From assembly GCA_947455995.1 (NCBI GenBank), contig CANGQA010000004.1, positions 1 to 64,000 of the forward strand: a stretch of 64,000 nucleotides of DNA. The letters run 5' to 3'. How positions within the stretch are numbered: position 1 is the stretch's first letter; every line of letters begins with the position of its first letter. Below the pieces are notes generated by a model, which saw only the letters and a list, made by a program, of their open reading frames with translations, did no database searches and had not been told where the DNA came from. Positions 1 through 64,000 of the stretch are shown here, one piece after another. A program made the position numbers and the translations under genes. The DNA is from Hyphomicrobiales bacterium (GTDB lineage Bacteria; Pseudomonadota; Alphaproteobacteria; Rhizobiales; Beijerinckiaceae).

Positions 1-291
1 AGCCGGGATCGTTTTACCAAGGGTTTGATCGAACGCGGTTTTTCGGTGTTGCCGAGCGAAGGCACCTATTTTCTGGCCGTGGATCTGGCGCCGCGGGGCG
101 AGGATGATGATCTGGCCTTTTGCCAGCGGCTGATCGAGAACAACGGCGTTGCTGCGATTCCGATGTCGGCCTTTTATGCGAATGATGCGGTGCGCACCAC
201 GGTGCGATTCTGCTTTGCAAAGCGCGACGAAACACTTGACGAGGCACTGAAACGGCTTGAAACCCTGAAAAGGGCTTTGCGTATCGGTTAG
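1..291 (+). CDS. Class I/II aminotransferase, C-terminal fragment
   Basis: This is the last 96 codons of a PLP-dependent fold-type I aminotransferase; the gene begins before the window, and its frame is open from base 1. The visible part is the small C-terminal domain, which closes over the substrate. It reads GFSVLPSEGTYFLAVDL and then VRFCFAKRDETL; the arginine of VRFCFAK sits where the family places the residue that binds the substrate carboxylate. The style resembles methionine/kynurenine aminotransferases (YbdL-like), but the PLP lysine is outside the window, so substrate cannot be judged. It ends 21 bp from the convergent fumarase gene. Confidence 0.8.
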   Translation, partial: SRDRFTKGLIERGFSVLPSEGTYFLAVDLAPRGEDDDLAFCQRLIENNGVAAIPMSAFYANDAVRTTVRFCFAKRDETLDEALKRLETLKRALRIG

Positions 292-311
292 ATTGCGGGC
301 AGGCTGAAGGG

Positions 312-1928
312 TCAGCTCAGGTGTAATTCCTTGAAGAAATCATTGCCCTTGTCGTCGATCACAATGAAAGCCGGGAAATTTTCAACTTCCACTTTCCAGA
401 TCGCTTCCATGCCCAATTCGGGATATTCGAGCACTTCTACTTTTTTGATGCAGTCTTGGGCCAGACGGGCTGCAGGACCGCCGATTGAACCAAGATAGAA
501 GCCGCCATGCTTGGCACAGGCCTCACGCACCTGGGCCGAACGGTTGCCTTTGGCCAGCATGACCATGGAGCCACCTTGCGCCTGGAATTGCTCGACATAA
601 GAATCCATTCGGCCGGCGGTGGTTGGGCCGAAAGAACCTGAGGCATAGCCTTCGGGCGTCTTGGCAGGGCCGGCATAATAGATCGGGTGGTTTTTGAAAT
701 AATCCGGCATGGCTTCGCCGCGATCGAGCCTTTCACGGATTTTGGCATGGGCGAGATCACGCGCGACGATGATTGTGCCCGTCAGTGACAGACGTGTTTT
801 GACTGGGTGTTGCGACAAGGTAGCCAGAATCTCCGACATGGGCTTGGACAGATCAATATTGACCACCTCGCCCCCAAGATGGCTTGTATCGATATCGGGC
901 ATGAAACGGGCAGGATTGCGTTCCAATGTTTCAAGGAACACGCCGTCCTTTGTGATTTTACCCATTGACTGACGGTCCGCCGAGCAGGAGACACCTAATC
1001 CGATCGGCAATGACGCGCCGTGGCGGGGCAGACGGATAACCCGCACGTCATGGCAGAAATATTTGCCACCGAACTGCGCGCCAACCCCGAGGGATTGGGT
1101 GAGCTTGTGCACCTCCTCTTCCATCGCCAAATCACGGAAAGCGTGACCGGATTCCGATCCTTGGGTCGGGAGGTTGTCGAGATAGCGTGTGGAGGCCAAC
1201 TTGACAGTTTTCATCACCTGCTCGGCAGACGTGCCACCAATGACGATCGCCAGATGATAGGGCGGGCAAGCGGCAGTTCCGAGTGTCAGGATCTTTTCTT
1301 TCAAAAAGGCGATCATCCGGTCATGGGTCAGCAAAGAGGGTGTTGCCTGAAACAGAAAGGTCTTGTTCGCCGATCCGCCGCCTTTGGCAACAAACAGGAA
1401 CTTATAGGCCTCGTCACCTTCTGAATAGATTGTGATGTCGGCTGGCAGATTGTTGCGGGTGTTCTTTTCTTCGAACATCGACAAGGGAGCCAACTGCGAA
1501 TAGCGCAGGTTTTTCTCGAAATAAGCATCGCGGATGCCATCAGACAGACTATCCTCGTCCTGTCCGTTGGTGAGCACAAATCGGCCCTTTTTACCCATCA
1601 CGATCGCCGTACCGGTATCCTGACACATCGGAAGAATGCCACCGGCGGCAATATTGGCATTTTTGAGCAGATCGAAGGCTACGAATTTGTCATTGGACGT
1701 GGCTTCGGGGTCTTCTAAAATCTTGGCCAGTTGGGCCAGATGACCGGGACGCAACAGGTGGTTGATGTCGATCAGGGCCTGTTTGGCCAGTAAGCGGATC
1801 GCTTCTGGCTCGACCACCAGAAAAGAATGGCCGCCCATTTCCTGCACCTTGACACCATCGCTGCTAAGCTTGTGGTAGGGCGTAGTATCGGGACCGAGGG
1901 GAAACAGGCTTGACGCTGAAGCAGCCAT
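312..1928 (-). CDS. fumA: Fumarate hydratase, class I (iron-sulfur)
   Basis: Cytoplasmic TCA-cycle enzyme of 538 residues that interconverts fumarate and L-malate using a [4Fe-4S] cluster. Full length for the class I family (N-terminal alpha and C-terminal beta regions in one chain). Three cysteines lie where cluster ligands are expected: C102 in [10 protein letters not shown]221 in TAACPPYH and C315 in GVSCSADR. The C-terminal region has [11 protein letters not shown] and [12 protein letters not shown], typical of the family. The ATG follows an AAGGAA Shine-Dalgarno-like stretch. It is monocistronic by position, being convergent with the aminotransferase and 181 bp from ptsN. Class I fumarase is oxygen-sensitive; no class II fumC is in this window. 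Confidence 0.95.
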
Positions 1929-2063
1929 GACAATTCCTTATGCACAGAATGAAGGCAGATGATCTGGAACCAGCCTAAAATCAGGGCTGAACACATTGCC
2001 CATTTTAACCATCGAATCGTTCAAGTCCAATAGTGGCGACCATAGATTATGGTTGAATCGCCG

Positions 2064-2114
2064 GCATAACGGCACAATCAGGCATTCCGCCGCAGGGCAT
2101 TTCGGCCGTTATGC
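2064..2114 (-). repeat. Inverted repeat across the ptsN stop codon
   Basis: A perfect 10-bp inverted repeat, GCATAACGGC (2064-2073) and GCCGTTATGC (2105-2114), encloses 31 bp and overlaps the ptsN TAA. On the minus strand it lies at the 3' end of the hpf-ptsN transcript, so it may act as a 3'-end stabiliser or terminator. There is no uridine run after it, so intrinsic termination is not secure. Confidence 0.5.
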
Positions 2115-2573
2115 TGCGTTCGAGTTTGGTGTTCTGGTCAACAGGGCAAACAAGGCCGATTGATCGCGCGCCTGCCGCAAAGACTGGATTGTCAGCGGAT
2201 CGCGCATCACTCGCGCGACTTTAGCCAGCGCTTTCAGGTGGTCGGCACCGGCATTTTCGGGGGCTACCAGCAGAAAGATCAAATCGACGGGTTCATGGTC
2301 AAGTGCTTCAAAATCAATCGGTTTTTCCAGTCGCGCGAACAGGCCTTGCAATTTGTTTACATTGGGGAATTTGCCATGCGGGATCGCAATGCCGCGTCCA
2401 ATTCCCGTTGAACCCAGCCGCTCTCGCTGCAGCAGTGCTTCATAGATATCGCGCGCATCCAGCCCCATAATGGTGGCTGCATGTTCGGCAATTTCGCGAA
2501 GAGCCTGTTTTTTGGAAGCAGCCTTGAGATGAGGCAGCACCGCATCAGGAACCAGAAATTCAGTCAAAGGCAT
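2109..2573 (-). CDS. ptsN: PTS IIA-like nitrogen regulatory protein PtsN (EIIA-Ntr)
   Basis: Regulatory phosphocarrier of the PTS-Ntr system. It receives phosphate from NPr and modulates potassium and nitrogen/carbon functions by protein contact; it does not transport sugar. I chose the ATG at 2573, which gives 154 residues starting MPLTEFLVPDAVLPHL, the normal PtsN start and length; a longer in-frame start at 2642 adds an atypical tail. The phosphorylated histidine is H66 in AIPHGKFP. It lies downstream of hpf in the order conserved in proteobacteria, but rpoN, the usual upstream neighbour, is absent: the FAH-family gene sits there. Confidence 0.95.
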   Translation of the reverse strand: MPLTEFLVPDAVLPHLKAASKKQALREIAEHAATIMGLDARDIYEALLQRERLGSTGIGRGIAIPHGKFPNVNKLQGLFARLEKPIDFEALDHEPVDLIFLLVAPENAGADHLKALAKVARVMRDPLTIQSLRQARDQSALFALLTRTPNSNAA

Positions 2574-2685
2574 CGTGTAAACCCGTTTGTCACCGACCCG
2601 TTCTTTCGAGGGCCGTGTCAGCCAATGCAGGAATGAGGCCAAGCAAAGCCCTGTCCTTTCAGGCAGGCTTCAAGCCTATAAAGAA

Positions 2686-2743
2686 TGCAGAGATGTTTAT
2701 CAACCGGACCGTGAGGAACAGATCCGGTTGAAATGTTTCTGCA
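2686..2743 (-). promoter_or_regulatory. Long imperfect stem-loop between hpf and ptsN
   Basis: The 175-bp gap between hpf and ptsN holds a perfect 8-bp core repeat, CAACCGGA (2701-2708) and TCCGGTTG (2723-2730). Outer arms TGCAGA (2686-2691) and TCTGCA (2738-2743) extend it into a long imperfect hairpin. It would form in the hpf-ptsN transcript and could be a processing site, stabiliser or attenuator. No uridine tract follows in the transcribed direction. Confidence 0.45.
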
Positions 2744-2748
2744 TGGCT

Positions 2749-3336
2749 TCAGGAGGCCAGAGTGGGGGGATCAATCCAGCCGATATTGCCGTCATTGCGG
2801 CGATACACCATGTTGACGCGGCCACTGCTGGCATGGCGAAACACCAGAACGGGTGCACCTGTCAGATCCAGATCCTGCACGGCATCAGCCACCGACATAT
2901 TCACCATGTTTTTAGTCGTTTCGGCGATCACCAGCGGATGAAAGCCCACCTCGATCTCGTCATCTTCGTGATCGGGAGTCTGGATCACATAAGCCGGCAT
3001 ATCGAGCGACCAGACACTGTCGTCTTTGGTGTGATTGGTCGAATGGCGGTCTTTGAGGCGGCGATTGTAGCGGCGGAGACGCTTTTCGATCCGTTCAGCG
3101 GCTTTATCCGCGCTAAAATAGGCATCATGGGCCATGCCTTCGGCCTGTAATGTAATTCCGGATGACAGATGTAGCGTGCAGTCGGTTCTAAATCCTGTTC
3201 CTTCAGGTTCGATAATCACATGACCGGTTACGCCGCCATCAAAATATCGTTTGACGGCCGAGGAGACGCGATCCGTTATCTGACCGCGCAGAGCGTCACC
3301 GACATCGAGATTTTTACCAGAAACACGCAGAGCCAT
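2749..3336 (-). CDS. hpf: Ribosome hibernation promoting factor, long form
   Basis: Stationary-phase factor that binds the 30S subunit and dimerises 70S ribosomes into inactive 100S particles. The start at 3336 (MALRVSGKNLDVGDALR) is preceded by GAGGTG at good spacing and gives 195 residues, the long-form length; a longer in-frame start at 3384 adds unrelated sequence. Residues about 1-105 form the S30AE domain, with basic stretches such as AAERIEKRLRRYNRR. After a linker of about 30 residues, the C-terminal dimerisation domain carries PLVIAETTKNMVNMSVADAV and VYRRNDGNIGWIDPP. It is followed by ptsN on the same strand. Confidence 0.95.
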   Translation of the reverse strand: MALRVSGKNLDVGDALRGQITDRVSSAVKRYFDGGVTGHVIIEPEGTGFRTDCTLHLSSGITLQAEGMAHDAYFSADKAAERIEKRLRRYNRRLKDRHSTNHTKDDSVWSLDMPAYVIQTPDHEDDEIEVGFHPLVIAETTKNMVNMSVADAVQDLDLTGAPVLVFRHASSGRVNMVYRRNDGNIGWIDPPTLAS

Positions 3337-3456
3337 GGAACACCTCGCTAGTTGATCGAAGACCAATAGGGAGCCCTTCTGCATCGGGCTGTTCTAACAG
3401 CTTGAGTGTATAAGAGGTTGGATGGCTTGCAACCTCTTTTACGAATGGGGGGAGGG

Positions 3457-4257
3457 TCAGACGATCTTGATCGAAAGGTCTGGCAAACGCTCCAATTTGC
3501 ACAAAATCACGTCGCCTTTGACCACGGGGCCGACATTTTCGGGTGTGCCGGAATAAATAATATCTCCGGCTTTCAGCTCGAAAGCCTCAGATAATTTGGC
3601 GATCTGCTCGGCAACCGACCAGATCATGTGGTCCAGACCGGCCTTTTGTTTGATTGTGCCATTAACAGCCAGTGAAATTTCGCCTTTGGTAAAATGGCCG
3701 ACTTTTTCGACCGGATGAATCGGGCCGATCGGTGCCGAGTGGTCGAAGCTTTTACCAATTTCCCATGGCTTTTTCTCGTCACCCAAAGCCCGCTGCAAAT
3801 CGCGCCGCGTCATATCGAGCCCCAGCGCATAGCCGAAGACATGATCAAGGGCTCGATCAACCGGAATATTTTTACCGCCTGATTTCAGGGCGCAGACCAG
3901 TTCCACCTCGTAATGGTAGTTTTTGGTCAGGCTTGGATAAGGGTGATCGGCCACGGTGTCGACTGCGATGTTCTGGATCGCGTCCGTGGGTTTTTGGAAG
4001 AAAAACGGCGGTTCACGGCTTGGGTCCGAGCCCATCTCGCGGGCATGGGCGGCATAGTTGCGTCCGATGCAGTAAATGCGGCGCACCTGAAACACCTTTT
4101 CGGATCCGACAATCGGGACCACCACGGGCGCAACCGGAAAAACCACTGATGCCGCCGGGCTTTGGGCCTGTGCCGGGGCAATCTGCGTTGCTGCCAGTCC
4201 AGTCCCCGAAGCGATGGCACCAGCCATGATATTGCGTCGTGTCACACCCATCCTCAT
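3457..4257 (-). CDS. FAH-family hydrolase (fumarylpyruvate-hydrolase-like) with Tat signal
   Basis: A 266-residue protein of the fumarylacetoacetate hydrolase fold, which cleaves C-C bonds in beta-diketo or acylpyruvate compounds with a divalent metal. The catalytic part starts near residue 50 (VFQVRRIYCIGRNYAAHAREMG) and has metal-ligand regions such as YEVELVCAL and YSGTPENVGPV; it most resembles fumarylpyruvate hydrolases of gentisate pathways. The oddity is the first 32 residues: VTRRNIMAGAI, a hydrophobic stretch and AQAQS, a textbook twin-arginine signal peptide. These enzymes are normally cytoplasmic. The second ATG, two codons in (4251), has better spacing to the GGGGGG upstream. It is followed by nothing co-directional until hpf. 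Confidence 0.85.
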   Translation of the reverse strand: MRMGVTRRNIMAGAIASGTGLAATQIAPAQAQSPAASVVFPVAPVVVPIVGSEKVFQVRRIYCIGRNYAAHAREMGSDPSREPPFFFQKPTDAIQNIAVDTVADHPYPSLTKNYHYEVELVCALKSGGKNIPVDRALDHVFGYALGLDMTRRDLQRALGDEKKPWEIGKSFDHSAPIGPIHPVEKVGHFTKGEISLAVNGTIKQKAGLDHMIWSVAEQIAKLSEAFELKAGDIIYSGTPENVGPVVKGDVILCKLERLPDLSIKIV

Positions 4258-4335
4258 ATCCCCCCTGTTTGGTCTTCTTGTGTGAAGGAGGTTAAGGCAG
4301 AGCTGGAGTGAGTCAAGTCCGGCTGGAGAGCGGCT

Positions 4336-4767
4336 TTAGCCAGCGTCGGCGATGAGGCCGGCGGCCTCAATTCCTGCAATGCAACAAATTTCGTCATTGT
4401 CGGACACATCCCCAGAAATGCCAATGGCGCCGATGATCTGTTTTTCCGCATTGCGGATCAGCACGCCGCCGATCACCGGGATCATTTTGCCGTCACTGGC
4501 CGAGGCCAGGGCTGTATAGAAGGCTGGGTTTTTAAGCGCGCGATTGGCGAGATTGCGGGCGCCCAACCCCATGCCCAATGTGCCCCATGCTTTGCCCGTG
4601 GCAATTTCGACACGCAAAATGCCGCTATGATCCTCGCGCTTGGTCACCACCACATGCCCGCCTGCATCCAGTATCACCACGGTGAGCGGCAGGAAATTGA
4701 GGGTGCGGCCCTTTTCTATCGCCTTGTTAGCAATCAAATCCGCTTGTGCCAGAGTGACGTTGCTCAT
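4336..4767 (-). CDS. GlcG/HbpS family protein (DUF336)
   Basis: A 143-residue single-domain protein of the GlcG/HbpS family. Members include a haem-binding sensor subunit and many uncharacterised proteins encoded beside oxidative catabolic genes. Family features seen are VVILDAGGHVVVTKRED, FYTALASASDGKMIPVIGG and the C-terminal IGAIGISGDVSDNDE(I)C. No signal peptide is apparent. It lies 78 bp upstream of the Tat-FAH gene on the same strand and may be co-transcribed. A biochemical role cannot be assigned from sequence. Confidence 0.8.
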   Translation of the reverse strand: MSNVTLAQADLIANKAIEKGRTLNFLPLTVVILDAGGHVVVTKREDHSGILRVEIATGKAWGTLGMGLGARNLANRALKNPAFYTALASASDGKMIPVIGGVLIRNAEKQIIGAIGISGDVSDNDEICCIAGIEAAGLIADAG

Positions 4768-4861
4768 GAAATTTTCCTTGTTTCTCCGGCTTGCGGATTG
4801 TGAAGCTTCGGGGCTTGGGAAGGCTTGTGTGAGATCGTATGATGATCCACGGACAGGTTGT

Positions 4862-4875
4862 GCTTTTTAAAAAGC
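4862..4875. promoter_or_regulatory. 14-bp AT-rich palindrome in a divergent promoter region
   Basis: GCTTTTTAAAAAGC is a perfect palindrome in the 200-bp gap between the divergent GlcG-like gene and the 4968 reductase. It could be an operator, but AT-rich palindromes also arise by chance. The rest of the gap shows no other clear element. Confidence 0.3.
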
Positions 4876-4967
4876 TTGTTTATCGGTTGATCATTATCAT
4901 ACTGAAGTCTATCAGCCAATTGTCATCACCCACTCAGCATATTGGGAACTAACAAAGGAAGCGGATC

Positions 4968-5846
4968 ATGAGCAAAAGTGTCGGAATCATCGGTCTTGGC
5001 ATTATGGGTGGCGCCATTGCCCGCAACCTATGTGAGCGCGGTTGGTCTGTAACAGGTTTTGATGTTGATCCGGCCGCTTGTGCGGCTCTGGAAAAAGCAG
5101 GGGGCAAAATTGCCGCTTCGGTCACGGAACTGGCCAAACAGGAAACCGTCCTGATGACATCGTTGCCCAGCCCCAAAATCGTGCGTGCTGTGGCCGAGGA
5201 AATCGCTGCCAGCTCAACAACGGGCCGCATTGTTTGCGAACTCAGCACGCTGGCCCTTGAAGACAAGCTGGCTTTTGAAGCCATTCTATCCAAGGCAGGC
5301 CATACCCCGCTTGATTGCCCGTTGAGCGGCACCGGAGCGCAGGCCCAGACGCGGGATTTGGTGATCTACGCTTCGGGTGACTCCAAGGCGATAGAGTGCC
5401 TGGAAGGGTTGTTTCTCGATTTCGGGAAAAAGGTTGCCAATCTTGGCGCGTTCGGCAATGGCAGCCGGATGAAATATGTCGCCAACTATCTGGTGGCAAT
5501 CAACAATGTCGCCACCGCTGAAGCCATGGTTTTGGGAATACAGGCAGGGCTTGATCCCCAGCAGATCATCGAGATCGTTGGACCCGGTGCCGGTGGGTCG
5601 AAAATCTTCGAATTGCGTGCACCAATGATGGCGGCCAACCATTACGAGCCACCGACCATGCGTATGGCGACATGGCGCAAGGATATGACAGTGATTGGCG
5701 ATTTCGCCCGTGAATTGGGCTGCCCGATTCCGCTGTTCGAGAAATCGAACGAGATCTATGAAAAAGGCTTGGAAATGGATCTCGGGCATCTCGATACGGC
5801 TGCAGTGTGCAAGGTGATCGAGTCTATGGGCGGGTTCAAACGCTAA
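4968..5846 (+). CDS. NAD(P)-dependent beta-hydroxyacid dehydrogenase (HIBADH family)
   Basis: Cytoplasmic oxidoreductase of 292 residues in the 3-hydroxyisobutyrate/tartronate semialdehyde reductase family, interconverting a beta-hydroxy acid and its semialdehyde. The N-terminal Rossmann domain has GLGIMG at residues 9-14 and FDVD at the end of beta-2. The substrate loop reads DCPLSGTGAQAQ (from 116), and catalytic K169 with N173 lies in RMKYVANYL. The C-terminal helical domain is complete. The start follows GGAAGCGG. Two further paralogues lie in the window, so this family is over-represented here. Position beside the LysR gene suggests catabolic use; the substrate is unknown. Confidence 0.88.
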   Translation: MSKSVGIIGLGIMGGAIARNLCERGWSVTGFDVDPAACAALEKAGGKIAASVTELAKQETVLMTSLPSPKIVRAVAEEIAASSTTGRIVCELSTLALEDKLAFEAILSKAGHTPLDCPLSGTGAQAQTRDLVIYASGDSKAIECLEGLFLDFGKKVANLGAFGNGSRMKYVANYLVAINNVATAEAMVLGIQAGLDPQQIIEIVGPGAGGSKIFELRAPMMAANHYEPPTMRMATWRKDMTVIGDFARELGCPIPLFEKSNEIYEKGLEMDLGHLDTAAVCKVIESMGGFKR

Positions 5847-5865
5847 ATGTGCCTTCCACTCAGTG

Positions 5866-6789
5866 TCAGGCCTCGCGCATGCGGGCCTGCCGGATGGTAA
5901 TTGTCTGCTCGGTTGTTTCGCGCAGCATCGAGGCAAACAAAGCGGCGGCGGGGGAAAGCACCCGCCTCGTCGGCTCGATCAGTACAAAATCCGAATAGAG
6001 CGCGGGTTGGTCCAGCGGACGGATGTCGAAGCGGGCACCGTCCAGGTCATTGACCATCATCACGCCCGGCAAGATCGCCACCCATTCACTGCTTGCGACA
6101 AAATCGAGAGTGCCCATCATGGCATCCAGTTGCAACCGCCGTTCGATCGCGACACCATGGCTTGCGCAATAGGTTTCGATATTCCGGCGGCGTGTGTTTT
6201 GCGGGCCGGGGACAACGATTTTTAAAGGGTCCATGTCTTTGAGGCAGATGGGCGTCAGATGCTGGCCGAGTCGGTTCCTGCTGGCAACCAGCATTTCACG
6301 ATCGCGGATCAACAAGGTGGTTGAGAGACCTACCGCCCCTTGGAAACCCGGAACAACGGCAAAATCCAATTCCCCCTTGCGGACCAGATCGGTCAATACG
6401 CCGGAATAGGCCTCTGTCACCCGCATATCGACAGTCGGGGCAACCGCAATGAAGCGGTCGAGTGTTGGTGCCAGAACTGCGCGGGTAAAGGTCGGCATCA
6501 AGCCGATTCGGACCTCTCCGCCCAAAGCTGATGCGCGGCCGATTTCGGCCTCGGCCAGATCGAGCCGCCGCAAAATCGCGACACATTCTCCATAATAACG
6601 TTCGCCATGCACAGTAGGAGTGACGCCGCGGCCGTCGCGCACCAGCAATTCCGCGCCCAGGCTTTCTTCGAGATGCCGGATATGTTGTGAAATCCCCGAT
6701 TGCGTCGCACCTTCACGCTGCGCAGCGGCAGTAAAAGAGCCTTCTTCGAAAACGGCCACAAATGAACGGATTTGTTTGAGCGAGCGCAT
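5866..6789 (-). CDS. LysR family transcriptional regulator
   Basis: LysR-type regulator of 307 residues. The N-terminal winged helix-turn-helix lies at residues about 2-60 (FTAAAQREGATQSGISQHIRHLEESL), followed by a linker helix and a periplasmic-binding-protein-like effector domain (about 90-295). It is divergent from the long operon that starts at 6928, with 138 bp between them, the standard layout for a LysR activator of the opposite operon. The effector is probably a pathway intermediate (inference). It is tail-to-tail with the 4968 reductase, 19 bp apart. Confidence 0.9.
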   Translation of the reverse strand: MRSLKQIRSFVAVFEEGSFTAAAQREGATQSGISQHIRHLEESLGAELLVRDGRGVTPTVHGERYYGECVAILRRLDLAEAEIGRASALGGEVRIGLMPTFTRAVLAPTLDRFIAVAPTVDMRVTEAYSGVLTDLVRKGELDFAVVPGFQGAVGLSTTLLIRDREMLVASRNRLGQHLTPICLKDMDPLKIVVPGPQNTRRRNIETYCASHGVAIERRLQLDAMMGTLDFVASSEWVAILPGVMMVNDLDGARFDIRPLDQPALYSDFVLIEPTRRVLSPAAALFASMLRETTEQTITIRQARMREA

Positions 6790-6927
6790 AGGGTAGATCG
6801 ACCCTCTATCAAAAAAATTAATATCGGAAAGTAATAATAATCATTTTTATAATGGCTGGTCCAGCATTAGTCTTTGGTTCAATAAAATTCGCTTCGGCGA
6901 TGAGGATCATTCAACAGGATCAGGCCC
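6790..6927. promoter_or_regulatory. Divergent LysR/operon regulatory region
   Basis: AT-rich gap between the LysR gene and the 6928 operon. An inverted repeat AGGGT-N6-ACCCT (6790-6805) touches the LysR start codon and could be an autoregulatory site. No convincing -35/-10 pair could be fixed by eye. Confidence 0.4.
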
Positions 6928-8031
6928 ATGAAACTTGGTTTTTTTACGATGCCCATCCATCCGCTTGGCAAGGATTGGCGTCAATGCCTCGCAGAGGACC
7001 GTGAAGCATTTATTCTTGCTGACGAATTGGGCTTTGTTGAAGCCCTCGCAGGGGAACATGTGACCGATCAGGCAGAAAATATCACGTCCTGCATCACATT
7101 CATTGCCTGGATTGCGGCTTCGACTAAAAACATCAAGCTGGGCACAGGCACGGTCAATATGCCAAACAGCCATCCGGCTGCTGTTGCGTCGACCATTGCG
7201 ATGCTCGATCATATGCTCGATGGACGCTTCATCTTCGGTATCAGCCCCGGCGGTCTGCTTTCGGATGCCGAAGTGTTCGGCAATCTGGACAATAACCGCA
7301 ACGAGATGTTTGTCGAAGGCATCAACCAGGTGCTCGCGATCTGGGAAGGCGAGGCGCCTTACAATCTGAACGGCAAATACTGGAAAATTTCGACTGAACG
7401 CACACTTATGACCGAAATCGGTCAGGGGGTCATGCCAAAGCCTTTGCAGCGTCCTCATCCGCCAATTGTCGTGACCGCAGTTGCTCCTTTCTCAAAAGGA
7501 GTTACTGAAGCGGCGGCGCGGGGATGGGATCCTATTTCAGCCAACTTCCTGATGCCTGTCTGGGCAAAATCGCATTGGCCGAAATATGTCGAAGGCTGCG
7601 CAATGGCTGGCCGCAAAGCCGATCCCGCCAATTGGCGCGTGGCCAAAAGCGTGTTCGTGGCGGACGATATGGCCACTGCCAAAGCATATGCTCTTGATCC
7701 CAATGGCCCCTATGTTTCCTATTATCGCTCTTTGTTCACCAAGCTGAAAAAGAATGGTCGCATCGAATTGTTCAAGACCTACCGCGAACAGCCTGATGAC
7801 GAGGTGACGCTGGATATGGTTTGCGACAAGCTGATCGTTTACGGCACGCCGGATAAGGTCGCCGATGATATCCTGAAATTGCGCGAGGAGGTCGGCGAAT
7901 TCGGCACCATGCTCTATGCAGGTAAGGACTGGAAGGATCGTGATCTTGGTCGCAAGTCCATGATTTTACTAGCTGAAAAAGCATTGCCGCTTATCAATGC
8001 AGGCATTACGAAGGCCGAGGCTGCGGAATGA
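6928..8031 (+). CDS. LLM-class flavin-dependent monooxygenase (luciferase-like)
   Basis: A 367-residue bacterial-luciferase-fold TIM barrel that uses reduced FMN, supplied by a separate reductase, and oxygen to monooxygenate a substrate. It starts MKLGFFTMPIHPLGKDW and has the family segments TSCITFIAWIAASTKNIKLGTGTV and LDHMLDGRFIFGISPG. C-terminal GTPDKVADDILKLREEVG is the usual closing region. The family includes limonene and alkane monooxygenases and the ring-opening pyrimidine enzyme RutA. It is the first gene of the operon and overlaps the next by ATGA. No reductase is encoded in this operon; the nearest is at 19511-20044. The substrate is unknown. Confidence 0.88.
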   Translation: MKLGFFTMPIHPLGKDWRQCLAEDREAFILADELGFVEALAGEHVTDQAENITSCITFIAWIAASTKNIKLGTGTVNMPNSHPAAVASTIAMLDHMLDGRFIFGISPGGLLSDAEVFGNLDNNRNEMFVEGINQVLAIWEGEAPYNLNGKYWKISTERTLMTEIGQGVMPKPLQRPHPPIVVTAVAPFSKGVTEAAARGWDPISANFLMPVWAKSHWPKYVEGCAMAGRKADPANWRVAKSVFVADDMATAKAYALDPNGPYVSYYRSLFTKLKKNGRIELFKTYREQPDDEVTLDMVCDKLIVYGTPDKVADDILKLREEVGEFGTMLYAGKDWKDRDLGRKSMILLAEKALPLINAGITKAEAAE

Positions 8032-8834
8032 GTGCTGTCACAATGGTCGACTGCGGCGGGTTCAAACTCGCCACCCGTGTCGATGGCCTGACCGATGGAT
8101 CTGCCCCATGGCTTGTGCTGTCAAACTCGCTCGGTTCTTCCATGATGATGTGGGAGCCGCAACTGGCGTTTCTGGGCCGTAACTATCGCATTCTGCGCTA
8201 TGACACGCGGGGGCACGGTGCCTCTGAGGCCCCGCAAGGCCCCTATGATTTCGGCGGGCTGACCCATGATGTGGTGGCCTTGATGGATCACTATCACATT
8301 GATAAGGCCTCTTTCATGGGACTGTCCTTGGGCGGCATGACCGGCCTGGGTCTAGCCCTCCATCATGCCGAACGCTTCGACAAGATCATCTGTTGTGATG
8401 CACGGGCCGATAATCCGCCACCTTTCGTGCAAAGCTGGGATGACCGTAAGGCGGCTGTCGATGCCGGTGGTTTGGAGGCGATTGTCAACGGCACGATGGA
8501 GCGTTGGTTCGTCGAGAGCTGGCGCAAGGCCCATCCAGACCAGTTGCAGCATTTTGTTGAGGCTTTCCTGGCCACGTCGCTCTCGGGTTACAAAGCCTGT
8601 GCCGATGCCCTTAAAACGCTCGACTACCTCAAGGATCTCGGTTCGGTGAGCATGCCAGTGCTCTATGTGGTCGGTGCCGAAGATCTGGGTGCTCCTCCTG
8701 CGGTGATGCGGGCAATGGCCATGGCAACGCCGGGTTCTGCCTATATCGAGGTTCCGCACGGCGCGCATTTGCCAAATGTCGATAACAGTGCAGACTTCAA
8801 CACGGCAATCGCAGGATTTCTGGGCCTGCATTGA
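8028..8834 (+). CDS. Alpha/beta hydrolase, 3-oxoadipate enol-lactonase-like
   Basis: A 268-residue alpha/beta-hydrolase that resembles PcaD, which opens 3-oxoadipate enol-lactone. The nucleophile is S100 in GLSLGG; the acid is in VVGAEDLGAP and the histidine in VPHGAHLPNVD. The oxyanion region is SNSLGSSMMMWEPQ and the strand after it RYDTRGHG, both PcaD-like. The start overlaps the stop of the LLM monooxygenase (ATGA), implying coupled translation. Given the partner enzymes, it may hydrolyse a lactone or formamide made by the upstream monooxygenase (inference). No other protocatechuate-branch gene is adjacent, so I do not name it pcaD. Confidence 0.85.
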   Translation: MSAVTMVDCGGFKLATRVDGLTDGSAPWLVLSNSLGSSMMMWEPQLAFLGRNYRILRYDTRGHGASEAPQGPYDFGGLTHDVVALMDHYHIDKASFMGLSLGGMTGLGLALHHAERFDKIICCDARADNPPPFVQSWDDRKAAVDAGGLEAIVNGTMERWFVESWRKAHPDQLQHFVEAFLATSLSGYKACADALKTLDYLKDLGSVSMPVLYVVGAEDLGAPPAVMRAMAMATPGSAYIEVPHGAHLPNVDNSADFNTAIAGFLGLH

Positions 8835-8872
8835 TGCTGGTTTGATTGGGGATGGATTGTGGAGCTTAGACG

Positions 8873-9751
8873 ATGATTTTGACGGATCGTGTTCCCTATC
8901 AGGCATTGATTGACCGGCCGAAGCTGACGCTGCCGGGCAATGCGCGTGTTGGTTTGTGGATTATTCTCAATGTCGAGGAATGGCGGATTGAAAAGCCGAT
9001 GCCGCGCACGGTGCTGCCGCCGCCGATGGGTGTCCCCCTGTTGCCTGATGTGCCAAACTGGTCATGGCATGAATACGGCATGCGCGCCGGATTCTGGCGT
9101 CAGTTCGAGGCGCTGACATCGCGTTCAATCCCGACAACTTTGGCCATCAACGGGCATGTCTGCAAATCCTATCCGCGAGTGGCTTCGGCTGCCCGCGAGG
9201 CGGGTTTCGAATTTATGGGCCACGGCTATCTGCAGGGTCCGATGCACAAGGTGGAAAACCAGGATGATGCGATTGCCCGCACGGTTGAATCCATCATGCA
9301 ATTTACCGGAAAGCCGCCGCGCTCATGGGAAAGTCCCGGCCTGACGGAGACCGACGAGACACTTGATTTGCTGCGCAAAAACGGCATCGAATATGTCGCA
9401 GATTGGGTCATTGATGATCTGCCGCAAGAAGTCGATACGCCTTATGGGGTGATCACGACCATTCCCTATACAGTCGAGATGAATGACATCGCGGTCTATG
9501 CCTTGCAACAGCATCAGTCCGATGTGTTTTTGAAACGCGGGATTGACCACTTCGACAGGCTCTACCGCGAGGGGGCCGACAATGCGCGTATCATGGCTTT
9601 GTCGATCCACCCCTATATTACGGGTGTGCCACATCGGATCCGGTATCTGGAAGAATTGCTGGACTATATCATCGGTCATGAAGGCGTGGCATTGATGACT
9701 GCCAGTGATATCGGCGACTGGTATCGTCGGGAGATGGAGCAGTACCGCTAA
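8873..9751 (+). CDS. Polysaccharide deacetylase-fold enzyme, PuuE allantoinase-like
   Basis: A 292-residue NodB/polysaccharide-deacetylase-fold protein of the group that includes PuuE-type allantoinase and cyclic-imide or carbamoyl hydrolases rather than true chitin deacetylases. Features seen: WIILNVEEW near residue 25, WHEYGMRAGFWRQFEAL, GHGYLQGPMHKV, PRSWESPGLTETDETLDLL and LSIHPYITGVPHR. The EYGxRAGFWR block matches PuuE-type members. Expected activity is hydrolysis of a cyclic amide or related C-N bond (inference). It follows the alpha/beta hydrolase by 38 bp and precedes the transporter genes, consistent with a nitrogen-containing substrate. Confidence 0.8.
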   Translation: MILTDRVPYQALIDRPKLTLPGNARVGLWIILNVEEWRIEKPMPRTVLPPPMGVPLLPDVPNWSWHEYGMRAGFWRQFEALTSRSIPTTLAINGHVCKSYPRVASAAREAGFEFMGHGYLQGPMHKVENQDDAIARTVESIMQFTGKPPRSWESPGLTETDETLDLLRKNGIEYVADWVIDDLPQEVDTPYGVITTIPYTVEMNDIAVYALQQHQSDVFLKRGIDHFDRLYREGADNARIMALSIHPYITGVPHRIRYLEELLDYIIGHEGVALMTASDIGDWYRREMEQYR

Positions 9752-9835
9752 GAAGAACAATTCACCATAAGAACGGCATAAGTCGTCACGCTGATCACTG
9801 TGTTGGGTTGGAAACGAACAAGGGGCACGATCGCC

Positions 9836-10702
9836 ATGCAGTTTTGGATCATTCAGGGGCTTAACAGCCTTGCGCTGGGGGGGCTGCTGTTTTTGCTCGC
9901 CTCGGGCTTTTCCTTGATTTTTGGTCTGATGCGGATTGCTAATCTGACCCATGGTGCATTTTTTATGCTCGGGGCTTATCTCGGCGCCAATGCAATCCGC
10001 AGCATTGACGGTGTCAATCTCTGGACTGCTGCGGCAGGAACAGGCCTGCTGGTCGCCGCCGCTGGCGGCTTGCTCGAACGCCTCGTCCTGCGGCAATTAT
10101 CAACCAATCCGCTCGGTCAGGTTCTTGTGACCCTGGGCATGTCCTTTATCATTGCCGATGCCTGTCTGATGATTTGGGGCGGTGATCCGATTCCCGTGCC
10201 CACCCCTGCAGATTTGCGCAAGCCTTTGCTGATGTTCGGATTCGCGTTCCCTACCTATCGGGTGGCTGTTGTCGGCTGTGCGATTGTCGCTGCTATCGCC
10301 CTTTACGGATTGCTTGAACGCACCCGCATCGGTGCGATGATCAGGGCTGGTGTGGATGATATGGATATGGCTCGCGCTATCGGTATTCCCGTTTCGGCTT
10401 TGTTTACGGCTGTGTTCTGTCTGGGTGCGGGTATTGCTGGTGCGGGTGGAGTGCTGGGCGGTCCGATAATGTCTGCCTATCCGGGCCTTGATGCCGATAT
10501 GCTGCCTCTGGCCTTGATCGTGGTGATTCTGGGTGGTGTAGGGTCGCTGCTGGGGGCATTTGTCGGCAGCTTCATCATCGGGTTCATCTACACATTTGGC
10601 ATCGCGCTGTTGCCTGATCTGGCCTATGTGATCCTGTTCCTGCCGATGATCGTGGTGATTGCCTTTCGCCCGCAAGGTTTGTTTGGGAGGATTGGGGCAT
10701 GA
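9836..10702 (+). CDS. Branched-chain-type ABC transporter permease, LivH-like
   Basis: Inner-membrane permease of the HAAT (Liv) family, 288 residues with about eight hydrophobic segments. The start is the ATG at 9836 (MQFWIIQGLNSLALGG), which follows AGGGG; a longer frame exists but adds charged residues before the first membrane helix. Typical LivH features are LIFGLMRIANLTHGAFFMLGAY near the N-terminus and LALIVVILGGVGSLLGAFVG near the C-terminus. It overlaps the next permease by ATGA. In this operon the transporter probably imports the pathway substrate, since Liv-type systems often carry aromatic and heterocyclic acids. Confidence 0.9.
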   Translation: MQFWIIQGLNSLALGGLLFLLASGFSLIFGLMRIANLTHGAFFMLGAYLGANAIRSIDGVNLWTAAAGTGLLVAAAGGLLERLVLRQLSTNPLGQVLVTLGMSFIIADACLMIWGGDPIPVPTPADLRKPLLMFGFAFPTYRVAVVGCAIVAAIALYGLLERTRIGAMIRAGVDDMDMARAIGIPVSALFTAVFCLGAGIAGAGGVLGGPIMSAYPGLDADMLPLALIVVILGGVGSLLGAFVGSFIIGFIYTFGIALLPDLAYVILFLPMIVVIAFRPQGLFGRIGA

Positions 10703-11634
10703 AGCGGATTTCTGGATTTTTGTTTCTGGCTTTGCTGTGCGTCTTTCCACTTTTTGCGGGTGACTTCTACATCAATCTTGTCAGCCAGATTCTGATTGCC
10801 GCGATTTTTGCAATGAGCCTGAATCTGCTGGTTGGCTATGGCGGATTAACTTCGCTGGGTCATGCCTCCTTTCTGGGTTTTGCGGCCTATGCCTCGGCAT
10901 GGTCAACCACCCATATGGGATTGGGAGTGGGCACTTCGGCCGTGATTTCTGTTCTTGCAACCATGGTAATGGCCGGTCTGTTCGGCATGATTGCCTTGCG
11001 CGCCACCGGTCTCGGTTTTTTGATGATCACGCTGGCTTTGTCTCAGGTCTTGTGGGGGCTGGCCTATCGTTGGGTTGCAGTGACCAATGGCGATAACGGC
11101 ATGAGCGGGCTGGCCCGTCCCTCGCCGTTCGGCATCTCGCTGGACTCAGGGGCCAATTATTACTGGTTTACGCTGGTGGTCTTTGTGATCGCTTATTGGC
11201 TGATGGCAATATTTGTCGCTTCAGCCTTTGGTTCGGCTTTGCGCGGCACCCGCGATCAGGCGCGCCGCATGTCAGCTTTGGGCCATGACGTCTGGATGAT
11301 CCGCTGGATCACATTCATTTATGCCGGTTTCTGGGGTGCTGTATCCGGTCTGCTCTATGTCTATTACACCAAATATATCCATCCATCCTCGCTGTCCATT
11401 ACCGCTTCGGCGGAAGGTTTGTTGAGCGTGATCGCCGGTGGGTCGGGCACGTTGGGCGGTCCCGTGGTCGGGGCTGCCTTGCTGATCATCCTCAAAAACT
11501 ATGCTTCAGCCTATGTCGAGCGGTGGAACATGCTGTTGGGCTTTGTCTTCTTGTTCATCGTGCTGGTTCTGCCTGAGGGGATCGTTCCGGGGCTGAAACG
11601 TATCTTCTCTCGCCGTCAGGGAGGTCAGTCATGA
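10699..11634 (+). CDS. Branched-chain-type ABC transporter permease, LivM-like
   Basis: Second inner-membrane permease, 311 residues. The LivM hallmark is MSLNLLVGYGGLTSLGHASFLG near residue 40; the segment GTRDQARRMSALGHDVWMIR is the cytoplasmic coupling region that contacts the ATPases. About eight to ten membrane segments are present. The ATGA overlaps with livH-like upstream and livG-like downstream indicate one polycistronic unit with coupled translation. Confidence 0.9.
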   Translation: MKRISGFLFLALLCVFPLFAGDFYINLVSQILIAAIFAMSLNLLVGYGGLTSLGHASFLGFAAYASAWSTTHMGLGVGTSAVISVLATMVMAGLFGMIALRATGLGFLMITLALSQVLWGLAYRWVAVTNGDNGMSGLARPSPFGISLDSGANYYWFTLVVFVIAYWLMAIFVASAFGSALRGTRDQARRMSALGHDVWMIRWITFIYAGFWGAVSGLLYVYYTKYIHPSSLSITASAEGLLSVIAGGSGTLGGPVVGAALLIILKNYASAYVERWNMLLGFVFLFIVLVLPEGIVPGLKRIFSRRQGGQS

Positions 11635-12380
11635 GTGCTTCTGTTCCTGCTCTGGAGATTATCAATCTCAAGAAATTTTTCGGCGGTCTGCCTGCGACAC
11701 AGGATGTAAATCTGCAGGTCATGCCTGGAGAACGGCGTTTGATCATCGGCCCCAATGGCGCGGGTAAAACCACGTTGTTCAACCAGATCACCGGGGATTT
11801 TCTTCCAACATCCGGCCAGATCAAGCTGTTCGGAACCGACATTACCCGTTTGAAGCCGCATGAGCGGGCGCATATGGGCCTGTCGCGCACCTATCAGATC
11901 ATCACGCTGTTTGCCAAGGATACGCTGGTGCACAATGTGACACTGGGTCTGTTGGGTCTGTCTCCGGCGCGTTGGAACCTGTTCAAGCCGCTTGGCCACT
12001 ACCAGGAGATGGAGGTCGAGGCGCGGCGGGTGCTTGGTCTTGTCGGTCTCGGGTCAATGGCTGACCGGTTGGTGTCCGAAATCGCCTATGGCCAGAAACG
12101 GCGCGTCGAAATCGCGATGGCGATGGCGCAAAAGCCGAAACTGCTGTTGTTGGACGAACCGCTGGCGGGCCTGTCCGCCGAGGAGCGCACCACCATCAAG
12201 GAACTGATTGCGGCCATTCCCAAAGAAACCACACTCGTCATGATCGAACATGACATGGATACCGCGCTTGATCTCGCGGAGACAGTGACGCTGTTGCATT
12301 ATGGCAAGGTGATTGTAGATGGACAGCGTGATGCTGTGATCGCCGATGAAAAGACGCGGGAGGTGTATCTTGGCCACTGA
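11631..12380 (+). CDS. Branched-chain-type ABC transporter ATPase, LivG-like
   Basis: ATP-binding subunit of 249 residues. Walker A is GPNGAGKTT, the signature region IAYGQKRRVEIAMAMA (a degenerate LSGGQ, as is usual for LivG), Walker B LLLLDEPLAGLS, and the H-loop histidine lies in VMIEHDMD. The start overlaps the livM-like stop (ATGA). The 3' end overlaps the next ATPase gene by 11 bp. Confidence 0.92.
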   Translation: MSASVPALEIINLKKFFGGLPATQDVNLQVMPGERRLIIGPNGAGKTTLFNQITGDFLPTSGQIKLFGTDITRLKPHERAHMGLSRTYQIITLFAKDTLVHNVTLGLLGLSPARWNLFKPLGHYQEMEVEARRVLGLVGLGSMADRLVSEIAYGQKRRVEIAMAMAQKPKLLLLDEPLAGLSAEERTTIKELIAAIPKETTLVMIEHDMDTALDLAETVTLLHYGKVIVDGQRDAVIADEKTREVYLGH

Positions 12381-13095
12381 AGCGCTAAAAATCGAACATA
12401 TCGATGCCTTTTATGGTGACAGCCACGTGCTGCATGGGCTCTCTCTGTCATTGAAAGAAGGGCAGGTTCTGGCTTTGTTGGGGCGCAACGGGGCAGGTAA
12501 AACCACCTGTATTTCCTCGATCATGGGGCTCGTGGCACCGCGCAACGGCACAATATCTTTGTTTGGCGAGACCATCAGCGGATTGCCTCCGGAGACAATT
12601 TCTCGCACAGGTGTTGGTCTGGTGCCGCAGGGACGGCGGATTTTTCCGTCGCTGACGGTGAAAGAAAATCTGGTGATTGCGCGCCAACGTGAAAGCAATG
12701 ATTCAAAATCATGGAATCTAGAGCGCATCTTCACTCTGTTCCCCCGTCTGGAAGAACGCCAGCAGCAATTGGCCGGATCTTTGTCGGGGGGCGAACAGCA
12801 GATGCTGGCTCTTGGTCGCGCTTTGATGGGAAATCCGCGCGTGCTTTTGCTGGACGAACCATCGGAAGGATTAGCGCCGTTGATCGTTGCCGAAGTCGGG
12901 CGCACCATCGCCTTGCTGAAGCAGGAGGGTCAGTCGATCATTCTGGTCGAGCAGAACAGCAATCTCGCGCTGTCTTTGGCCGATCACGTGGTGATCCTCA
13001 ATACCGGACGCGTGGTGTTTTCAGGGCCAACCTCCGAGGTTGTCGGCAATGATACACTGATTACCCAGCATCTCGGCATTTTTCACGGTCACTGA
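12370..13095 (+). CDS. Branched-chain-type ABC transporter ATPase, LivF-like (TTG start)
   Basis: Second ATPase of the transporter. I place the start at TTG 12370, which has GGAGGTG at 12359-12365 and gives the normal LivF beginning (ATEALKIEHIDAFYGDSHVLHG), 241 residues; an in-frame ATG at 12346 lies inside livG and adds an odd basic tail. Walker A GRNGAGKTT, signature LSGGEQQMLALGRAL, Walker B LLLDEPSEGLAP and the switch histidine region VEQNSNLAL follow. No solute-binding-protein gene follows: the next gene is the iron-sulfur subunit, one base after the stop. Confidence 0.9.
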   Translation: MATEALKIEHIDAFYGDSHVLHGLSLSLKEGQVLALLGRNGAGKTTCISSIMGLVAPRNGTISLFGETISGLPPETISRTGVGLVPQGRRIFPSLTVKENLVIARQRESNDSKSWNLERIFTLFPRLEERQQQLAGSLSGGEQQMLALGRALMGNPRVLLLDEPSEGLAPLIVAEVGRTIALLKQEGQSIILVEQNSNLALSLADHVVILNTGRVVFSGPTSEVVGNDTLITQHLGIFHGH

Positions 13096-13096
13096 C

Positions 13097-13606
13097 ATGG
13101 TCACGACACAGACATCAGGCATTGGCGTTCAGAGCCAGAATCTCATTATCAATGGCACCGAGGTGAATCTGTCGGTCGACGGCGAGATGCCATTGCTCAG
13201 TGTGCTGCGTGACCGGATGGATTTGAAAGGGAGCCGGATTGGCTGCACCGAGGGCTATTGCGGGGCTTGCACGGTGTTGGTCGACGGCAAGCCCGTCCAA
13301 TCGTGCAATACGCCGGTCTGGTCGGTGACAGGCAAGGCTGTAACAACCATCGAGGCCGTCGACAGGCATCCGGTCCTTGCTGAGGTGCAAAGGGTGTTCA
13401 TCGGTCTTCAGGCGGCTCAATGTGGCTATTGCACCAATGGCATCATGATGACGCTCGCCGGGCTCTTGAGCCAGTCTCCACGTCCCGATCGCGCCCACAT
13501 CGTTGCCCATCTCGACGAACGGCATTTGTGCCGGTGCGGGGTTCATGCCCGGGTGTTGAAAGCGATTGATCAATTGCTGTCCCATTCCGAAAGGGCATCA
13601 GCATGA
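13097..13606 (+). CDS. Mo hydroxylase small subunit, two [2Fe-2S] clusters
   Basis: Electron-transfer subunit (169 residues) of a xanthine-oxidase-family molybdenum hydroxylase. The plant-type ferredoxin cluster ligands are C50, C55, C58 and C70; the C-terminal helical-domain cluster ligands are C109, C112, C145 and C147. All eight are present. The arrangement small subunit then large subunit, without a FAD subunit, matches isoquinoline 1-oxidoreductase (IorAB) and nicotinate dehydrogenase-type enzymes, which pass electrons to cytochromes or quinone rather than NAD. It starts one base after the livF-like stop and overlaps the large subunit by ATGA. Confidence 0.92.
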   Translation: MVTTQTSGIGVQSQNLIINGTEVNLSVDGEMPLLSVLRDRMDLKGSRIGCTEGYCGACTVLVDGKPVQSCNTPVWSVTGKAVTTIEAVDRHPVLAEVQRVFIGLQAAQCGYCTNGIMMTLAGLLSQSPRPDRAHIVAHLDERHLCRCGVHARVLKAIDQLLSHSERASA

Positions 13607-15705
13607 GCGGGTGTCCAGCCAATTTAAAAGCCAATCCGCTGTTGTCACGCTGGTTCCGATTGGATCAACAGCCCGTGGTGGGGGTTCGGTCAGGCAAGGT
13701 TGAATTAGGACAAGGCGTCAGCACCGCTTTGGCGATGATTGCGGCAACCGAATTGGGCCTGGACATCGACCAGATTGATATTCTGCCCGCTGATACAGCC
13801 CATGGTCCGGATGAGGGCTATACTGCAGGCAGTTTTTCCGTCGAGCATGGTGGTGCGGCGATCCGCTGGGCTGCAGCGCAGGTCCGCGAGCTGGCCGCAC
13901 AAGCGGCTGCTACGGTTTTGGGTGCCCGCGCCGATCAGTTGGTGGTCGAAGCTGGGCAGTTCCGGCGCCCCGGCCATAACGAGGGCGTTACCTATTGGCA
14001 TTTGCACGACCGGATCAATCTTGATGTGTCTGCGCTGGACTTGGCTGCCCCCGTTTTGCATGGCGGTACCATTGACAATGCGCAGATGCAGAGACCCGAT
14101 CTGATTGGCAAATTGTCCGGTGCCGGTTTCATCCAGGATATGACATGGCCTGATCTGCTGCACGGTCGCGTGCTGCGTCCCGATCATCCGCAAGATAGGC
14201 TGATGACCTGTGACGAAGCCTCTGCCAGAGCGCTTCCCGGTGTGGTTGCTGTGGTGCGCGATGGTCATTTTGCCGGAGTCGTGGCGCACAGTGACGAGGT
14301 GGCCCTTGCCGCCATTGCCCTTTTGCGCCGCTCGGCGCAATGGGAACGCGGGGCCGCCCTCCCCGTCGATGACGGGTTAAACGGATGGATGGATCATGCT
14401 ACCCCCGTTTCCACTTGTTTTCTGGATGAGGCGCAACCGGAAAAGGATTGCCCTATCCAGCATGCCGCGCGTTATTCGCGCCCTTTCATTGCCCATGCGT
14501 CCATCGGTCCGGCTTGTGCGGTTGCCTATTGGCATGACGGGCAGTTGCAAGTCTGGTCGCATTCCCAGGGCATTTATCCGCTGCGACGCCAGCTTGCCCG
14601 GACCTTCGGATTGGAAGCTGAACACGTCAATGTCACCCACGCACATGGTGCCGGGTGCTACGGGCATAATGGTGCCGATGATGTGGTACTCGATGCGGCT
14701 TTGCTGGCCCGATCAGTCAAGGCTCCTGTCATGTGTCTTTGGACCCGCGCGGATGAACTGAGCTGGTCGCCGTTCGGGGCAGCAATGCGCATGGAACTGT
14801 CTGCCGGATTGGACGCGAATGGACAGATCTTGGTCTGGAATCATGCGGTCTGGAGCCCAACACATCTGGCGCGTCCGGGTTTTGGCGATGGTGTCAATTT
14901 GCTTGCGGCGGGTGATCTTGCAAAGCCGCATGCGCGCCCGCCTTTGGCTGATGCCCCACGCCCGCAAGGTGGCGGGGATCGCAATGCCGTCCCTCTCTAT
15001 GATGTGGGTGCGCGCAAGATAACACACCATCTGTTGCCGCAAGGCCCGTTGCGCAGCTCCGCACTGAGAGCCTTAGGGGCACATGCCAATGTGTTTGCCA
15101 TCGAAAGCTTTATGGATGAATTGGCCGGATTGGCCGGACGCGATCCGCTCGAATTCCGCATGGCGCATCTGTCGGAACCGCGCGGGCGGGCAGTCATTGA
15201 AGCCGTGGCCAAAGCTGCGGATTGGACCGTGAATGCGCCAGGTGGCGAAGGACACGGCCGTGGGCTTGGCTTTGCCCGATATAAGAACCTGGGGGCTTAC
15301 TGCGCGGTTGTGGCCGAGGTTGAGGTCGCAGAAACAGTGCGGCTTGTGAAAGTAACAGCTGCGGTTGATGCGGGCGAGGTGATCCATCGCGATGGGCTGT
15401 TGAACCAGATCGAAGGCGGGATCATCCAAGCAGCCAGCTGGACATTGAAAGAGGCGGCGGGCTGGACACAGGACGGTTTCAAGACCCGCTCATGGGCCGA
15501 TTATCCGATCCTGAATTTCAGCGAAATTCCAGCCATCAATATTGTATTGGTCGCTCCTGAAGGGGCGGCTTCGCTGGGTGGTGGCGAATGTGCAGCCGGG
15601 CCTGTTGCTGCCGCAATCGGCAATGCAGTGGCTCACGCTTTAGGCGTAAGGGTGCGCGACATGCCTTTGACACCCGAGCGGATTACTCAAGCGATTCACG
15701 CGTAA
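13603..15705 (+). CDS. Mo hydroxylase large (molybdopterin) subunit, IorB-like
   Basis: Catalytic subunit (700 residues) carrying the molybdopterin cofactor; the family hydroxylates carbon next to a ring nitrogen, or aldehydes, using water. The N-terminal block SGKVELGQGVSTALAMIAATEL, then GSFSVEHGG, follows the IorB pattern, and the conserved catalytic glutamate is E662 in LGGGECAAGP near the C-terminus. It lacks the twin-arginine leader that many IorB proteins carry (it starts SGCPANLKANPLLSRWFRLD), so it is probably cytoplasmic. No cytochrome or FAD partner is adjacent, so the electron acceptor is open. Substrate inference: a heterocycle imported by the Liv-type system. Confidence 0.88.
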   Translation: MSGCPANLKANPLLSRWFRLDQQPVVGVRSGKVELGQGVSTALAMIAATELGLDIDQIDILPADTAHGPDEGYTAGSFSVEHGGAAIRWAAAQVRELAAQAAATVLGARADQLVVEAGQFRRPGHNEGVTYWHLHDRINLDVSALDLAAPVLHGGTIDNAQMQRPDLIGKLSGAGFIQDMTWPDLLHGRVLRPDHPQDRLMTCDEASARALPGVVAVVRDGHFAGVVAHSDEVALAAIALLRRSAQWERGAALPVDDGLNGWMDHATPVSTCFLDEAQPEKDCPIQHAARYSRPFIAHASIGPACAVAYWHDGQLQVWSHSQGIYPLRRQLARTFGLEAEHVNVTHAHGAGCYGHNGADDVVLDAALLARSVKAPVMCLWTRADELSWSPFGAAMRMELSAGLDANGQILVWNHAVWSPTHLARPGFGDGVNLLAAGDLAKPHARPPLADAPRPQGGGDRNAVPLYDVGARKITHHLLPQGPLRSSALRALGAHANVFAIESFMDELAGLAGRDPLEFRMAHLSEPRGRAVIEAVAKAADWTVNAPGGEGHGRGLGFARYKNLGAYCAVVAEVEVAETVRLVKVTAAVDAGEVIHRDGLLNQIEGGIIQAASWTLKEAAGWTQDGFKTRSWADYPILNFSEIPAINIVLVAPEGAASLGGGECAAGPVAAAIGNAVAHALGVRVRDMPLTPERITQAIHA

Positions 15706-15721
15706 CAATCGAGGTCATGAA

Positions 15722-16603
15722 ATGAATATTGGTGTTTGTGGAATGGGTCGTATGGGGGCTGCCATGGCGCAGCGTCTGATCGGTGTTGGTCATTCTGTCT
15801 GGGTCTGGAACCGCGATGCCGCCAAAACCGAGCCTCTGGTTGCCCTTGGGGCCAAAGCGGCCAAGACGCCGCAGGAGGTGGCCGCTCATTGCGACATCAT
15901 CATCACCATGCTGTTGAACGACAAAGCCATCGACACGGTGTTGCGCGGCGATCACGGACTTTTATCGGCTGATCTGGCTGGCAAGCTGGTGATCGAGATG
16001 AGCACGGTTCTGCCGGAAGTGCAGGAGGCTGCAGCCCGTGATGTGACGGCAAAAGGCGGGCATTACGTCGAATGTCCGGTGGGTGGCACAGTAGGTCCGG
16101 CGCGCGAAGGCAAGTTGTTCGGCCTGTGCGGAGGCTCCGATGCGGATGTGGCGCGCGCCCATCCTGTGCTCGAACAGTTGTGCCGCCGGATTGAACATGT
16201 TGGCCCTGTCGGTTCCGGTGCCAAGATGAAGCTGGCGGTCAATCTGCCTTTGCTGGTCTATTGGCAGGCTTTGGGCGAGGCCCTGTCTTTGTGCGGTCCG
16301 CTGAACCTGCCACCAGAGCGGGTCATAGACATTTTATCCGACACGTCGGGTACGCCAACCGCCATGAAAGGGCGTGGTCCCGACATTGCCAAATTGCTTG
16401 GCGGCCAACCGACCGGCGCACCCGCTTTCGATGTGTCTGCAGCCAAGAAAGACCTGTCAACCATGGCGGCCTTTGCCAAAATTCTTGGTGTCGAGGTCCC
16501 TGTTGTCGAGGCTGCAATCGGGGGTTATACCGCAGCCGAGCAGGCGGGTTTCTCGGCCGCAGACCCGATCAATCTGCCGGTGTTCTGGTCCCGCAAGCAT
16601 TAA
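15722..16603 (+). CDS. NAD(P)-dependent beta-hydroxyacid dehydrogenase (HIBADH family), paralogue 2
   Basis: A 293-residue member of the same family as the genes at 4968 and 54009. The Rossmann motif is GMGRMG at 7-12; the substrate-binding loop is ECPVGGTVGPAREGKL (from 117); catalytic K170 with N174 lies in AKMKLAVNLP. The C-terminal domain is complete. It is 16 bp after the Mo hydroxylase and 13 bp before the Gfo/Idh gene, within the operon, so it likely reduces or oxidises a semialdehyde or hydroxy acid of the pathway (inference). Confidence 0.88.
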   Translation: MNIGVCGMGRMGAAMAQRLIGVGHSVWVWNRDAAKTEPLVALGAKAAKTPQEVAAHCDIIITMLLNDKAIDTVLRGDHGLLSADLAGKLVIEMSTVLPEVQEAAARDVTAKGGHYVECPVGGTVGPAREGKLFGLCGGSDADVARAHPVLEQLCRRIEHVGPVGSGAKMKLAVNLPLLVYWQALGEALSLCGPLNLPPERVIDILSDTSGTPTAMKGRGPDIAKLLGGQPTGAPAFDVSAAKKDLSTMAAFAKILGVEVPVVEAAIGGYTAAEQAGFSAADPINLPVFWSRKH

Positions 16604-16616
16604 GGAAACACACACG

Positions 16617-17606
16617 ATGATCAAAGCCGCCATTATCGGATTGGGCTGGTGGGGTCGCACCATCGCTCGTGATCTTGCCGACAGTATCGTGATCCGCCCG
16701 GTTCTGGGGATTGATCCGGATCAGATAGGCCGTGACTTTGCTTCGGGCCAGGGGCTGGCCGTGTCGGCCCGTTTCGAGGATGCGCTGGAACGTGCCGATA
16801 TTGATGCGGTCATTCTATGCTCCCCGCATAAACACCATGCCGCTCAGATCAAGGCGGCTGCGGCTGCGGGCAAGCATGTTTTCTGCGAAAAGCCGTTGTG
16901 CACCCGCGCCGATGATGTGGAAGAGGCCGTTGCTGCTGTCCGCAAGGCCGGTGTGAAGCTGGGTATCGGACACGAGCGGCGGTTTGAACCGGCGGTGATC
17001 GAAATGCGCAAGCGGTTTGCCTCCGGCGAATTCGGCACCAGTCTGTTGCTCGAAGGCAATTTTTCACAAGACAAGTTTTTTGCCCTGCCACCTGATAATT
17101 GGCGGCTTTCCCCGGTGGAAGCGCCTGTGGGCCCCTTGTCGGCAACCGGTATCCATCTGGTTGATTTGTCGATTGGCATTTTCGGCCAACCCAAGGAAGT
17201 CTGGGCAAGACTTGCCACCCGTGGCAGTACTTTTGGCAATGGCGATACGTTGTCGATCACCCTCGGCTTTGAAAGCGGGGCAACGGCGATGATTACGGCG
17301 ATTTTGGCCACACCCTTTGTCGGCCGTCTGGCATTGTTCGGCTCACAAGGCTGGATGGAAATCCGCGACCGCACCCATCCCGAAAAGCCGACAGGGTGGG
17401 ACGTGACCACGGTGCATCGCGGTGAAAGTCCTGTCACTACGTTCTACCCGCCCCATCCGGCGGTGCGTGACAATCTTGAGGCCTTTGCGCGTGCTGCTGC
17501 AGGCGGCGAGGCCTATCCGGTTTCTCTCGACGAGATGGTCGCCAATGTGCGCAGCTTCGAGGCGATTACCAGATCAGCAGCGAGCGGACGGATCGAAACC
17601 GTCTGA
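16617..17606 (+). CDS. Gfo/Idh/MocA family oxidoreductase
   Basis: A 329-residue NAD(P)-dependent dehydrogenase of the glucose-fructose/inositol dehydrogenase family. The N-terminal Rossmann fold is KAAIIGLGWWGRTIARDL, the family's Cys-Glu-Lys-Pro block appears as HVFCEKPL near residue 89, and the C-terminal alpha/beta domain has LSATGIHLVDLSIGIFGQP. The start at 16617 is chosen because upstream in-frame sequence overlaps the previous gene by 230 bp and is not family-like. Members act on sugars, inositols, and a few reduce aromatic-derived aldehydes or pyrroline-like compounds; the substrate is unknown here. Confidence 0.88.
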   Translation: MIKAAIIGLGWWGRTIARDLADSIVIRPVLGIDPDQIGRDFASGQGLAVSARFEDALERADIDAVILCSPHKHHAAQIKAAAAAGKHVFCEKPLCTRADDVEEAVAAVRKAGVKLGIGHERRFEPAVIEMRKRFASGEFGTSLLLEGNFSQDKFFALPPDNWRLSPVEAPVGPLSATGIHLVDLSIGIFGQPKEVWARLATRGSTFGNGDTLSITLGFESGATAMITAILATPFVGRLALFGSQGWMEIRDRTHPEKPTGWDVTTVHRGESPVTTFYPPHPAVRDNLEAFARAAAGGEAYPVSLDEMVANVRSFEAITRSAASGRIETV

Positions 17607-17653
17607 TGTTTTCTCCCTTTATCTTTTAACCCACTATTGGAGTGATCGAGACT

Positions 17654-18724
17654 ATGCATAATGGACCCAACCGCTATGGCCTGACGGCTGCCCGCGCTCA
17701 TGATGCCGATGGCCGTGCCCGTCGTCCATCAACGCCAACCATTGATATTCATGCCCATATTGTTGTGCCCGCCGGTGCTGCTATTGCCCAGCCGCATGTC
17801 GATATGAGCAAGATCCCGCTGGCGCATTTTGCCAATGCCGAAACCAAGTCCATCAACGCCACGCAGGATCAGGATCGCTTCGAGGTGATCACCCAGCACG
17901 ATAAGCGTTTGCGTGATCTGGATGCGATGGGTATCGATATTCAGGTGATCGCGCCTGCCCCGGGCCAGTGCTATTACACAGTTGATCCAAAAATTGCTGC
18001 CAAGGCCCATCAGGTTGTCAATGAAGGCATGGCGACCTATTGCGCCAAATATCCCGATCGCTTTGTCGGTTTGGGCACGGTCACCTTGCAAGAGCCCGAA
18101 CAGGCGGTGCAGGATTTGATCTATGCGATGGATCAGTGCGGCCTGAAGGGCGTTCAGATTTTGACCAGCGTCAATGGCGGTGAAGTTTCCGATCCGCGCA
18201 ACGATGTATTCTTTGCTGAAGCCGAGCGCCTTGGTGCTTTCATTATGATGCATCCTAATGGCTTTACCCATGGTGACCGTTTTACCAATTACTATTTTAA
18301 TAACGTGGTCGGTAATCCGCTCGAAACCACTCTGGCACTCCACAACCTGATTTTCAGCGGCACTTTGGGCCGTTTCCCCGATCTGAAGTTGATGGCCGTG
18401 CATGGCGGCGGTTATTTACCGGGTTATTCGGGCCGCATCGACCATGCCTGGGGCGCGCGCGATGACAGCCATGCCCAATTGCCGCTTGCACCGACCACCT
18501 ATCTGCGTCAGGTCTACCTGGATACGGTGGTCTTCTCCTATCATCAGCTTGCTTATTTGATCGACGTGTTCGGTCCAGACCGTATCCTGATGGGCACTGA
18601 TTATCCGTTCGATATGGCCGAATATAATCCGATCGGACACGTCGCCGGTGTTGGTCTGGATGACCGCGACTTTCATGCCATTACGGGTGGCAATGCAGCC
18701 CGCCTGCTCGGCTTGAAACTGTAA
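17654..18724 (+). CDS. Metal-dependent amidohydrolase, ACMSD/gamma-resorcylate-decarboxylase type
   Basis: A 356-residue amidohydrolase-2 family protein. Members decarboxylate aminocarboxymuconate semialdehyde, resorcylates and hydroxypicolinates, or hydrolyse small ring compounds, with a divalent metal. Metal-site features seen: DIHAHIV (HxH near residue 33), KLMAVHGGGYLPGYSGR (histidine) and RILMGTDYPFDM (aspartate). The first 25 residues are an extension before the barrel. I chose ATG 17654; an in-frame GTG at 17642 would overlap the GGAG that serves as Shine-Dalgarno. It is the last plus-strand gene of the operon and convergent with the TetR gene. Confidence 0.87.
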   Translation: MHNGPNRYGLTAARAHDADGRARRPSTPTIDIHAHIVVPAGAAIAQPHVDMSKIPLAHFANAETKSINATQDQDRFEVITQHDKRLRDLDAMGIDIQVIAPAPGQCYYTVDPKIAAKAHQVVNEGMATYCAKYPDRFVGLGTVTLQEPEQAVQDLIYAMDQCGLKGVQILTSVNGGEVSDPRNDVFFAEAERLGAFIMMHPNGFTHGDRFTNYYFNNVVGNPLETTLALHNLIFSGTLGRFPDLKLMAVHGGGYLPGYSGRIDHAWGARDDSHAQLPLAPTTYLRQVYLDTVVFSYHQLAYLIDVFGPDRILMGTDYPFDMAEYNPIGHVAGVGLDDRDFHAITGGNAARLLGLKL

Positions 18725-18726
18725 GC

Positions 18727-19476
18727 TTAATCTTGCCCTTCAGGGCCGGAGACTTTTCGGATCGCCGTGGAACGGGTTTTCACGGCGGTCCCGAAAACGC
18801 TGGCAATCCCTTCCAGAAAGACATCCAGCGCGTTCGAAATAGCCCGGTTCTTTTGTTCCAAAACGGGCGAGTCATATATATGTTTGCGCACTCCGTAATA
18901 GAAGATGCCGCCATGCAGCAGCCACGCCAGTTCCAGTTCGGCGGCAGCGGGTTCTTGGGCAGGTAAACCTGCTTCGTTGCGATATTCCTCGATGATCCGC
19001 GTCAAAATCCGGGTCTCGACGATGCTGACATACCATTTGTTGATGGCTGCGCCTTTTAAACCCGAAAATAGATAGATTCTGATCCAGTCACGGTCGAAAA
19101 TGGCATCGGTATAGGCATCATAAAAATGCTGCAACCGCTCGCGGATCGGGCGTGTGCGATCACCGAGCATATCATCCCATTCGGGCTGCCAGCGATCCAG
19201 ATAGACCCGTTTATAAACTTCGCGGATCAGATCATCCTTGCTGGGAAAATACCGATAGAGCAGGGGTTGGGTAACGCCAAGCTTGCGGGCCAGTTCGCGG
19301 GTGCCGGCATCAAAGCCTTCCTCGGCAAACAGGGTGGTGGCTTTGCGGATAAAGTCTTCACGACGCTGGGCTGGCGAGAGCCGCCGGTGTTTCGATGAAG
19401 CCTCTTGATCAACTGATCCGTCAGAGGCAGGCATATCGGCAGCGGCGATAGTGTTGAGCTTGAATTCTTCATCCAT
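18727..19476 (-). CDS. TetR/AcrR family transcriptional regulator
   Basis: A 249-residue repressor-type regulator. After a long polar N-terminal tail of about 35 residues, the helix-turn-helix occupies about 38-88 (AGTRELARKLGVTQPLLYRYFPSKDDLIREVY). The C-terminal ligand domain is helical (about 95-225). The ATG at 19476 (MDEEFKLNT) gives a sensible length; an upstream start at 19596 would overlap the flavin reductase gene on the same strand. The gene lies downstream of the flavin reductase and monooxygenase and 2 bp from the end of the amidohydrolase gene. It is the best candidate to bind the palindrome at 21396-21415 (inference). Confidence 0.88.
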   Translation of the reverse strand: MDEEFKLNTIAAADMPASDGSVDQEASSKHRRLSPAQRREDFIRKATTLFAEEGFDAGTRELARKLGVTQPLLYRYFPSKDDLIREVYKRVYLDRWQPEWDDMLGDRTRPIRERLQHFYDAYTDAIFDRDWIRIYLFSGLKGAAINKWYVSIVETRILTRIIEEYRNEAGLPAQEPAAAELELAWLLHGGIFYYGVRKHIYDSPVLEQKNRAISNALDVFLEGIASVFGTAVKTRSTAIRKVSGPEGQD

Positions 19477-19510
19477 CACCGCTGTTGTCCCGTTCGAATA
19501 ATGGAATGGA

Positions 19511-20044
19511 TCAGACGAGGTTCGCGAAAGCCCCGAAGGCCCCGCGGCTGAACAGCAATGGGTCTCCCTGATGGTGGTTATAGGCTTCCACGGCACCCAG
19601 AAAGATCACGTGATCGCCGCCATAATAACGATAGGAGTTGCGGCACTCAAACTGCGCCAGCACGCCCTCAAGCTTTGGTGCGCCGCCCAGGCCGGGCTGC
19701 CAGTTCATCCCGGCAAATTTATCCTCTGAGGGACGAGCGAAGTGCAGGGCGATATCGGATTGGTCCTGCCGCAACACATTGATGCAGAAATGAGATGCAT
19801 CCTGAAAAGCCTGCATGCTGGGCGAATGGTTGACCAGACTCCACAATACCAAAGGCGGGTTAAGCGAAACCGATGAAAATGAATTGGCGGTCAGGCCCAC
19901 TGTGCGGCCATCGGCACCCACGGTGGTGATTACGGTCACGCCGGTACCGAAGCAACCGAGCGCGTGCCGGAAATCACGTGGGTCGAAAGAATCGGGCAGC
20001 GTCTCGGTTCCGGTCGGGCTGGTGGAGGTTTCGGTTTTGGACAT
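19511..20044 (-). CDS. Flavin reductase (small component of two-component monooxygenase)
   Basis: NAD(P)H:flavin oxidoreductase of 177 residues in the HpaC/DIM6-NTAB family; it makes free reduced FMN or FAD for a partner oxygenase. Seen: DFRHALGCFGTGVTVITTVGADGRTVGLTANSFSSVSLNPPLVLWSL, FCINVLRQDQ and DHVIFLGAVE, the usual blocks. I start it at 20044 (MSKTETS); a longer frame runs into the upstream gene. It lies 8 bp downstream of the acyl-CoA-dehydrogenase-fold oxygenase, so the two form one enzyme system. It may also serve the LLM monooxygenase at 6928, which has no reductase of its own (inference). Confidence 0.9.
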   Translation of the reverse strand: MSKTETSTSPTGTETLPDSFDPRDFRHALGCFGTGVTVITTVGADGRTVGLTANSFSSVSLNPPLVLWSLVNHSPSMQAFQDASHFCINVLRQDQSDIALHFARPSEDKFAGMNWQPGLGGAPKLEGVLAQFECRNSYRYYGGDHVIFLGAVEAYNHHQGDPLLFSRGAFGAFANLV

Positions 20045-20052
20045 GTTCTTGC

Positions 20053-21288
20053 TCACAGCGTCGGGTTTTCTGAGGGAAGGCCTAACGCAACCCGACCATA
20101 ATTGGAGCCGGCAACGTCGAAATTGAAAGCAATGTGGGCGTTGACCGCATGGGCATCCCTGAACTGCTTCTCCATCGGAGAAAGGCGCGACAGGCCACCC
20201 GCTCCGCTGGCGGAAAACAGGATCGAGACCGCTTCGGTGCACAGATTGACAGAGAAAGCACCATCGCGCCGATAGCGTGTTTTGGTCAATAGATCCGGAA
20301 TGATTGATTTGCGGCAGTCGTCCATCGCGTTGATGCAGATTGTGCGCATGATGTCGCGGCCTGTATCAATGCGGGCAGCGGCAGAAGCGATCTTGATCTG
20401 GGTTGATTGGAAATCACTCAGTTTGGCCCGATTATATTGCGAGGCACGATTGCGTGAAGACGCCAGATAATCGGCCAGACATACTTCTGCATTGCCCAGT
20501 GCAATGCCAGTAAGCACGAAGGGAAACAGGGCAAACACCGGAAGTTTATACAGTGCGCCTGGATTAATTGCGCTGCCCGGCGTAGGTCCGCCCGCAATCG
20601 CGCTGACGGCCAATGTCATGTCATCGGGTACAAATGCACTGCCGATGATCACATCATGAGAACCGGTTCCCGAAAGACCCATCGCGTTCCAGTTGTCCAA
20701 TGTCTCATAAGCACTTTCGGGCACCAGAAAGATCCGCATTTCGGGTGCATCCGCATCGTCATCCGGGGTAACAATACCTGCCAGCATGTTCCACGTGCTT
20801 GGATTGACGCCGGACGAGAAAGGCCAGCGTCCCGACAATTCATAACCGCCTTTGACCTTTTTGGCCTTGCCAGAGGGAAACACGAAGGATGAGGCAATCA
20901 GCACATCGGGATTGTCGTTCCACAACAGATCCTGTGCGGCTTGCGGGAACATGCCGAGCATCCAGTGGTGGCTGCCGAGATTGGCGACATTCCATGCCAC
21001 GGCCGCATCGCCATGGGCGATGGCCGCAGCAAAATCGATCAGCCCGACATAGTCGAATTCGGAACCACCGACGCGTTTGGGTTGCAAAATCCGGAACATG
21101 CCTGCAGCATGCAGATCCTGTTCGGTCTGGCTTGGCAGGCGCCGCAGTTGCTCGGTCTCTGCGGCGCGGGCTTTCAGGGTCGGGACCAGTGAACGGGCGC
21201 GCTCCAGCATTGCCTCGTAATTGTGGATATCATTGCTGGAGGTGCGGTGCTTGGCAGCACGATCGAGTTGAATGACAGAATCGGACAT
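20053..21288 (-). CDS. Group D flavin monooxygenase (acyl-CoA-dehydrogenase fold, HsaA/HpaB-like)
   Basis: A 411-residue oxygenase component with the acyl-CoA dehydrogenase fold. It lacks the catalytic context of a true dehydrogenase and matches FADH2/FMNH2-dependent hydroxylases such as HsaA, which use reduced flavin from a partner reductase to hydroxylate an aromatic ring. Features: QDLHAAGMFRILQPKRVGGSE, HGDAAVAWNVANLGSHHWMLG, YELSGRWPFSSGV and the C-terminal SASGAGGLSRLSPMEKQFRD. It sits directly upstream of the flavin reductase. Promoter and a palindrome lie in the 360-bp gap before it. The substrate is not predictable. Confidence 0.87.
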   Translation of the reverse strand: MSDSVIQLDRAAKHRTSSNDIHNYEAMLERARSLVPTLKARAAETEQLRRLPSQTEQDLHAAGMFRILQPKRVGGSEFDYVGLIDFAAAIAHGDAAVAWNVANLGSHHWMLGMFPQAAQDLLWNDNPDVLIASSFVFPSGKAKKVKGGYELSGRWPFSSGVNPSTWNMLAGIVTPDDDADAPEMRIFLVPESAYETLDNWNAMGLSGTGSHDVIIGSAFVPDDMTLAVSAIAGGPTPGSAINPGALYKLPVFALFPFVLTGIALGNAEVCLADYLASSRNRASQYNRAKLSDFQSTQIKIASAAARIDTGRDIMRTICINAMDDCRKSIIPDLLTKTRYRRDGAFSVNLCTEAVSILFSASGAGGLSRLSPMEKQFRDAHAVNAHIAFNFDVAGSNYGRVALGLPSENPTL

Positions 21289-21395
21289 AACGACTTCCTC
21301 GTGTGTCTTGTTGGATCACAGCCGAACAACAAAACGGTTCATTGCTCTTGGCGACTCTGGCATGGCATGCTGCAGAACAATCACCAAGATATTTA

Positions 21396-21415
21396 AATTT
21401 ATCGACCGATAAATT
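21396..21415. promoter_or_regulatory. Perfect 9-bp inverted repeat, TetR-operator-like
   Basis: AATTTATCG-AC-CGATAAATT: two 9-bp arms with a 2-bp spacer, 108 bp upstream of the oxygenase start. Length and tight spacing fit operators of TetR-family dimers, and a TetR gene is encoded in the same minus-strand cluster. Binding is inferred. Confidence 0.55.
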
Positions 21416-21518
21416 AACAGATGTATCCCGTCGGTTCAAGTCCCCGATTTCTCAAAAAAATATCGAGAAAAAATGACGCTTGTCGCGCATAGAGGGTTGC
21501 AGTGGCGATTCAAGCCCT

Positions 21519-21548
21519 ATAGTTATTTTTCGGATGATAAATAACTAT
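21519..21548. promoter_or_regulatory. Perfect 10-bp inverted repeat upstream of cyclase gene
   Basis: ATAGTTATTT (21519-21528) and AAATAACTAT (21539-21548) are perfect arms separated by 10 bp, giving 20 bp centre-to-centre (two helical turns). It lies 100 bp before the cyclase ATG and overlaps the weak promoter there, so it could be an operator or a hairpin in the leader. Confidence 0.5.
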
Positions 21549-21648
21549 CAATCATCGGGCAAGTTCGTTGATGACCAAGTTGATTGGGATCGAACGAAGG
21601 ATGCAAGATGGTTGCTTGCATGGATTGTGAAACCAGAGGGAGAGACCG

Positions 21649-22605
21649 ATGCGTAAACCAGTCAACCGCGCTGCGATTATGGAAGCGGCAGAAAAATTGT
21701 CGAATTGGGGCCGTTGGGGCAAAGATGACCAGATTGGCACTCTCAATAACGTATCGCCCGAAGACATCGTCAATGCCGGCAAATTGATCAAAAAGGGCAA
21801 GACCTTCTCGCTTGGTCTGTCTTTGAAGGAGCCGATCCAGTCAGGTCTGTTCGGCGGTCGCTGGAACCCGATCCATACCATGCTGGCCACCGGCACCGAT
21901 GCTGCTGCAGGCAATCAGGACGAGCCGTTTCCCTATTTGCGCTATGCCGATGACGCGATCAATATGCCATGCCAGGCCTCTACCCAATGGGATGCGCTGT
22001 GCCACATCTTCCTTGACGACAAGATGTATAACGGCTTTGACGCCAAGCTGGTCGATGCGCGCGGTGCCAAAAAGCTCGGGATCGAGCATACCCGCGACAA
22101 GATGGTCGGCCGCGGCGTGCTGCTGGATGTCGCGCGCTGGAAAGGCGTTGATTCGCTCGATGACGGTTATGCCATCAGCAATGATGATCTTGACGGTTGC
22201 GCCAAGGCGCAGGGCGTGGAAATCCGCAAGGGTGATTTCGTGATTGTCCGCACCGGCCATCAGGAGCGCTGCCTCGCCAAGGGTGACTGGGCGGGATATG
22301 CGGGCGGTGACGCTCCCGGTCTGGCGTTCGAGACCTGCTACTGGGTCCGCGAAAAGGATATTGCCGCGATCTGCACCGATACATGGGGCTGCGAAGTGCG
22401 CCCGAATGAAACCAATGAGGCCAACCAGCCCTGGCATTGGGTGGTTATTCCGGCCATTGGCATTTCAATGGGCGAAATCTTCTACCTGAAGGAATTGGGT
22501 GAGGATTGCGCGCAGGACAAGGTTTACGAATTCTTCTTCTCTGCCCCGCCCTTGCATTTGCCCGGGGCAGCCGGTTCGCCGATCAATCCGCAAGCTATCA
22601 AATAA
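21649..22605 (+). CDS. Cyclase-family hydrolase (kynurenine formamidase-like superfamily)
   Basis: A 318-residue member of the cyclase superfamily (PF04199), which contains kynurenine formamidase and isatin hydrolase; these open amide or lactone bonds with a metal. Here the usual HxGTHxDxPxH metal block reads STQWDALCHIF, followed by NGFDAKLV, as in the longer 'cyclase-like' branch, so the metal site may differ. C-terminal DTWGCEVRPNETNEANQPWHW is also typical of that branch. The start follows GAGGGAGAG at 21639-21646. It is alone on its strand and ends in a strong terminator. It probably hydrolyses a ring intermediate (inference). Confidence 0.85.
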   Translation: MRKPVNRAAIMEAAEKLSNWGRWGKDDQIGTLNNVSPEDIVNAGKLIKKGKTFSLGLSLKEPIQSGLFGGRWNPIHTMLATGTDAAAGNQDEPFPYLRYADDAINMPCQASTQWDALCHIFLDDKMYNGFDAKLVDARGAKKLGIEHTRDKMVGRGVLLDVARWKGVDSLDDGYAISNDDLDGCAKAQGVEIRKGDFVIVRTGHQERCLAKGDWAGYAGGDAPGLAFETCYWVREKDIAAICTDTWGCEVRPNETNEANQPWHWVVIPAIGISMGEIFYLKELGEDCAQDKVYEFFFSAPPLHLPGAAGSPINPQAIK

Positions 22606-22617
22606 GCGGTTCAGTCA

Positions 22618-22654
22618 AAAAAGCCTGCCCGAGACATTTTCGGGCAGGCTTTTT
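22618..22654. terminator. Bidirectional intrinsic terminator
   Basis: Perfect 15-bp stem (22618-22632 with 22640-22654), core GCCTGCCCGA and TCGGGCAGGC, 7-base loop, flanked by A5 on the left and T5 on the right. It can terminate both the cyclase gene and the convergent SDR gene. Confidence 0.92.
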
Positions 22655-22670
22655 CTCTGCTCATAAAAGA

Positions 22671-23438
22671 TCATTCTGCCGTCCATCCACCGTCGACCAA
22701 CAATGCGGTGCCGGTGACCAGTGCCGAGGCGTCAGACGCCAGAAACACCACGGGACCCATGAGATCCTCGATCTCGCCCAAGCGGCCCAATTTGATCTTG
22801 GCAAGCACGCTGGCTTTGAAACTTTCATTGGCGAAAAACGGTTTGGTCATCTCGGTCAGGATAAAGGTCGGGCAGATGGTGTTGACGCGGATGCCTTGCG
22901 GCCCCAGTTCGATCGCCAGTGCCTTGGTCATGCCTTCCATCGCATGTTTGGACGCGCAATAGATGGTGCGGCCTTGGCCGCCGACATGTCCCATTTGCGA
23001 CGAGATGGTGATGATCGAGCCTTTTTTGCCCGCTGCGACCATGCCGCGCGCAACATTGCGGGCGACAAAATAGGCGGCGCGGACATTGAGACCCATTACG
23101 GCATCGAAATCATCGGCTTCGACCTCGACCATAGGCTTGGGCCGGTTGGTTCCGGCATTGTTGACCAGCACATCGAACGGACCAGCCGCTTTGATCATGG
23201 CTTCGGAGGCGGCCAGATCGGTCACATCCATCACCAGCGCCTCGGCCTTCAAGCCTTTGGCGCGCAAGGCTTCGGCTCCCGCCTCGATCTCGTCACGGCT
23301 GCGGGCGGCAAGCACGACATGAGCGCCCGCCTCCGCCAAAGCAACAGCAGCAGCCAACCCGATGCCGCGTCCGGCACCGGTCACCAGCGCCTTGCGGCCA
23401 TCAAGCCGGAAGGAGGGCGTCGTTGGAAGCACGCTCAT
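22671..23438 (-). CDS. Short-chain dehydrogenase/reductase (SDR)
   Basis: Classical SDR of 255 residues. The cofactor motif is TGAGRGIG at 20-27, NNAG at 93-96, and the active site is S147, Y160 and K164 (YCASK). The C-terminal [13 protein letters not shown] is typical of the substrate lid. The start at 23438 overlaps the stop of the HisD-like gene (ATGA), so the two are translationally coupled. With a HisD-family partner it may oxidise a polyol or hydroxy-acid in two steps, as proposed for HpsO/HpsN in sulfopropanediol breakdown; whether the substrate is the same is open. Confidence 0.9.
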
Positions 23439-24742
23439 TGGGCGGCTCCGCCGTAAGGCACGTTCTGGCCACCATAGCGGCGTACCCGCACATTGGCCTG
23501 TTCGGCATGGCCGACAAACCCTTCCAGCAAGCACAGGCGCGAGCAATAGGCGCCGATTTTGGCCGAGGCTTCGTCAGTCGTGACTTTTTGCCAGGTGCAG
23601 GTTTTCATGAATTTGCCAACCCACAAACCGCCGGTGTAACGGGCAGCTTTCATGGTTGGCAAAGTGTGGTTGGTGCCGATCACCTTGTCGCCGAAGGCCA
23701 CATTGGTGCGCGGACCCAGAAACAGCGCACCGAAATTGCGCATATTGTCGCGAAACCAGTCATCGCGGTCGGTCATCACCTGCACATGCTCGGAGGCAAC
23801 AAAATCGGCCTGTGCCAGCATTTCCTCGTAGCTGTCGCAGACGATCACTTCGCCGAAATCAGTCCAGGCCTGACGGGCTACATCACCGGTTGGCAGGATC
23901 GACAGGATCCGTTCCACTTCGGCCATGGTTTCACGCGCCAGCTTTTCGGAGTTGGTGATCAGCACGGCAGGCGAGGTCGGCCCATGTTCGGCTTGCCCCA
24001 ACAGATCCGTGGCGCAGATTTCCGCATCCACTGTTTCATCGGCAATCACCAGAGTTTCGGTCGGACCTGCAAACAGATCGATACCGACGCGGCCATAGAG
24101 CTGGCGCTTGGCTTCGGCGACAAAGGCGTTGCCGGGTCCAACCAGCATATCGACCGGCTTGACACTCTGGGTGCCCAAGGCCATGGCAGCAACAGCTTGC
24201 ACTCCGCCAAGAACCAGAATTTCATCCGCGCCACCCATGTGCATGGCCGCAACAATCGCCGGATGCGGTCCACCCTGATGGGGAGGGGCCGAGGCAATCA
24301 CCCGATCCACCCCTGCCACTTTGGCAGTGACAACCGACATATGGGCCGAAGCCACCATCGGATAACGGCCGCCCGGAACATAGCAGCCAACGGCCTGCAT
24401 AGGGACATTGCGATGGCCAAGGATAACCCCCGGCATGGTCTCGATTTCAAGATCTTTCAGGCAGGCCTTCTGGGCTTGCGCGAAATTGCGGACTTGTGTC
24501 TGGGCAAAGGCGATATCTTCGAGATCGCGCGGGGCAACCCGATCCATTGTTTCCTTGATTTCTTTCGGTGACAGGAAAAATTCCTTGGGCTCCCAGCCGT
24601 CAAATTTTTTGGAAAGATCGCGGATCGCTGCGTCGCCGCGGGCCTCGACATCGGCCAGAATGGTTTCAACAGTTTCACGGACCTGACGGTCGTAATCTTT
24701 GCGAGCTTGGGCATCTCTGCCATGTTTCAGGTGGCGTGCCAT
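23435..24742 (-). CDS. HisD-family dehydrogenase, sulfopropanediol dehydrogenase (HpsN)-like
   Basis: A 435-residue NAD-dependent, zinc-dependent enzyme of the histidinol dehydrogenase family, which oxidises an alcohol to an acid in two steps. Catalytic and metal positions of HisD are retained: GQAEH (Gln and His), ASEHVQ (Glu-His), [13 protein letters not shown] (Asp and His) and the C-terminal EGFVGHAEQ (Glu and His). No histidine biosynthesis gene is near, and [18 protein letters not shown] with the C-terminal RVRRYGG matches the HpsN-like branch used in catabolism rather than biosynthetic HisD. It precedes the SDR with an ATGA overlap. Assignment of the exact substrate is inference. Confidence 0.85.
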
Positions 24743-24766
24743 GTGGCTTCTCTCCAGTTATTTGAG

Positions 24767-24776
24767 TGATTAATCA
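24767..24776. promoter_or_regulatory. Palindrome upstream of HisD-like gene
   Basis: TGATTAATCA, a perfect 10-bp palindrome, lies 25 bp before the HisD-like start codon, a position where a repressor would block the promoter or initiation. No regulator gene is adjacent. Confidence 0.3.
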
Positions 24777-24839
24777 ATCATGAAGGTTAGGTAGGGCGAA
24801 CAATCACGGCTGGCAAGGATGCCAAGATTGGTTCAATAC

Positions 24840-25301
24840 TCAGTCAGACAGGTGAAAGGTCAGTGCACCGCATGTCACCAGGGCAAGGGCCAGCCATTTC
24901 ATCGGTGAAATCGTTACACTTTGCAGTCCCCACATGCCGAAACCGTCGGCGGTAATGGCTCCGATCAGCTGACCGGCAATCACAGAGAGTAAAAAGACCA
25001 CGCTTCCGGTTCGTGGAACGACCACCAGCGCCCCAATTACAAAAACAGCACCTGTGATTCCACCAATCCATGCCCACCATGGGGCCTCGGCAATGGCCTC
25101 AAGGCTTGGCAATTGCCGGACGGTGAAGAGGGCGAAAACAAACACCAGCAACACGCTGGTGCCGATCGAATAGAGCGCTGCCAAGGCAGGCGCACCAAGA
25201 CGGCGGGCCGCCTCGGCATTAACAGGGGCCTGCCAGGTCAGAAATAAGCCCAACATCATGCAAAACAGGATCAGGACGATCTTTTCGGTTAAGCCGGACA
25301 T
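24840..25301 (-). CDS. Small DMT-type membrane protein (YdcZ/DUF606)
   Basis: A 153-residue integral membrane protein with about five hydrophobic helices, matching the YdcZ/DUF606 half-size members of the drug/metabolite transporter group. Helix regions: IVLILFCMMLGLFLTWQ, LYSIGTSVLLVFVFALFTV, WWAWIGGITGAVFVIGALVV, SVVFLLSVIAGQLIGAITAD and WLALALVTCGALTF. Proteins of this size usually act as dimers. It lies 26 bp downstream of the glutathione-transferase-like gene and is probably co-transcribed. The transported compound is unknown. Confidence 0.82.
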   Translation of the reverse strand: MSGLTEKIVLILFCMMLGLFLTWQAPVNAEAARRLGAPALAALYSIGTSVLLVFVFALFTVRQLPSLEAIAEAPWWAWIGGITGAVFVIGALVVVPRTGSVVFLLSVIAGQLIGAITADGFGMWGLQSVTISPMKWLALALVTCGALTFHLSD

Positions 25302-25327
25302 TGTAGGACCTCTCCTGATCAGACCTG

Positions 25328-25975
25328 TCAGATTTGCGGGGCGCCTGGCTGACGCAGAGGATGGGAGTCCATGAATGCAGGATTGGCAAAGCAGGTATCG
25401 CCCAAGGCTTTGACGGTTGGATAGGCGGCGAGATCAATTTTGAATAATTGCGCCGAGATCAAATGACCGACAATTCCGATATCGGCAATGCCGGGGGTTG
25501 TGCCGACCGCGTAGGGGCATGGCGGACGCTTTTTAAGCATGGTTTCATAGGTGTTAAGGCCGCGTACAATCCAATGGGTTGCCCATTGGTCAATGGCAGG
25601 GCCATCGGCGCCCAGACTCTGGCCCAGATAGGCCCGCACCCGCGGCACGATCAGTGGATGTGCATCTGCAATATTGACCATGGCCAAAGCCCGCGCATAG
25701 GCTCGATCGGCCGGATCTTTGGGAAGCAAAGGCGGTTCGGGATGGGTTTCATCAAGATATTCGATGATTGGCAGGGATTGGAAAAAACTATGTGAGCCAT
25801 CCACCAGTGTTGGTACGGCATGTTCGGCGTTAATCGCGCTATAATCGGAGGAAAATTGCTCACCCGATAGAATATCAACGGATACTTCATCAAACGGAAG
25901 ATGCTTGAGACGCAAAGCGGTACGAACACGGAACGCTGCAATAGAACGCCAGAAGCCGTAAAGTTTGATGGCCAT
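25328..25975 (-). CDS. maiA: Glutathione S-transferase family, maleylacetoacetate/maleylpyruvate isomerase-like
   Basis: A 215-residue zeta-class GST, the length of MaiA. The N-terminal thioredoxin-like domain starts MAIKLYGFWRSIAAFRVRTAL, where zeta enzymes carry SSxxxRVR; here the second Ser is replaced (RSIAAFRVR). VPTLVDGSHSFFQSLPIIEYLDE is the glutathione gamma-glutamyl binding region. The C-terminal helical domain includes TPGIADIGIVGHLISAQLF. The start at 25975 is chosen to remove a 12-residue non-family tail. It may isomerise a cis-trans ring-fission product in concert with an FAH-type hydrolase, as in tyrosine or gentisate breakdown (inference). Confidence 0.8.
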   Translation of the reverse strand: MAIKLYGFWRSIAAFRVRTALRLKHLPFDEVSVDILSGEQFSSDYSAINAEHAVPTLVDGSHSFFQSLPIIEYLDETHPEPPLLPKDPADRAYARALAMVNIADAHPLIVPRVRAYLGQSLGADGPAIDQWATHWIVRGLNTYETMLKKRPPCPYAVGTTPGIADIGIVGHLISAQLFKIDLAAYPTVKALGDTCFANPAFMDSHPLRQPGAPQI

Positions 25976-26097
25976 TGTGTTTCTCTCCTTGATTTTGTTA
26001 GCATCAACCAACCCTGCTTTTGACGGTCTGACAAGCCCTGTGCAAGCGGATGGGCCGCGCAGTCAAAGCATAGCTGGCGTAAAACAGAATAGGTTGC

Positions 26098-27033
26098 CTA
26101 GGTCTGGCCGTCGGTGCCTGCTCCGCAGACAATAATACAGACATGCTGGTCCGGTTCGATGGTGACGGCACCGGTCTGCAATGCTGCGAGTGTGGCTGCG
26201 CCCGACAGGTCGGCCGCAATCCCGCATTCGAACCACAGACTGCGCGCAGCGCGCGCCATATCATCATCACTGATCAGCACAACACCATCCAACGTGGAGC
26301 GGATCAACTCGAATACCCGCTCATCGGTCCGCTTGGAAGCCATGGTCGGCACGCGGGTTTCGATCTTATCAAGGGTCACCACATGATTGGCGGCAAGACT
26401 GGCATGCAGTGTCGGGGCGCCGAACGGTTCGATCCCGATCACCTTGACCTGCGGGCGGCGCGCCTTGATGGCCGTTCCAAGCCCCGCGGCCAATCCGCCA
26501 CCACCTATTGCGACCAGTACGACATCGACATCGGGAATATCATCGAGAATTTCGAGGCCGAGCGTCCCTTGTCCGGCGACAACAAAGGGGTCGGAAAACG
26601 GGTGGACATACGCGGCGCCGGTTTGTTCGGCATAGGCAAGGGCTTGGACATTGCACTCATCAAAGGAATCGCCGCCAATCACGGTATCGGCATTCCAGCC
26701 TCTGAATTTGGGCAATTTGTCGGGTGCAACATTGGAGGGTAGAAAAATCTTGGTCGGCACGCCCATCACAAAGCCGGTGCGGGCGATCGCCAGACCGTGA
26801 TTGCCGCCAGATGCGGTCACAAGGCCCTTGGCTATGGTTTCGGGCGGCAGGGTCAACAGGCGGTTGATGGCACCACGCGCCTTGAAAGAGCCGGTCACCT
26901 GCTGCAATTCGAGTTTCAACGTGGCGCGGAAGGGGAGAGGATCACGCCACTGGCTGACCGGTAAAATAGGGGTATGGCGCACATAGGAGCTGATGCGGCT
27001 GCGTGCGGCTTCAATATCGGCAATCGAAATCAT
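26098..27033 (-). CDS. Threonine/serine dehydratase (PLP fold type II)
   Basis: Cytoplasmic PLP enzyme of 311 residues that deaminates threonine or serine to a 2-oxo acid and ammonia; related members act on hydroxyaspartate or as racemases. The Schiff-base lysine is K51 in VTGSFKARG, SGGNHG binds the cofactor phosphate-side carboxylate, and AIGGGGLAAG is the glycine-rich phosphate loop. It lacks the C-terminal ACT regulatory domain of biosynthetic IlvA, so it is the catabolic type. It is divergent from the MhpD-like gene at 27172 and 122 bp upstream of the GST gene. Confidence 0.88.
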   Translation of the reverse strand: MISIADIEAARSRISSYVRHTPILPVSQWRDPLPFRATLKLELQQVTGSFKARGAINRLLTLPPETIAKGLVTASGGNHGLAIARTGFVMGVPTKIFLPSNVAPDKLPKFRGWNADTVIGGDSFDECNVQALAYAEQTGAAYVHPFSDPFVVAGQGTLGLEILDDIPDVDVVLVAIGGGGLAAGLGTAIKARRPQVKVIGIEPFGAPTLHASLAANHVVTLDKIETRVPTMASKRTDERVFELIRSTLDGVVLISDDDMARAARSLWFECGIAADLSGAATLAALQTGAVTIEPDQHVCIIVCGAGTDGQT

Positions 27034-27171
27034 CTGATGTCTTTTCCTTTAAGTCGATAGCGACCACCGGGGCTGGGTCGAAATTTTATTCACAGGGATA
27101 GTCCCAAATCAGCCGTTCTCATGCAACACTGTGTTTCAAGACTTAACATGAATGGTAATCGGGAGACAAAA

Positions 27172-27930
27172 ATGGCTGATGATCTGATCGCGCGTGTCGC
27201 GCAAACCCTTGTTGCAGCATATAAAAGCGGCCATCGTGCGCCGGTGGATGCCGATGCGAGGGCGCTGTCGCGTGAAGGTGCCGTGACCGTTCAAGGGCTG
27301 GTGGCCGAGGGAACAGGCAATCATCCGACAGGCTGGAAGGTCGCGGTCAGTGAAGGCACACCGGTCTATGCGCCCATGATGGAATCTGTGATCAAGCCTT
27401 CTGGTGCCCAATTCAAAATCCCTGAAGAAGGCTTTCTGGTTGAAATCGAGGTCGCTGCCCGTCTGTCGCATGATCTGACTCCGCGTGCCGGTAAGCCCTA
27501 CACGCGTGAGGACGTTATCGCCGCGATTTCGGAATGGGTTGTCGGCATCGAATTGATAGGTTCACGCTACCAGAAATCACCAGGCGATGCGCCATTTCCA
27601 GCATGGCTGGCCGACAGCATGGGCAATGCCGCCTATATCACGGGACCGTCGATTGCGGCGGCAAAAATTGGCGATCTGTCGACCTTGCGTGTGCGTTGGT
27701 GGCTCGATGGCGAGCAAAAGCACGACAAGGTCGGCGGGCATCCGCAAAACGATCCGATCCTTCCTATCCTGCTGAATGCCAATGCGCCGGCTGATGCGTT
27801 TGGCGGTTTCAAGGCGGGTCATCTGATCACCACCGGCAGTCTGACCGTGCCTCTGGTTGTCAGCCATGCCAGCAGGATCAAGGCCGAAATCGACGGGATC
27901 GGCGTCGTCGAATGTGGACTTACCCTCTGA
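27172..27930 (+). CDS. 2-keto-4-pentenoate hydratase-like protein (MhpD/FAH superfamily)
   Basis: A 252-residue protein of the MhpD/DmpE family, whose members hydrate 2-hydroxypenta-2,4-dienoate in meta-cleavage pathways or decarboxylate oxalocrotonate. Seen: TGWKVAVSE, the metal-ligand region FLVEIEVAARLSHDL, the VVGIELIGSRY block and AFGGFKAGHLITTGSL. The ATG at 27172 follows CGGGAG and fits the family start; an in-frame ATG 51 bp upstream has no Shine-Dalgarno. It stands alone between a divergent dehydratase and a terminator. No ring-cleavage dioxygenase is nearby. Confidence 0.85.
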   Translation: MADDLIARVAQTLVAAYKSGHRAPVDADARALSREGAVTVQGLVAEGTGNHPTGWKVAVSEGTPVYAPMMESVIKPSGAQFKIPEEGFLVEIEVAARLSHDLTPRAGKPYTREDVIAAISEWVVGIELIGSRYQKSPGDAPFPAWLADSMGNAAYITGPSIAAAKIGDLSTLRVRWWLDGEQKHDKVGGHPQNDPILPILLNANAPADAFGGFKAGHLITTGSLTVPLVVSHASRIKAEIDGIGVVECGLTL

Positions 27931-27961
27931 TCATTGATCAGGACTTTTGAGGATTGAGCAG

Positions 27962-27990
27962 GAACCGGCGCGCAAGGCGCCGGTTCTTTT
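27962..27990 (+). terminator. Intrinsic terminator of the MhpD-like gene
   Basis: GAACCGGCGC (27962-27971) pairs perfectly with GCGCCGGTTC (27977-27986) around a 5-base loop, followed by TTTTATTT. It is a plus-strand terminator that reaches into the last codon of the convergent permease gene. Confidence 0.9.
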
Positions 27991-28879
27991 ATTTGCTGCG
28001 CGGATCAAGCGCATCTCGCAAGCCGTCACCTAGCAGGTTAAAACAGATCACGGATACAAAGATCGCCAATCCCGGCCAGACAGCCATCCAGGGCGCATTG
28101 GTCAAAAAACGCTGGGCGGAATTGAGCATCGAGCCCCAAGAGGGCAGAGGCGGTTGTTGTCCTAAACCCAGAAACGACAGGCTTGCTTCGGCAATAATCG
28201 CTGTAGCGACCGTCAATGTGGCCTGCACCAGAAGAGAGGGCAGCACATTCGGCAGGATATGGCGCAGGGCAATACGGTGGACCGGATTACCCACCGCGCG
28301 TGCCGCCTCGATGTAGTCCTCTGTCTTGATCGCCAAAGTCTGGCCACGGGTCAGCCGCACAAAAATCGGTGTCGCCGTGATGCCGATGGCGATCATCGCA
28401 TTGCCCAGGCTTGGGCCCAGAAAAGCAGCCAGAGCAATTGCCAGAATCAGAAAGGGACAAGCCAGCATCGCATCGGTAAAGCGGCTGATCAGCGCGTCGG
28501 TCCAGCCGCCCCGATAACCCGCCATCAGGCCGAGCGGGACACCGATCAGTAGTGCAATTCCAACAGAGATCATGCCTGCCGAGAGCGATGCCCGTGCTCC
28601 CCAGATCACGCGGGCGAGCAAATCACGTCCCACCTCGTCGGTGCCCATCCAGTGCAGCCAGCTAGGCGCTTTGCGGACAAGCAGGTAATTCTGCTTGATC
28701 GGATCATAAGGCGCTATCATTGGCGCAAAAACCGCCATCAGGATCAGCAGAATGATCACCGCCAGTGCAACCAGCGCGGAAGGGCGTGCCTTCAATCTTC
28801 GCCAAGCTCGTGCACCCGGAGATTCGAGTGTCAGCGGGCTTGAAACCATCGGGGTGGAGGCCTGGGTACTCATGCTCAA
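27989..28879 (-). CDS. Peptide-type ABC transporter permease, DppC/OppC family
   Basis: Inner-membrane permease, 296 residues, about six membrane segments. The N-terminal OppC-N segment (ALVALAVIILLILMAVFAPMIAPYDP) precedes GTDEVGRDLLARVIWGARASLSAG. The coupling loop is EDYIEAARAVGNPVHRIALRHILPN. It overlaps the upstream permease gene by ATGA. With its partners it imports di- or oligopeptides, glutathione-like compounds or similar solutes; the neighbouring gamma-glutamyltransferase suggests gamma-glutamyl compounds (inference). Confidence 0.92.
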   Translation of the reverse strand: MSMSTQASTPMVSSPLTLESPGARAWRRLKARPSALVALAVIILLILMAVFAPMIAPYDPIKQNYLLVRKAPSWLHWMGTDEVGRDLLARVIWGARASLSAGMISVGIALLIGVPLGLMAGYRGGWTDALISRFTDAMLACPFLILAIALAAFLGPSLGNAMIAIGITATPIFVRLTRGQTLAIKTEDYIEAARAVGNPVHRIALRHILPNVLPSLLVQATLTVATAIIAEASLSFLGLGQQPPLPSWGSMLNSAQRFLTNAPWMAVWPGLAIFVSVICFNLLGDGLRDALDPRSK

Positions 28880-29817
28880 TCCCTCAGACGCGGATTGACG
28901 AGGATATAGCCGATATCCGCCAGCAGATTCAAAAGAATATAGGTGGATGCGGTCACCAGCACCACGCCCTGCACGACGGCATAATCACGATTGAAAACCG
29001 CATCGACGATCAGCTTGCCAAAACCCGGAATGGTAAAAATCTGCTCGGTCAAGACCGCGCCTGACAGCAAGGTTCCGAATTCAAGCGCGCCGAGCGTGAT
29101 GACGGGCGTTAGGGCATTGCGCATCGCATGTTTGATCACGACAACACCTTCGGATAGGCCCTTGGCACGTGCGGTGCGGACATAGTCGGATGACAAGGCT
29201 TGCAGCATCGCTCCGCGTGTATGCCGCATCAATACACCGGCAATGGCATTGCCAAGCACAAAGGCAGGCATGATGGTGGTTCGCATGGATTGCCAGAAAT
29301 CCTCGAACGGGCTGACATAGCCCGATGCAGGCAACCAGCCAAGCTCAACTGAAAACAGAAAAATCAGCATGATGCCCAGCCAGAAATTCGGGGTAGAAAT
29401 CCCGATCAATCCCAGCACATTCACGATTGAATCCAGTGCGCGTCCTTTATGGACAGCGGATAAAATCCCCAAGCCCACCCCGATCACCAGCGCGATCGTC
29501 ATGGCCATGACCGCAAGTTGCAAGGTGACAGGCAATTTGGTGGCAACCAATTCCGATACCGCCACTTTGAGGCGCATCGACTCACCCAGATTACCCGACA
29601 GGACACCCTTGATCCAGAATAGGTACTGGATCGGAATCGGCTGATCGAGATGGTATTGGGCACGGATTTGAGCAATCACCGCCGGATCATTATCCTCCCC
29701 GGCCATGATCATGGCAGGATCCCCCGGCAACAGGTGTTGCAAGGAAAAAATGATCACCGACACGAAAAATACCGTGGGCAATAGCTGGATGAGACGTTTG
29801 CTGATCAGCGTGAACAT
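28876..29817 (-). CDS. Peptide-type ABC transporter permease, DppB/OppB family
   Basis: First permease, 313 residues. It shows the DppB start LISKRLIQLLPTVFFVSVIIFSLQ, then LLPGDPAMIM, the segment ARAKGLSEGVVVIKHAMRNALTPVIT (coupling region with EAA-like loop), and EQIFTIPGFGKLIVDAVFNRDY. About six membrane segments. It follows the solute-binding-protein gene after a 68-bp gap that holds a hairpin, and it overlaps the DppC-type gene. Confidence 0.92.
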   Translation of the reverse strand: MFTLISKRLIQLLPTVFFVSVIIFSLQHLLPGDPAMIMAGEDNDPAVIAQIRAQYHLDQPIPIQYLFWIKGVLSGNLGESMRLKVAVSELVATKLPVTLQLAVMAMTIALVIGVGLGILSAVHKGRALDSIVNVLGLIGISTPNFWLGIMLIFLFSVELGWLPASGYVSPFEDFWQSMRTTIMPAFVLGNAIAGVLMRHTRGAMLQALSSDYVRTARAKGLSEGVVVIKHAMRNALTPVITLGALEFGTLLSGAVLTEQIFTIPGFGKLIVDAVFNRDYAVVQGVVLVTASTYILLNLLADIGYILVNPRLRD

Positions 29818-29850
29818 TCAATCGTCCGCTTTCGTGTCCTGTCGAAAACA

Positions 29851-29876
29851 GGGATGAACCCTGGAGGATTCATCCC
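29851..29876 (-). promoter_or_regulatory. Intercistronic hairpin after the peptide-binding-protein gene
   Basis: GGGATGAA (29851-29858) and TTCATCCC (29869-29876), perfect 8-bp arms with 10-base loop, between the solute-binding-protein gene and the DppB-type permease gene. Such hairpins commonly protect the upstream message or reduce read-through, so the binding protein is made in excess. Confidence 0.55.
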
Positions 29877-29885
29877 CATAATGGC

Positions 29886-31415
29886 TTATTTCAGTTTGGC
29901 GCCGGTCAGCCGGATCAGGCCGTCTGCCAGCTGCTTGTAGCCTTCAAGCTTGTCGCTATGGGCCACCAGCACTTTGGAATGGAAGAGATAGAGCACGCCG
30001 CCTTCTTCCTGCATGATCTTGGTGATCTTTTCATAGACGGGCTTGCGTTCGGCGAGACCATTTTTTGAGCGGGCTTCCGCCAGCAAAGCATCAACGTCTT
30101 TGTTGCAATAGCCGGTATAGTTGAGTGGCTGGCCGCAAGCATGGAAGCTGTAGGAATTGCCATCCGGATCAGTGCGGCCTGACCAGTTGAGCAGATAGGC
30201 CTGATAATTGCCTTGTTCAGCCTGCGTCAGTGACGTTGCGAATTCGGTAACACGAATCTTGAACTCAAAGCCAACTTCAGCCGCCATCGATTGAATCACT
30301 TCGGCCACCGAACGGGCTTCGGGATTATTGGGTACCATGAAGTCGATCGCAAGCGGGGTTTTGACGCCTGCGGCCTTGAGCAATTCCTTGGCCTTGTTGA
30401 CGTCGCGGCCTGTCACAGGAAAAGCTTTCTGGTAATAGGGGTTTTCAGGATTGATCCACTGATTGCCGGGCATGAATTCGCCGTTGAATACCACCTCGTT
30501 GATGGCAGAGCGGTCGATGGCAAGATTGAGGGCCTGGCGTACGCGGGGATCAAGACCGAGGCCGGTTTTTCCGGCCTCTTTATTGGCAATGTTCATGGTG
30601 ATGCCGGTATAGGCCAGCGAGACGACCGAGGAGAGCCGTAACTTGGGATTGGCTTTGATTTCCTTGATGTCTGTGGCCGGAGTCCGCTCGATCAGATCAA
30701 GCTGGCCGGAGCGCAGATTGGCGAGCCGCACGGTGGAATCGGCAATCGGTGTAAAGGTCACTTTGTCGAAATGGATATTGGACTTGTTCCAGTAATCGGC
30801 AAATTTTTCTAAAACAATCCGGTCTTGCTGGATGCGCTCGACAAATTTGAATGGACCGGCACAAACAGGCTTCTGGCCGAATTTGTCACCGGCTTCCTTG
30901 GCCGCTTTTGGTGAAACGATCATGCCTGCGCGGTCGGTCAGCTGGGCCAGCAATGGCGAGAACGGTGCCTTGAGCACCAGCTTCACTGTGAGGGGATCAA
31001 CCACAACAATATCGGAAACCGCCCCCAATTCGGGCTTGCGAAACGAGCCTGGCATGTTGAGATGGCGGTCGAGCGAGAAGCGCACGGCTTCTGCATCCAT
31101 CGGCTCGCCATCATGGAATTTCACATCGGGCCGGAGTTTGATGATCATTTCCTTGCCGTCGGCTGAAACGGTCGAGGACAAAGCCAGTTGCGGAACGATA
31201 TTGAGCTTGTCATCGATGTCGAACAGCTTGTCGCACAAAGAGGCGAACACGATGCGGCCGACATAGGAGCGTGCGAGGCTGGGGTCGAGGACATCGGGGT
31301 CTTCTGCCAAGCCGATTTTGAAATTGGTCTGGGCCGATGCCGCATCCATGCCAAACAAACCGGCACTGGCGACAAGACATCCGGTGAGCAAAAGCGTTTT
31401 CCAATTCGGTGTCAT
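29886..31415 (-). CDS. Solute-binding protein of peptide-type ABC transporter (SBP family 5)
   Basis: Periplasmic binding protein, 509 residues, of the DppA/OppA/GsiB class. The N-terminus (MTPNWKTLLLTGCLVASAGLFGMDAASAQTN, described in parts: basic start, hydrophobic core, ASAQ cleavage site) is a Sec signal peptide cut near residue 28. The mature part begins FKIGLAEDPDVLDPSLARSY, and includes MIIKLRPDVKFHDGEP, the SBP_5 hallmark. The ATG at 31415 is preferred to the one at 31439, which adds eight residues before the signal. It lies between the ATPase gene and the permease genes in one minus-strand operon. Confidence 0.92.
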   Translation of the reverse strand: MTPNWKTLLLTGCLVASAGLFGMDAASAQTNFKIGLAEDPDVLDPSLARSYVGRIVFASLCDKLFDIDDKLNIVPQLALSSTVSADGKEMIIKLRPDVKFHDGEPMDAEAVRFSLDRHLNMPGSFRKPELGAVSDIVVVDPLTVKLVLKAPFSPLLAQLTDRAGMIVSPKAAKEAGDKFGQKPVCAGPFKFVERIQQDRIVLEKFADYWNKSNIHFDKVTFTPIADSTVRLANLRSGQLDLIERTPATDIKEIKANPKLRLSSVVSLAYTGITMNIANKEAGKTGLGLDPRVRQALNLAIDRSAINEVVFNGEFMPGNQWINPENPYYQKAFPVTGRDVNKAKELLKAAGVKTPLAIDFMVPNNPEARSVAEVIQSMAAEVGFEFKIRVTEFATSLTQAEQGNYQAYLLNWSGRTDPDGNSYSFHACGQPLNYTGYCNKDVDALLAEARSKNGLAERKPVYEKITKIMQEEGGVLYLFHSKVLVAHSDKLEGYKQLADGLIRLTGAKLK

Positions 31416-31472
31416 GGTAACTCCTGTCAGTACGATCAATCAAAGACGAAGGAAGAAGGCGGTATAGGTTAC

Positions 31473-32537
31473 TTAGGTCGGATTGAAGGCTTGCATGAGA
31501 CGTTCGAGACGCGGGTCGTAATCAACCTTGCCACGCGCTTGATGGTCATCGGGAATTGATTGGTGCTGCCAGCAGGCTACAGAATGGGTTTCGGTTTTCA
31601 GAGTCATAGGCGGGCGTTCCTGCGCGCAACGGGCCACAACAAACGGACATCTGGTCTGGAAATGGCAGCCCGATGGCGGGTTAAGCGGTGAGGGGACATC
31701 ACCTTCCAGAGGGACGATTTCCTTCATCCTATGCGGCGTCGGTACAGGTATGGCATCCAGCAAGGCCCGCGTATAGGGATGGCGCGGATGGTCGAATACG
31801 TCGGTCACCGGACCTGTTTCCACTATCCGCCCAAGATACATCACCGCGACTCGATCCGCGATATGGCGAACCACCGAGAGATCATGGCTGATGAAGATAT
31901 AGGACAGGCCAAGTTGGGCCTGCAGGTCTTTCAACAGGTTTAGCACCTGAGCGCGGATCGAGACATCAAGCGCGGAGACAGGCTCGTCGCAGACAATCAG
32001 TTGCGGTTCGACAGCAATCGCACGCGCAATGGCAATTCGCTGGCGTTGCCCGCCTGAAAATTCATGCGGATAGCGGCCCGCATGTTCGGGTTTCAATCCG
32101 ACCTGTTGTAGTAATTTGCCAACCCGTGCGGTTCGCTCGGTTTCCGGGACGATATTGTGCAACATCAATGGCTCGCTCAACAAATCACCCACTGTCATGC
32201 GGGGATTGAGCGAGGCGAACGGGTCCTGGAAGATCAGTTGCGCCCATCGGCGCATATCGCGCAAGGCTGTGGGGTCGAGAGCCAGCATATCGTTTTCGAG
32301 AAATGTCACCTGACCTTGCGACGGCTCGATCAGCCGCAAGATCAGCCGTCCGAGAGTCGATTTACCGCAGCCCGACTCCCCGACAATGGCCAACGTCTCG
32401 CGGGGTTTCAATTCCAGATCGATCCCGTCAACCGCCCGCACGGTGGCGGTCGGGCGGCCGAAGAAATTGCGTTTGGCAACAAAGGATTTTCCCAATCCTT
32501 CAACCTTCAGCAAAGGGGCAACCGGATGCTGTGTCAT
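31473..32537 (-). CDS. Peptide-type ABC transporter ATPase, DppF/OppF family
   Basis: ATP-binding subunit of 354 residues. Walker A GESGCGKST, signature FSGGQRQRIAIARAI, Walker B LIVCDEPVSALD and the H-loop SHDLSVVRH are complete. The C-terminal oligopeptide extension has PLEGDVPSPLNPPSGCHFQTRCP, a cysteine-rich block (with a later C) that binds an iron-sulfur cluster in some homologues. It overlaps the DppD-type gene by ATGA. Confidence 0.93.
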   Translation of the reverse strand: MTQHPVAPLLKVEGLGKSFVAKRNFFGRPTATVRAVDGIDLELKPRETLAIVGESGCGKSTLGRLILRLIEPSQGQVTFLENDMLALDPTALRDMRRWAQLIFQDPFASLNPRMTVGDLLSEPLMLHNIVPETERTARVGKLLQQVGLKPEHAGRYPHEFSGGQRQRIAIARAIAVEPQLIVCDEPVSALDVSIRAQVLNLLKDLQAQLGLSYIFISHDLSVVRHIADRVAVMYLGRIVETGPVTDVFDHPRHPYTRALLDAIPVPTPHRMKEIVPLEGDVPSPLNPPSGCHFQTRCPFVVARCAQERPPMTLKTETHSVACWQHQSIPDDHQARGKVDYDPRLERLMQAFNPT

Positions 32538-33544
32538 GCTACCAGCCTTTCGAGCGGCGCTTTGATACAGCGGCTGGCGCGGTGCGGGCCGATCGCGGTT
32601 AGAGCGGGGTCATGGGTCCGGCAAGCGCTATCCACAAACGGGCATCGGTCGGCAAAACGGCAGCCTGTCTGTGGGCGGCTCATATCCGGCACGGCGCCGT
32701 CAATCGCGGCAAGCCTGTCCGTGCGGCGTTCCAGTCGCGGCAGCGAGCCGAGCAGGCCGACGGTATAGGGATGCTGGGGAAATGAAAAAATATCAGCCAC
32801 AGGAGCCTGTTCGACCACCTGGCCGGCATACATCACAGCCACATCGTCGCACACTTCTGCGACCACTCCGAGATCGTGGGTGATGAGGATTACAGCGGTT
32901 TGCTGCTCATGTTGTAAGGAGCGGATCAACCGTAATATCTGTGCCTGAATGGTAACATCAAGCGCGGTGGTCGGCTCGTCGGCGATGAGTAATTGCGGAT
33001 CGAGAGCCAGTGCCATTGCGATCATCACCCGCTGGCGCATGCCGCCTGAAAGGCGATGCGGATAATCAAAAAACCGCTGTTCCGGGGTTGGAATCCGCAC
33101 CTTGCGCAACATCTCGACGGCCCGGGCATTGGCCTCGGTCTGACTGACCGTGCGGTGGCGAAGAATCACTTCGGCAATCTGGTCACCGATGGTGTAAGCC
33201 GGGTTGAGCGATGTCATAGGCTCTTGAAAAATCATCGCCATCTGGTTGCCATTGAGATCGCGCTGGCGGTTGGCCTCCGCTCCAAGCAGTTCCTCGCCCT
33301 TGAAACGGATGCTCCCGGTGATGCGGGCGTTGTCCTTGGGCAGCAAGCCCATGACCGACAGCGATGTCACGCTTTTCCCACTGCCCGACTCCCCGACAAT
33401 GCCAAGCATACGCCCCGATTGTACCGATAGGCTGACACCGTCTACGGCCACCACGCGGCGGCTATCTGCCCCGTCGAAGGCAACCGACAGGTCTGATATC
33501 TGTAATAGCGGGTCAGGGCTTGGGGGGGGCATTCTCCAGCTCAC
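32534..33544 (-). CDS. Peptide-type ABC transporter ATPase, DppD/OppD family
   Basis: ATP-binding subunit of 336 residues. Walker A GESGSGKS, signature [15 protein letters not shown], Walker [14 protein letters not shown]-loop THDLGVVAE. The C-terminal extension holds [19 protein letters not shown], the cysteine-rich motif of the oligopeptide group. It overlaps the DUF1028 gene upstream and the DppF-type gene downstream by ATGA, so translation through the whole unit is probably coupled. Confidence 0.93.
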
Positions 33545-34257
33545 TTGTTCGCTTCTGCTGCCATGCTGGCTGCGATCAGCCGTTCCAGCTCCTGACGGTC
33601 GATGATCCCGAAGGGACTGGCTTTGGACGGCATAAATTTGCGGTAATGCATGTAGCGGCCACGGCTTTTTTCCTCGACCCTTATCAATTCTGCCAGCGGA
33701 TCTGCGTGGTCATCGACGCGAATATCGAGATAGGCATAGTCTTCCTGGTCATGGATCAGCAAAGCAGCCGATTGCTTGCCGCGCTTGTCGCCACCGGCAT
33801 CCTCGCCCGCTTTCAGCGCCAGCAGCAGACGTTGTGCAAATGGCAATTCGGGGTGGGCGGCGTAGAAATCGGCAGTCTGCTCGATCACTTGCGGGCCAGC
33901 CAGCATATTGCCCGCTACCGAGAACGTATCTCGGATCAGATGGCCACACCAATCGACACAGCCATCGCCGGTATAGGCGGCAAAGCGGAATTGGTTATCC
34001 ATGATATGGACCTGCCGTTGCGAGCGGCCTTCATCAGCTGTGGTGATTGCATCAACAGCCTCTTGTGCAGAGGCGCCCTGCTTCAGCAAGGCCAGTGCTT
34101 GCGGTCCGTAAAACGGGTTGACAAACGACTGGCTGGCAACAACCCCGATGCCCGTTTCAATCGATGGAACGCGTGCCCCGACTGCAAAAGCGCAGGTGGA
34201 CACGGCAAGGCCGACCATTCCTGTTGTGGCCTCATGTGCAATGATGGACCATGTCAT
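33541..34257 (-). CDS. DUF1028 family protein (Ntn-hydrolase-like)
   Basis: A 238-residue DUF1028 protein. The start MTWSIIAHEATTGMVGLAVSTCAFAVGARVPSIETG is shared by the family, and GVVASQSFVNPFYGPQALALLKQG is the second conserved block. Members have an N-terminal-nucleophile-hydrolase-like fold and often lie beside peptidase or gamma-glutamyltransferase genes, but their reaction is not established to my knowledge. It sits between the gamma-glutamyltransferase-like gene and the DppD-type ATPase gene (ATGA overlap), which suggests a role in processing the imported peptide-like compound. Confidence 0.85.
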   Translation of the reverse strand: MTWSIIAHEATTGMVGLAVSTCAFAVGARVPSIETGIGVVASQSFVNPFYGPQALALLKQGASAQEAVDAITTADEGRSQRQVHIMDNQFRFAAYTGDGCVDWCGHLIRDTFSVAGNMLAGPQVIEQTADFYAAHPELPFAQRLLLALKAGEDAGGDKRGKQSAALLIHDQEDYAYLDIRVDDHADPLAELIRVEEKSRGRYMHYRKFMPSKASPFGIIDRQELERLIAASMAAEANK

Positions 34258-34301
34258 TGAAAAATCCTTTCAAACACCCAAACCATCCGTTTCGTAACGT
34301 C

Positions 34302-36104
34302 CTAACGGCCTGCGGCATAGGCCTGCATGCCGCGCGGATTTGCGGCAGCGCGACGCCGTACACCGACCTTGGAAGCTGCAACCAATCGCCCTTCCGACCA
34401 CGCATCACCCACTTCGACTTTGTGGCCACGCCGCTTCAATTCTGCAATCGTTGCTTCCGGCATTCTTGATTCAACCACAAGGACACCCGGACGCGACATG
34501 CGCGGCCAGAAAGAGCCGGGAAAATGTTCGGAATGCCATGCTGGCGCATCAATCGATTCCTGCAAATTCATGCCGCAATGGACATGCCGCAAGAATAATT
34601 GTGGAATCCATTGGTCCTGCTGGTCACCACCGGGTGAACCCCAAACCATATAGGGCTCGCCATCTTTGTGGGCGAGTGTAGGCGTGAGGGTCGAGCGCGG
34701 CCGACGCCCCGGCGCCAGAGCAGCCGGATGGCTCTCGTCGAGCCAGAACATCTGGGCGCGTGTGCCAAGGCAGAAGCCAAGTTCGGGGATAACGGGGGAT
34801 GATTGCAGCCAGCCGCCTGACGGGGTGGCAGCCACCATATTGCCTTCTTTGTCGATGATGTCGAAATGGACCGTATCGCCTTTGCTTTCTCCCATGCGGC
34901 CAACAGTGGGTTCGCCCGCTCCTGTCGCGCCTACAGCAGTCCGGGGTCCGCTTGATATGCGGGCATCGACGCGACCTCCCGCCCCTTCGATGTGGCCAGG
35001 GCGAAGTTCCATCGACGCTTGCATGGTGATGAGTTTGCGCCGTTCCTCGTTGTAGGCATCGGAAAGCAGTGTCTCTATCGGTACATGTACGAAGTCTGGA
35101 TCGCCATAGAAGGCTTCGCGGTCTGCAAAGGCCAGCTTGGAGGCTTCAACAATCCAGTGGACGAAATCGGGATCGGTTGGAGAAAGGCCATCAAGCGGGA
35201 ATCCCTTGAGAAGCGCCAATTGCTGCAAAGCCGCTAGCCCCTGCGACCAAGGACCGCATTTCATGACACGATAACGGCCGTAATCATAATGGATCGGGGC
35301 TTCAACATGGGCTTGCCAGCCGGCCATATCGGCCCCGTTAAGCACGCCCCGATGGGCGCGGCCCGAAACGTCCATCACATCTTGTGTGCGGCAAAAGCGG
35401 TCGATCGCTTCGGCGACAAATCCGTGTGACCAGATTTTGCGGGCTCTCTCGATAACTGCTTCGCGATTTCCGCCACCGGCTTCCGCTTCGTCCAGTATCC
35501 GTTGGTATGTCTGTGCAAGAACCGGATTGGTGAACATGTCGCCGATTTTGGGTACTTGCCCGTTTGGGAGATAAAGCGCAGCCGAGGTCGGCCAATGGGT
35601 GCGGAACAACTCTTCGACCGTGCCTATCGTGGCCGTAATCCGCTCGACCAGCGGATAGCCATCCCGCGCATAGCTGATCGCAGGTGTGAGGACGTCACGC
35701 AGACTCATGGTGCCATAATCGCGCAACATCAGCATATAGGCATCGAACGTTCCCGGAATACAGGCAGCCAGCAGGCCGGTGCCAGGGATCAGATCCAATC
35801 CCAATCCCTTGTAATGCTCGATGGTGGCACCAGCGGGTGCGGGACCCTGACCGCAGATCACCTCTGATTTGCCGCGCTTCTGGTCATGCAGGATGATCGG
35901 CACATCACCGCCCGGGCCGTTTAGATGGGGCTCAACCACCTGCAAGGTGAAGGCGGTTGCTACGCCCGCATCAAAGGCATTGCCGCCTTTTTCGAGTGTC
36001 GCCATGCCGACAGCGGTCGCAATCCAGTGGGTGGTGGCGACCACACCGAACGTGCCTTCGATTTCGGGGCGGGTGGTGAACGGATTTGGATTGATGAAAC
36101 TCAT
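34302..36104 (-). CDS. Gamma-glutamyltransferase family protein
   Basis: A 600-residue Ntn-hydrolase that self-cleaves into two chains and hydrolyses or transfers gamma-glutamyl groups. The predicted autoprocessing nucleophile is T411 in SKGDTVHFDIID, the position of the family's catalytic threonine. Other blocks: VVATTHWIATAVGMATLEKGGNAFDAG near the N-terminus and GSPGGDQQDQW near the C-terminus. No signal peptide is visible, so it is probably cytoplasmic, unlike E. coli Ggt. The start at 36104 (MSFINPNPF) is the family-like one; the frame is open 26 codons further. It heads the transporter operon. Confidence 0.88.
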   Translation of the reverse strand: MSFINPNPFTTRPEIEGTFGVVATTHWIATAVGMATLEKGGNAFDAGVATAFTLQVVEPHLNGPGGDVPIILHDQKRGKSEVICGQGPAPAGATIEHYKGLGLDLIPGTGLLAACIPGTFDAYMLMLRDYGTMSLRDVLTPAISYARDGYPLVERITATIGTVEELFRTHWPTSAALYLPNGQVPKIGDMFTNPVLAQTYQRILDEAEAGGGNREAVIERARKIWSHGFVAEAIDRFCRTQDVMDVSGRAHRGVLNGADMAGWQAHVEAPIHYDYGRYRVMKCGPWSQGLAALQQLALLKGFPLDGLSPTDPDFVHWIVEASKLAFADREAFYGDPDFVHVPIETLLSDAYNEERRKLITMQASMELRPGHIEGAGGRVDARISSGPRTAVGATGAGEPTVGRMGESKGDTVHFDIIDKEGNMVAATPSGGWLQSSPVIPELGFCLGTRAQMFWLDESHPAALAPGRRPRSTLTPTLAHKDGEPYMVWGSPGGDQQDQWIPQLFLRHVHCGMNLQESIDAPAWHSEHFPGSFWPRMSRPGVLVVESRMPEATIAELKRRGHKVEVGDAWSEGRLVAASKVGVRRRAAANPRGMQAYAAGR

Positions 36105-36195
36105 GATGCCCCGACGTATAATGATGTTTAAGTATAACAGACTAGCGCGGATACCGCAGAATACCAGCCCGCATTTTGTCATTTTCTGCCTCTTA

Positions 36196-36239
36196 GCTGA
36201 ATTTTTGCTGCATTTACAGGCATAACAGGCTGAATTTTT
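36196..36239. promoter_or_regulatory. Direct repeats in the divergent GGT/EamA promoter region
   Basis: GCTGAATTTTT occurs twice (36196-36206 and 36229-36239), 33 bp apart (about three helical turns), between the divergent gamma-glutamyltransferase operon and the EamA transporter gene. This could be a regulator site; the AT-rich content lowers certainty. Confidence 0.3.
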
Positions 36240-36333
36240 TACGATGTGCAGATCAGCATCCCGCCCATACCTCTTGTGTCGCCCGCCAAGGAAGGAGACA
36301 GTGGGGCTCGATTTTGATCAGGGCGCGGCTCTT

Positions 36334-37176
36334 ATGTCTTTGACAGTTTTTTTGATGGCACTGGGCAGTGCGGTTTTGCACGCGGTCTGGAACACTTTGG
36401 CCCGCAGCAGACCAGATCCCGGTTTCGGTTTTGCCGCCATGGTGGTCAGTGCGGGCGTCATCGGAATTCCTTTGTTGGCCTATGCTGGTCTGCCTGATTC
36501 CGATGCCTATGTCTGGCTCGGCTGTAGCTGTCTGTTCAATCTGGCGACCTTGCGCTTGACCATGATGGCCTATCGTTTGTTGCCTTTGTCGTTGGCCTAT
36601 CCGATCTCGCGGGCAGCCGCCCCCTTGATCGTCACCTTCATCCAGATCGTGATCTTGGGCCAGGAGCACGTCGGTTTGGGAATTGTGCTCGGCATCGGGG
36701 TCATTTCCTTTGCGATTATGCTGTTGGCTGCCTCGGCCCGGACCGAGGAAAAGCTCGATCCCCGGGGGTTGATGTTCACGCTGGCTGCCGGTGTGTTTAC
36801 GGCCATTGTCGTGGTGGTGGATTCCATCGGCGTCAGGTTGAGCGGCAATACTTTGGGCTATGCAGCGGTGGCGGCGATTGTGAACGCGGTAACCCTGCCG
36901 ATTCTGCTCGCCTTTGAAGGGGTGCATCCACGACAGCTTCTGAAAGGCAATAAACGGTTCGGCATGATGGGAGCCAGCGTATCTATGCTGTCTTACCTGT
37001 TGATTTTGCTGGCTTATCAGAACGGACCTGTTGCACCGTCATCGGCGATCAGGGAAACCAGCGTTGTGTTTGCGACCGCCTTTGCCGCCTTGCTGTTGGG
37101 CGAAACCATCGGCCGTCTGCGCTGGCTTGCAGTCGGGCTGACGTGTATCGGCATGGTGATTATCCGGATTGTCTGA
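36334..37176 (+). CDS. EamA/DMT-family transporter
   Basis: Integral membrane protein with two EamA repeats and about ten helices, about 280 residues from this start. The start MSLTVFLMALGSAVLHAVWNTLARS lies directly before the first helix. An in-frame GTG at 36301 with AAGGAAGGAG before it is a real alternative and would add 11 residues. LPLSLAYPISRAAAPLIVTFIQ and PSSAIRETSVVFATAFAALLLGE are the two conserved repeat regions. It exports or imports a small metabolite that cannot be predicted. It is convergent with hrcA, whose end abuts it directly. Confidence 0.85.
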   Translation: MSLTVFLMALGSAVLHAVWNTLARSRPDPGFGFAAMVVSAGVIGIPLLAYAGLPDSDAYVWLGCSCLFNLATLRLTMMAYRLLPLSLAYPISRAAAPLIVTFIQIVILGQEHVGLGIVLGIGVISFAIMLLAASARTEEKLDPRGLMFTLAAGVFTAIVVVVDSIGVRLSGNTLGYAAVAAIVNAVTLPILLAFEGVHPRQLLKGNKRFGMMGASVSMLSYLLILLAYQNGPVAPSSAIRETSVVFATAFAALLLGETIGRLRWLAVGLTCIGMVIIRIV

Positions 37177-38268
37177 TCAGCCCGGATTTCGTGTCAGCAT
37201 TTTTGAAATCACCCGCGCGGTAAAATCGACCATCGGCACGATGCGCGCATAATTGAGCCGCGTCGGACCGATCACGCCTAACACGCCAATGATTTTCTGC
37301 GAACCGTCCCGAAAAGGCGCAGCAATCACCGAGGAGCCGGACAGCGAGAACAATTTGTTCTCCGATCCAATATAAATGCGCACCCCGTCGCCGGTTTCAG
37401 CGCGTCCAATCAGGTCAACGAGTTCTTTCTGTGTTTCAATATCAGCAAAAAGCAGTCTGATCCGTTCGAGATCGCTCATGGCAGTCAGATCATCAAGCAA
37501 ACGCGCCTGACCGCGTACGATCAACTGGCGCGAGCTATCCTCCCCGGCCCAAACCGCCAATCCGGTTGAAACGAGCTTGGCGGTCAGGGTGTCGAGCTGT
37601 TGTTCGGCAGTGGTTCGAGCGGCCTCGATTTCCGAGCGAAGGTCATTGAGGGTGCGGCCGCGAATCCTGTCCGATAGATAATTGCTCGCCTGCATCATCG
37701 CAGACGCCGGAAGTCCGGCGGGCAGTTCGATGATACGGTTTTCAACCGATCCGTCCTCGCCTACGAGAATCGTCAAGGCACGGCCATGGTCGAGCCGGAC
37801 AAATTCGATGTGGCGCAATGTGGTTATCACTTTTTGGGTGACCACGACCCCGGCACTGCGGGTCAGGCCGGATAGCATCTGCGAGGCTTCTGTCAGCATG
37901 GTTTCGAGCGATCCGGCATTGCCTGTGGCCCGGATTTCGCTCTCGATGCGCGTGCGGTCATCTTGCGAGACGTCGCCGGTTTCCATCATGGCATCAACGA
38001 AAAACCGCAATCCCTGTTCGGTCGGTAAACGGCCTGCGCTGGTATGGGGTGCATAAATCAGCCCTGCCGCTTCCAGGTCCGACATCACATTGCGGATCGA
38101 GGCGGGAGATAGCGGCAGTTGGAGCAATTTCGACAGGTGGCGTGATCCTACAGGCTCTCCCGAGTCCAGATAGCTCTCGACAATCCGCTTGAATATCTCG
38201 CGTGACCGTTGGTTGAGGTCAGACAGCTGGGCATTGGCAACGCCAGTCAAAGTCGGATGAATCGGCAC
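37177..38268 (-). CDS. hrcA: Heat-inducible transcription repressor HrcA
   Basis: Repressor of class I heat-shock genes that binds CIRCE elements; folding of HrcA depends on GroEL, so free chaperone sets repression. 363 residues starting at GTG (preceded by GAGGGAA). The N-terminal winged helix is at about 15-85 ([46 protein letters not shown], described in parts), followed by [24 protein letters not shown]. The C-terminal GAF-like domain ends [23 protein letters not shown]. grpE, the usual downstream neighbour, is not here. No CIRCE (TTAGCACTC-N9-GAGTGCTAA) was found upstream. Confidence 0.96.
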
Positions 38269-38614
38269 GATTATTCCCTCATGTGCGCAGGCACTGAGTG
38301 AAGATGAGGTTGATGACGGGAATAATCAAGCAGGCAATTGAAAAAGGCAGCATTGATGGGGCCGGCATAAAAATGATCGGGCTGCGGGAGCGAGCAGAAA
38401 AAGGACCGGTGATGTGAAGGGTGTCGCAAATGAAAAGCGGAATTCCGTTGACACTGCGGGGCATGATTTTGTTTCTTGCACATTGTTTCTTGCACAGCAA
38501 AGTGTCGACAGTATATATTGATCTTGTTGGGGTTGGTCCAAACGATAAGACAGCTTTTCGTTCAGCGGGTCCTGCTGTTCGGTCTTAAGTTTCCAAATCA
38601 GAAAGGGTGGCTAG
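38269..38614. promoter_or_regulatory. hrcA / Gfo-Idh intergenic region with promoter
   Basis: A 346-bp divergent gap with no convincing gene; short open frames of about 70 codons are not family-like. A plus-strand sigma-70-type promoter can be drawn: TTGCAC at 38490-38495, then TATATA at 38512-38517 (16-bp spacing). The -35 lies within the second copy of a tandem 14-bp repeat (listed separately). Confidence 0.45.
38469..38496. repeat. Tandem 14-bp direct repeat overlapping a promoter
   Basis: TTGTTTCTTGCACA occurs twice head-to-tail with no gap. The second copy contains the TTGCAC -35 candidate. Tandem copies at a promoter suggest a regulator binding site, but slippage duplication is also possible. 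Confidence 0.6.
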
Positions 38615-39613
38615 ATGACGGCGCAAAGCAGTTTGAAAGTGGCCTTCATCGGCGCATCGCATTGGCACCTATTTCTATACCTTGAGCCACTGCGCGAAGT
38701 TGCTGATGTCGACATTGTCGCCATGAGTGATCCTGATCCACAGATCATCAATGATCTGGCCCGCAAAAATGAATGTAGGGCTTTTACAGATTATCGGGAT
38801 CTGTGTGCCGTTATGCGCCCTGATTTTGTTATCGTGCTTGGCAAGCACAGTGAGATGGTTGAGACCGCTCTTTTTCTGATTGGTGAGGGCATTCCGTTTG
38901 CGATTGAAAAGCCGTGTGGCCTCGATCAGCAGCAAATCCTCGAAATAGCCGCTTTGGCTCAGAAAAAGAGCCATTTTGCAGCTGTGCCATTGGTGTTTCG
39001 CCACGGCGACTATTTCAAACGGCTGCAAGATCTGAGTGTGCAGGGTGTGCACTATCTCTCGTTTCGTTTTATTGCGGGCCTGGCCTCACGCTACATCAAT
39101 GCCAAATGCGCGTGGATGCTCGATCCGGTAACGGCTGGCGGCGGGTGCAATATCAATTTGGGTATTCACTTTTATGATATTTGCCATTGCCTGTTTGGTG
39201 ATGAGGCAGAGGTTAAAAGCGCCAGCATGTCCAATGCCGCTTGGGGCTATCCGGTTGAGGATTATGCCTTGGTCAGCATCGGACGTGGACGGGCCTTGTG
39301 TACCATTGAAACAGGTTATCTGTTTCCAGCACCAACCAATCATTTTGATATGCATTATTCGGCACGTTTCGGGCAGGATTACCTCGTGGCCCATGATCCC
39401 GAGACCATCGAAATGACCAATAATGATGGCAAGAGCCAGAAGATGGCGTGCCAAACCACCAATGTGCCTCATTATCGCACATTTGTGCATGATGTCATCC
39501 GGAGGGTGCGCGAAGGAAAACCGCCTTTGGCCTCTGTGCCGGATATGGTGCCGATCATGCGGCTGGTTGACCAATCATATCGTTTGGCCAATCCACGTTT
39601 GGTGGCCCGTTAG
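38615..39613 (+). CDS. Gfo/Idh/MocA family oxidoreductase, paralogue 2
   Basis: A 332-residue NAD(P)-dependent dehydrogenase. The Rossmann region starts LKVAFIGASHWHLFLYLEPL, and the EKP block is FAIEKPCGLDQQQ near residue 95. The C-terminal domain has CAWMLDPVTAGGGCNINLGIHFYDICHCLFG, the usual substrate-side strand with a histidine. The start follows AAGGGTGG. It is only distantly like the 16617 paralogue. Its substrate is unknown; sugar or polyol derivatives are typical. It is convergent with the AMP ligase gene. Confidence 0.85.
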   Translation: MTAQSSLKVAFIGASHWHLFLYLEPLREVADVDIVAMSDPDPQIINDLARKNECRAFTDYRDLCAVMRPDFVIVLGKHSEMVETALFLIGEGIPFAIEKPCGLDQQQILEIAALAQKKSHFAAVPLVFRHGDYFKRLQDLSVQGVHYLSFRFIAGLASRYINAKCAWMLDPVTAGGGCNINLGIHFYDICHCLFGDEAEVKSASMSNAAWGYPVEDYALVSIGRGRALCTIETGYLFPAPTNHFDMHYSARFGQDYLVAHDPETIEMTNNDGKSQKMACQTTNVPHYRTFVHDVIRRVREGKPPLASVPDMVPIMRLVDQSYRLANPRLVAR

Positions 39614-39671
39614 GAACCAAGGTTTTTTACGAAGGTTTCTTGCCTTTAAAGCTCAGAATTGCTGCCGCTTT

Positions 39672-41255
39672 TCATGATTTTGTAAAAAACTCATGGAGTT
39701 TATTTTTTTGTACCTTGCCCGTGACAGTCAATGGTAAGTCAGTTTCGTTGAGAAAAATGTATTGGCGCGGGCATTTATAGGCAGCCATTTCTTGCCGGGC
39801 AAATTCTTCCAATACGGAGCGCTCTACAGGAATTTTTGGATTTTGAATGATTACGGCCCCGATTATTTCATCGCGAACGCTATCCTGCACGCCGACGACA
39901 TAGGCAATGCGCACGGCAGGATGCTTCATGAGCACCTCTTCGACCTCGACCGGTGAAACATTGATGCCACCCGTCTTGATCATTTCCTTGATGCGACCCC
40001 GGAAATGCAAATTGCGGTTGTCGTCGAGGAAGCCGATATCGCCCGTGCAAAAATAACCGTTCTCGTCAAAGGCAGCGAGATTTTTGTCTTCGTCCTTGTA
40101 ATAGCCGATGGTCACATAGCCCTTGATCCGGATTTCGCCGATCTCGTTGGGCCCAAGCACTTTTCCTGTCGCTTCCTCGACAATCCGCATATCGACACCG
40201 GGTAAAGGTTCACCGACAGTGGTCAGGCGCTGTTCCAGCGGCATACGGTAATCGGTGACATTGCAATTGCCATAGCTTTCGGTCAGGCCGTAAATATTGC
40301 AGATGTCTTTGGCACCCCAGCTCAGGATCCGCGCGAATTGCTCGGGCGTGCCGATGGTGCCACCACCCCGCATGCAACTGAGATCGTATCGGGAGCGCTC
40401 TGGATGTTCCTCGATGGCTTGTGCCATATTGGGTGTACCGTAATACATCGTGCAGCGTTCGCTATCGATAATGCGCAATGCCTCGCCTGCTTCGAAATGG
40501 TTTTGCAACACAATGCATGCGCCATGGGTGAGGATATTGAACAAGGCATTTTCACAGCCCAATCCCCAAAACAGCGAGACTGCAAGCCACAATTTATCGC
40601 GTTCGGTCACGCCCATGCGTTCGCCGATATGCCACATGTTTTCGATCAGGGCATAATGCTGCAGTTGCACCCCTTTGGGCGTCGAGGTCGAGCCGGAGGT
40701 ATAAAGAATATAGCTTACATCCTCCGGGCGGACGGCATCTGCCATATGCTGGATCGTTGCATCATCGATGAGCGTCCCGCGTTGCGGAATTTCATCATAG
40801 GACAGGGCCGTTTTGTATGTTGCCTTGGGATATTGGACGATCCATTCCAAGGCTGGCAGGTTGTCATGATGCGGTTCCAATTCGCCCAACATGGCTGTGT
40901 AATTGGATTTGAGAAAATGGTCGCTGGTGATCAGCATACGGGTATCGGAATGGTTGATCAGGTACTTCAACTCTCGATCCGTTACCCATGTGTTCAAGCC
41001 AACCATGATGGCCCCCAGCGAACAAATGGCAAGATCGGCAATAATCCATTCGGCATGGTTGCCCATCAGAATGGCAACCTTGTCACCTTTGCGGATGCCC
41101 GTAGCGTAAAGACCTTTTGCAAAGTCATGCACGGCCTCGCGCAGTTGCGGATAGGTGTAGCGTTTTGCCCCGTCGACAATGGCCTCGCGCTCCGGCCAGC
41201 GATTCGCCAATGCATCCAGTAAGGCGGGAATGGTTCTGGCTGTCGGCATCTGCAT
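39672..41255 (-). CDS. AMP-dependent acyl-CoA synthetase/ligase
   Basis: Class I adenylate-forming enzyme of 527 residues that activates a carboxylic acid to its acyl-AMP and then CoA thioester. The phosphate-loop motif is YILYTSGSTSTPKGV, the A5 motif NIYGLTESYG, the hinge region CTGDIGFLDDNRNLHFRGR, and the catalytic lysine lies in LTVTGKVQKNKL at the C-terminus. The ATG at 41255 follows GAGGG; longer frames upstream are not family-like. It is divergent from the SMP-30 gene and probably provides the CoA ester acted on by the nearby thiolase-fold proteins (inference). The acid substrate cannot be read from sequence. Confidence 0.9.
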   Translation of the reverse strand: MQMPTARTIPALLDALANRWPEREAIVDGAKRYTYPQLREAVHDFAKGLYATGIRKGDKVAILMGNHAEWIIADLAICSLGAIMVGLNTWVTDRELKYLINHSDTRMLITSDHFLKSNYTAMLGELEPHHDNLPALEWIVQYPKATYKTALSYDEIPQRGTLIDDATIQHMADAVRPEDVSYILYTSGSTSTPKGVQLQHYALIENMWHIGERMGVTERDKLWLAVSLFWGLGCENALFNILTHGACIVLQNHFEAGEALRIIDSERCTMYYGTPNMAQAIEEHPERSRYDLSCMRGGGTIGTPEQFARILSWGAKDICNIYGLTESYGNCNVTDYRMPLEQRLTTVGEPLPGVDMRIVEEATGKVLGPNEIGEIRIKGYVTIGYYKDEDKNLAAFDENGYFCTGDIGFLDDNRNLHFRGRIKEMIKTGGINVSPVEVEEVLMKHPAVRIAYVVGVQDSVRDEIIGAVIIQNPKIPVERSVLEEFARQEMAAYKCPRQYIFLNETDLPLTVTGKVQKNKLHEFFTKS

Positions 41256-41296
41256 AAAGAATCCCTCACTGTCAGGGTAGATTGAAACCACAATTT

Positions 41297-41348
41297 TGGT
41301 GGCAAGCATGGCACCATGGACAGGCGTTCACAATCGCTATGGTGGCAA
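41297..41348. promoter_or_regulatory. Direct repeats in the AMP ligase / SMP-30 divergent region
   Basis: TGGTGGCAA occurs at 41297-41305 and 41340-41348, 43 bp apart (about four helical turns), in the 238-bp gap between the divergent ligase and SMP-30 genes. It is a possible shared operator; no cognate regulator is adjacent. Confidence 0.3.
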
Positions 41349-41493
41349 TATGCATCAAGAACAAGCATAACAGCTATTCATTCGCCGGTGCTTTTTATAA
41401 AGCCCAATGGGGGCATGATAGAGGTTGCGAGAAGCACACGTTGCGGCCCTATGCATCCGGTCAAGCAGCGCTTTGGTGAGGAGAGCAATAAAC

Positions 41494-42375
41494 ATGGTCA
41501 CAATCACCGCCGTCGGCGATGTCACAATGGTCCTCGGTGAAGGGCCTGTCTGGAATGCCAGTGACGAGCGGCTTTACATGATTGATTGTGTAGGAAGCCG
41601 GATGGCAGCCTATGCCCCTGCAACCGGCCAGACAGAGGTCTGGTCTTTGCCTGAATATCCGGGCTCATATGCTTTCATGCCTGATGGCGATGTGCTGATG
41701 GCCTTTAGGCGCAAACTGGCGCGGTTGCGACTGGGGCACGGTCAAGCCGTTATTGTCACAGAGATTGATAGCGGGATTGATTTCGAGGTCGAGCGCATCA
41801 ATGACGGTGCAAGTGACGCGCAAGGCCGCTTTTGGTTCGGGACCATGGATCGGCGTCTGAAACAGCCGATAGGCCATCTCTATTGCGCGGGCCTCGACGG
41901 ACGGGTTTCAAGACAAGGGGACGGGATCGTATTGTCTAACGGCATCGCTTGGAACCAGACTCAAACGGTTCTTTATCATTGTGATTCCGGGCCTGGTGTC
42001 ATCTATGCCTATGATTTCGACGCTGCGACAGGACAAGCTGGAAATCAGCGGGTGTTTGCGGGATTGCGCGAGGGACATTCAAGCCCCGATGGGTGCACTT
42101 TGGATACGCAAGGCGGCTTGTGGGTGGTCGAAGTGGGGGCCGGACGATTGGTGCGTTTCAATCCGGATGGAACAGTTGAGCGTCGTCTGGATGTGCCTGT
42201 GACCCGCCCTACCGCGCTGGCTTTCGGTGGCCCGGACATGGCAACCCTTTTCATGACCTCCATGACCTACGATCTCAGCGATGCCGAGCGCCAGGCCCAG
42301 CCAGACGCCGGACGGTTATTCGCCATCACCGGAACAGGTTGTACAGGCGTAGCCCGTCCGCTCTATCGGGGGTGA
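41494..42375 (+). CDS. SMP-30/gluconolactonase/LRE family protein
   Basis: A 293-residue six-bladed beta-propeller lactonase, metal-dependent (Ca or Zn). Conserved regions: VLGEGPVWNASDERLYMIDC with the N-terminal metal Glu, DAQGRFWFGTMD, GIVLSNGIAWNQTQTVLYHCDSG with the metal Asn, and GHSSPDGCTLDTQGGLWVVEVGAGRLV. The start at 41494 follows GAGGAGAG; an upstream in-frame ATG has no Shine-Dalgarno. It hydrolyses a lactone, classically of an aldonic acid. It is convergent with the MmgE/PrpD gene. Confidence 0.88.
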   Translation: MVTITAVGDVTMVLGEGPVWNASDERLYMIDCVGSRMAAYAPATGQTEVWSLPEYPGSYAFMPDGDVLMAFRRKLARLRLGHGQAVIVTEIDSGIDFEVERINDGASDAQGRFWFGTMDRRLKQPIGHLYCAGLDGRVSRQGDGIVLSNGIAWNQTQTVLYHCDSGPGVIYAYDFDAATGQAGNQRVFAGLREGHSSPDGCTLDTQGGLWVVEVGAGRLVRFNPDGTVERRLDVPVTRPTALAFGGPDMATLFMTSMTYDLSDAERQAQPDAGRLFAITGTGCTGVARPLYRG

Positions 42376-42384
42376 CGGTCAGGC

Positions 42385-43737
42385 CTAGCGGGTGCGACAA
42401 AGGGCTGTGAGCGAATTCAGATTCTCCAGTGTGTCCAACTGATCCAGCATGCTCAGGACAGCATTTGCCGTAGCTGCTCCGCTGGTTTGGGTGACAGAGC
42501 GCAATAAACGTTCATGGACCATATCGGTGCTGGCGGGCACCACATCATCCTGCTCCATGTGCAATGTATTGCCGTTGCGCAGAGTAATGGACAGGCTTGT
42601 GCCTTGCTTGGCGGGAAAAGCCGATGTGTAGCCGGCTGTGCTTTGCAGATCTGTCACGTCGATCAGCCGTTTGATATCGGGGTTGTCGAGCTGGTGATAG
42701 TTATCCTCGGTAATCCGGCCGTTGGCCAGCACGGCTGCTGTGGAAAACACAATGCTCATCTTGGCTTGAAGCGCACGCTCGAATGGTCCTTTGGCATTGC
42801 AGCCCGGATAGTGCAGAGCAGCATCCGACACCCGGATCGAGATTGCAATGATATCCTGTGCCGCAATTGATTGGTTCTGCGTCAGTGTCAGTGCGCATTG
42901 GCTGGCTGTTTGGGCATAATTACAGGCCGGGGCGGGCTTGTGGTAGACGTTCATGATATCGGCCTGACCTTCGGGAAAAAGCATAATTCCATTCGGGGCC
43001 GCACGGCGTGCGAAACTGGCAAAAAGACCTGCCTCGCCCTCCAGAATATGCTCGGATGCTTCGGCACCGCCTTGTGCCAGGCGAACGGCAGTTATAGCGC
43101 TGCGCGCCGCAAATCCCGGGTGGAAATACATATCGCTGCTGCCGCTATGGGGCCATTGGTTAAGCCCTCCTGCCTGATTGGCCGCCAGAGCCAGAGCCGA
43201 CACGGTCTGATCCTCGGTCAAGCCGAGCAAGCGTGCAGCACCCAAGGCTGCACCAATCGGCGTTGTAAGGCCGGTCGGCCTGAAAAGCCGCGCCAGTTCC
43301 TTGTCGAACAATACGCGGCCCAATCGCGCTCCGGCCTCATAAGACAAGATAGCGGCATCCAGCAATTGCCGGCCAGTAACGGGTACAATTTCAGACAGGG
43401 CGAGCAGACACGACCAGACCACCACGCCATGATGGCTATTGCTTGCTGCATGCATATCTTCGCGCACCAGTCCGTGCGCCATGACCGCATTGGCAAAAGC
43501 GGCATCCATGGCACTGGCTTGCAGGGGTGAGGCCAGTATCGTGCAACCCTTTGGCAAGACAGTCGCCAAGGCCTTGGCCTGCTGGCTCCACGGCAAATCA
43601 CGCGCTTCAAAAATACAGGAAAGGAAATCGGCCAGACAAAGCTGTGCTTTCTCGCGCGGTTCCGGTCCAAGTGTTGTGATGTCGGTTGAGTGTGCCATGC
43701 GCGCCATCTGTCGCGTCAAGCTCGGAGCTATGCTCAT
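42385..43737 (-). CDS. MmgE/PrpD family protein
   Basis: A 450-residue member of the MmgE/PrpD family, which includes 2-methylcitrate dehydratase and iminodisuccinate epimerase. Conserved regions: AFANAVMAHGLVREDMHAASNSHHGVVVWSCLLAL, PIGAALGAARLLGL and a C-terminal domain of about 150 residues (YNYAQTASQ-type region reads CNYAQTASQ). The start at 43737 follows GAGGTG; a longer frame adds 22 residues. It is 16 bp downstream of the OB-fold gene and belongs to the minus-strand operon with the thiolase-fold gene. It probably dehydrates or isomerises a hydroxy acid of the pathway; no other methylcitrate-cycle gene is present. Confidence 0.87.
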   Translation of the reverse strand: MSIAPSLTRQMARMAHSTDITTLGPEPREKAQLCLADFLSCIFEARDLPWSQQAKALATVLPKGCTILASPLQASAMDAAFANAVMAHGLVREDMHAASNSHHGVVVWSCLLALSEIVPVTGRQLLDAAILSYEAGARLGRVLFDKELARLFRPTGLTTPIGAALGAARLLGLTEDQTVSALALAANQAGGLNQWPHSGSSDMYFHPGFAARSAITAVRLAQGGAEASEHILEGEAGLFASFARRAAPNGIMLFPEGQADIMNVYHKPAPACNYAQTASQCALTLTQNQSIAAQDIIAISIRVSDAALHYPGCNAKGPFERALQAKMSIVFSTAAVLANGRITEDNYHQLDNPDIKRLIDVTDLQSTAGYTSAFPAKQGTSLSITLRNGNTLHMEQDDVVPASTDMVHERLLRSVTQTSGAATANAVLSMLDQLDTLENLNSLTALCRTR

Positions 43738-43753
43738 CGGATCACCTCGCAGA

Positions 43754-44167
43754 CTAGGCCGGTTTAAACTTGACCAGAGTGACGTCGTCCGTGACGGCTT
43801 CAAAGACGGCCTTTACCCGTGTACCGATTTTGGGCGGCACACGCATGTCTACCATATTGGCAAACAGTTTTGGTCCTTCATCAAGCTCGATCACGACAAC
43901 CACATAGGGCATGTCGGTGGCAAAGCCTGGAAAATAGGTTTTATGGAACCGTGTCCATGACCAGACGGTGCCATTTCCGGATGCGCAGATCCAGTGGCGT
44001 CTGTCGCTGCCGCAATGGGGACAGGTTGAAAATGTCTGGTAACGGATATGATTGCAATCGTCACATGCGAGCAGACGCAATTCATGTTCTCTGGTCCCTT
44101 CCCAATAGGTTCGGTTGTGCCGGTCGATCACGGGCAGGGGTTTGGCGTGGCCAGTAGATGGGATCAT
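43754..44167 (-). CDS. Zn-ribbon/OB-fold (DUF35) partner of thiolase-fold protein, copy 1
   Basis: A 137-residue protein with an N-terminal zinc ribbon (C35, C38, C49, C52 in CDDCNHIRYQTFSTCPHC) and a C-terminal OB-fold. Such DUF35 proteins form complexes with thiolase-superfamily proteins and can deliver or bind the acyl-CoA; in steroid side-chain breakdown the DUF35 domain of ChsH2 pairs with the Ltp2 aldolase. The start (MIPSTG) overlaps the stop of the thiolase-fold gene by ATGA, strong evidence that the two products form a complex. It is homologous to the OB-fold gene at 47796. Confidence 0.9.
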   Translation of the reverse strand: MIPSTGHAKPLPVIDRHNRTYWEGTREHELRLLACDDCNHIRYQTFSTCPHCGSDRRHWICASGNGTVWSWTRFHKTYFPGFATDMPYVVVVIELDEGPKLFANMVDMRVPPKIGTRVKAVFEAVTDDVTLVKFKPA

Positions 44168-45309
44168 CGCGGTAAAACTCCATAGATGATCGAGGTGCAT
44201 ATGGGAGCGGCAGCCATATATTGGATTAATTCGGCATTCTCGACTTGTCGGTCGCCGCATTCCCCCCTGATCTGGCGCACAGCTTCGACATTCAAAGCCC
44301 AGCCTTGCATATAGCTTTCAGAGAGATGGCCTCCGCTTGTATTGGCAGGAAAACGCCCTCCTAGCCGCAAATGTCCTTCTTTCACCCAAGGTCCGCTTTC
44401 GCCGATCGGGCAAAACCCGTAGCCCTCCAGAGAAAATAAAACAGTCGGGGTGAAGTTGTCGTAGATCATCAGGGCATTGAGTTCGTCACGCGAGCAATCG
44501 GCCTGTTTATAGATCCGCTTGCTGATGGATTGCATCGGCTTTCGCCAGAAGTCATCTGGTGGCATTGAGCTGTCTGCCAAGGCGGTGGCCTGTTCGACGC
44601 CACGGATGTAGACGGGCTTTTTCCGGCAGTCTTTCGCACGGTCTTGCGACGTGATGATCAGTGCAACACCGCCATCATTGATCAGGCAGTAATCGAACAG
44701 ATGCAGCGGTTCGCAAATGAAGCGTGAATTCTGGTGGGTTTCGATGCTGATGGGATCGCGCATCACTGCTTGCGGATTGAGACTGGCATGCTGACGGAAG
44801 GTGACGGCAATTTCTGCGAGTTGTGCGCTGGTGGTGCCATAGAGGGCAGAATGGCGTTCAAACAACATGGCGTGTAATGCGCCGGGTGATGTCATGCCGT
44901 AGGGGAACCATTGGCCAGCGCCACCAGAGCCGTATTGGTCGCCTTCACCGCCATAACGGTCGTGGCTGCTGCGCCCATTATTGCCATAAACAATCGCCAC
45001 CACGCTGGCCATTCCGGTGGCTATTGCCATGGCGGCCTGTTGGATGGCAATGCCTGCCATGCGTCCTTGTCCCGGTAATTGCGCGGTAAAGCGCGGGTTG
45101 ATTCCGAGCATTTCGCCGAACCGCTGATAGTCGCCAATCCGGCTGACGATCAGGCCGTCCAAATCCCCCAGTGCCAGCCCTGAATCCGACAGGGCTTCCT
45201 TGAGTGCCCAGGCGCCAAGATCATATTGATCATATTCCGGCAATCGGCCGTAAGGTGTCGTGCCGACACCTACAATGGCTGGCCTTCCTGCCAGGCTGGT
45301 TATGCTCAT
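44164..45309 (-). CDS. Thiolase-fold protein (SCP2/Ltp2-like) lacking nucleophile Cys, copy 1
   Basis: A 381-residue thiolase-superfamily protein of the SCP2/lipid-transfer branch. At the usual nucleophilic Cys position the sequence reads QGRMAG (81-86) with no cysteine, and the GHP histidine is replaced by Y333 in SESYMQG after NTSGG. The C-terminal CxG cysteine of true thiolases is also absent (the end reads CTSIIYG). In Ltp2, a retro-aldolase paired with a DUF35 protein, tyrosines rather than Cys/His act in catalysis, so an aldolase or other C-C lyase role is plausible (inference). The ATG at 45309 follows GGAGGAT. It is translationally coupled to its OB-fold partner. Confidence 0.87.
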   Translation of the reverse strand: MSITSLAGRPAIVGVGTTPYGRLPEYDQYDLGAWALKEALSDSGLALGDLDGLIVSRIGDYQRFGEMLGINPRFTAQLPGQGRMAGIAIQQAAMAIATGMASVVAIVYGNNGRSSHDRYGGEGDQYGSGGAGQWFPYGMTSPGALHAMLFERHSALYGTTSAQLAEIAVTFRQHASLNPQAVMRDPISIETHQNSRFICEPLHLFDYCLINDGGVALIITSQDRAKDCRKKPVYIRGVEQATALADSSMPPDDFWRKPMQSISKRIYKQADCSRDELNALMIYDNFTPTVLFSLEGYGFCPIGESGPWVKEGHLRLGGRFPANTSGGHLSESYMQGWALNVEAVRQIRGECGDRQVENAELIQYMAAAPICTSIIYGVLPR

Positions 45310-45568
45310 GCAGATCCTCCTCATCAGTTCCAGCTGGACCAGCCTCGTTGTTCGGCTTGATGCTGGGCTTGATGGTGCCTTGTCAGTCTAGCGACGAAGT
45401 CTGGCCGGGAAGGCTCTAAATTTATGGATAACAGCTATGCAGTTGCAAAGCATAAAACAAATCTTGCGTATCGGCGCAATTAGCGGATCATAACGTGATG
45501 GATTGAGGCTGATACGCTCGGCAAGAGTGAACAATCCTGACTGGCATGAACGGACAGGGAGAGCTGGC

Positions 45569-46615
45569 ATGATGAAAGCATTGGTGGTTCGCGAGCCGGG
45601 GCGTGTCGATGTTTTGCGCTGCGAGGATGTTTCAAAGCCAAAGGCTGCTCCTCGCGAGATTGTCATCAAGGTCCATGCCTGCGGTGTGTGTTTCCATGAT
45701 ATTGTGACACGCAACGGCACCCTGAAGGCCGGTGTGAAAATGCCGTTGATATTGGGACATGAAATTTCCGGCACAGTCGAGGAGGTTGGGTCCGAGGTCC
45801 GCCATTTCAAGGTCGGTGATCGTGTCGCAACAGCTCAGAGGTTCCATGTGTGCGGGGAATGCCGGTTCTGCCGGACAGGATCGGAAACCTTGTGTCCGGA
45901 CCGTAAATTTTTAGGGGATTGGGGCCTGACAGGCGGGTATGGAGAATTTGTCGCTGTCGAAGCCGACAATGTGGCCTTGGTCCCCGACGAGGTGGATCTT
46001 TCTCAGGCTTCGATTGTGTCCTGTACAATAGGGACTATTCTCAACGCGATCCGCGAGGTTGGGCATCTGGCGCCGGGTGAGACCGCATTGGTAACGGGTG
46101 CAGGGGGCGGTTTGGGTGTCCATGCGGTTCAATTGTGCAAATTGGCTGGCGCGCGGGTTATCGCTCAGACAACCTCTCCAGCCAAAGCGGCGTTATTACG
46201 CGAACTCGGGGCCGATGAGGTGGTCGTCCATGCGCGAGGTGAGGATTTTTCCGATGAGGTCAAACGCCTGACCGGTGGTCGAGGTGTCGATGTCGCGGTC
46301 GACAATGTCGGCACCCCGATCTTTCAGCCAACCCGCAAAAGCATCGGGGTGGGCGGTCGCTGGTTGTTGATTGGGCAATTAACCGGTGATTTTGTGCCTT
46401 TTAATCCTGCACAATTGTTCTTGAAAAACATATCGATGCTGAGTGCCACCAGTACAACCCGCAAGCAGCTGCAAGATTGTCTGGAATTGGTCCGCCGCGG
46501 CAGTGTCAAACCGATTATCGAACGTGAATTGCCGCTGGATCAGGCGGCACAAGCCCATGAGCTTGTTGAACGCGGAGCGGTAACAGGACGCCTCGTTTTG
46601 CGGCCAAATCTATGA
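45569..46615 (+). CDS. Zinc-dependent alcohol dehydrogenase family protein
   Basis: A 348-residue medium-chain dehydrogenase. Catalytic-zinc ligands are C41 and the H64-E65 pair (GHEISG), structural-zinc ligands C95, C98, C101 and C109 (CGECRFCRTGSETLC, all present). The nucleotide-binding region is TGAGGGLGVHAVQLCKLAGARVIAQT. The start at 45569 follows GGGAGAG; a longer frame adds 22 residues. It likely oxidises an alcohol or reduces an enone or aldehyde. It overlaps the start of the second thiolase-fold gene (ATGA), so it belongs to the plus-strand operon and faces the first thiolase-fold gene across a 259-bp divergent gap. Confidence 0.9.
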   Translation: MMKALVVREPGRVDVLRCEDVSKPKAAPREIVIKVHACGVCFHDIVTRNGTLKAGVKMPLILGHEISGTVEEVGSEVRHFKVGDRVATAQRFHVCGECRFCRTGSETLCPDRKFLGDWGLTGGYGEFVAVEADNVALVPDEVDLSQASIVSCTIGTILNAIREVGHLAPGETALVTGAGGGLGVHAVQLCKLAGARVIAQTTSPAKAALLRELGADEVVVHARGEDFSDEVKRLTGGRGVDVAVDNVGTPIFQPTRKSIGVGGRWLLIGQLTGDFVPFNPAQLFLKNISMLSATSTTRKQLQDCLELVRRGSVKPIIERELPLDQAAQAHELVERGAVTGRLVLRPNL

Positions 46616-47799
46616 GAACGCGCGTGCTTCCAAAAGCCGCGATTGTCGGGATAGGCTGTAGTCCGTTTGGCCGCTCATTGCCCCAAAGCCAATTGGCGTT
46701 AGGGGCAATGGCCTTCAAGGCTGCGCTTGCCGATGCCGGTTTGCAACGCAATGATGTCGACGGACTCTCGCTGCATTTGGGCTGGCCGTTGGGTTCGGAC
46801 TATGACCGGTATGCCGAGGCCTTCGGTTTGGATATTCGCTATGTCAACCAGACATGGTTGCATGGCCGGTTTACTGCGCAGACATTACAAAGCGCCGCTT
46901 TTGCCGTGGCTTCGGGCATGGCCGATGTTGTGGCCTGTATCACGGCAGTCAGCTTCACGCGCGAGCGCGGTTTTCTCGGGGGGCCCAATGATGTCGAGGG
47001 CAATCGTGAAGAAGGCGGCAGCCATGGGGAAAGCCCGCCTTATGGTTTGACAGCCCCTGCAGGCGGCGCCGCACTGGCGATGCAGCGCTATATGCATCTC
47101 TATGGCACGACGGCTGAAAAGCTGGCGGCGGTCTCGATGACCATGCGGCACCATGCCAGCTTGAATCCGCAGGCCATTTTACAAAAGCCGCTTGCGCTCG
47201 AGGAATATCTTGGGGCGCGTATGGTTGTCGATCCGTTGCGGCTTTATGATTGCTCCTTGATCAATGATGGTGCCGTGGTTGTGCTGGTGACAACCGACGA
47301 GCGCGCTCGCGATCTCGGACAAAAACCTGTCTATATTTCCGGAATGCAGGGTATCAGGGCCGGGCGGGAGGAGTTTATTTTCGCGCCTCGCGGCATGGGC
47401 ATCAACCAGCAATCGGGTGTTCGCGTGCCAGCCCGCTCCGAAGATCTCGAGATTTTTGCCAGTGCAGGTTTGGATCGAAGCGATATTCAGGGCTTTTATA
47501 CCTATGATGCCTTCTCGCCCCTGGTTTTGTTTGCGCTGGAGCGCTTCGGCTATTGCGGTGTGGGCGAGGCGGCAGATTTCGTGCAAGACGGCCGCATCGG
47601 ATTGGGTGGCGCGCTTCCGATCAATACATCGGGAGGACTTCTGGCCGAGGCGCATGTCGCCGGCTGGAATTCGATTGCAGAAATGGTGCGCCAATTGCGT
47701 GGTACCGCTCAACAGCGGCAGATCAGCAGTGCCAAAGCCCTGCATTGGGGGACAAGCTGGGGTGACGGTGTGATCCTGACCAATGAGCGCAGGGCATGA
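46612..47799 (+). CDS. Thiolase-fold protein (SCP2/Ltp2-like) lacking nucleophile Cys, copy 2
   Basis: A 395-residue paralogue of the 44164 protein with the same layout. The nucleophile position reads LHGRFTAQT (84-92) without cysteine, but here a histidine remains at the GHP site, H348 in LAEAHVAG after NTSGG. The C-terminal CxG cysteine is missing (GTSWGDG). So the two copies differ at one key position and may act on different substrates or have diverged in activity. The start overlaps the alcohol dehydrogenase stop and the end overlaps the OB-fold gene, giving a coupled trio. Confidence 0.87.
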   Translation: MRTRVLPKAAIVGIGCSPFGRSLPQSQLALGAMAFKAALADAGLQRNDVDGLSLHLGWPLGSDYDRYAEAFGLDIRYVNQTWLHGRFTAQTLQSAAFAVASGMADVVACITAVSFTRERGFLGGPNDVEGNREEGGSHGESPPYGLTAPAGGAALAMQRYMHLYGTTAEKLAAVSMTMRHHASLNPQAILQKPLALEEYLGARMVVDPLRLYDCSLINDGAVVVLVTTDERARDLGQKPVYISGMQGIRAGREEFIFAPRGMGINQQSGVRVPARSEDLEIFASAGLDRSDIQGFYTYDAFSPLVLFALERFGYCGVGEAADFVQDGRIGLGGALPINTSGGLLAEAHVAGWNSIAEMVRQLRGTAQQRQISSAKALHWGTSWGDGVILTNERRA

Positions 47800-48221
47800 A
47801 GGAACGAAAAAGCATGAATGAGATGCTGGATAAACCGTTGCCCCGGATCTCGCCGGACACTAAGCCTTTTTGGGATGGCTGTGCACAGCATAGATTGTTG
47901 CTGCCGACCTGTGTTGATTGTGACAAACCCCATTTACCCCCCGGTCCTGTTTGTCCTTTTTGCTTCGGGGACCAGTTGGAATGGCGTCCGTCAAAAGGAT
48001 TGGGCCAGATATCCACCTTTACAGTGGTGCACAAAGCCTGGTTTCCATCGTTTGCCGGAGAAATTCCCTATAACGTTGTTCAAGTCGAGTTGGACGAGGG
48101 ACCGCGCTTGTCCAGCGCCCTTGTCAATATGTCGGCCGGCGACCTTTCGATAGGGGACAGAGTATCGGTTGTATTTGTCGAACTTGGCCCGATGACACTG
48201 CCCTATTTTGAAAAATCTTGA
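47796..48221 (+). CDS. Zn-ribbon/OB-fold (DUF35) partner of thiolase-fold protein, copy 2
   Basis: A 141-residue zinc-ribbon plus OB-fold protein; the ribbon cysteines are C39, C42, C53 and C56 (CVDCDKPHLPPGPVCPFC). The OB-fold follows with LGQISTFTVVHKAWFPSF and PYNVVQVELDEGPRLSSALV. The first ATG overlaps the upstream stop (ATGA); another in-frame ATG lies 18 bp later. It is a paralogue of the 43754 protein and the presumed partner of the thiolase-fold protein just upstream. It ends the plus-strand trio; the next 434 bp hold no gene. Confidence 0.9.
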   Translation: MKERKSMNEMLDKPLPRISPDTKPFWDGCAQHRLLLPTCVDCDKPHLPPGPVCPFCFGDQLEWRPSKGLGQISTFTVVHKAWFPSFAGEIPYNVVQVELDEGPRLSSALVNMSAGDLSIGDRVSVVFVELGPMTLPYFEKS

Positions 48222-48655
48222 TCGCTCCTATGCGATCTGGACGGTAATAAGGTTTAGAAAAGCGATTGTCAGTCTTGGAATATGTCATAAAAATAATGCA
48301 AAAAATATTATTTTGGATGATATTTGAGCTTGACGGCGGTTCTAATCTGTCGACACTTATCCATAACACCAGTGAGTGTGAGGGGTAGATAAACTGCCCT
48401 CGGGTTACAAAGGGAGGTCGCTGAAAACAGAGACGGACACTGTCTGGAATCTGTTCTCAACCGAAACGAGTTTCGGCTTCCCCCCAGAATAAAAGGATGA
48501 AAGGGCTCGCCCATTTATCCGTTGCGCAAGGGCTTCACGGTTACACATCCGCAGGAGCATCGCGCATTTCGGTCATGACCAAATGGCACATCAAGAATGC
48601 CATGGTTTTCTGCTTGATCCGCTAGTTGAGACAAAGGCGTAAAGGGGAAGCGAAC
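48222..48655. promoter_or_regulatory. Long structured leader/intergenic region before the second Liv operon
   Basis: A 434-bp gap without a convincing gene. It is AT-rich at the start (48290-48320) and holds several small dyads: CCGAAAC-GA-GTTTCGG (48461-48476), the palindrome GGTCATGACC (48571-48580) and ATGGCA-N9-TGCCAT (48583-48603). A leader RNA with regulatory structure, or several operators, is possible. No known riboswitch core was recognised, and no firm promoter could be fixed. Confidence 0.45.
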
Positions 48656-49618
48656 TTGGGTGAATTGGCTATCATCACTGAAAACATCTTGCAGGCTTTG
48701 GCAGCAGGTCTGTTGATTGGCTGTATTTATGGTTTGATGTGCGCAGGATTGGGCGTCATTTTTGGCGTGATGCGGGTCATCAATTTCGCCCAAGGCGATT
48801 TCATGATGCTTGGTATGTATAGTGCCTATTATCTGGCAACCAGTTTTGGACTATTGGCTGTCCTGGGCCCCTTTTTCGGGCCGGTCGCTGCAGCCATCAT
48901 AACGGGCCCGATCCTGTTTATCATAGGCATTTTTGTTCACCGCTACCTTGTGACACGTGTCACAGGTGTACAGGTGGCAGGCCTTGAAGGCGAAGGGCAT
49001 TTTGCACAGTTGATCCTGACGCTGGGTGTTGCGCTGGTCATTTCCAACGGGGCTTTGATTTTCTTCGGCTCGGAACCGCATTCGATCCGTACACCCCTGT
49101 CGCGCACCGCTTGGGAAGTCGGTCCGATCTTTGGCGATGCCGTGTCGATTTTTATCAACAAAGCCCGTTTAGTCGGAGCCGCTGTGTCTGTGCTGGTGGC
49201 TTTTGGCCTCTATATTTTTGTGACTAAATTCCGCTTTGGCAAAGCCTTGCGTGCAGCAGCAGACAATCCCCAATCGGCAACCTATGTCGGGGTCGATGTC
49301 GATCAAGCGCACCGCATTGCTTTCGGATTGGGTATTGCCATCACAGGCGTGGCAGGGGGGTTGGTTGCCAGCTATTATCCCTTCCAACCCTATGTTGGCA
49401 TTGAATTCGTGATCGTCATGTATGCCGGTGTTGTGCTGGGTGGGATGGGCTCGATCATCGGGGCATTCTGGGGCGGGTTGATTATCGGTCTTGTGCAGCA
49501 GATGTCGACACTCATCTTGCCGACGCAGTTACAGAATACTGCGATTTTTATTGTCTTCTTACTGGTGATCTTCCTGAAGCCACAAGGTCTTTTCGGCCGT
49601 AATGCGGAGAGGACCTGA
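48656..49618 (+). CDS. Branched-chain-type ABC transporter permease, LivH-like, second system
   Basis: Inner-membrane permease of about 320 residues and about eight helices. I start it at TTG 48656, which has AAAGGGGAAG before it, giving GELAIITENILQALAAGLLIG; an in-frame TTG 30 bp upstream adds basic residues. The LivH hallmark GVIFGVMRVINFAQGDFMMLGMY and the C-terminal GVVLGGMGSIIGAFWGG are clear. It heads the operon LivH, LivM-LivG fusion, LivF, binding protein. The transporter is likely the importer for the second island (inference). Confidence 0.9.
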   Translation: MGELAIITENILQALAAGLLIGCIYGLMCAGLGVIFGVMRVINFAQGDFMMLGMYSAYYLATSFGLLAVLGPFFGPVAAAIITGPILFIIGIFVHRYLVTRVTGVQVAGLEGEGHFAQLILTLGVALVISNGALIFFGSEPHSIRTPLSRTAWEVGPIFGDAVSIFINKARLVGAAVSVLVAFGLYIFVTKFRFGKALRAAADNPQSATYVGVDVDQAHRIAFGLGIAITGVAGGLVASYYPFQPYVGIEFVIVMYAGVVLGGMGSIIGAFWGGLIIGLVQQMSTLILPTQLQNTAIFIVFLLVIFLKPQGLFGRNAERT

Positions 49619-49620
49619 GC

Positions 49621-51379
49621 ATGTTCGGACGTTACTCATTCATCCGTGAAACATTGCCTATTGTCGGTTTTGCAGCGGTTTATCTTTTGTTTTCCTACTG
49701 GTTCGAGAGCTCCTATTACAAACTGATCCTGACGCTGGTGCCGATCTGGGCAACGATGGGTTTGGCATGGAACCTGTTGAGCGGCTATTCGGGTCTGGTG
49801 TCATTCGGTCATGCGTCTTTCTTCGGGTTGGGCGCCTATACAACGACACTGTTGCTTGTAAAATTCGGGATTACACCATGGATCGGTATTCCGATAAGCA
49901 TGGTTGTGGGCGGTCTATCGGGTGCCTTGATCGGCTGGCCGACCTTCCGGTTGCGTGGGCATTACTTCGCGCTGGCCATGCTCGCTTATCCGCTGGCGCT
50001 TCTCTATGTGTTCGAATGGCTCGGCTATCAGGAAGTGGCCATTCCGTACAAGCGTGAAAACGGTTTGGCCTACATGCAATTTGGCGATCAGTTCGGCTAT
50101 GTCGTGACCGCAACCTTGATGATGGTTGCGGCCATGGTGTTGTCGCGCTGGGTCGAGTTGAGCCGGTTCGGTTTGGCTCTGCTGGCGATTAAACAGAACG
50201 AGGCAGCTGCTGATGCGGTGGGCATTGATATTCTGCGCGCCAAGCTGAAAGCGATCATCCTGTCGGGGGCCATTGCGGGAGCCATAGGCGGCCTCTATGC
50301 CATTGTTCTGTTGGTTGTCACCCCGCCGTCGGTGTTCGGCATGCTGACTTCGGCACAGGCCCTGATTGTAACCCTGTTCGGTGGCGTTGGGACATTTTGG
50401 GGACCTGTCATCGGCAGTGTCATTCTGATACCGTTGAGCGAGGTATTACATGCCGAGCTCGGCCATATCCTGCCCGGCATTCAGGGTGTGGTTTTCGGCT
50501 TTGCTATTATCGGCGTGATTATTGCTGCACCTGAAGGACTTTTCTGGGGTATCCGTGATCGCTTCATGCCAGTTCCATCGCGGCGTGGGCGCGATACAGG
50601 AACCAGCAAGGTCCCGGAGGCAGCAAGTATGCACCGCACCAAACCGGCAGCAGATGCGCCGGTCATTTTGCGGGTTTGCAATGTTTCCAAAAATTATGGC
50701 GGATTGAAAGCGGTCCAGAATGTCAATTTTGATGTTCCCAAGGGCGCTATTTTTGGCATCATCGGCCCCAATGGCGCGGGCAAAACCACATTGTTCAATT
50801 TGCTCAACGGATTTACCCCGCTCAGTACAGGCCAAATCTTTCTGGATGGGCAAGATATTACAGGTTTGAGGCCCAATGAGGTCTGTCGGCTCGGGGTGGG
50901 CCGGACGTTCCAGATTGTCCGTCCGTTCATGCGGATGAGCGTGCTCGACAATGTCATTGTCGGAGCGATTTCGGCCAACGAAAATGATGATATGGCGCGC
51001 CAGCAAGCCTTGGAGGCCATCGAGATTGTCGGTCTTGCTGACTCGGTAGACCGCTTGGCCAATTCCCTGACCAACAAAGAATTGCGGCTGATGGAACTTG
51101 CGCGGGCGCTGGCTGGAAAGCCAAAGCTGATGCTGCTCGACGAAACTCTGGCAGGGCTGGGCAGCGGCGAGGTTGAGGATTTGCTGCATGTGATCCGCTT
51201 TATCGCGGCGCGCGGTGTGACGATTGTTATTATCGAGCACACAATGCAGGCCATGGTTCGTCTCGCTGATACGTTCCTGGTTCTCGATCACGGTGCGGTG
51301 ATCGGACTGGGCGAGCCAGCAGACGTGACAAAAGATCCCAAAGTGATTGAGGCATATCTCGGAAAGAAGTGGGCCAACC

Positions 51380-51387
<8 letters not shown>
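49621..51387 (+). CDS. Fused LivM-LivG: ABC permease-ATPase
   Basis: A 588-residue fusion. Residues about 1-320 are the LivM-type permease (LAWNLLSGYSGLVSFGHASFFG hallmark near 40, about ten helices). Residues about 321-345 form a charged linker (RRGRDTGTSK, KPAADA). From about 346 a LivG-type ATPase follows: Walker A GPNGAGKTT, signature region LTNKELRLMELARAL, Walker B MLLDETLAGL (DET in place of the usual DEP), H-loop IIEHTMQ. Fusion fixes permease-to-ATPase stoichiometry. It is seen in other alphaproteobacterial Liv-type systems. It follows livH by 2 bp and overlaps the livF-like gene by 8 bp. Confidence 0.92.
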
Positions 51388-52087
<700 letters not shown>

Positions 52088-52206
52088 ACAGTTTCGGTGT
52101 CGGCTCGCGCCGGCATACAAAGCACGCACTCACGAAGTATCGAAAAGCTCGGGTGATGATCATTGTGACAGTCTACTGAGCCATAAAACTCAAGGGAGAG
52201 AACACC

Positions 52207-53427
52207 ATGTCAATGATACGCAGAACACTGTTGATGTCGCTTGGCGCCGCAAGCTTGATGGTCGGGACTGCTATAGCCCAAACCAACGAGATCAAGGTTG
52301 GTGTCATCGCGCCATTTTCTGGCCCGTGGGCCAGACAGGGCGAATTGATGTTGAAGGGTGCCGAGCTGGCTATTGACCATATCAATGCATCCGGCGGTAT
52401 CAAATCCATGGGCGGTGCCAAGCTCAAACTGCTGACATTCGATACCAGTGACAGCGCGGAAAAAGCCAAAAATGCAGCACAGCGCATGGTCTCGCAAGAG
52501 CCTGATCTTGTTGCTGCCACCGGTGCATGGCTTAGCTCTTTCACACTGGCTGTTACCGAAGTAACAGAGCGCGCCGAACTGCCCATGACGACGCTGTCTT
52601 ATGCCGACCAGATCAATACCCGCGGTTTCAAATATATTTTCCAGACCTCCCTGCATGCCGATGCACAGGCCAAGGCTGTGTTGCCAGCGGTTCTTGCTGT
52701 CGGTGAACGTGTCGGGGCAAAAGTAAAAACCGCCGCTATTTTGGTGGACAACACTGCTGCTGCTTCCGGCTTTGCCAAGCCAATGCGTGAGGGCGCGCTG
52801 GAAAAAGCCGGAATTAAACTGGTCGTTGATGAAACATTCACACCGCCGCTTGCCGATGCCACGCCACTCATTCAGAAAGTGCGTTCCACCAAGCCCGACC
52901 TGCTGTTTCTTCTGCCCACGGCAGTCTCTGATGACAAGCTGATGATCGAAAAACTCTCGGAATTCGGCATGGGCCAAGGCAAGCTGCCGATCGTCGCTAA
53001 CGGGGCGCATTTTGGTACACCAGAAGTGCTCAGATCGGTTGGTCCCGAATTGATGGAAGGCGTGATGGTCTCGGTTGGCAACTGGGTTGTCAAAGGCCAG
53101 GAAGATATTCTGGCACAATTCAAAAAGAAGACCGGCGAGCCCTGGATGACCCAAGACAGCCTGTCGAGCTATGGCGATATGTGGATCTTCAAGGAAGCAT
53201 TGGAAATCGCCAAAAAGGCCGATCGTAAAGCTGTTGCCGATGCCATCCGCTCAATGGACACGACCGAAGGCCCCGCAAAATTCTTCCCCGGCGGTCGGAT
53301 CAAATGGGATGAAACAGGTCGCCGCGTCGGTGCGAATGTGGTGATCGTCCAATGGCAAAAGGGCGTTCCCGTGCCGGTTTATCCGCCTGAAACAGCAACT
53401 CATGCACCGATCTGGCCCAAGAACTGA
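52207..53427 (+). CDS. Liv-type ABC transporter substrate-binding protein
   Basis: Periplasmic binding protein, 406 residues, of the LivJ/LivK (Peripla_BP_6) class. The signal peptide is MSMIRRTLLMSLGAASL with a cleavage site after TAIA-Q near residue 25. The mature part begins IKVGVIAPFSGPWARQGELMLKGAELAIDHINASGG, and the hinge region FKYIFQTSLHADAQAK follows the family pattern. The start follows GGGAGAG. It supplies specificity to the second transporter and is followed by a strong hairpin. Confidence 0.92.
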   Translation: MSMIRRTLLMSLGAASLMVGTAIAQTNEIKVGVIAPFSGPWARQGELMLKGAELAIDHINASGGIKSMGGAKLKLLTFDTSDSAEKAKNAAQRMVSQEPDLVAATGAWLSSFTLAVTEVTERAELPMTTLSYADQINTRGFKYIFQTSLHADAQAKAVLPAVLAVGERVGAKVKTAAILVDNTAAASGFAKPMREGALEKAGIKLVVDETFTPPLADATPLIQKVRSTKPDLLFLLPTAVSDDKLMIEKLSEFGMGQGKLPIVANGAHFGTPEVLRSVGPELMEGVMVSVGNWVVKGQEDILAQFKKKTGEPWMTQDSLSSYGDMWIFKEALEIAKKADRKAVADAIRSMDTTEGPAKFFPGGRIKWDETGRRVGANVVIVQWQKGVPVPVYPPETATHAPIWPKN

Positions 53428-53439
53428 CATCTCCTCACT

Positions 53440-53474
53440 GTCATATCGGGGCGTTGAGGCGGCCCCGATATGAC
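53440..53474 (+). promoter_or_regulatory. Perfect 13-bp hairpin after the Liv-type binding-protein gene
   Basis: GTCATATCGGGGC (53440-53452) and GCCCCGATATGAC (53462-53474) form a perfect stem with 9-base loop. A T6 run lies only about 18 bases later, so it is less a classic terminator than a stabiliser or partial terminator. It would separate expression of the binding protein from the genes downstream. Confidence 0.65.
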
Positions 53475-53554
53475 TGAATAACGCAAAACAGTTTTTTAAA
53501 CCTGCGATGCTGCCCATCTGCAGCACTGATTGATATTGAAATGGAGTGATAACG

Positions 53555-53929
53555 ATGAACAAAGAATATTTTGATCGTGGCATGAAAATCCGCAAGGAAG
53601 TGCTCGGGGCGGAATATGTTGAAAAATCTTTTGCCGCAGCGGACGATTTTAATCGTCCCCTTCAAGAGCTTGTAACCGAATATTGCTGGGGTGCAGTCTG
53701 GGGCCGCGACGAGCTGCCAAAAAAGACTCGGTCCATGCTAAACCTTGCGATGATTTCTGTTTTGAACCGTCCCCATGAATTAAAAATTCATGTGAAGGGC
53801 GCGATCAAAAATGGTTGCACAAAAGACGAAATCCGCGAAGTTTTGCTCCAGGTCGCCATTTATGGCGGAGTCCCGGCAGCGGTCGATTCTTTCCGTATTG
53901 CCCGCGAGGCTTTCAAGGAAATGGAATGA
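53555..53929 (+). CDS. Carboxymuconolactone decarboxylase family protein (PcaC-like)
   Basis: A 124-residue AhpD/CMD-fold protein of the PcaC type. It carries LQELVTEYCWGAVWGRDELPKKTRSMLNLAMISVLNRPHELKIHVKGAIKNGCTKDEIREVLLQVAIYGGVPAA-type blocks (described in parts): the tryptophan-rich start, RSMLNLA, the ELKIHVKGA histidine and VLLQVAIYGG. There is no CxxC redox pair, so peroxidase activity is unlikely and decarboxylation or a related step on a lactone is more likely. The start at 53555 follows TGGAGTG; an in-frame GTG 9 bp earlier is less likely. It sits between the Liv operon and a reductase gene. Confidence 0.87.
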   Translation: MNKEYFDRGMKIRKEVLGAEYVEKSFAAADDFNRPLQELVTEYCWGAVWGRDELPKKTRSMLNLAMISVLNRPHELKIHVKGAIKNGCTKDEIREVLLQVAIYGGVPAAVDSFRIAREAFKEME

Positions 53930-54008
53930 GTGCTTTCAAGGCTGCCCCAGCGAGGGGCGGCCTTGATGTGTTCGAGGCCAAGTGGTCAGCTCTGAAGAAT
54001 GGATGTGC

Positions 54009-54902
54009 ATGATGGATATCGGTTTCATTGGACTTGGGAATATGGGTTTTCCGATGGCGCGGCGTTTAATGAATGCCGGTCATCATGTGGTTGCTTATGA
54101 CACCCGACCCGAAGTCTTGGCGCAATTGGTTGCGCTTGGCGCTGCTGCTGCGGTTTCACCGTTGGATGTCGCCTCGAAGGTTGAAACCGTGATGAGTTCT
54201 TTGCCGACGCCCGCTATCGTGCGTGCTGTGGCCCTTGGACCCGATGGTCTTTTGAACGGTACAAAAATCAAACGTTTCATCGAAATGTCGACAACCGGTT
54301 CACAAACCGCGATCGAGGTTGGTCAGGCTTTGCGTGAGCGTGGTATCCAGATGATCGATAGTCCGGTGTCCGGAGGCGTCAACGGGGCCGTCAATGGCAC
54401 TTTGGCTGTCATGGTCTCGGCACCCCAACAGGATTTTGATCTTCTGAAACCGGTACTCGATATTATCGGCAAAGTGTTTTTTGTCGGAGAAAAGCCGGGT
54501 TTGGCACAGACAATGAAACTGGTGAATAACTACCTGTCCGCAACAGCCTTGGCGGTCACATCCGAGGCGATGTCGGTGGGTGCAAAAGCCGGTCTTGATC
54601 CGGCCTTGATGATCAGTGTCATCAATGCGGGCAGTGGCCGAAATTCTGCATCTCAAGATAAATTTCCAAAGTCAATCTTGCCCGGAACATTCGATTTCGG
54701 CTTTACAACGGCCTTGATGTTCAAGGACCTTTTGCTGTTCAAACAAGAGGCAGACTATATGCATGTGCCGACCACGATTGCTCCGGAGGTCCATGCCCTT
54801 TGGCAAGCCACCCATGATCATGAAGGGGCTGATAGTGATTTTACCGCGGTCGCCAAGGAGGTTGAACGGCGTGTCGGAATCAGTTTGCGGGCCAAATCCT
54901 GA
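54009..54902 (+). CDS. NAD(P)-dependent beta-hydroxyacid dehydrogenase (HIBADH family), paralogue 3
   Basis: About 297 residues. Rossmann motif GLGNMG at 8-13 (from the ATG at 54009), substrate loop SPVSGGVNGAVNGTL (from 118), and catalytic K170 with N173/N174 in MKLVNNYL. This is the most canonical of the three paralogues and resembles tartronate semialdehyde and 3-hydroxyisobutyrate enzymes. Several ATGs crowd the start; two upstream and one downstream are in frame, so the exact start is uncertain. It follows the CMD-like gene by 79 bp and precedes a LysR gene. Confidence 0.88.
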   Translation: MMDIGFIGLGNMGFPMARRLMNAGHHVVAYDTRPEVLAQLVALGAAAAVSPLDVASKVETVMSSLPTPAIVRAVALGPDGLLNGTKIKRFIEMSTTGSQTAIEVGQALRERGIQMIDSPVSGGVNGAVNGTLAVMVSAPQQDFDLLKPVLDIIGKVFFVGEKPGLAQTMKLVNNYLSATALAVTSEAMSVGAKAGLDPALMISVINAGSGRNSASQDKFPKSILPGTFDFGFTTALMFKDLLLFKQEADYMHVPTTIAPEVHALWQATHDHEGADSDFTAVAKEVERRVGISLRAKS

Positions 54903-54956
54903 AACATGTTTCCCCAACCCGACCCAACGGTTCCCGTAACAAGGAAATAGCCCTCT

Positions 54957-56018
54957 ATGGCGCGATCAGGTGACAGGCGTGATGGCCCGGTGAACAATGC
55001 GCAACACAGGGATTCAGCATCGGGCCGTCATCTGGCTGGCGAAGAGGCCTTGAGCCTCAAGAAACTGGTTTATTTTACCACTCTTGTTGAAACAGGTAGT
55101 TTCTCCAAGGCTGCTGTCGCTCTGGAGGTGGCCCAGTCTTCCGTAAGCCGTGTTGTCAAATCGCTGGAGAATGATTTCGACGTCGAATTGCTATACCGCA
55201 ATGGCAGAGGCATTATCCTGACGGATGCTGGCAAGCTGTTGGATGGATATGCGCGGCGGATCCTTGATCTGGTCACCACCACACAAAATGAGGTTTGCGC
55301 TCTTGGGGATACGCCGATCGGCCGTGTCATCATAGGTTTGCCTCCTTCTGTCGGACGGGTTCTGACGCTTCCGCTGGTCCGACAGTTCCGGATGGCGTTT
55401 CCCAAGATGAATTTGAAAGTAGTCGAAGCCCATAGCGGCCATGTGCTTGAATGGTTGTCATCGGGGAAGATTGATGTCGCAGTCCTCTACAGCGCGCCAA
55501 AATCCACCATGATGGTCGCCGAGCCGCTGGTCGAGGAAAGCCTTTATTTGATTGGCAGTCCGACCGGAGCAGGCCAACCGAGCGGCGTATCGGTTTCGAT
55601 CGCCGATCTGGCTCGTTTTCCGATGGTCATGGCCAGCTTGCCACACGGCATGCGTGTGCTTGTCGAGAAACATTGTGCAGAAGCAGGGGTGTCACTCAAT
55701 GTCGAATGTGAGATTGATGCCATGCCTGCGGTCATTGATCTGGTTGAAGCCGGAGTTGGTTTTACCATCCTGCCCTATGCCCCAGTCCATGATTTGATCA
55801 AACACGGACGCTTGAGGCTGTGGAAGATCGATAACCCGCCGATCAAGCGCCAGCTGCTGTTGGTTACGTCAACCCAACGACCGATGACTTTGGGGACACG
55901 GCACCTTGCCCGTATGGTCCGGACACAGGTGAAAGAACTTGTTGCGGAGGGCTTATGGTCCCCTCCAGACTGTCTGTCACATGACGGGCAATCAAATCCC
56001 ACATCACTCACAACTTAG
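54957..56018 (+). CDS. LysR family transcriptional regulator, second
   Basis: A 353-residue LysR-type regulator with an unusually long polar N-terminal tail of about 32 residues before SLKKLVYFTTLVETGSFSKAAVALEVAQSSVSRVVKSLE, the winged helix-turn-helix. A TTG start at the serine before LKKL would give a normal length, so the tail may be non-coding. The effector domain is at about 125-330. Unlike the first LysR it is co-directional with its neighbours, 54 bp after the reductase and 9 bp before the Ldh-type gene. It probably controls the Liv and downstream genes (inference). Confidence 0.87.
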   Translation: MARSGDRRDGPVNNAQHRDSASGRHLAGEEALSLKKLVYFTTLVETGSFSKAAVALEVAQSSVSRVVKSLENDFDVELLYRNGRGIILTDAGKLLDGYARRILDLVTTTQNEVCALGDTPIGRVIIGLPPSVGRVLTLPLVRQFRMAFPKMNLKVVEAHSGHVLEWLSSGKIDVAVLYSAPKSTMMVAEPLVEESLYLIGSPTGAGQPSGVSVSIADLARFPMVMASLPHGMRVLVEKHCAEAGVSLNVECEIDAMPAVIDLVEAGVGFTILPYAPVHDLIKHGRLRLWKIDNPPIKRQLLLVTSTQRPMTLGTRHLARMVRTQVKELVAEGLWSPPDCLSHDGQSNPTSLTT

Positions 56019-56027
56019 GATTTCGCG

Positions 56028-57017
56028 ATGCGCCTGACACTGGAAGCGGCTTCAACACTGATCAAAAAAGTGATGGCAAAATACGGTCATGATGATGCGG
56101 AATCCGAGGCCATTGCCAGCCATTTGATGGATTGCGAATTGCGCGGTCTTTCTTATGGCGGGCTTGCCCGGGTCCTGAGCATAGTGGATCGGTTCAACAA
56201 AATCGGTTCCAAACGCGAGCCGATCCGTGTGGTCAAGCAATCACCTGTCTCTGCCGTTCTGGATGGGGGTGACCAGATCGGATATCTGGTGGCCGACAAG
56301 GCCACCCAACTGGCCATCGCGAAAGCCAAACAGTCTGGCTTGTCGATCGTTTCAGCCAATCGCACATGGTATACCGGCATGCTCTCTTATTATGCGGAGC
56401 AGGCGGCGGCACAAAATTTGGTCAGTATCATTGCCTCCAATGCTTCACCGTGGGTTGCGCCCTATGGGGGCAGTGAAGGGCGGTTCGGAACCAATCCTAT
56501 CTGCTATGGCTTTCCAAGCGACGGGGAACCGGTGATTTGGGATATAGGCACCTCTGCGATTATCCATGCCGAGGTGACGCTGCACAAGCGTTTGAACCAG
56601 CCCCTTAAACCCGGTCTGGCTTTCGATGCCGGGGGCTTGCCGACCACCGATCCAGAACAGGCCTTGAAGGGTTCGTTCGCACCCTGGGGTGGACCGAAAG
56701 GATCGGGTTTGGCCATTGTGGTGCAATTGATGGGCGCACTGGCCGGTGGACCGGTGATACCTCCTGAACTGGCAGAATTCGGATTTGTGATGATCGCTAT
56801 CGATCCCGATCTGTTGGGCAGTACAGACGATTTCAAAGCCAAGGTTGCCGATTACGCAGATACAGTGCGCAAGACCCGTCCTATCGATCCCGATGACCCC
56901 GTCAGAATGCCGTTCGATCGCTCGCGTGATTTGCGAGCGCAACGTCAAGCCTCAGGCTTTATCGAGATCGAACCGCATATCCATCAAGCGCTCGAGGCCA
57001 TTCTGGCTGGCGCCTAG
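56028..57017 (+). CDS. Malate/L-lactate dehydrogenase family oxidoreductase (Ldh/YiaK type)
   Basis: A 329-residue NAD(P)-dependent dehydrogenase of the family that includes sulfolactate, ureidoglycolate and 2,3-diketogulonate dehydrogenases; it is unrelated to classical lactate dehydrogenase. Family blocks seen: LMDCELRGLSYGGLARVLSIVDRF (usually DLRGHxSHG; here the histidine is replaced by GLSYGG), VWDIGTSAI as VIWDIGTSAIIHAEV, and WGGPKGSGLAIVVQLM. The change at the substrate histidine region is unusual and suggests a different substrate. The start follows AGGA. Confidence 0.85.
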   Translation: MRLTLEAASTLIKKVMAKYGHDDAESEAIASHLMDCELRGLSYGGLARVLSIVDRFNKIGSKREPIRVVKQSPVSAVLDGGDQIGYLVADKATQLAIAKAKQSGLSIVSANRTWYTGMLSYYAEQAAAQNLVSIIASNASPWVAPYGGSEGRFGTNPICYGFPSDGEPVIWDIGTSAIIHAEVTLHKRLNQPLKPGLAFDAGGLPTTDPEQALKGSFAPWGGPKGSGLAIVVQLMGALAGGPVIPPELAEFGFVMIAIDPDLLGSTDDFKAKVADYADTVRKTRPIDPDDPVRMPFDRSRDLRAQRQASGFIEIEPHIHQALEAILAGA

Positions 57018-57050
57018 TCAAAACAACCACTGTGGCAAAGGAGGCCGTCA

Positions 57051-57878
57051 ATGAACGGGCAGGGGAATGGAGCTCATATCGAGCCATTTGAATTGTTTGC
57101 CATCCGTTACGCGCATCATGCCGGACGCAAGGCTTCCGATAATTTTATTGGTGGTGATCAGCATGAGAGCGCCTCGCCGCTGGATTATTATGTTTGGGTT
57201 GCCAAGCGTTCAGACCGGGTTTTTTTAATCGATACAGGGTTTGGGGCGGAAGCGGCAAGCCAGCGCAAACGTGATTTGCTGCAAAGACCCGCTGATGCGG
57301 TTCGGCTATTGGGAATGGATCCAAACAAGCTCGACGATATTATTCTGACCCATCTCCATTATGACCATGCCGGCACGCTCAACGATTTTGCAGCGGCCCG
57401 GTTCCACGTTCAGGATGGTGAGGCAGCCTATGCGACGGGCCGTTGCATGTGCCATGATGTGCTGCGGCATCCTTACGATGTCGAAGACGTTGTGTCTTAT
57501 GTCAGGCATTTATATTCCGGACGTATCTGCTTTCATGATGGTGTCGATGAACTGGCCGCGGGCCTCACCCTGCATCGGGTCGGCGGACATTCCGCCGGAT
57601 TGCAGGTCGTGCGTGTATGGACAAAGCGCGGCTGGGTCGTCATAGCCTCCGATGCGGCCCATCTTTACGAGAATATGTCGCGCAAATTGCCGTTTCCTGC
57701 CGTCTATAATATCGCGGAAATGATGGAAGGGCATCGTCTGGTCCATCAACTGGCCGCGTCTGCCGATCATGTCATTCCAGGTCATGATCCGTTGGTGATG
57801 GCACTGTATCCCCCTCCCTCACCGGATCTGAAAGGACTCGTTGCCAGACTGGACGTAGCTCCCAATCACATGGGTTAA
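57051..57878 (+). CDS. MBL-fold metallo-hydrolase (AHL-lactonase-like)
   Basis: A 275-residue metallo-beta-lactamase-fold hydrolase. The metal motif THLHYDHAG gives H101, H103, D105 and H106; further ligands are in RVGGHSAGLQVVRV (His), ASDAAHLYEN (Asp) and VIPGHDPLVM (His). The overall pattern is like N-acyl-homoserine lactonases (AiiA group), and similar proteins cleave other lactones. The start follows AAAGGAGG. In this setting a metabolic lactone is more likely than a signal, but quorum quenching cannot be excluded. It is convergent with hutU. Confidence 0.87.
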   Translation: MNGQGNGAHIEPFELFAIRYAHHAGRKASDNFIGGDQHESASPLDYYVWVAKRSDRVFLIDTGFGAEAASQRKRDLLQRPADAVRLLGMDPNKLDDIILTHLHYDHAGTLNDFAAARFHVQDGEAAYATGRCMCHDVLRHPYDVEDVVSYVRHLYSGRICFHDGVDELAAGLTLHRVGGHSAGLQVVRVWTKRGWVVIASDAAHLYENMSRKLPFPAVYNIAEMMEGHRLVHQLAASADHVIPGHDPLVMALYPPPSPDLKGLVARLDVAPNHMG

Positions 57879-57970
57879 GCTAATCCCGCGGTAATCAACC
57901 TTTGCATTGATTGGCAATGTCACCGTTGGATGATCAAGCAACTATTTTCTTGTGACGGGCTTTGTTCCCA

Positions 57971-59632
57971 TCAAAGACTTGGCAAATTCAAATGATGTTC
58001 ACGGGCGCAATCTATGGCCGTTTCATAACCGGCGTCGGCATGTCGCATCACACCTGTTGCAGGATCATTCCACAACACACGCGCAATTCTGCGGGCTGCA
58101 TCCTGTGTTCCGTCGCATACAATAACCATACCGGAATGTTGTGAAAAGCCCATGCCTACCCCTCCGCCATGATGCAGCGAAACCCATGTTGCACCGGAGG
58201 CACAATTTAACAGCGCATTGAGAAGCGGCCAATCAGACACAGCGTCCGATCCATCCATCATGCCTTCTGTTTCACGGTTGGGTGAAGCAACCGAGCCAGA
58301 GTCCAGATGATCGCGCCCGATAACAATCGGAGCTTTTAATTCACCTGTTGCCACCATCTCGTTGAATGCCAGACCAAGCCTGTGCCTGTCACCAAGGCCG
58401 ACCCAGCAAATGCGGGCCGGAAGTCCTTGGAACTTGATTCTTTTTTGCGCCATATCAAGCCAATGATGCAAATGCTTATTATCTGGCAAAAGTTCCTTTA
58501 CCTTTGCATCGGTCCTGTAAATATCTTCCGGATCGCCTGACAAAGCCACCCAGCGAAAAGGACCTATGCCGCGGCAAAACAAGGGACGGATATAAGCCGG
58601 CACAAAGCCTGGAAAATCAAATGCGTTTGCCACGCCTTCCTCAAGTGCCATCTGGCGAATATTGTTGCCGTAATCAACTGTTGGCACACCCATTTTATGG
58701 AAATCCAGCATGGCACGCACATGCACCGCCATGGATTGCTTCGCTGCACGTGTGACAGCTTGCGGGTCACTTTGCCGCTTTTCTTCCCAATCAGCCAACG
58801 TCCAGCCTTTGGGCAGATAACCATTAACCGGGTCATGGGCGGATGTCTGGTCTGTGACACAGTCTGGCCTGATGCCCCTGCGTACAAGCTCTGGAAAAAC
58901 ATCTGCAGCATTGCCGAGCAATGCCACGGAAACCGCCTTTTTTTCCTGACATGATTTTTCGATGATGTGGAGTGCATCATCAAGATCTTTAGCCTGCAAA
59001 TCGACATAACCCGTATTCAATCGCATTTCGATACGGCTTGGCTGACACTCAACAGCAAGGCACGAAGCACCGGCCATTGTTGCAGCAAGGGTCTGTGCTC
59101 CTCCCATTCCGCCAAGACCCGCAGTCAAAATCCAGCGCCCTGATAAATCGCCTCCATAATGACGCCGCCCCATCTCAACAAAGGTTTCATAGGTGCCTTG
59201 CACAATTCCTTGTGAACCAATGTAGATCCATGATCCTGCGGTCATCTGCCCATACATCATCAGCCCTTTACGATCGAGGGCATTAAAATGATCCCAATTG
59301 GCCCAATGGGGCACAAGATTGGAATTGGCGATCAAAACACGGGGTGCATCTGGTTGGGTCTTGAAAACACCCACAGGCTTGCCAGATTGAACGAGCAATG
59401 TCTCATCGTGCTCCAGCACACGCAAAGCGGCAATGATACGGTCAAAACTGTCCCAATCACGCGCAGCACGGCCTATGCCTCCATACACAACAAGTTCGCT
59501 CGGTTTTTCTGCCACGCCCGGATCGAGATTGTTCATAAGCATGCGCATCGGCGCTTCTGTCAGCCAGCTTTTTGCTGTCAGTTCGGTTCCATGTGGAGCG
59601 TGGATCACGCGTTGATTATCGATACGCTTCAT
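57971..59632 (-). CDS. hutU: Urocanate hydratase
   Basis: Second enzyme of histidine utilisation: adds water to urocanate to form 4-imidazolone-5-propionate, using tightly bound NAD as electrophile. 553 residues, the usual length. Diagnostic segments are [17 protein letters not shown] near the N-terminus, [22 protein letters not shown] with the NAD-binding glycines, [18 protein letters not shown] and [16 protein letters not shown] near the C-terminus. It is last of the hutI-hutH-hutU unit, 80 bp after hutH. hutG and hutF are not in the window. Confidence 0.97.
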
Positions 59633-59712
59633 AAAGAACCCCCGGGTTTTATTTTTTTGATTAAAGCGGATTGTATCATTGGCTTTTGAAAAGAAGGAAC
59701 AACAAAGCCCAC

Positions 59713-61242
59713 TTACATGAGTGCCATTTTAACATCAGCGGCTGCTGCCAATTCACCGGAAACAATCCATCCGAAGGAAGTCTGCAGTTCAGGTGCGAAA
59801 AAGCGATCCTCTTGAAGATGAGGAATATCCTTGCGGATGAGGGTCCGCGCCTTTTCAAGAGGCGGGCTTGAGAGCAATGGCGCATGAAAATCGCAGCCTT
59901 GTGCTGCAGCCAAGGCTTCGATGCCTATGACATAGCCCACATTCCGTGCCATCACCAAAAGGCGCCGCGCGCCGTGCGTTGCCATCGACACATGATCTTC
60001 CTGATTGGCTGATGTCGGGATCGAGTCAACACTCGCCGGATATGCCATCTGCTTGTTTTCGGATACAAGCGCTGCGGCTGTGACCTGCGGTATCATAAAG
60101 CCCGAATTCAAGCCGGGCCTGGGCGTCAGAAAGGCAGGCAATCCAGAAAGTGCCGGATCGACAAGCATAGCAATGCGCCGTTCTGCCAGAGAGCCGATTT
60201 CACATAATGCCAAAGCGATCATATCGGCGGCAAAAGCCACCGGTTCAGCATGAAAATTGCCGCCAGAGATGACATCTCCTTCAGCCGCAAAAACCAATGG
60301 ATTATCGGACACACCATTGGCTTCAACACCCAATGTATGCGCTGCCTGACTGAGCAGATCGAAACAAGCCCCCATCACCTGAGGCTGGCAACGCAAACAA
60401 TAAGGATCCTGCACGCGTTCATCACCAATCAGGTGAGAGGCGCGAATAGGACTGCCTTGCATCAGGGTCCGTAATTCAGCCGCAACAGCTATTTGGCCGC
60501 GATGGCCCCGAACTGCATGGATACGCTGATCAAAGGGCCCATCTGATCCACGAGCAGCATCTGTTGACAGAGCACCGGTGACCAAGGCTGACCTAAAGGC
60601 CGTCTCGGCTTCAAATAAACCAGCCAAGGCAAGAGCCGTTGAAATCTGTGTTCCGTTGAGTAAAGCAAGACCCTCTTTCGGGCCGAGTGTCACAGGGGAA
60701 AGACCTGCGTCTGCCAAGGCTTTCGCGGCATCAACTTTTCTGCCGTCAACGAAAAATTCTCCAATCCCCATCATCGCTGCGGTCATATGTGCAAGAGGTG
60801 CAAGATCTCCCGAGGCACCAACCGAGCCTTGGCCCGGAATAACCGGCACAAGATTTTTATCAAGGCAAAGGGCAAGGTGATCAAGTGTTGCAAGCCTCAC
60901 ACCGGAGACTCCCTGTGACAGACTTGCGAGTTTGAGGGCCATGGCAAGCCTGACAACTTGAACAGTCAACGGCTCGCCAACACCGGCGGCGTGGGACAGG
61001 ACAATATTTCTCTGTAAATCCATCAGATCATCAGCACCGATCCGGACATGGGCCAATTTGCCAAAGCCGGTATTGATGCCATAAACCGCTCCGCCTTTCG
61101 CAATGATATTGTCAACCGTACGGGCGCTGGCCTCGACAGCACTTCGTGTCCCGGGATCCATAGCAACTGACGCCCCGCGGTAAATGGAACGCCAATCCGC
61201 CAGTGAAGCCGCACCTGGTCTGAGTAAAACCTGTTTGTTCAC
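59713..61242 (-). CDS. hutH: Histidine ammonia-lyase
   Basis: First enzyme of histidine breakdown: deaminates L-histidine to urocanate and ammonia. 509 residues. The self-formed MIO cofactor comes from A143-S144-G145 in GASGDLAPL, and Y54 in YGINTGFG is the catalytic tyrosine region. The C-terminal block [14 protein letters not shown] is also conserved. The start overlaps the hutI stop (ATGA). Full-length and unbroken. Confidence 0.97.
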
Positions 61243-62441
61243 TGTCCTGACCTCACGCGTGAATGAAGAGGATTGAAGCCGATCCGATAAACAAGCTCTG
61301 CGGGGCGTTCGACATCCCAGATGGCAAGATCACAACATTTGCCGGCTTCAAGTGTTCCGATTTCGTTAAGCAGCCCCAAGGCCCGGGCTGCCTCCCGTGT
61401 GACGCCCGCGATGCATTCATCGACTGTCAGGCGAAACAATGTTGCAGCCATGTTCATCGCCGTCAAAAGAGAGGTGAGCGGCGATGTGCCGGGATTGCTA
61501 TCTGTTGCGATTGCGATGTGTGCACCATGTTTTCTGAGCGACGCAACGGGCGGTGACTGGGTTTCACGCAGCATATAGAAAGCCCCAGGCAGCAACACGG
61601 CGACCGTTCCGGAACGGGCGAGTGCCTTTGCACCCTCGTCATCCGTAAATTCAAGATGGTCAGCAGACAGCGCATGATACTGGGCGGCCAGAGCAGCACC
61701 ATGCAAATTCGACAATTGGTCAGCATGGAGCTTGACCGGTAATCCCAGCATTTTGGCATGGTCAAAGACACGCCTTGTCTGGGCAGGGGAAAAGGCAATG
61801 CCTTCACAAAAAACATCAACCGCATCGACAAGACCGGCCGCAACAAGGGCCGGAAGCATCATTTCACAAATCTGCGAAATATATAGATCCTTGTCCCCTC
61901 CTGCTTCGGGCGGCATTGCATGGGCGCCAAGAAATGTCGTCAGAACACGGATGTTTCTCTGCTTTTCCAGGGATCGTGCCACACGCAGCGATTTCATTTC
62001 ACTGTCAAGATCAAGGCCATATCCGGATTTGATTTCGATGGTTGTCACACCCTCTGCGATCAGATGGTCGAGACGGCGCAAAGAGGCTTTCACAAGTTCC
62101 TCGTCGCTGGCAGCTCTGGTTGCGCGCATGGATGAAACGATGCCGCCCCCTGCACGCGAAATTTCTTCATAACTTGCGCCGGATAAACGCATCTGGAATT
62201 CTTGGGCGCGATCGCCACCGTAAACAAGATGCGTGTGGCAATCGACAAAACCCGGCGTGATCAACCGTCCTTCGCAATCCTTGATATCAGCTGCATTCAG
62301 CGCCGGCATATCTGCTTCAGGCCCGGCATACACGATCAGCCCATCCTTGCAGGCCACTGCACCCTTTTCAATCAGACCAAGTCCGCTAGCGCCCGAAGCG
62401 ACCGTGACCAGTTGAGCGTTCCTCCAAAGAGTATCAACCAT
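61239..62441 (-). CDS. hutI: Imidazolonepropionase
   Basis: Third enzyme of the pathway: hydrolyses the imidazolone ring to N-formimino-L-glutamate with a bound metal. 400 residues starting at the ATG at 62441 ([12 protein letters not shown]); a longer frame adds 19 residues. Metal ligands lie in [17 protein letters not shown] (HxH); further conserved parts are [28 protein letters not shown] and [10 protein letters not shown]. It is the first gene of the minus-strand hut unit and divergent from an SsuA/NMT1-type binding-protein gene. Confidence 0.96.
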
Positions 62442-62651
62442 AACCGCTCCTTTTTTGGAAATATAACAGAGCAGGCGAAACCGTAAAGGCACGACCAACC
62501 AAACAGCGATTGTCTTTTCTGAGCGCTCCCTGATTTTTTCCCTCTTATGAATTGCAAAGGCAGGAAGCTGTTGTAGAATGAGAGAATAGAATTAAAAAAT
62601 CAGTTGGACCTGCGTGTGTGTGCTGGATTTCATCAACATAAAGAGGGGACT
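62442..62651. promoter_or_regulatory. hutI / transporter divergent region
   Basis: 210-bp gap carrying the promoters of hutIHU and of the NMT1-type transporter. It is AT-rich, with GAGAGAATAGAATTAAAAAATC near 62580. No HutC-type palindrome and no strong dyad were found. Confidence 0.4.
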
Positions 62652-63596
62652 ATGAAAAAATACATGATTGCCATGGCCTTGACGGCCTCCATACTCTCCT
62701 TGCCAGCAACCGCGCAGGACATTCCAGTCACAATTGGTTATGCGGGCTGGACAGGCTTTGCACCGCTTACCCTTGCCAAGGAAGCAGGCATATTCAAGAA
62801 AAACGGATTGGATGTTACGCTCAAAAAAATTCCGCAGGCAAGTCGCCACCTTGCGATCCAGTCTGGAGATGTGCAATGCGCGGCCACTACGGTTGAAACA
62901 TGGGTTGTATGGAACGCAAATGGCGTCCCAACCAAACAGATTTTCCAGATGGACAAAAGCTATGGAGCGGACGGAATGGTCGTTCGCGGAAATATCGGCT
63001 CAATTCAAGAGCTTAAAGGCAAGACAGTTGCCGCGTCAGCGCCTGGAACCGCACCCTATTTCACCCTGGCATGGTTCCTGAAAAAGAATGGGCTTACTGT
63101 GAAAGATGTGACGGTTGTTACCATGGAGCCGGGACCAGCAGCACAGGCATTCATTGCTGGACAAAACGATGCGGCGATGACCTACGAGCCGTATCTCTCG
63201 TCTGTGCGTGCAGCTCCTCAATCAGGAAAAATTATTGCAACAACGCTCGATTATCCGATGATCATGGACACTTTCGGATGCACACCGAAATTCCTTGCCG
63301 ATAACCCCAAAGCTGCAAAGGCCTTGGCTAATTCCTATTTCGAAGCCATTGAATTGATCGCCAAAGACCAGGCAAAATCCTATGAAATCATGGGTGCCGA
63401 TGTGAAGCAAACAGGAGAGCAGTTCGGCAATTCAGCAAAATTCCTGCGCTGGCAGGACCGAGAAGGAAACAAAAAATTCTTTGAAAGTGAATTCGAAAAA
63501 TTTTCGAATGAAGCGGCTGATCTTTTGCTTGAAGTGGGCATTATCAAGCAAAAGCCCGATATCAAATCACTGGTTGATACAAGCTTCATCCAATAA
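62652..63596 (+). CDS. ABC transporter substrate-binding protein, NMT1/SsuA type
   Basis: Periplasmic binding protein of 314 residues in the NMT1/THI5-SsuA/TauA class, which carry pyrimidine thiamine precursors, sulfonates, riboflavin or similar. The signal peptide (MKKYMIAMALTASILSLP) is cut after ATA-Q near residue 22. The mature chain begins VTIGYAGWTGFAPLTLAKEAGIFKKNGLDV, the family signature. The start at 62652 follows AAGAGGGG; an upstream ATG in frame is unlikely. Divergent to hutI, it may bring in a hut-related compound such as urocanate or formamido intermediates, but this is inference. The partner permease is truncated downstream. Confidence 0.9.
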   Translation: MKKYMIAMALTASILSLPATAQDIPVTIGYAGWTGFAPLTLAKEAGIFKKNGLDVTLKKIPQASRHLAIQSGDVQCAATTVETWVVWNANGVPTKQIFQMDKSYGADGMVVRGNIGSIQELKGKTVAASAPGTAPYFTLAWFLKKNGLTVKDVTVVTMEPGPAAQAFIAGQNDAAMTYEPYLSSVRAAPQSGKIIATTLDYPMIMDTFGCTPKFLADNPKAAKALANSYFEAIELIAKDQAKSYEIMGADVKQTGEQFGNSAKFLRWQDREGNKKFFESEFEKFSNEAADLLLEVGIIKQKPDIKSLVDTSFIQ

Positions 63597-63603
63597 CTCG
63601 GAT

Positions 63604-63641
63604 GAAAACACCGGTGCCCTATCTGCGGCGCCGGTGTTTTC
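63604..63641 (+). terminator. Intercistronic hairpin after the NMT1-type binding-protein gene
   Basis: GAAAACACCGGTGCC (63604-63618) pairs with GGCGCCGGTGTTTTC (63627-63641), with one G-T wobble, loop 8, ending in TTTT. It can act as a partial terminator or message stabiliser before the permease gene, whose start is only 18 bp further on. Confidence 0.65.
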
Positions 63642-63658
63642 ACCTCATAGGCACCTTC

Positions 63659-64000
63659 ATGGCCTTTTTCAGACCGCTTGAACCGGTAAGCCCGCAGGCA
63701 AGAATTCTGCTGGGCATTTCTTTTTTCGTGCTTTTCTTTGCGCTTTGGGCTTTAGCGACCTTAGGAGGCTATGTTTCAAAAACATTTCTCGCCGATCCGC
63801 TCACCATGGTGCAGGACGGTTGGCAACTTCTGACAAAATTCGGTTTCGCGCATGATATTGCCATGACTGTTTGGCGGGTCTTGGGCGGATTTATAGTTGC
63901 GGGCCTGATCGGCGTTCCGATCGGTATTCTGATGGGGGCCTATAAGCCGGTTGAGGCTTTTCTCGAACCTTTTGTTTCGTTTGCCCGTTATCTTCCCGCT
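63659..64000 (+). CDS. ABC transporter permease, SsuC/TauC type, 3' truncated by the window
   Basis: The first 114 codons of a permease that runs off the window end. It begins MAFFRPLEPVSPQARILL, has one helix (LGISFFVLFFALWALATLGGYV) and then FGFAHDIAMTVWRVLGGFIVAGLIGVPIGILMGAYKPVEAFLEPFV, the BPD_transp_1 onset typical of SsuC/TauC/ThiX-type permeases. It follows the binding-protein gene across a hairpin. The ATG has only AGG about 10 bases ahead as Shine-Dalgarno, but no other start is better. Confidence 0.85.
   Translation, partial: MAFFRPLEPVSPQARILLGISFFVLFFALWALATLGGYVSKTFLADPLTMVQDGWQLLTKFGFAHDIAMTVWRVLGGFIVAGLIGVPIGILMGAYKPVEAFLEPFVSFARYLPA

Follow-up and report, generated by a model that had tools for sequence, protein, structure and literature searches.

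The closest described counterparts of the locus presented here are retro-aldolases that adopt a thiolase fold and pair with a DUF35 partner. In the steroid retro-aldolase Ltp2–ChsH2(DUF35) (6ok1) and the bile acid retro-aldolase Sal–Shy(DUF35) (9myr), Gly occupies the column of the thiolase nucleophile and a Tyr is the base; Ltp2 further bears the acid Tyr344 and a His296 within its YDHF motif, Sal the acid Cys304 and Gln352. In the Sal paper (PMC12329534), the authors argue that Gly at the nucleophile column excludes thiolysis, describe a central dimer of Sal within its complex, and mention a possible use of such aldolases in steroid synthesis. Two different DUF35-linked aldolases can share one region, as described for the 120-kb steroid mega-cluster of Comamonas TA441 with its Sal- and Ltp2-type genes (PMC12502768). 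Outside steroid breakdown, IpfDE is described to cleave an ibuprofen intermediate by a retro-aldol reaction into propionyl-CoA and 4-isobutylcatechol (PMC9195938).

The window—the whole stretch of 64,000 nucleotides analyzed here, at the start of contig CANGQA010000004.1 of a Hyphomicrobiales bacterium (GCA_947455995.1)—carries two pairs of this general type. On the minus strand, the thiolase-fold protein T1 (44164–45309, 381 aa) pairs with the DUF35 zinc-ribbon/OB-fold protein D1, whose extent is set to 43754–44167 (137 aa) because an ATGA overlap was read directly from the sequence at 44164–44167. On the plus strand, T2 (46612–47799, 395 aa) is coupled in the same manner to its DUF35 protein D2 (47796–48221, 141 aa) at 47796–47799. 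Between them lies a zinc alcohol dehydrogenase (ADH) assigned by Pfam (45569–46615, plus strand; the ORF runs from TTG 45503, ATG 45569 being the likely start), which overlaps T2 by a further ATGA at 46612–46615. ADH, T2, and D2 hence form an operon divergent from T1–D1. A scan of 45200–45700 returned no promoter-like site and one terminator-like site, and neither RNA families nor tRNA were found in the window. ORFs, strands, coordinates, Pfam, and direct reading all agree with the arrangement of two coupled pairs around an alcohol dehydrogenase given in the original prediction.

Both T1 and T2 match Thiolase_C_1 of Pfam (102.7 and 101 bits against a cut-off of 28), and both D1 and D2 score above cut-off for OB_ChsH2_C and zf-ChsH2. 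AlphaFold2 models of T1 (pLDDT 91.0, pTM 0.93) and T2 (pLDDT 86.8, pTM 0.91) have Ltp2 as top structural match, with Z 50.6 for T1—tied with Z 50.0 for 4u4e, a putative thiolase of Sphaerobacter—and Z 49.8 for T2, the one model that was searched with Foldseek. Classical thiolases reach Z of about 33–35. Since the Cys-bearing relatives 6esq (Z 46.7 and 49.3) and 7yvy (44.4 and 46.8) follow 6ok1 closely, the fold alone leaves the chemistry unsettled. By sequence, the closest solved relatives are 4u4e (2.9e-68) and 6ok1 (1.5e-61) for T1, and 6ok1 (6.6e-64) for T2. D1 finds its best PDB matches in the partners of Sal and Ltp2, namely the Shy DUF35 (9myr_B, 6.9e-21) and the ChsH2 DUF35 (6ok1_B, 2.1e-17). 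Two CxxC pairs—CDDC(35) and CPHC(49) in D1, CVDC(39) and CPFC(53) in D2—give the four-Cys pattern of the Ltp2 partner, whereas the zinc site of Shy is Cys3His1. In the Ltp2 system, the DUF35 domain is part of ChsH2 together with a MaoC domain; here, it is a free protein, and no hydratase partner was found.

Aligned with Ltp2, Sal, 4u4e, and the Cys thiolase 7yvy, T1 and T2 carry Gly82 (codon 45066–45064) and Gly85 (46864–46866) at the nucleophile column, so the claimed lack of the Cys stands. Both keep the Tyr of the YDxF motif, i.e., Tyr283 of Tyr283-Asp-Asn285-Phe (44463–44461) in T1 and Tyr298 of Tyr298-Asp-Ala300-Phe (47503–47505) in T2. The same alignment bears out the predicted difference at the GHP-His column: Tyr333 (44313–44311) in T1, His348 (47653–47655) in T2. 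Tyr333 is no loss of function, because it equals the state of the Ltp2 acid Tyr344; hence, T1 is the Ltp2-like protein and T2 the unusual one. The Ltp2 residue His296 is replaced by Asn285 in T1 and Ala300 in T2, and the positions of Sal Cys304 and Gln352 are taken by Asn and Tyr, respectively, in T1 and by Ala and His in T2. SCP2/acetyl-CoA thiolases such as 7yvy have the fold and, with T2, the GHP-type His in common, but they differ by their nucleophilic Cys, the His of HDxF in place of Tyr, and the coupled DUF35 partner of T1 and T2. 4u4e shares Gly, the Tyr base, and the His of T2; it differs by a YDSF motif, its place elsewhere in the tree, and an entry title that names no function.

These states recur widely. 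Among 114 family members, T1 and T2 included, the Cys column holds Gly in 93, a gap in 16, Ser in 2, and Cys in 3. A DUF35 gene lies just downstream in 104 of the 114—and in none of the three Cys-bearing members. The T1 state Gly/YDNF/Tyr is found in 51 members, and the T2 state Gly/YDAF/His in 17, spread over 17 loci.

The two pairs had been taken for a duplicated pair, which does not hold. Within its own genome, T1 is nearest to two genes of contig C35 (53% and 50% identity) and reaches only 40% to T2, which rules out a local duplication. Across this genome and 59 relatives, full-length matches to T2, apart from its own sequence, stay at or below 42% identity; two fragments, each some 50 residues long, lie above this with 43% (G002) and 44% (G039). 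In a quick tree of 88 rows—118 before removal of 30 with 80% or more identity to another row—T1 and T2 lie in separate clades of their own. Ltp2 stands apart from both, grouping with four other rows (99 in this tree) on a long branch of 1.04. Judged from sequence, T1 and T2 are hence old paralogues that are now adjacent. In wide-sample searches, T1 was met only in its own genome (398 genomes, E ≤ 1e-105) and T2 in four genomes including its own (385 genomes, E ≤ 1e-75).

Five T2-clade and one T1-clade row (L093) were among those removed; with these restored, 18 T2-clade and 16 T1-clade loci were counted, L094 (partial T2 kin) being excluded and L184, found later, uncounted. T1- and T2-clade genes meet in 5 of the 18 T2-clade loci (the window, Chelativorans, Prosthecomicrobium, Rhodococcus pDK3, and one further genome), and a second Cys-less member accompanies 8 of the 16 T1-clade loci; such co-occurrence counts are biased by selection, because the 80 loci were best matches to an alignment containing T1 and T2 and some were fetched for carrying both kinds. 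The five shared loci have ADH (5/5), an SMP-30 lactonase (5/5), a ligase or CoA-transferase (4/5), and MmgE/PrpD (3/5) in common. Chelativorans and Prosthecomicrobium bear the identical order T1-D1-ADH-T2-D2, with a MaoC-type hydratase adjoining T1. A homologue of this hydratase was not found in our genome with one query run without positive control, and genes absent from this genome may be just unseen, since it is 94% complete in 158 contigs. T1 and T2 are no obligate partners, as G796, G797, G253, and G345 have T2 but no T1-type match.

Judging by the neighboring genes, the substrate may be a lactone or a branched hydroxy acid, yet these genes differ among loci. Directly downstream of D1 lies an MmgE/PrpD family protein (42385–43737, minus; start ATG 43737 assumed, ORF from 43803), whose nearest PDB match is cis-aconitate decarboxylase (2.8e-18) and which has homologues at the T2 loci L082, L167, and L170 and at L184. 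It is followed by an SMP-30/gluconolactonase-like lactonase (41425–42375, plus; homologues in L082, L092, L093, L096, L099, L109, L161, L163, L167 (annotated), L181, and L184) and an AMP-forming acyl-CoA ligase (39672–41309, minus), matched in all seven genomes or records with T1/T2 kin (best per genome 36–64% identity). A ligase or CoA-transferase is present in 14 of the 18 T2-clade loci, and two of the remaining four, L081 and L099, have a ligase homologue (60–64%) elsewhere in the genome. ADH homologues (41–72%) accompany T1 and/or T2 kin in L081, L082, L092, L093, L098, L099, L109, L138, L163, and L167. On the other side of D2, a branched-chain-type ABC transporter (LivH, LivMG, LivF, LivK; 48626–53427, plus; LivK by Pfam Peripla_BP_6, the others assigned by eye from their ORFs) is likely responsible for substrate uptake; all four recur in L082 (59–72%), LivH and LivMG in L099. 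Then follow, all on the plus strand, a carboxymuconolactone-decarboxylase (53546–53929) and a 3-hydroxyisobutyrate-dehydrogenase family protein (53982–54902)—both also present in the T1 locus L092 (58% and 53%) and adjoining a thiolase-fold/DUF35 pair in L171 (59% and 45%)—and, named by eye, a LysR-type regulator (54957–56018; homologues near the ligase in L182, 49%, and L183, 48%) and an Ldh2/malate-dehydrogenase-like protein (56028–57017; 57% in L082). Other loci show MaoC hydratase, TRAP, and CoA-transferase (L082), hydantoinase A/B and phenol/alkene hydroxylase (L162), a Kbl-type PLP enzyme (L161), a Rieske oxygenase (L092), or amidohydrolases near the ligase (L182, L183). By the window's gene list, steroid ring genes are absent from the window.

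Predicted fold, missing nucleophile, residue states, gene arrangement, and recurrence are thus directly supported. On this basis, T1 and T2 probably cut carbon–carbon bonds, and we favor, with reasonable though far from full confidence, that T1–D1 and T2–D2 act as DUF35-dependent retro-aldolases from two different subfamilies within a single CoA-dependent breakdown pathway. The two differing lyase modules of the original prediction are supported by homology, fold, and active-site columns. We infer activity, step order, and the residue roles of T2 as follows. The Liv-type transporter would import an acid, the SMP-30 protein would open a lactone, and the ligase would activate the acid. A hydroxyl would be placed at the beta-carbon, by MmgE/PrpD in the window and by the MaoC-type hydratase in relatives, and the aldolase would cut between alpha and beta, leaving an acyl-CoA plus an aldehyde or ketone, with ADH converting this carbonyl or an alcohol around it. 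The two aldolases might act on successive intermediates, by analogy to Sal and then Ltp2 on the cholate side chain. T1 would use Tyr283 as base and Tyr333 as acid, like Ltp2. For T2, Tyr298 would serve as base, and His348, which occupies the position of the thiolase GHP-His, would be the likely acid, because the acids of Ltp2 (Tyr) and Sal (Cys) are both absent. That T2 releases acetone from 3-hydroxy-3-methylbutyryl-CoA is only a thought prompted by L162; a passage on a DUF35 gene in a study of ketone degradation (PMC8084838) does not bear on it.

Both proteins might be retro-aldolases and still serve two unrelated substrates, as independent modules that adjoin by chance and share transport and regulation. 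T1-D1-ADH without T2 (L092, L093), T2-D2 without T1 (L081, L083, L161, L162, with L081 and L162 short of sequence on one side), and a Polaromonas genome (G799) with T1 and T2 on different contigs speak for this; the gene order common to Chelativorans and Prosthecomicrobium, Rhodococcus pDK3 with both types beside a single ligase, ADH, and MmgE, and one ADH family going with either type make it unlikely. Alternatively, only one of the two proteins could be catalytic, with the other as its inactive partner in a mixed complex, an arrangement described for PhlA beside PhlC in PhlABC (PMC2954200). The central dimer of Sal makes a mixed dimer thinkable, and five loci have the genes close together. 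Each protein has its own coupled DUF35 and YDxF Tyr, however, either clade is found without the other, and Gly/Ala/His persists in 12 of 13 T2-clade tree rows, from Proteobacteria to a haloarchaeon, so this idea is highly improbable.

A synthetic direction, i.e., an aldol or Claisen-type condensation of a carbonyl with an acyl-CoA to a beta-hydroxyacyl-CoA, draws on the reversibility of aldol reactions and the high Z of 6esq. It appears improbable given the missing Cys, which ping-pong acyl transfer needs, and the catabolic-looking neighborhood of uptake system, ligase, lactonase, and LysR. Ordinary or decayed thiolases are scarcely credible: the matching NCBIfam models (acetyl-CoA acetyltransferase, lipid-transfer protein, or thiolase domain-containing protein by name) all stay below their cut-offs (best for T1, 294 bits against 469), the Gly column rules out an ordinary thiolase, and the frames are long and intact with residues conserved across phyla.

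Two retro-aldolases in one pathway thus remain our preferred reading, and the claim of an undescribed cleavage system needs narrowing. DUF35-linked retro-aldolases are known already, in pairs for steroids and, with IpfDE, beyond steroids; the novelty lies in the Tyr/His site of the T2 type and in the module of two aldolases. IpfDE, whose IpfE we take to be a DUF35 protein, is by its description alike in its thiolase-annotated genes and its ligase-first, CoA-dependent, non-steroid pathway; it differs by acting after a ring dioxygenase, and another locus of the same genome (C6, L009) looks closer to it than the T1/T2 cluster. Tentatively, the T2 clade may represent a third chemical class among thiolase-fold retro-aldolases, marked by a Tyr/His pair whose His, the one of thiolases, was kept or regained as general acid. 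Together with an Ltp2-like Tyr/Tyr enzyme, it may form an undescribed two-cut catabolic module across Proteobacteria and Actinomycetota—the T2 type also in a haloarchaeon—for a non-steroid hydroxy acid or lactone.

Since such genes are named acetyltransferase, thiolase, or lipid-transfer protein, possible carbon–carbon cuts are easily missed in metabolic maps. With the recurrent module of two aldolases, there is a concrete pathway to look for, and the Tyr/His variant offers a test of how the thiolase fold shifts between Claisen and aldol chemistry.

The two thiolase-fold proteins T1 (44164-45309, minus strand) and T2 (46612-47799, plus strand) and their DUF35 partners D1 (43754-44167, minus) and D2 (47796-48221, plus) are arranged divergently as T1-D1 and ADH-T2-D2, with ADH a zinc alcohol dehydrogenase. 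ATGA overlaps couple T1 to D1, ADH to T2, and T2 to D2. The next gene after D1 encodes MmgE/PrpD, and the neighbourhood further comprises an acyl-CoA ligase, an SMP-30 lactonase, a Liv-type transporter, CMD, a 3-hydroxyisobutyrate-dehydrogenase relative, LysR, and Ldh2—the names LivHMGF, LysR, and Ldh2 being assigned by eye from ORFs. Genes that look like a histidine-utilisation set (urocanase-, HutH-, and HutI-like, identified by eye in the translations) are found at 57971-62498.

Both proteins were aligned with the steroid side-chain retro-aldolases Ltp2 and Sal, with 4u4e, and with one Cys thiolase. The nucleophile is missing from both (Gly82 in T1, Gly85 in T2), the base motif, with its conserved Tyr, reads Tyr283-Asp-Asn-Phe in T1 and Tyr298-Asp-Ala-Phe in T2, and the GHP-His column holds Tyr333 and His348, respectively. 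According to PMC12329534, the base and acid of Ltp2 are Tyr294 (in YDHF) and Tyr344, and those of Sal are Tyr302 and Cys304, with Gln352 in the Tyr344 place; at the Cys place, Sal has Gly and Ltp2 an equivalent Gly. Since Tyr283/Tyr333 match Tyr294/Tyr344, T1 carries the Ltp2-type Tyr pair. The Tyr/His combination of T2 occurs in neither Ltp2 nor Sal. It is shared by 4u4e, which has no assigned function and bears Ser in place of Ala. The original prediction of two Cys-less pairs with a residue difference is sound as an observation but overstated the strangeness of T1; the odd one of the two is T2.

AlphaFold2 models (T2: pLDDT 86.8, pTM 0.91; T1: pLDDT 91.0, pTM 0.93) predict the fold. Foldseek, run for the T2 model only, ranks Ltp2 (6ok1) at the top (1.3e-35), and VIA-align gives Z 49.8 over 369 residues at 2.3 Å for T2 and Z 50.6 over 367 residues at 2.1 Å for T1, the latter tied with 4u4e at 50.0. 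Because Cys-bearing relatives score close behind (T2/T1: 6esq 46.7/49.3, 7yvy 44.4/46.8, SCP2 thiolase 6hrv 42.8/45.4), the fold backs family membership, not chemistry. Classical thiolases reach ~33-35.

Scanning 94 sequences (the window, two loci on other contigs of its genome, L008 and L009, and loci L081-L171) yielded 114 family members. Read as nucleophile/base motif/GHP-His column, their states are Gly/YDNF/Tyr (51), Gly/YDAF/His (17), gap/YDSF/Tyr (15), Gly/YDCF/His (9), and rarer combinations; Cys is present in three. DUF35 lies directly downstream in 104 members, and the 10 without it include all three Cys-bearing ones. An 88-row tree, built by a quick method, resolves one clade with T2 (13 rows, support 100) and another with T1 (15 rows, 96), with Ltp2 apart in a further group (99). 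Gly/Ala/His is found in 12 of the 13 T2-clade rows. If the count is restricted to rows that bear Tyr or His (79), two changes suffice to explain the tree. Some branches near the T2 clade have weak support (84, open), and a tree built this quickly is less reliable, so this His may have been either kept or regained. The exceptional T2-clade row (L163 16340-17524; Gly/Ser/Met) has YDSF and Met replacing His, shares its locus with three other members, and possibly represents a further active-site variant. A YDAF/Tyr group, sister to Ltp2 in the tree (99), shares loci with T1-clade genes in L098, L109, L138, and L163, where no DUF35 was found directly downstream of it.

The window genome holds a second two-pair cluster, on contig C35, that is also seen in G003 and G008. 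Its two Tyr-type thiolase-fold/DUF35 pairs lie at 5385-12073 of L008 (G000:C35:8000-26000); in one member, TB, the nucleophile column is a gap. Accompanying genes, identified by eye, are of CaiB-like CoA-transferase, SMP-30-like, hydrolase, and amidohydrolase types. L009 (G000:C6:26000-38000), at 4885-11801, looks like an ibuprofen-type (ipf) locus: it bears a YDDY/Gln thiolase-fold protein and a DUF35 domain that forms one 423-aa protein with an apparent SDR, together with two CoA ligases, a reductase, and apparent Rieske oxygenase genes, all but the thiolase-fold and DUF35 assignments being made by eye.

The gene set recurs elsewhere. T1-D1-ADH-T2-D2 occupies a single strand in Chelativorans sp. 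J32 (L082) and Prosthecomicrobium hirschii (L099), both with Liv genes, SMP-30, and a MaoC/FAS1-type hydratase directly adjoining T1, and the former with MmgE and Ldh2. Rhodococcus sp. DK17 pDK3 carries, within ~24 kb, MmgE, ligase, T2 kin with OB-fold, ADH, T1 kin with OB-fold, and SMP-30; the DUF35 partner of its T2 kin (L167 18271-18672) keeps one CxxC pair only, one of four zinc Cys seemingly being lost. G112 (L163) holds T1 kin (68%), T2 kin (48%), and two more members. Across these four loci and the window, ADH and SMP-30 occur in 5/5, ligase or CoA-transferase in 4/5, and MmgE/PrpD in 3/5. The ligase query matched in 7/7 genomes or records tried. T1 and T2 are often apart: 13 of 18 T2-clade loci lack a T1-clade gene, and Polaromonas (G799) has T2-D2, SMP-30, MmgE, and ligase on one contig and T1-D1-ADH on another. 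Their co-occurrence is, moreover, inflated because loci were selected with an alignment that included both proteins. A Natronosalvus (haloarchaeon) plasmid bears T2 kin (45%), two further thiolase/OB-fold pairs, MmgE, CMD, and ligase; CaiB also lies in this three-pair cluster (L170, N. halobius), and at the active-site columns its two members other than the T2 kin show an odd alignment. Full-length T2 matches in relatives of the window genome do not exceed 42% identity, so the cluster appears to have been acquired or to have been retained only patchily. T2-D2 kin also occur at L161 1270-5272, where a BioF/Kbl-type PLP acyltransferase (with a 4-base overlap) and an epimerase/dehydrogenase of the NAD-dependent kind are their neighbours; this places the same putative aldolase in another metabolic context. 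At L162 1-10979, ligase-T2-D2 neighbours hydantoinase A/B and phenol/alkene hydroxylase genes (Pfam).

We propose that T1-D1 and T2-D2 would catalyse DUF35-dependent retro-aldol cleavage of β-hydroxyacyl-CoAs and might be used sequentially, with His348 as the probable acid in T2. One query for the L082/L099 hydratase found no homologue in the window genome; hence, the hydration step would have to be carried out by MmgE/PrpD or an unseen gene. There are precedents: a 120-kb steroid mega-cluster of Comamonas contains both Sal- and Ltp2-type genes (PMC12502768), IpfDE provides a case outside steroids (PMC9195938), and DUF35 genes are long-known neighbours of thiolase-superfamily genes (PMC2954200). 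No paper on the recurrent module was found among the open-licence literature matches listed. T1 and T2 are a variant inside the known DUF35/thiolase-fold kind, within a recurrent module.
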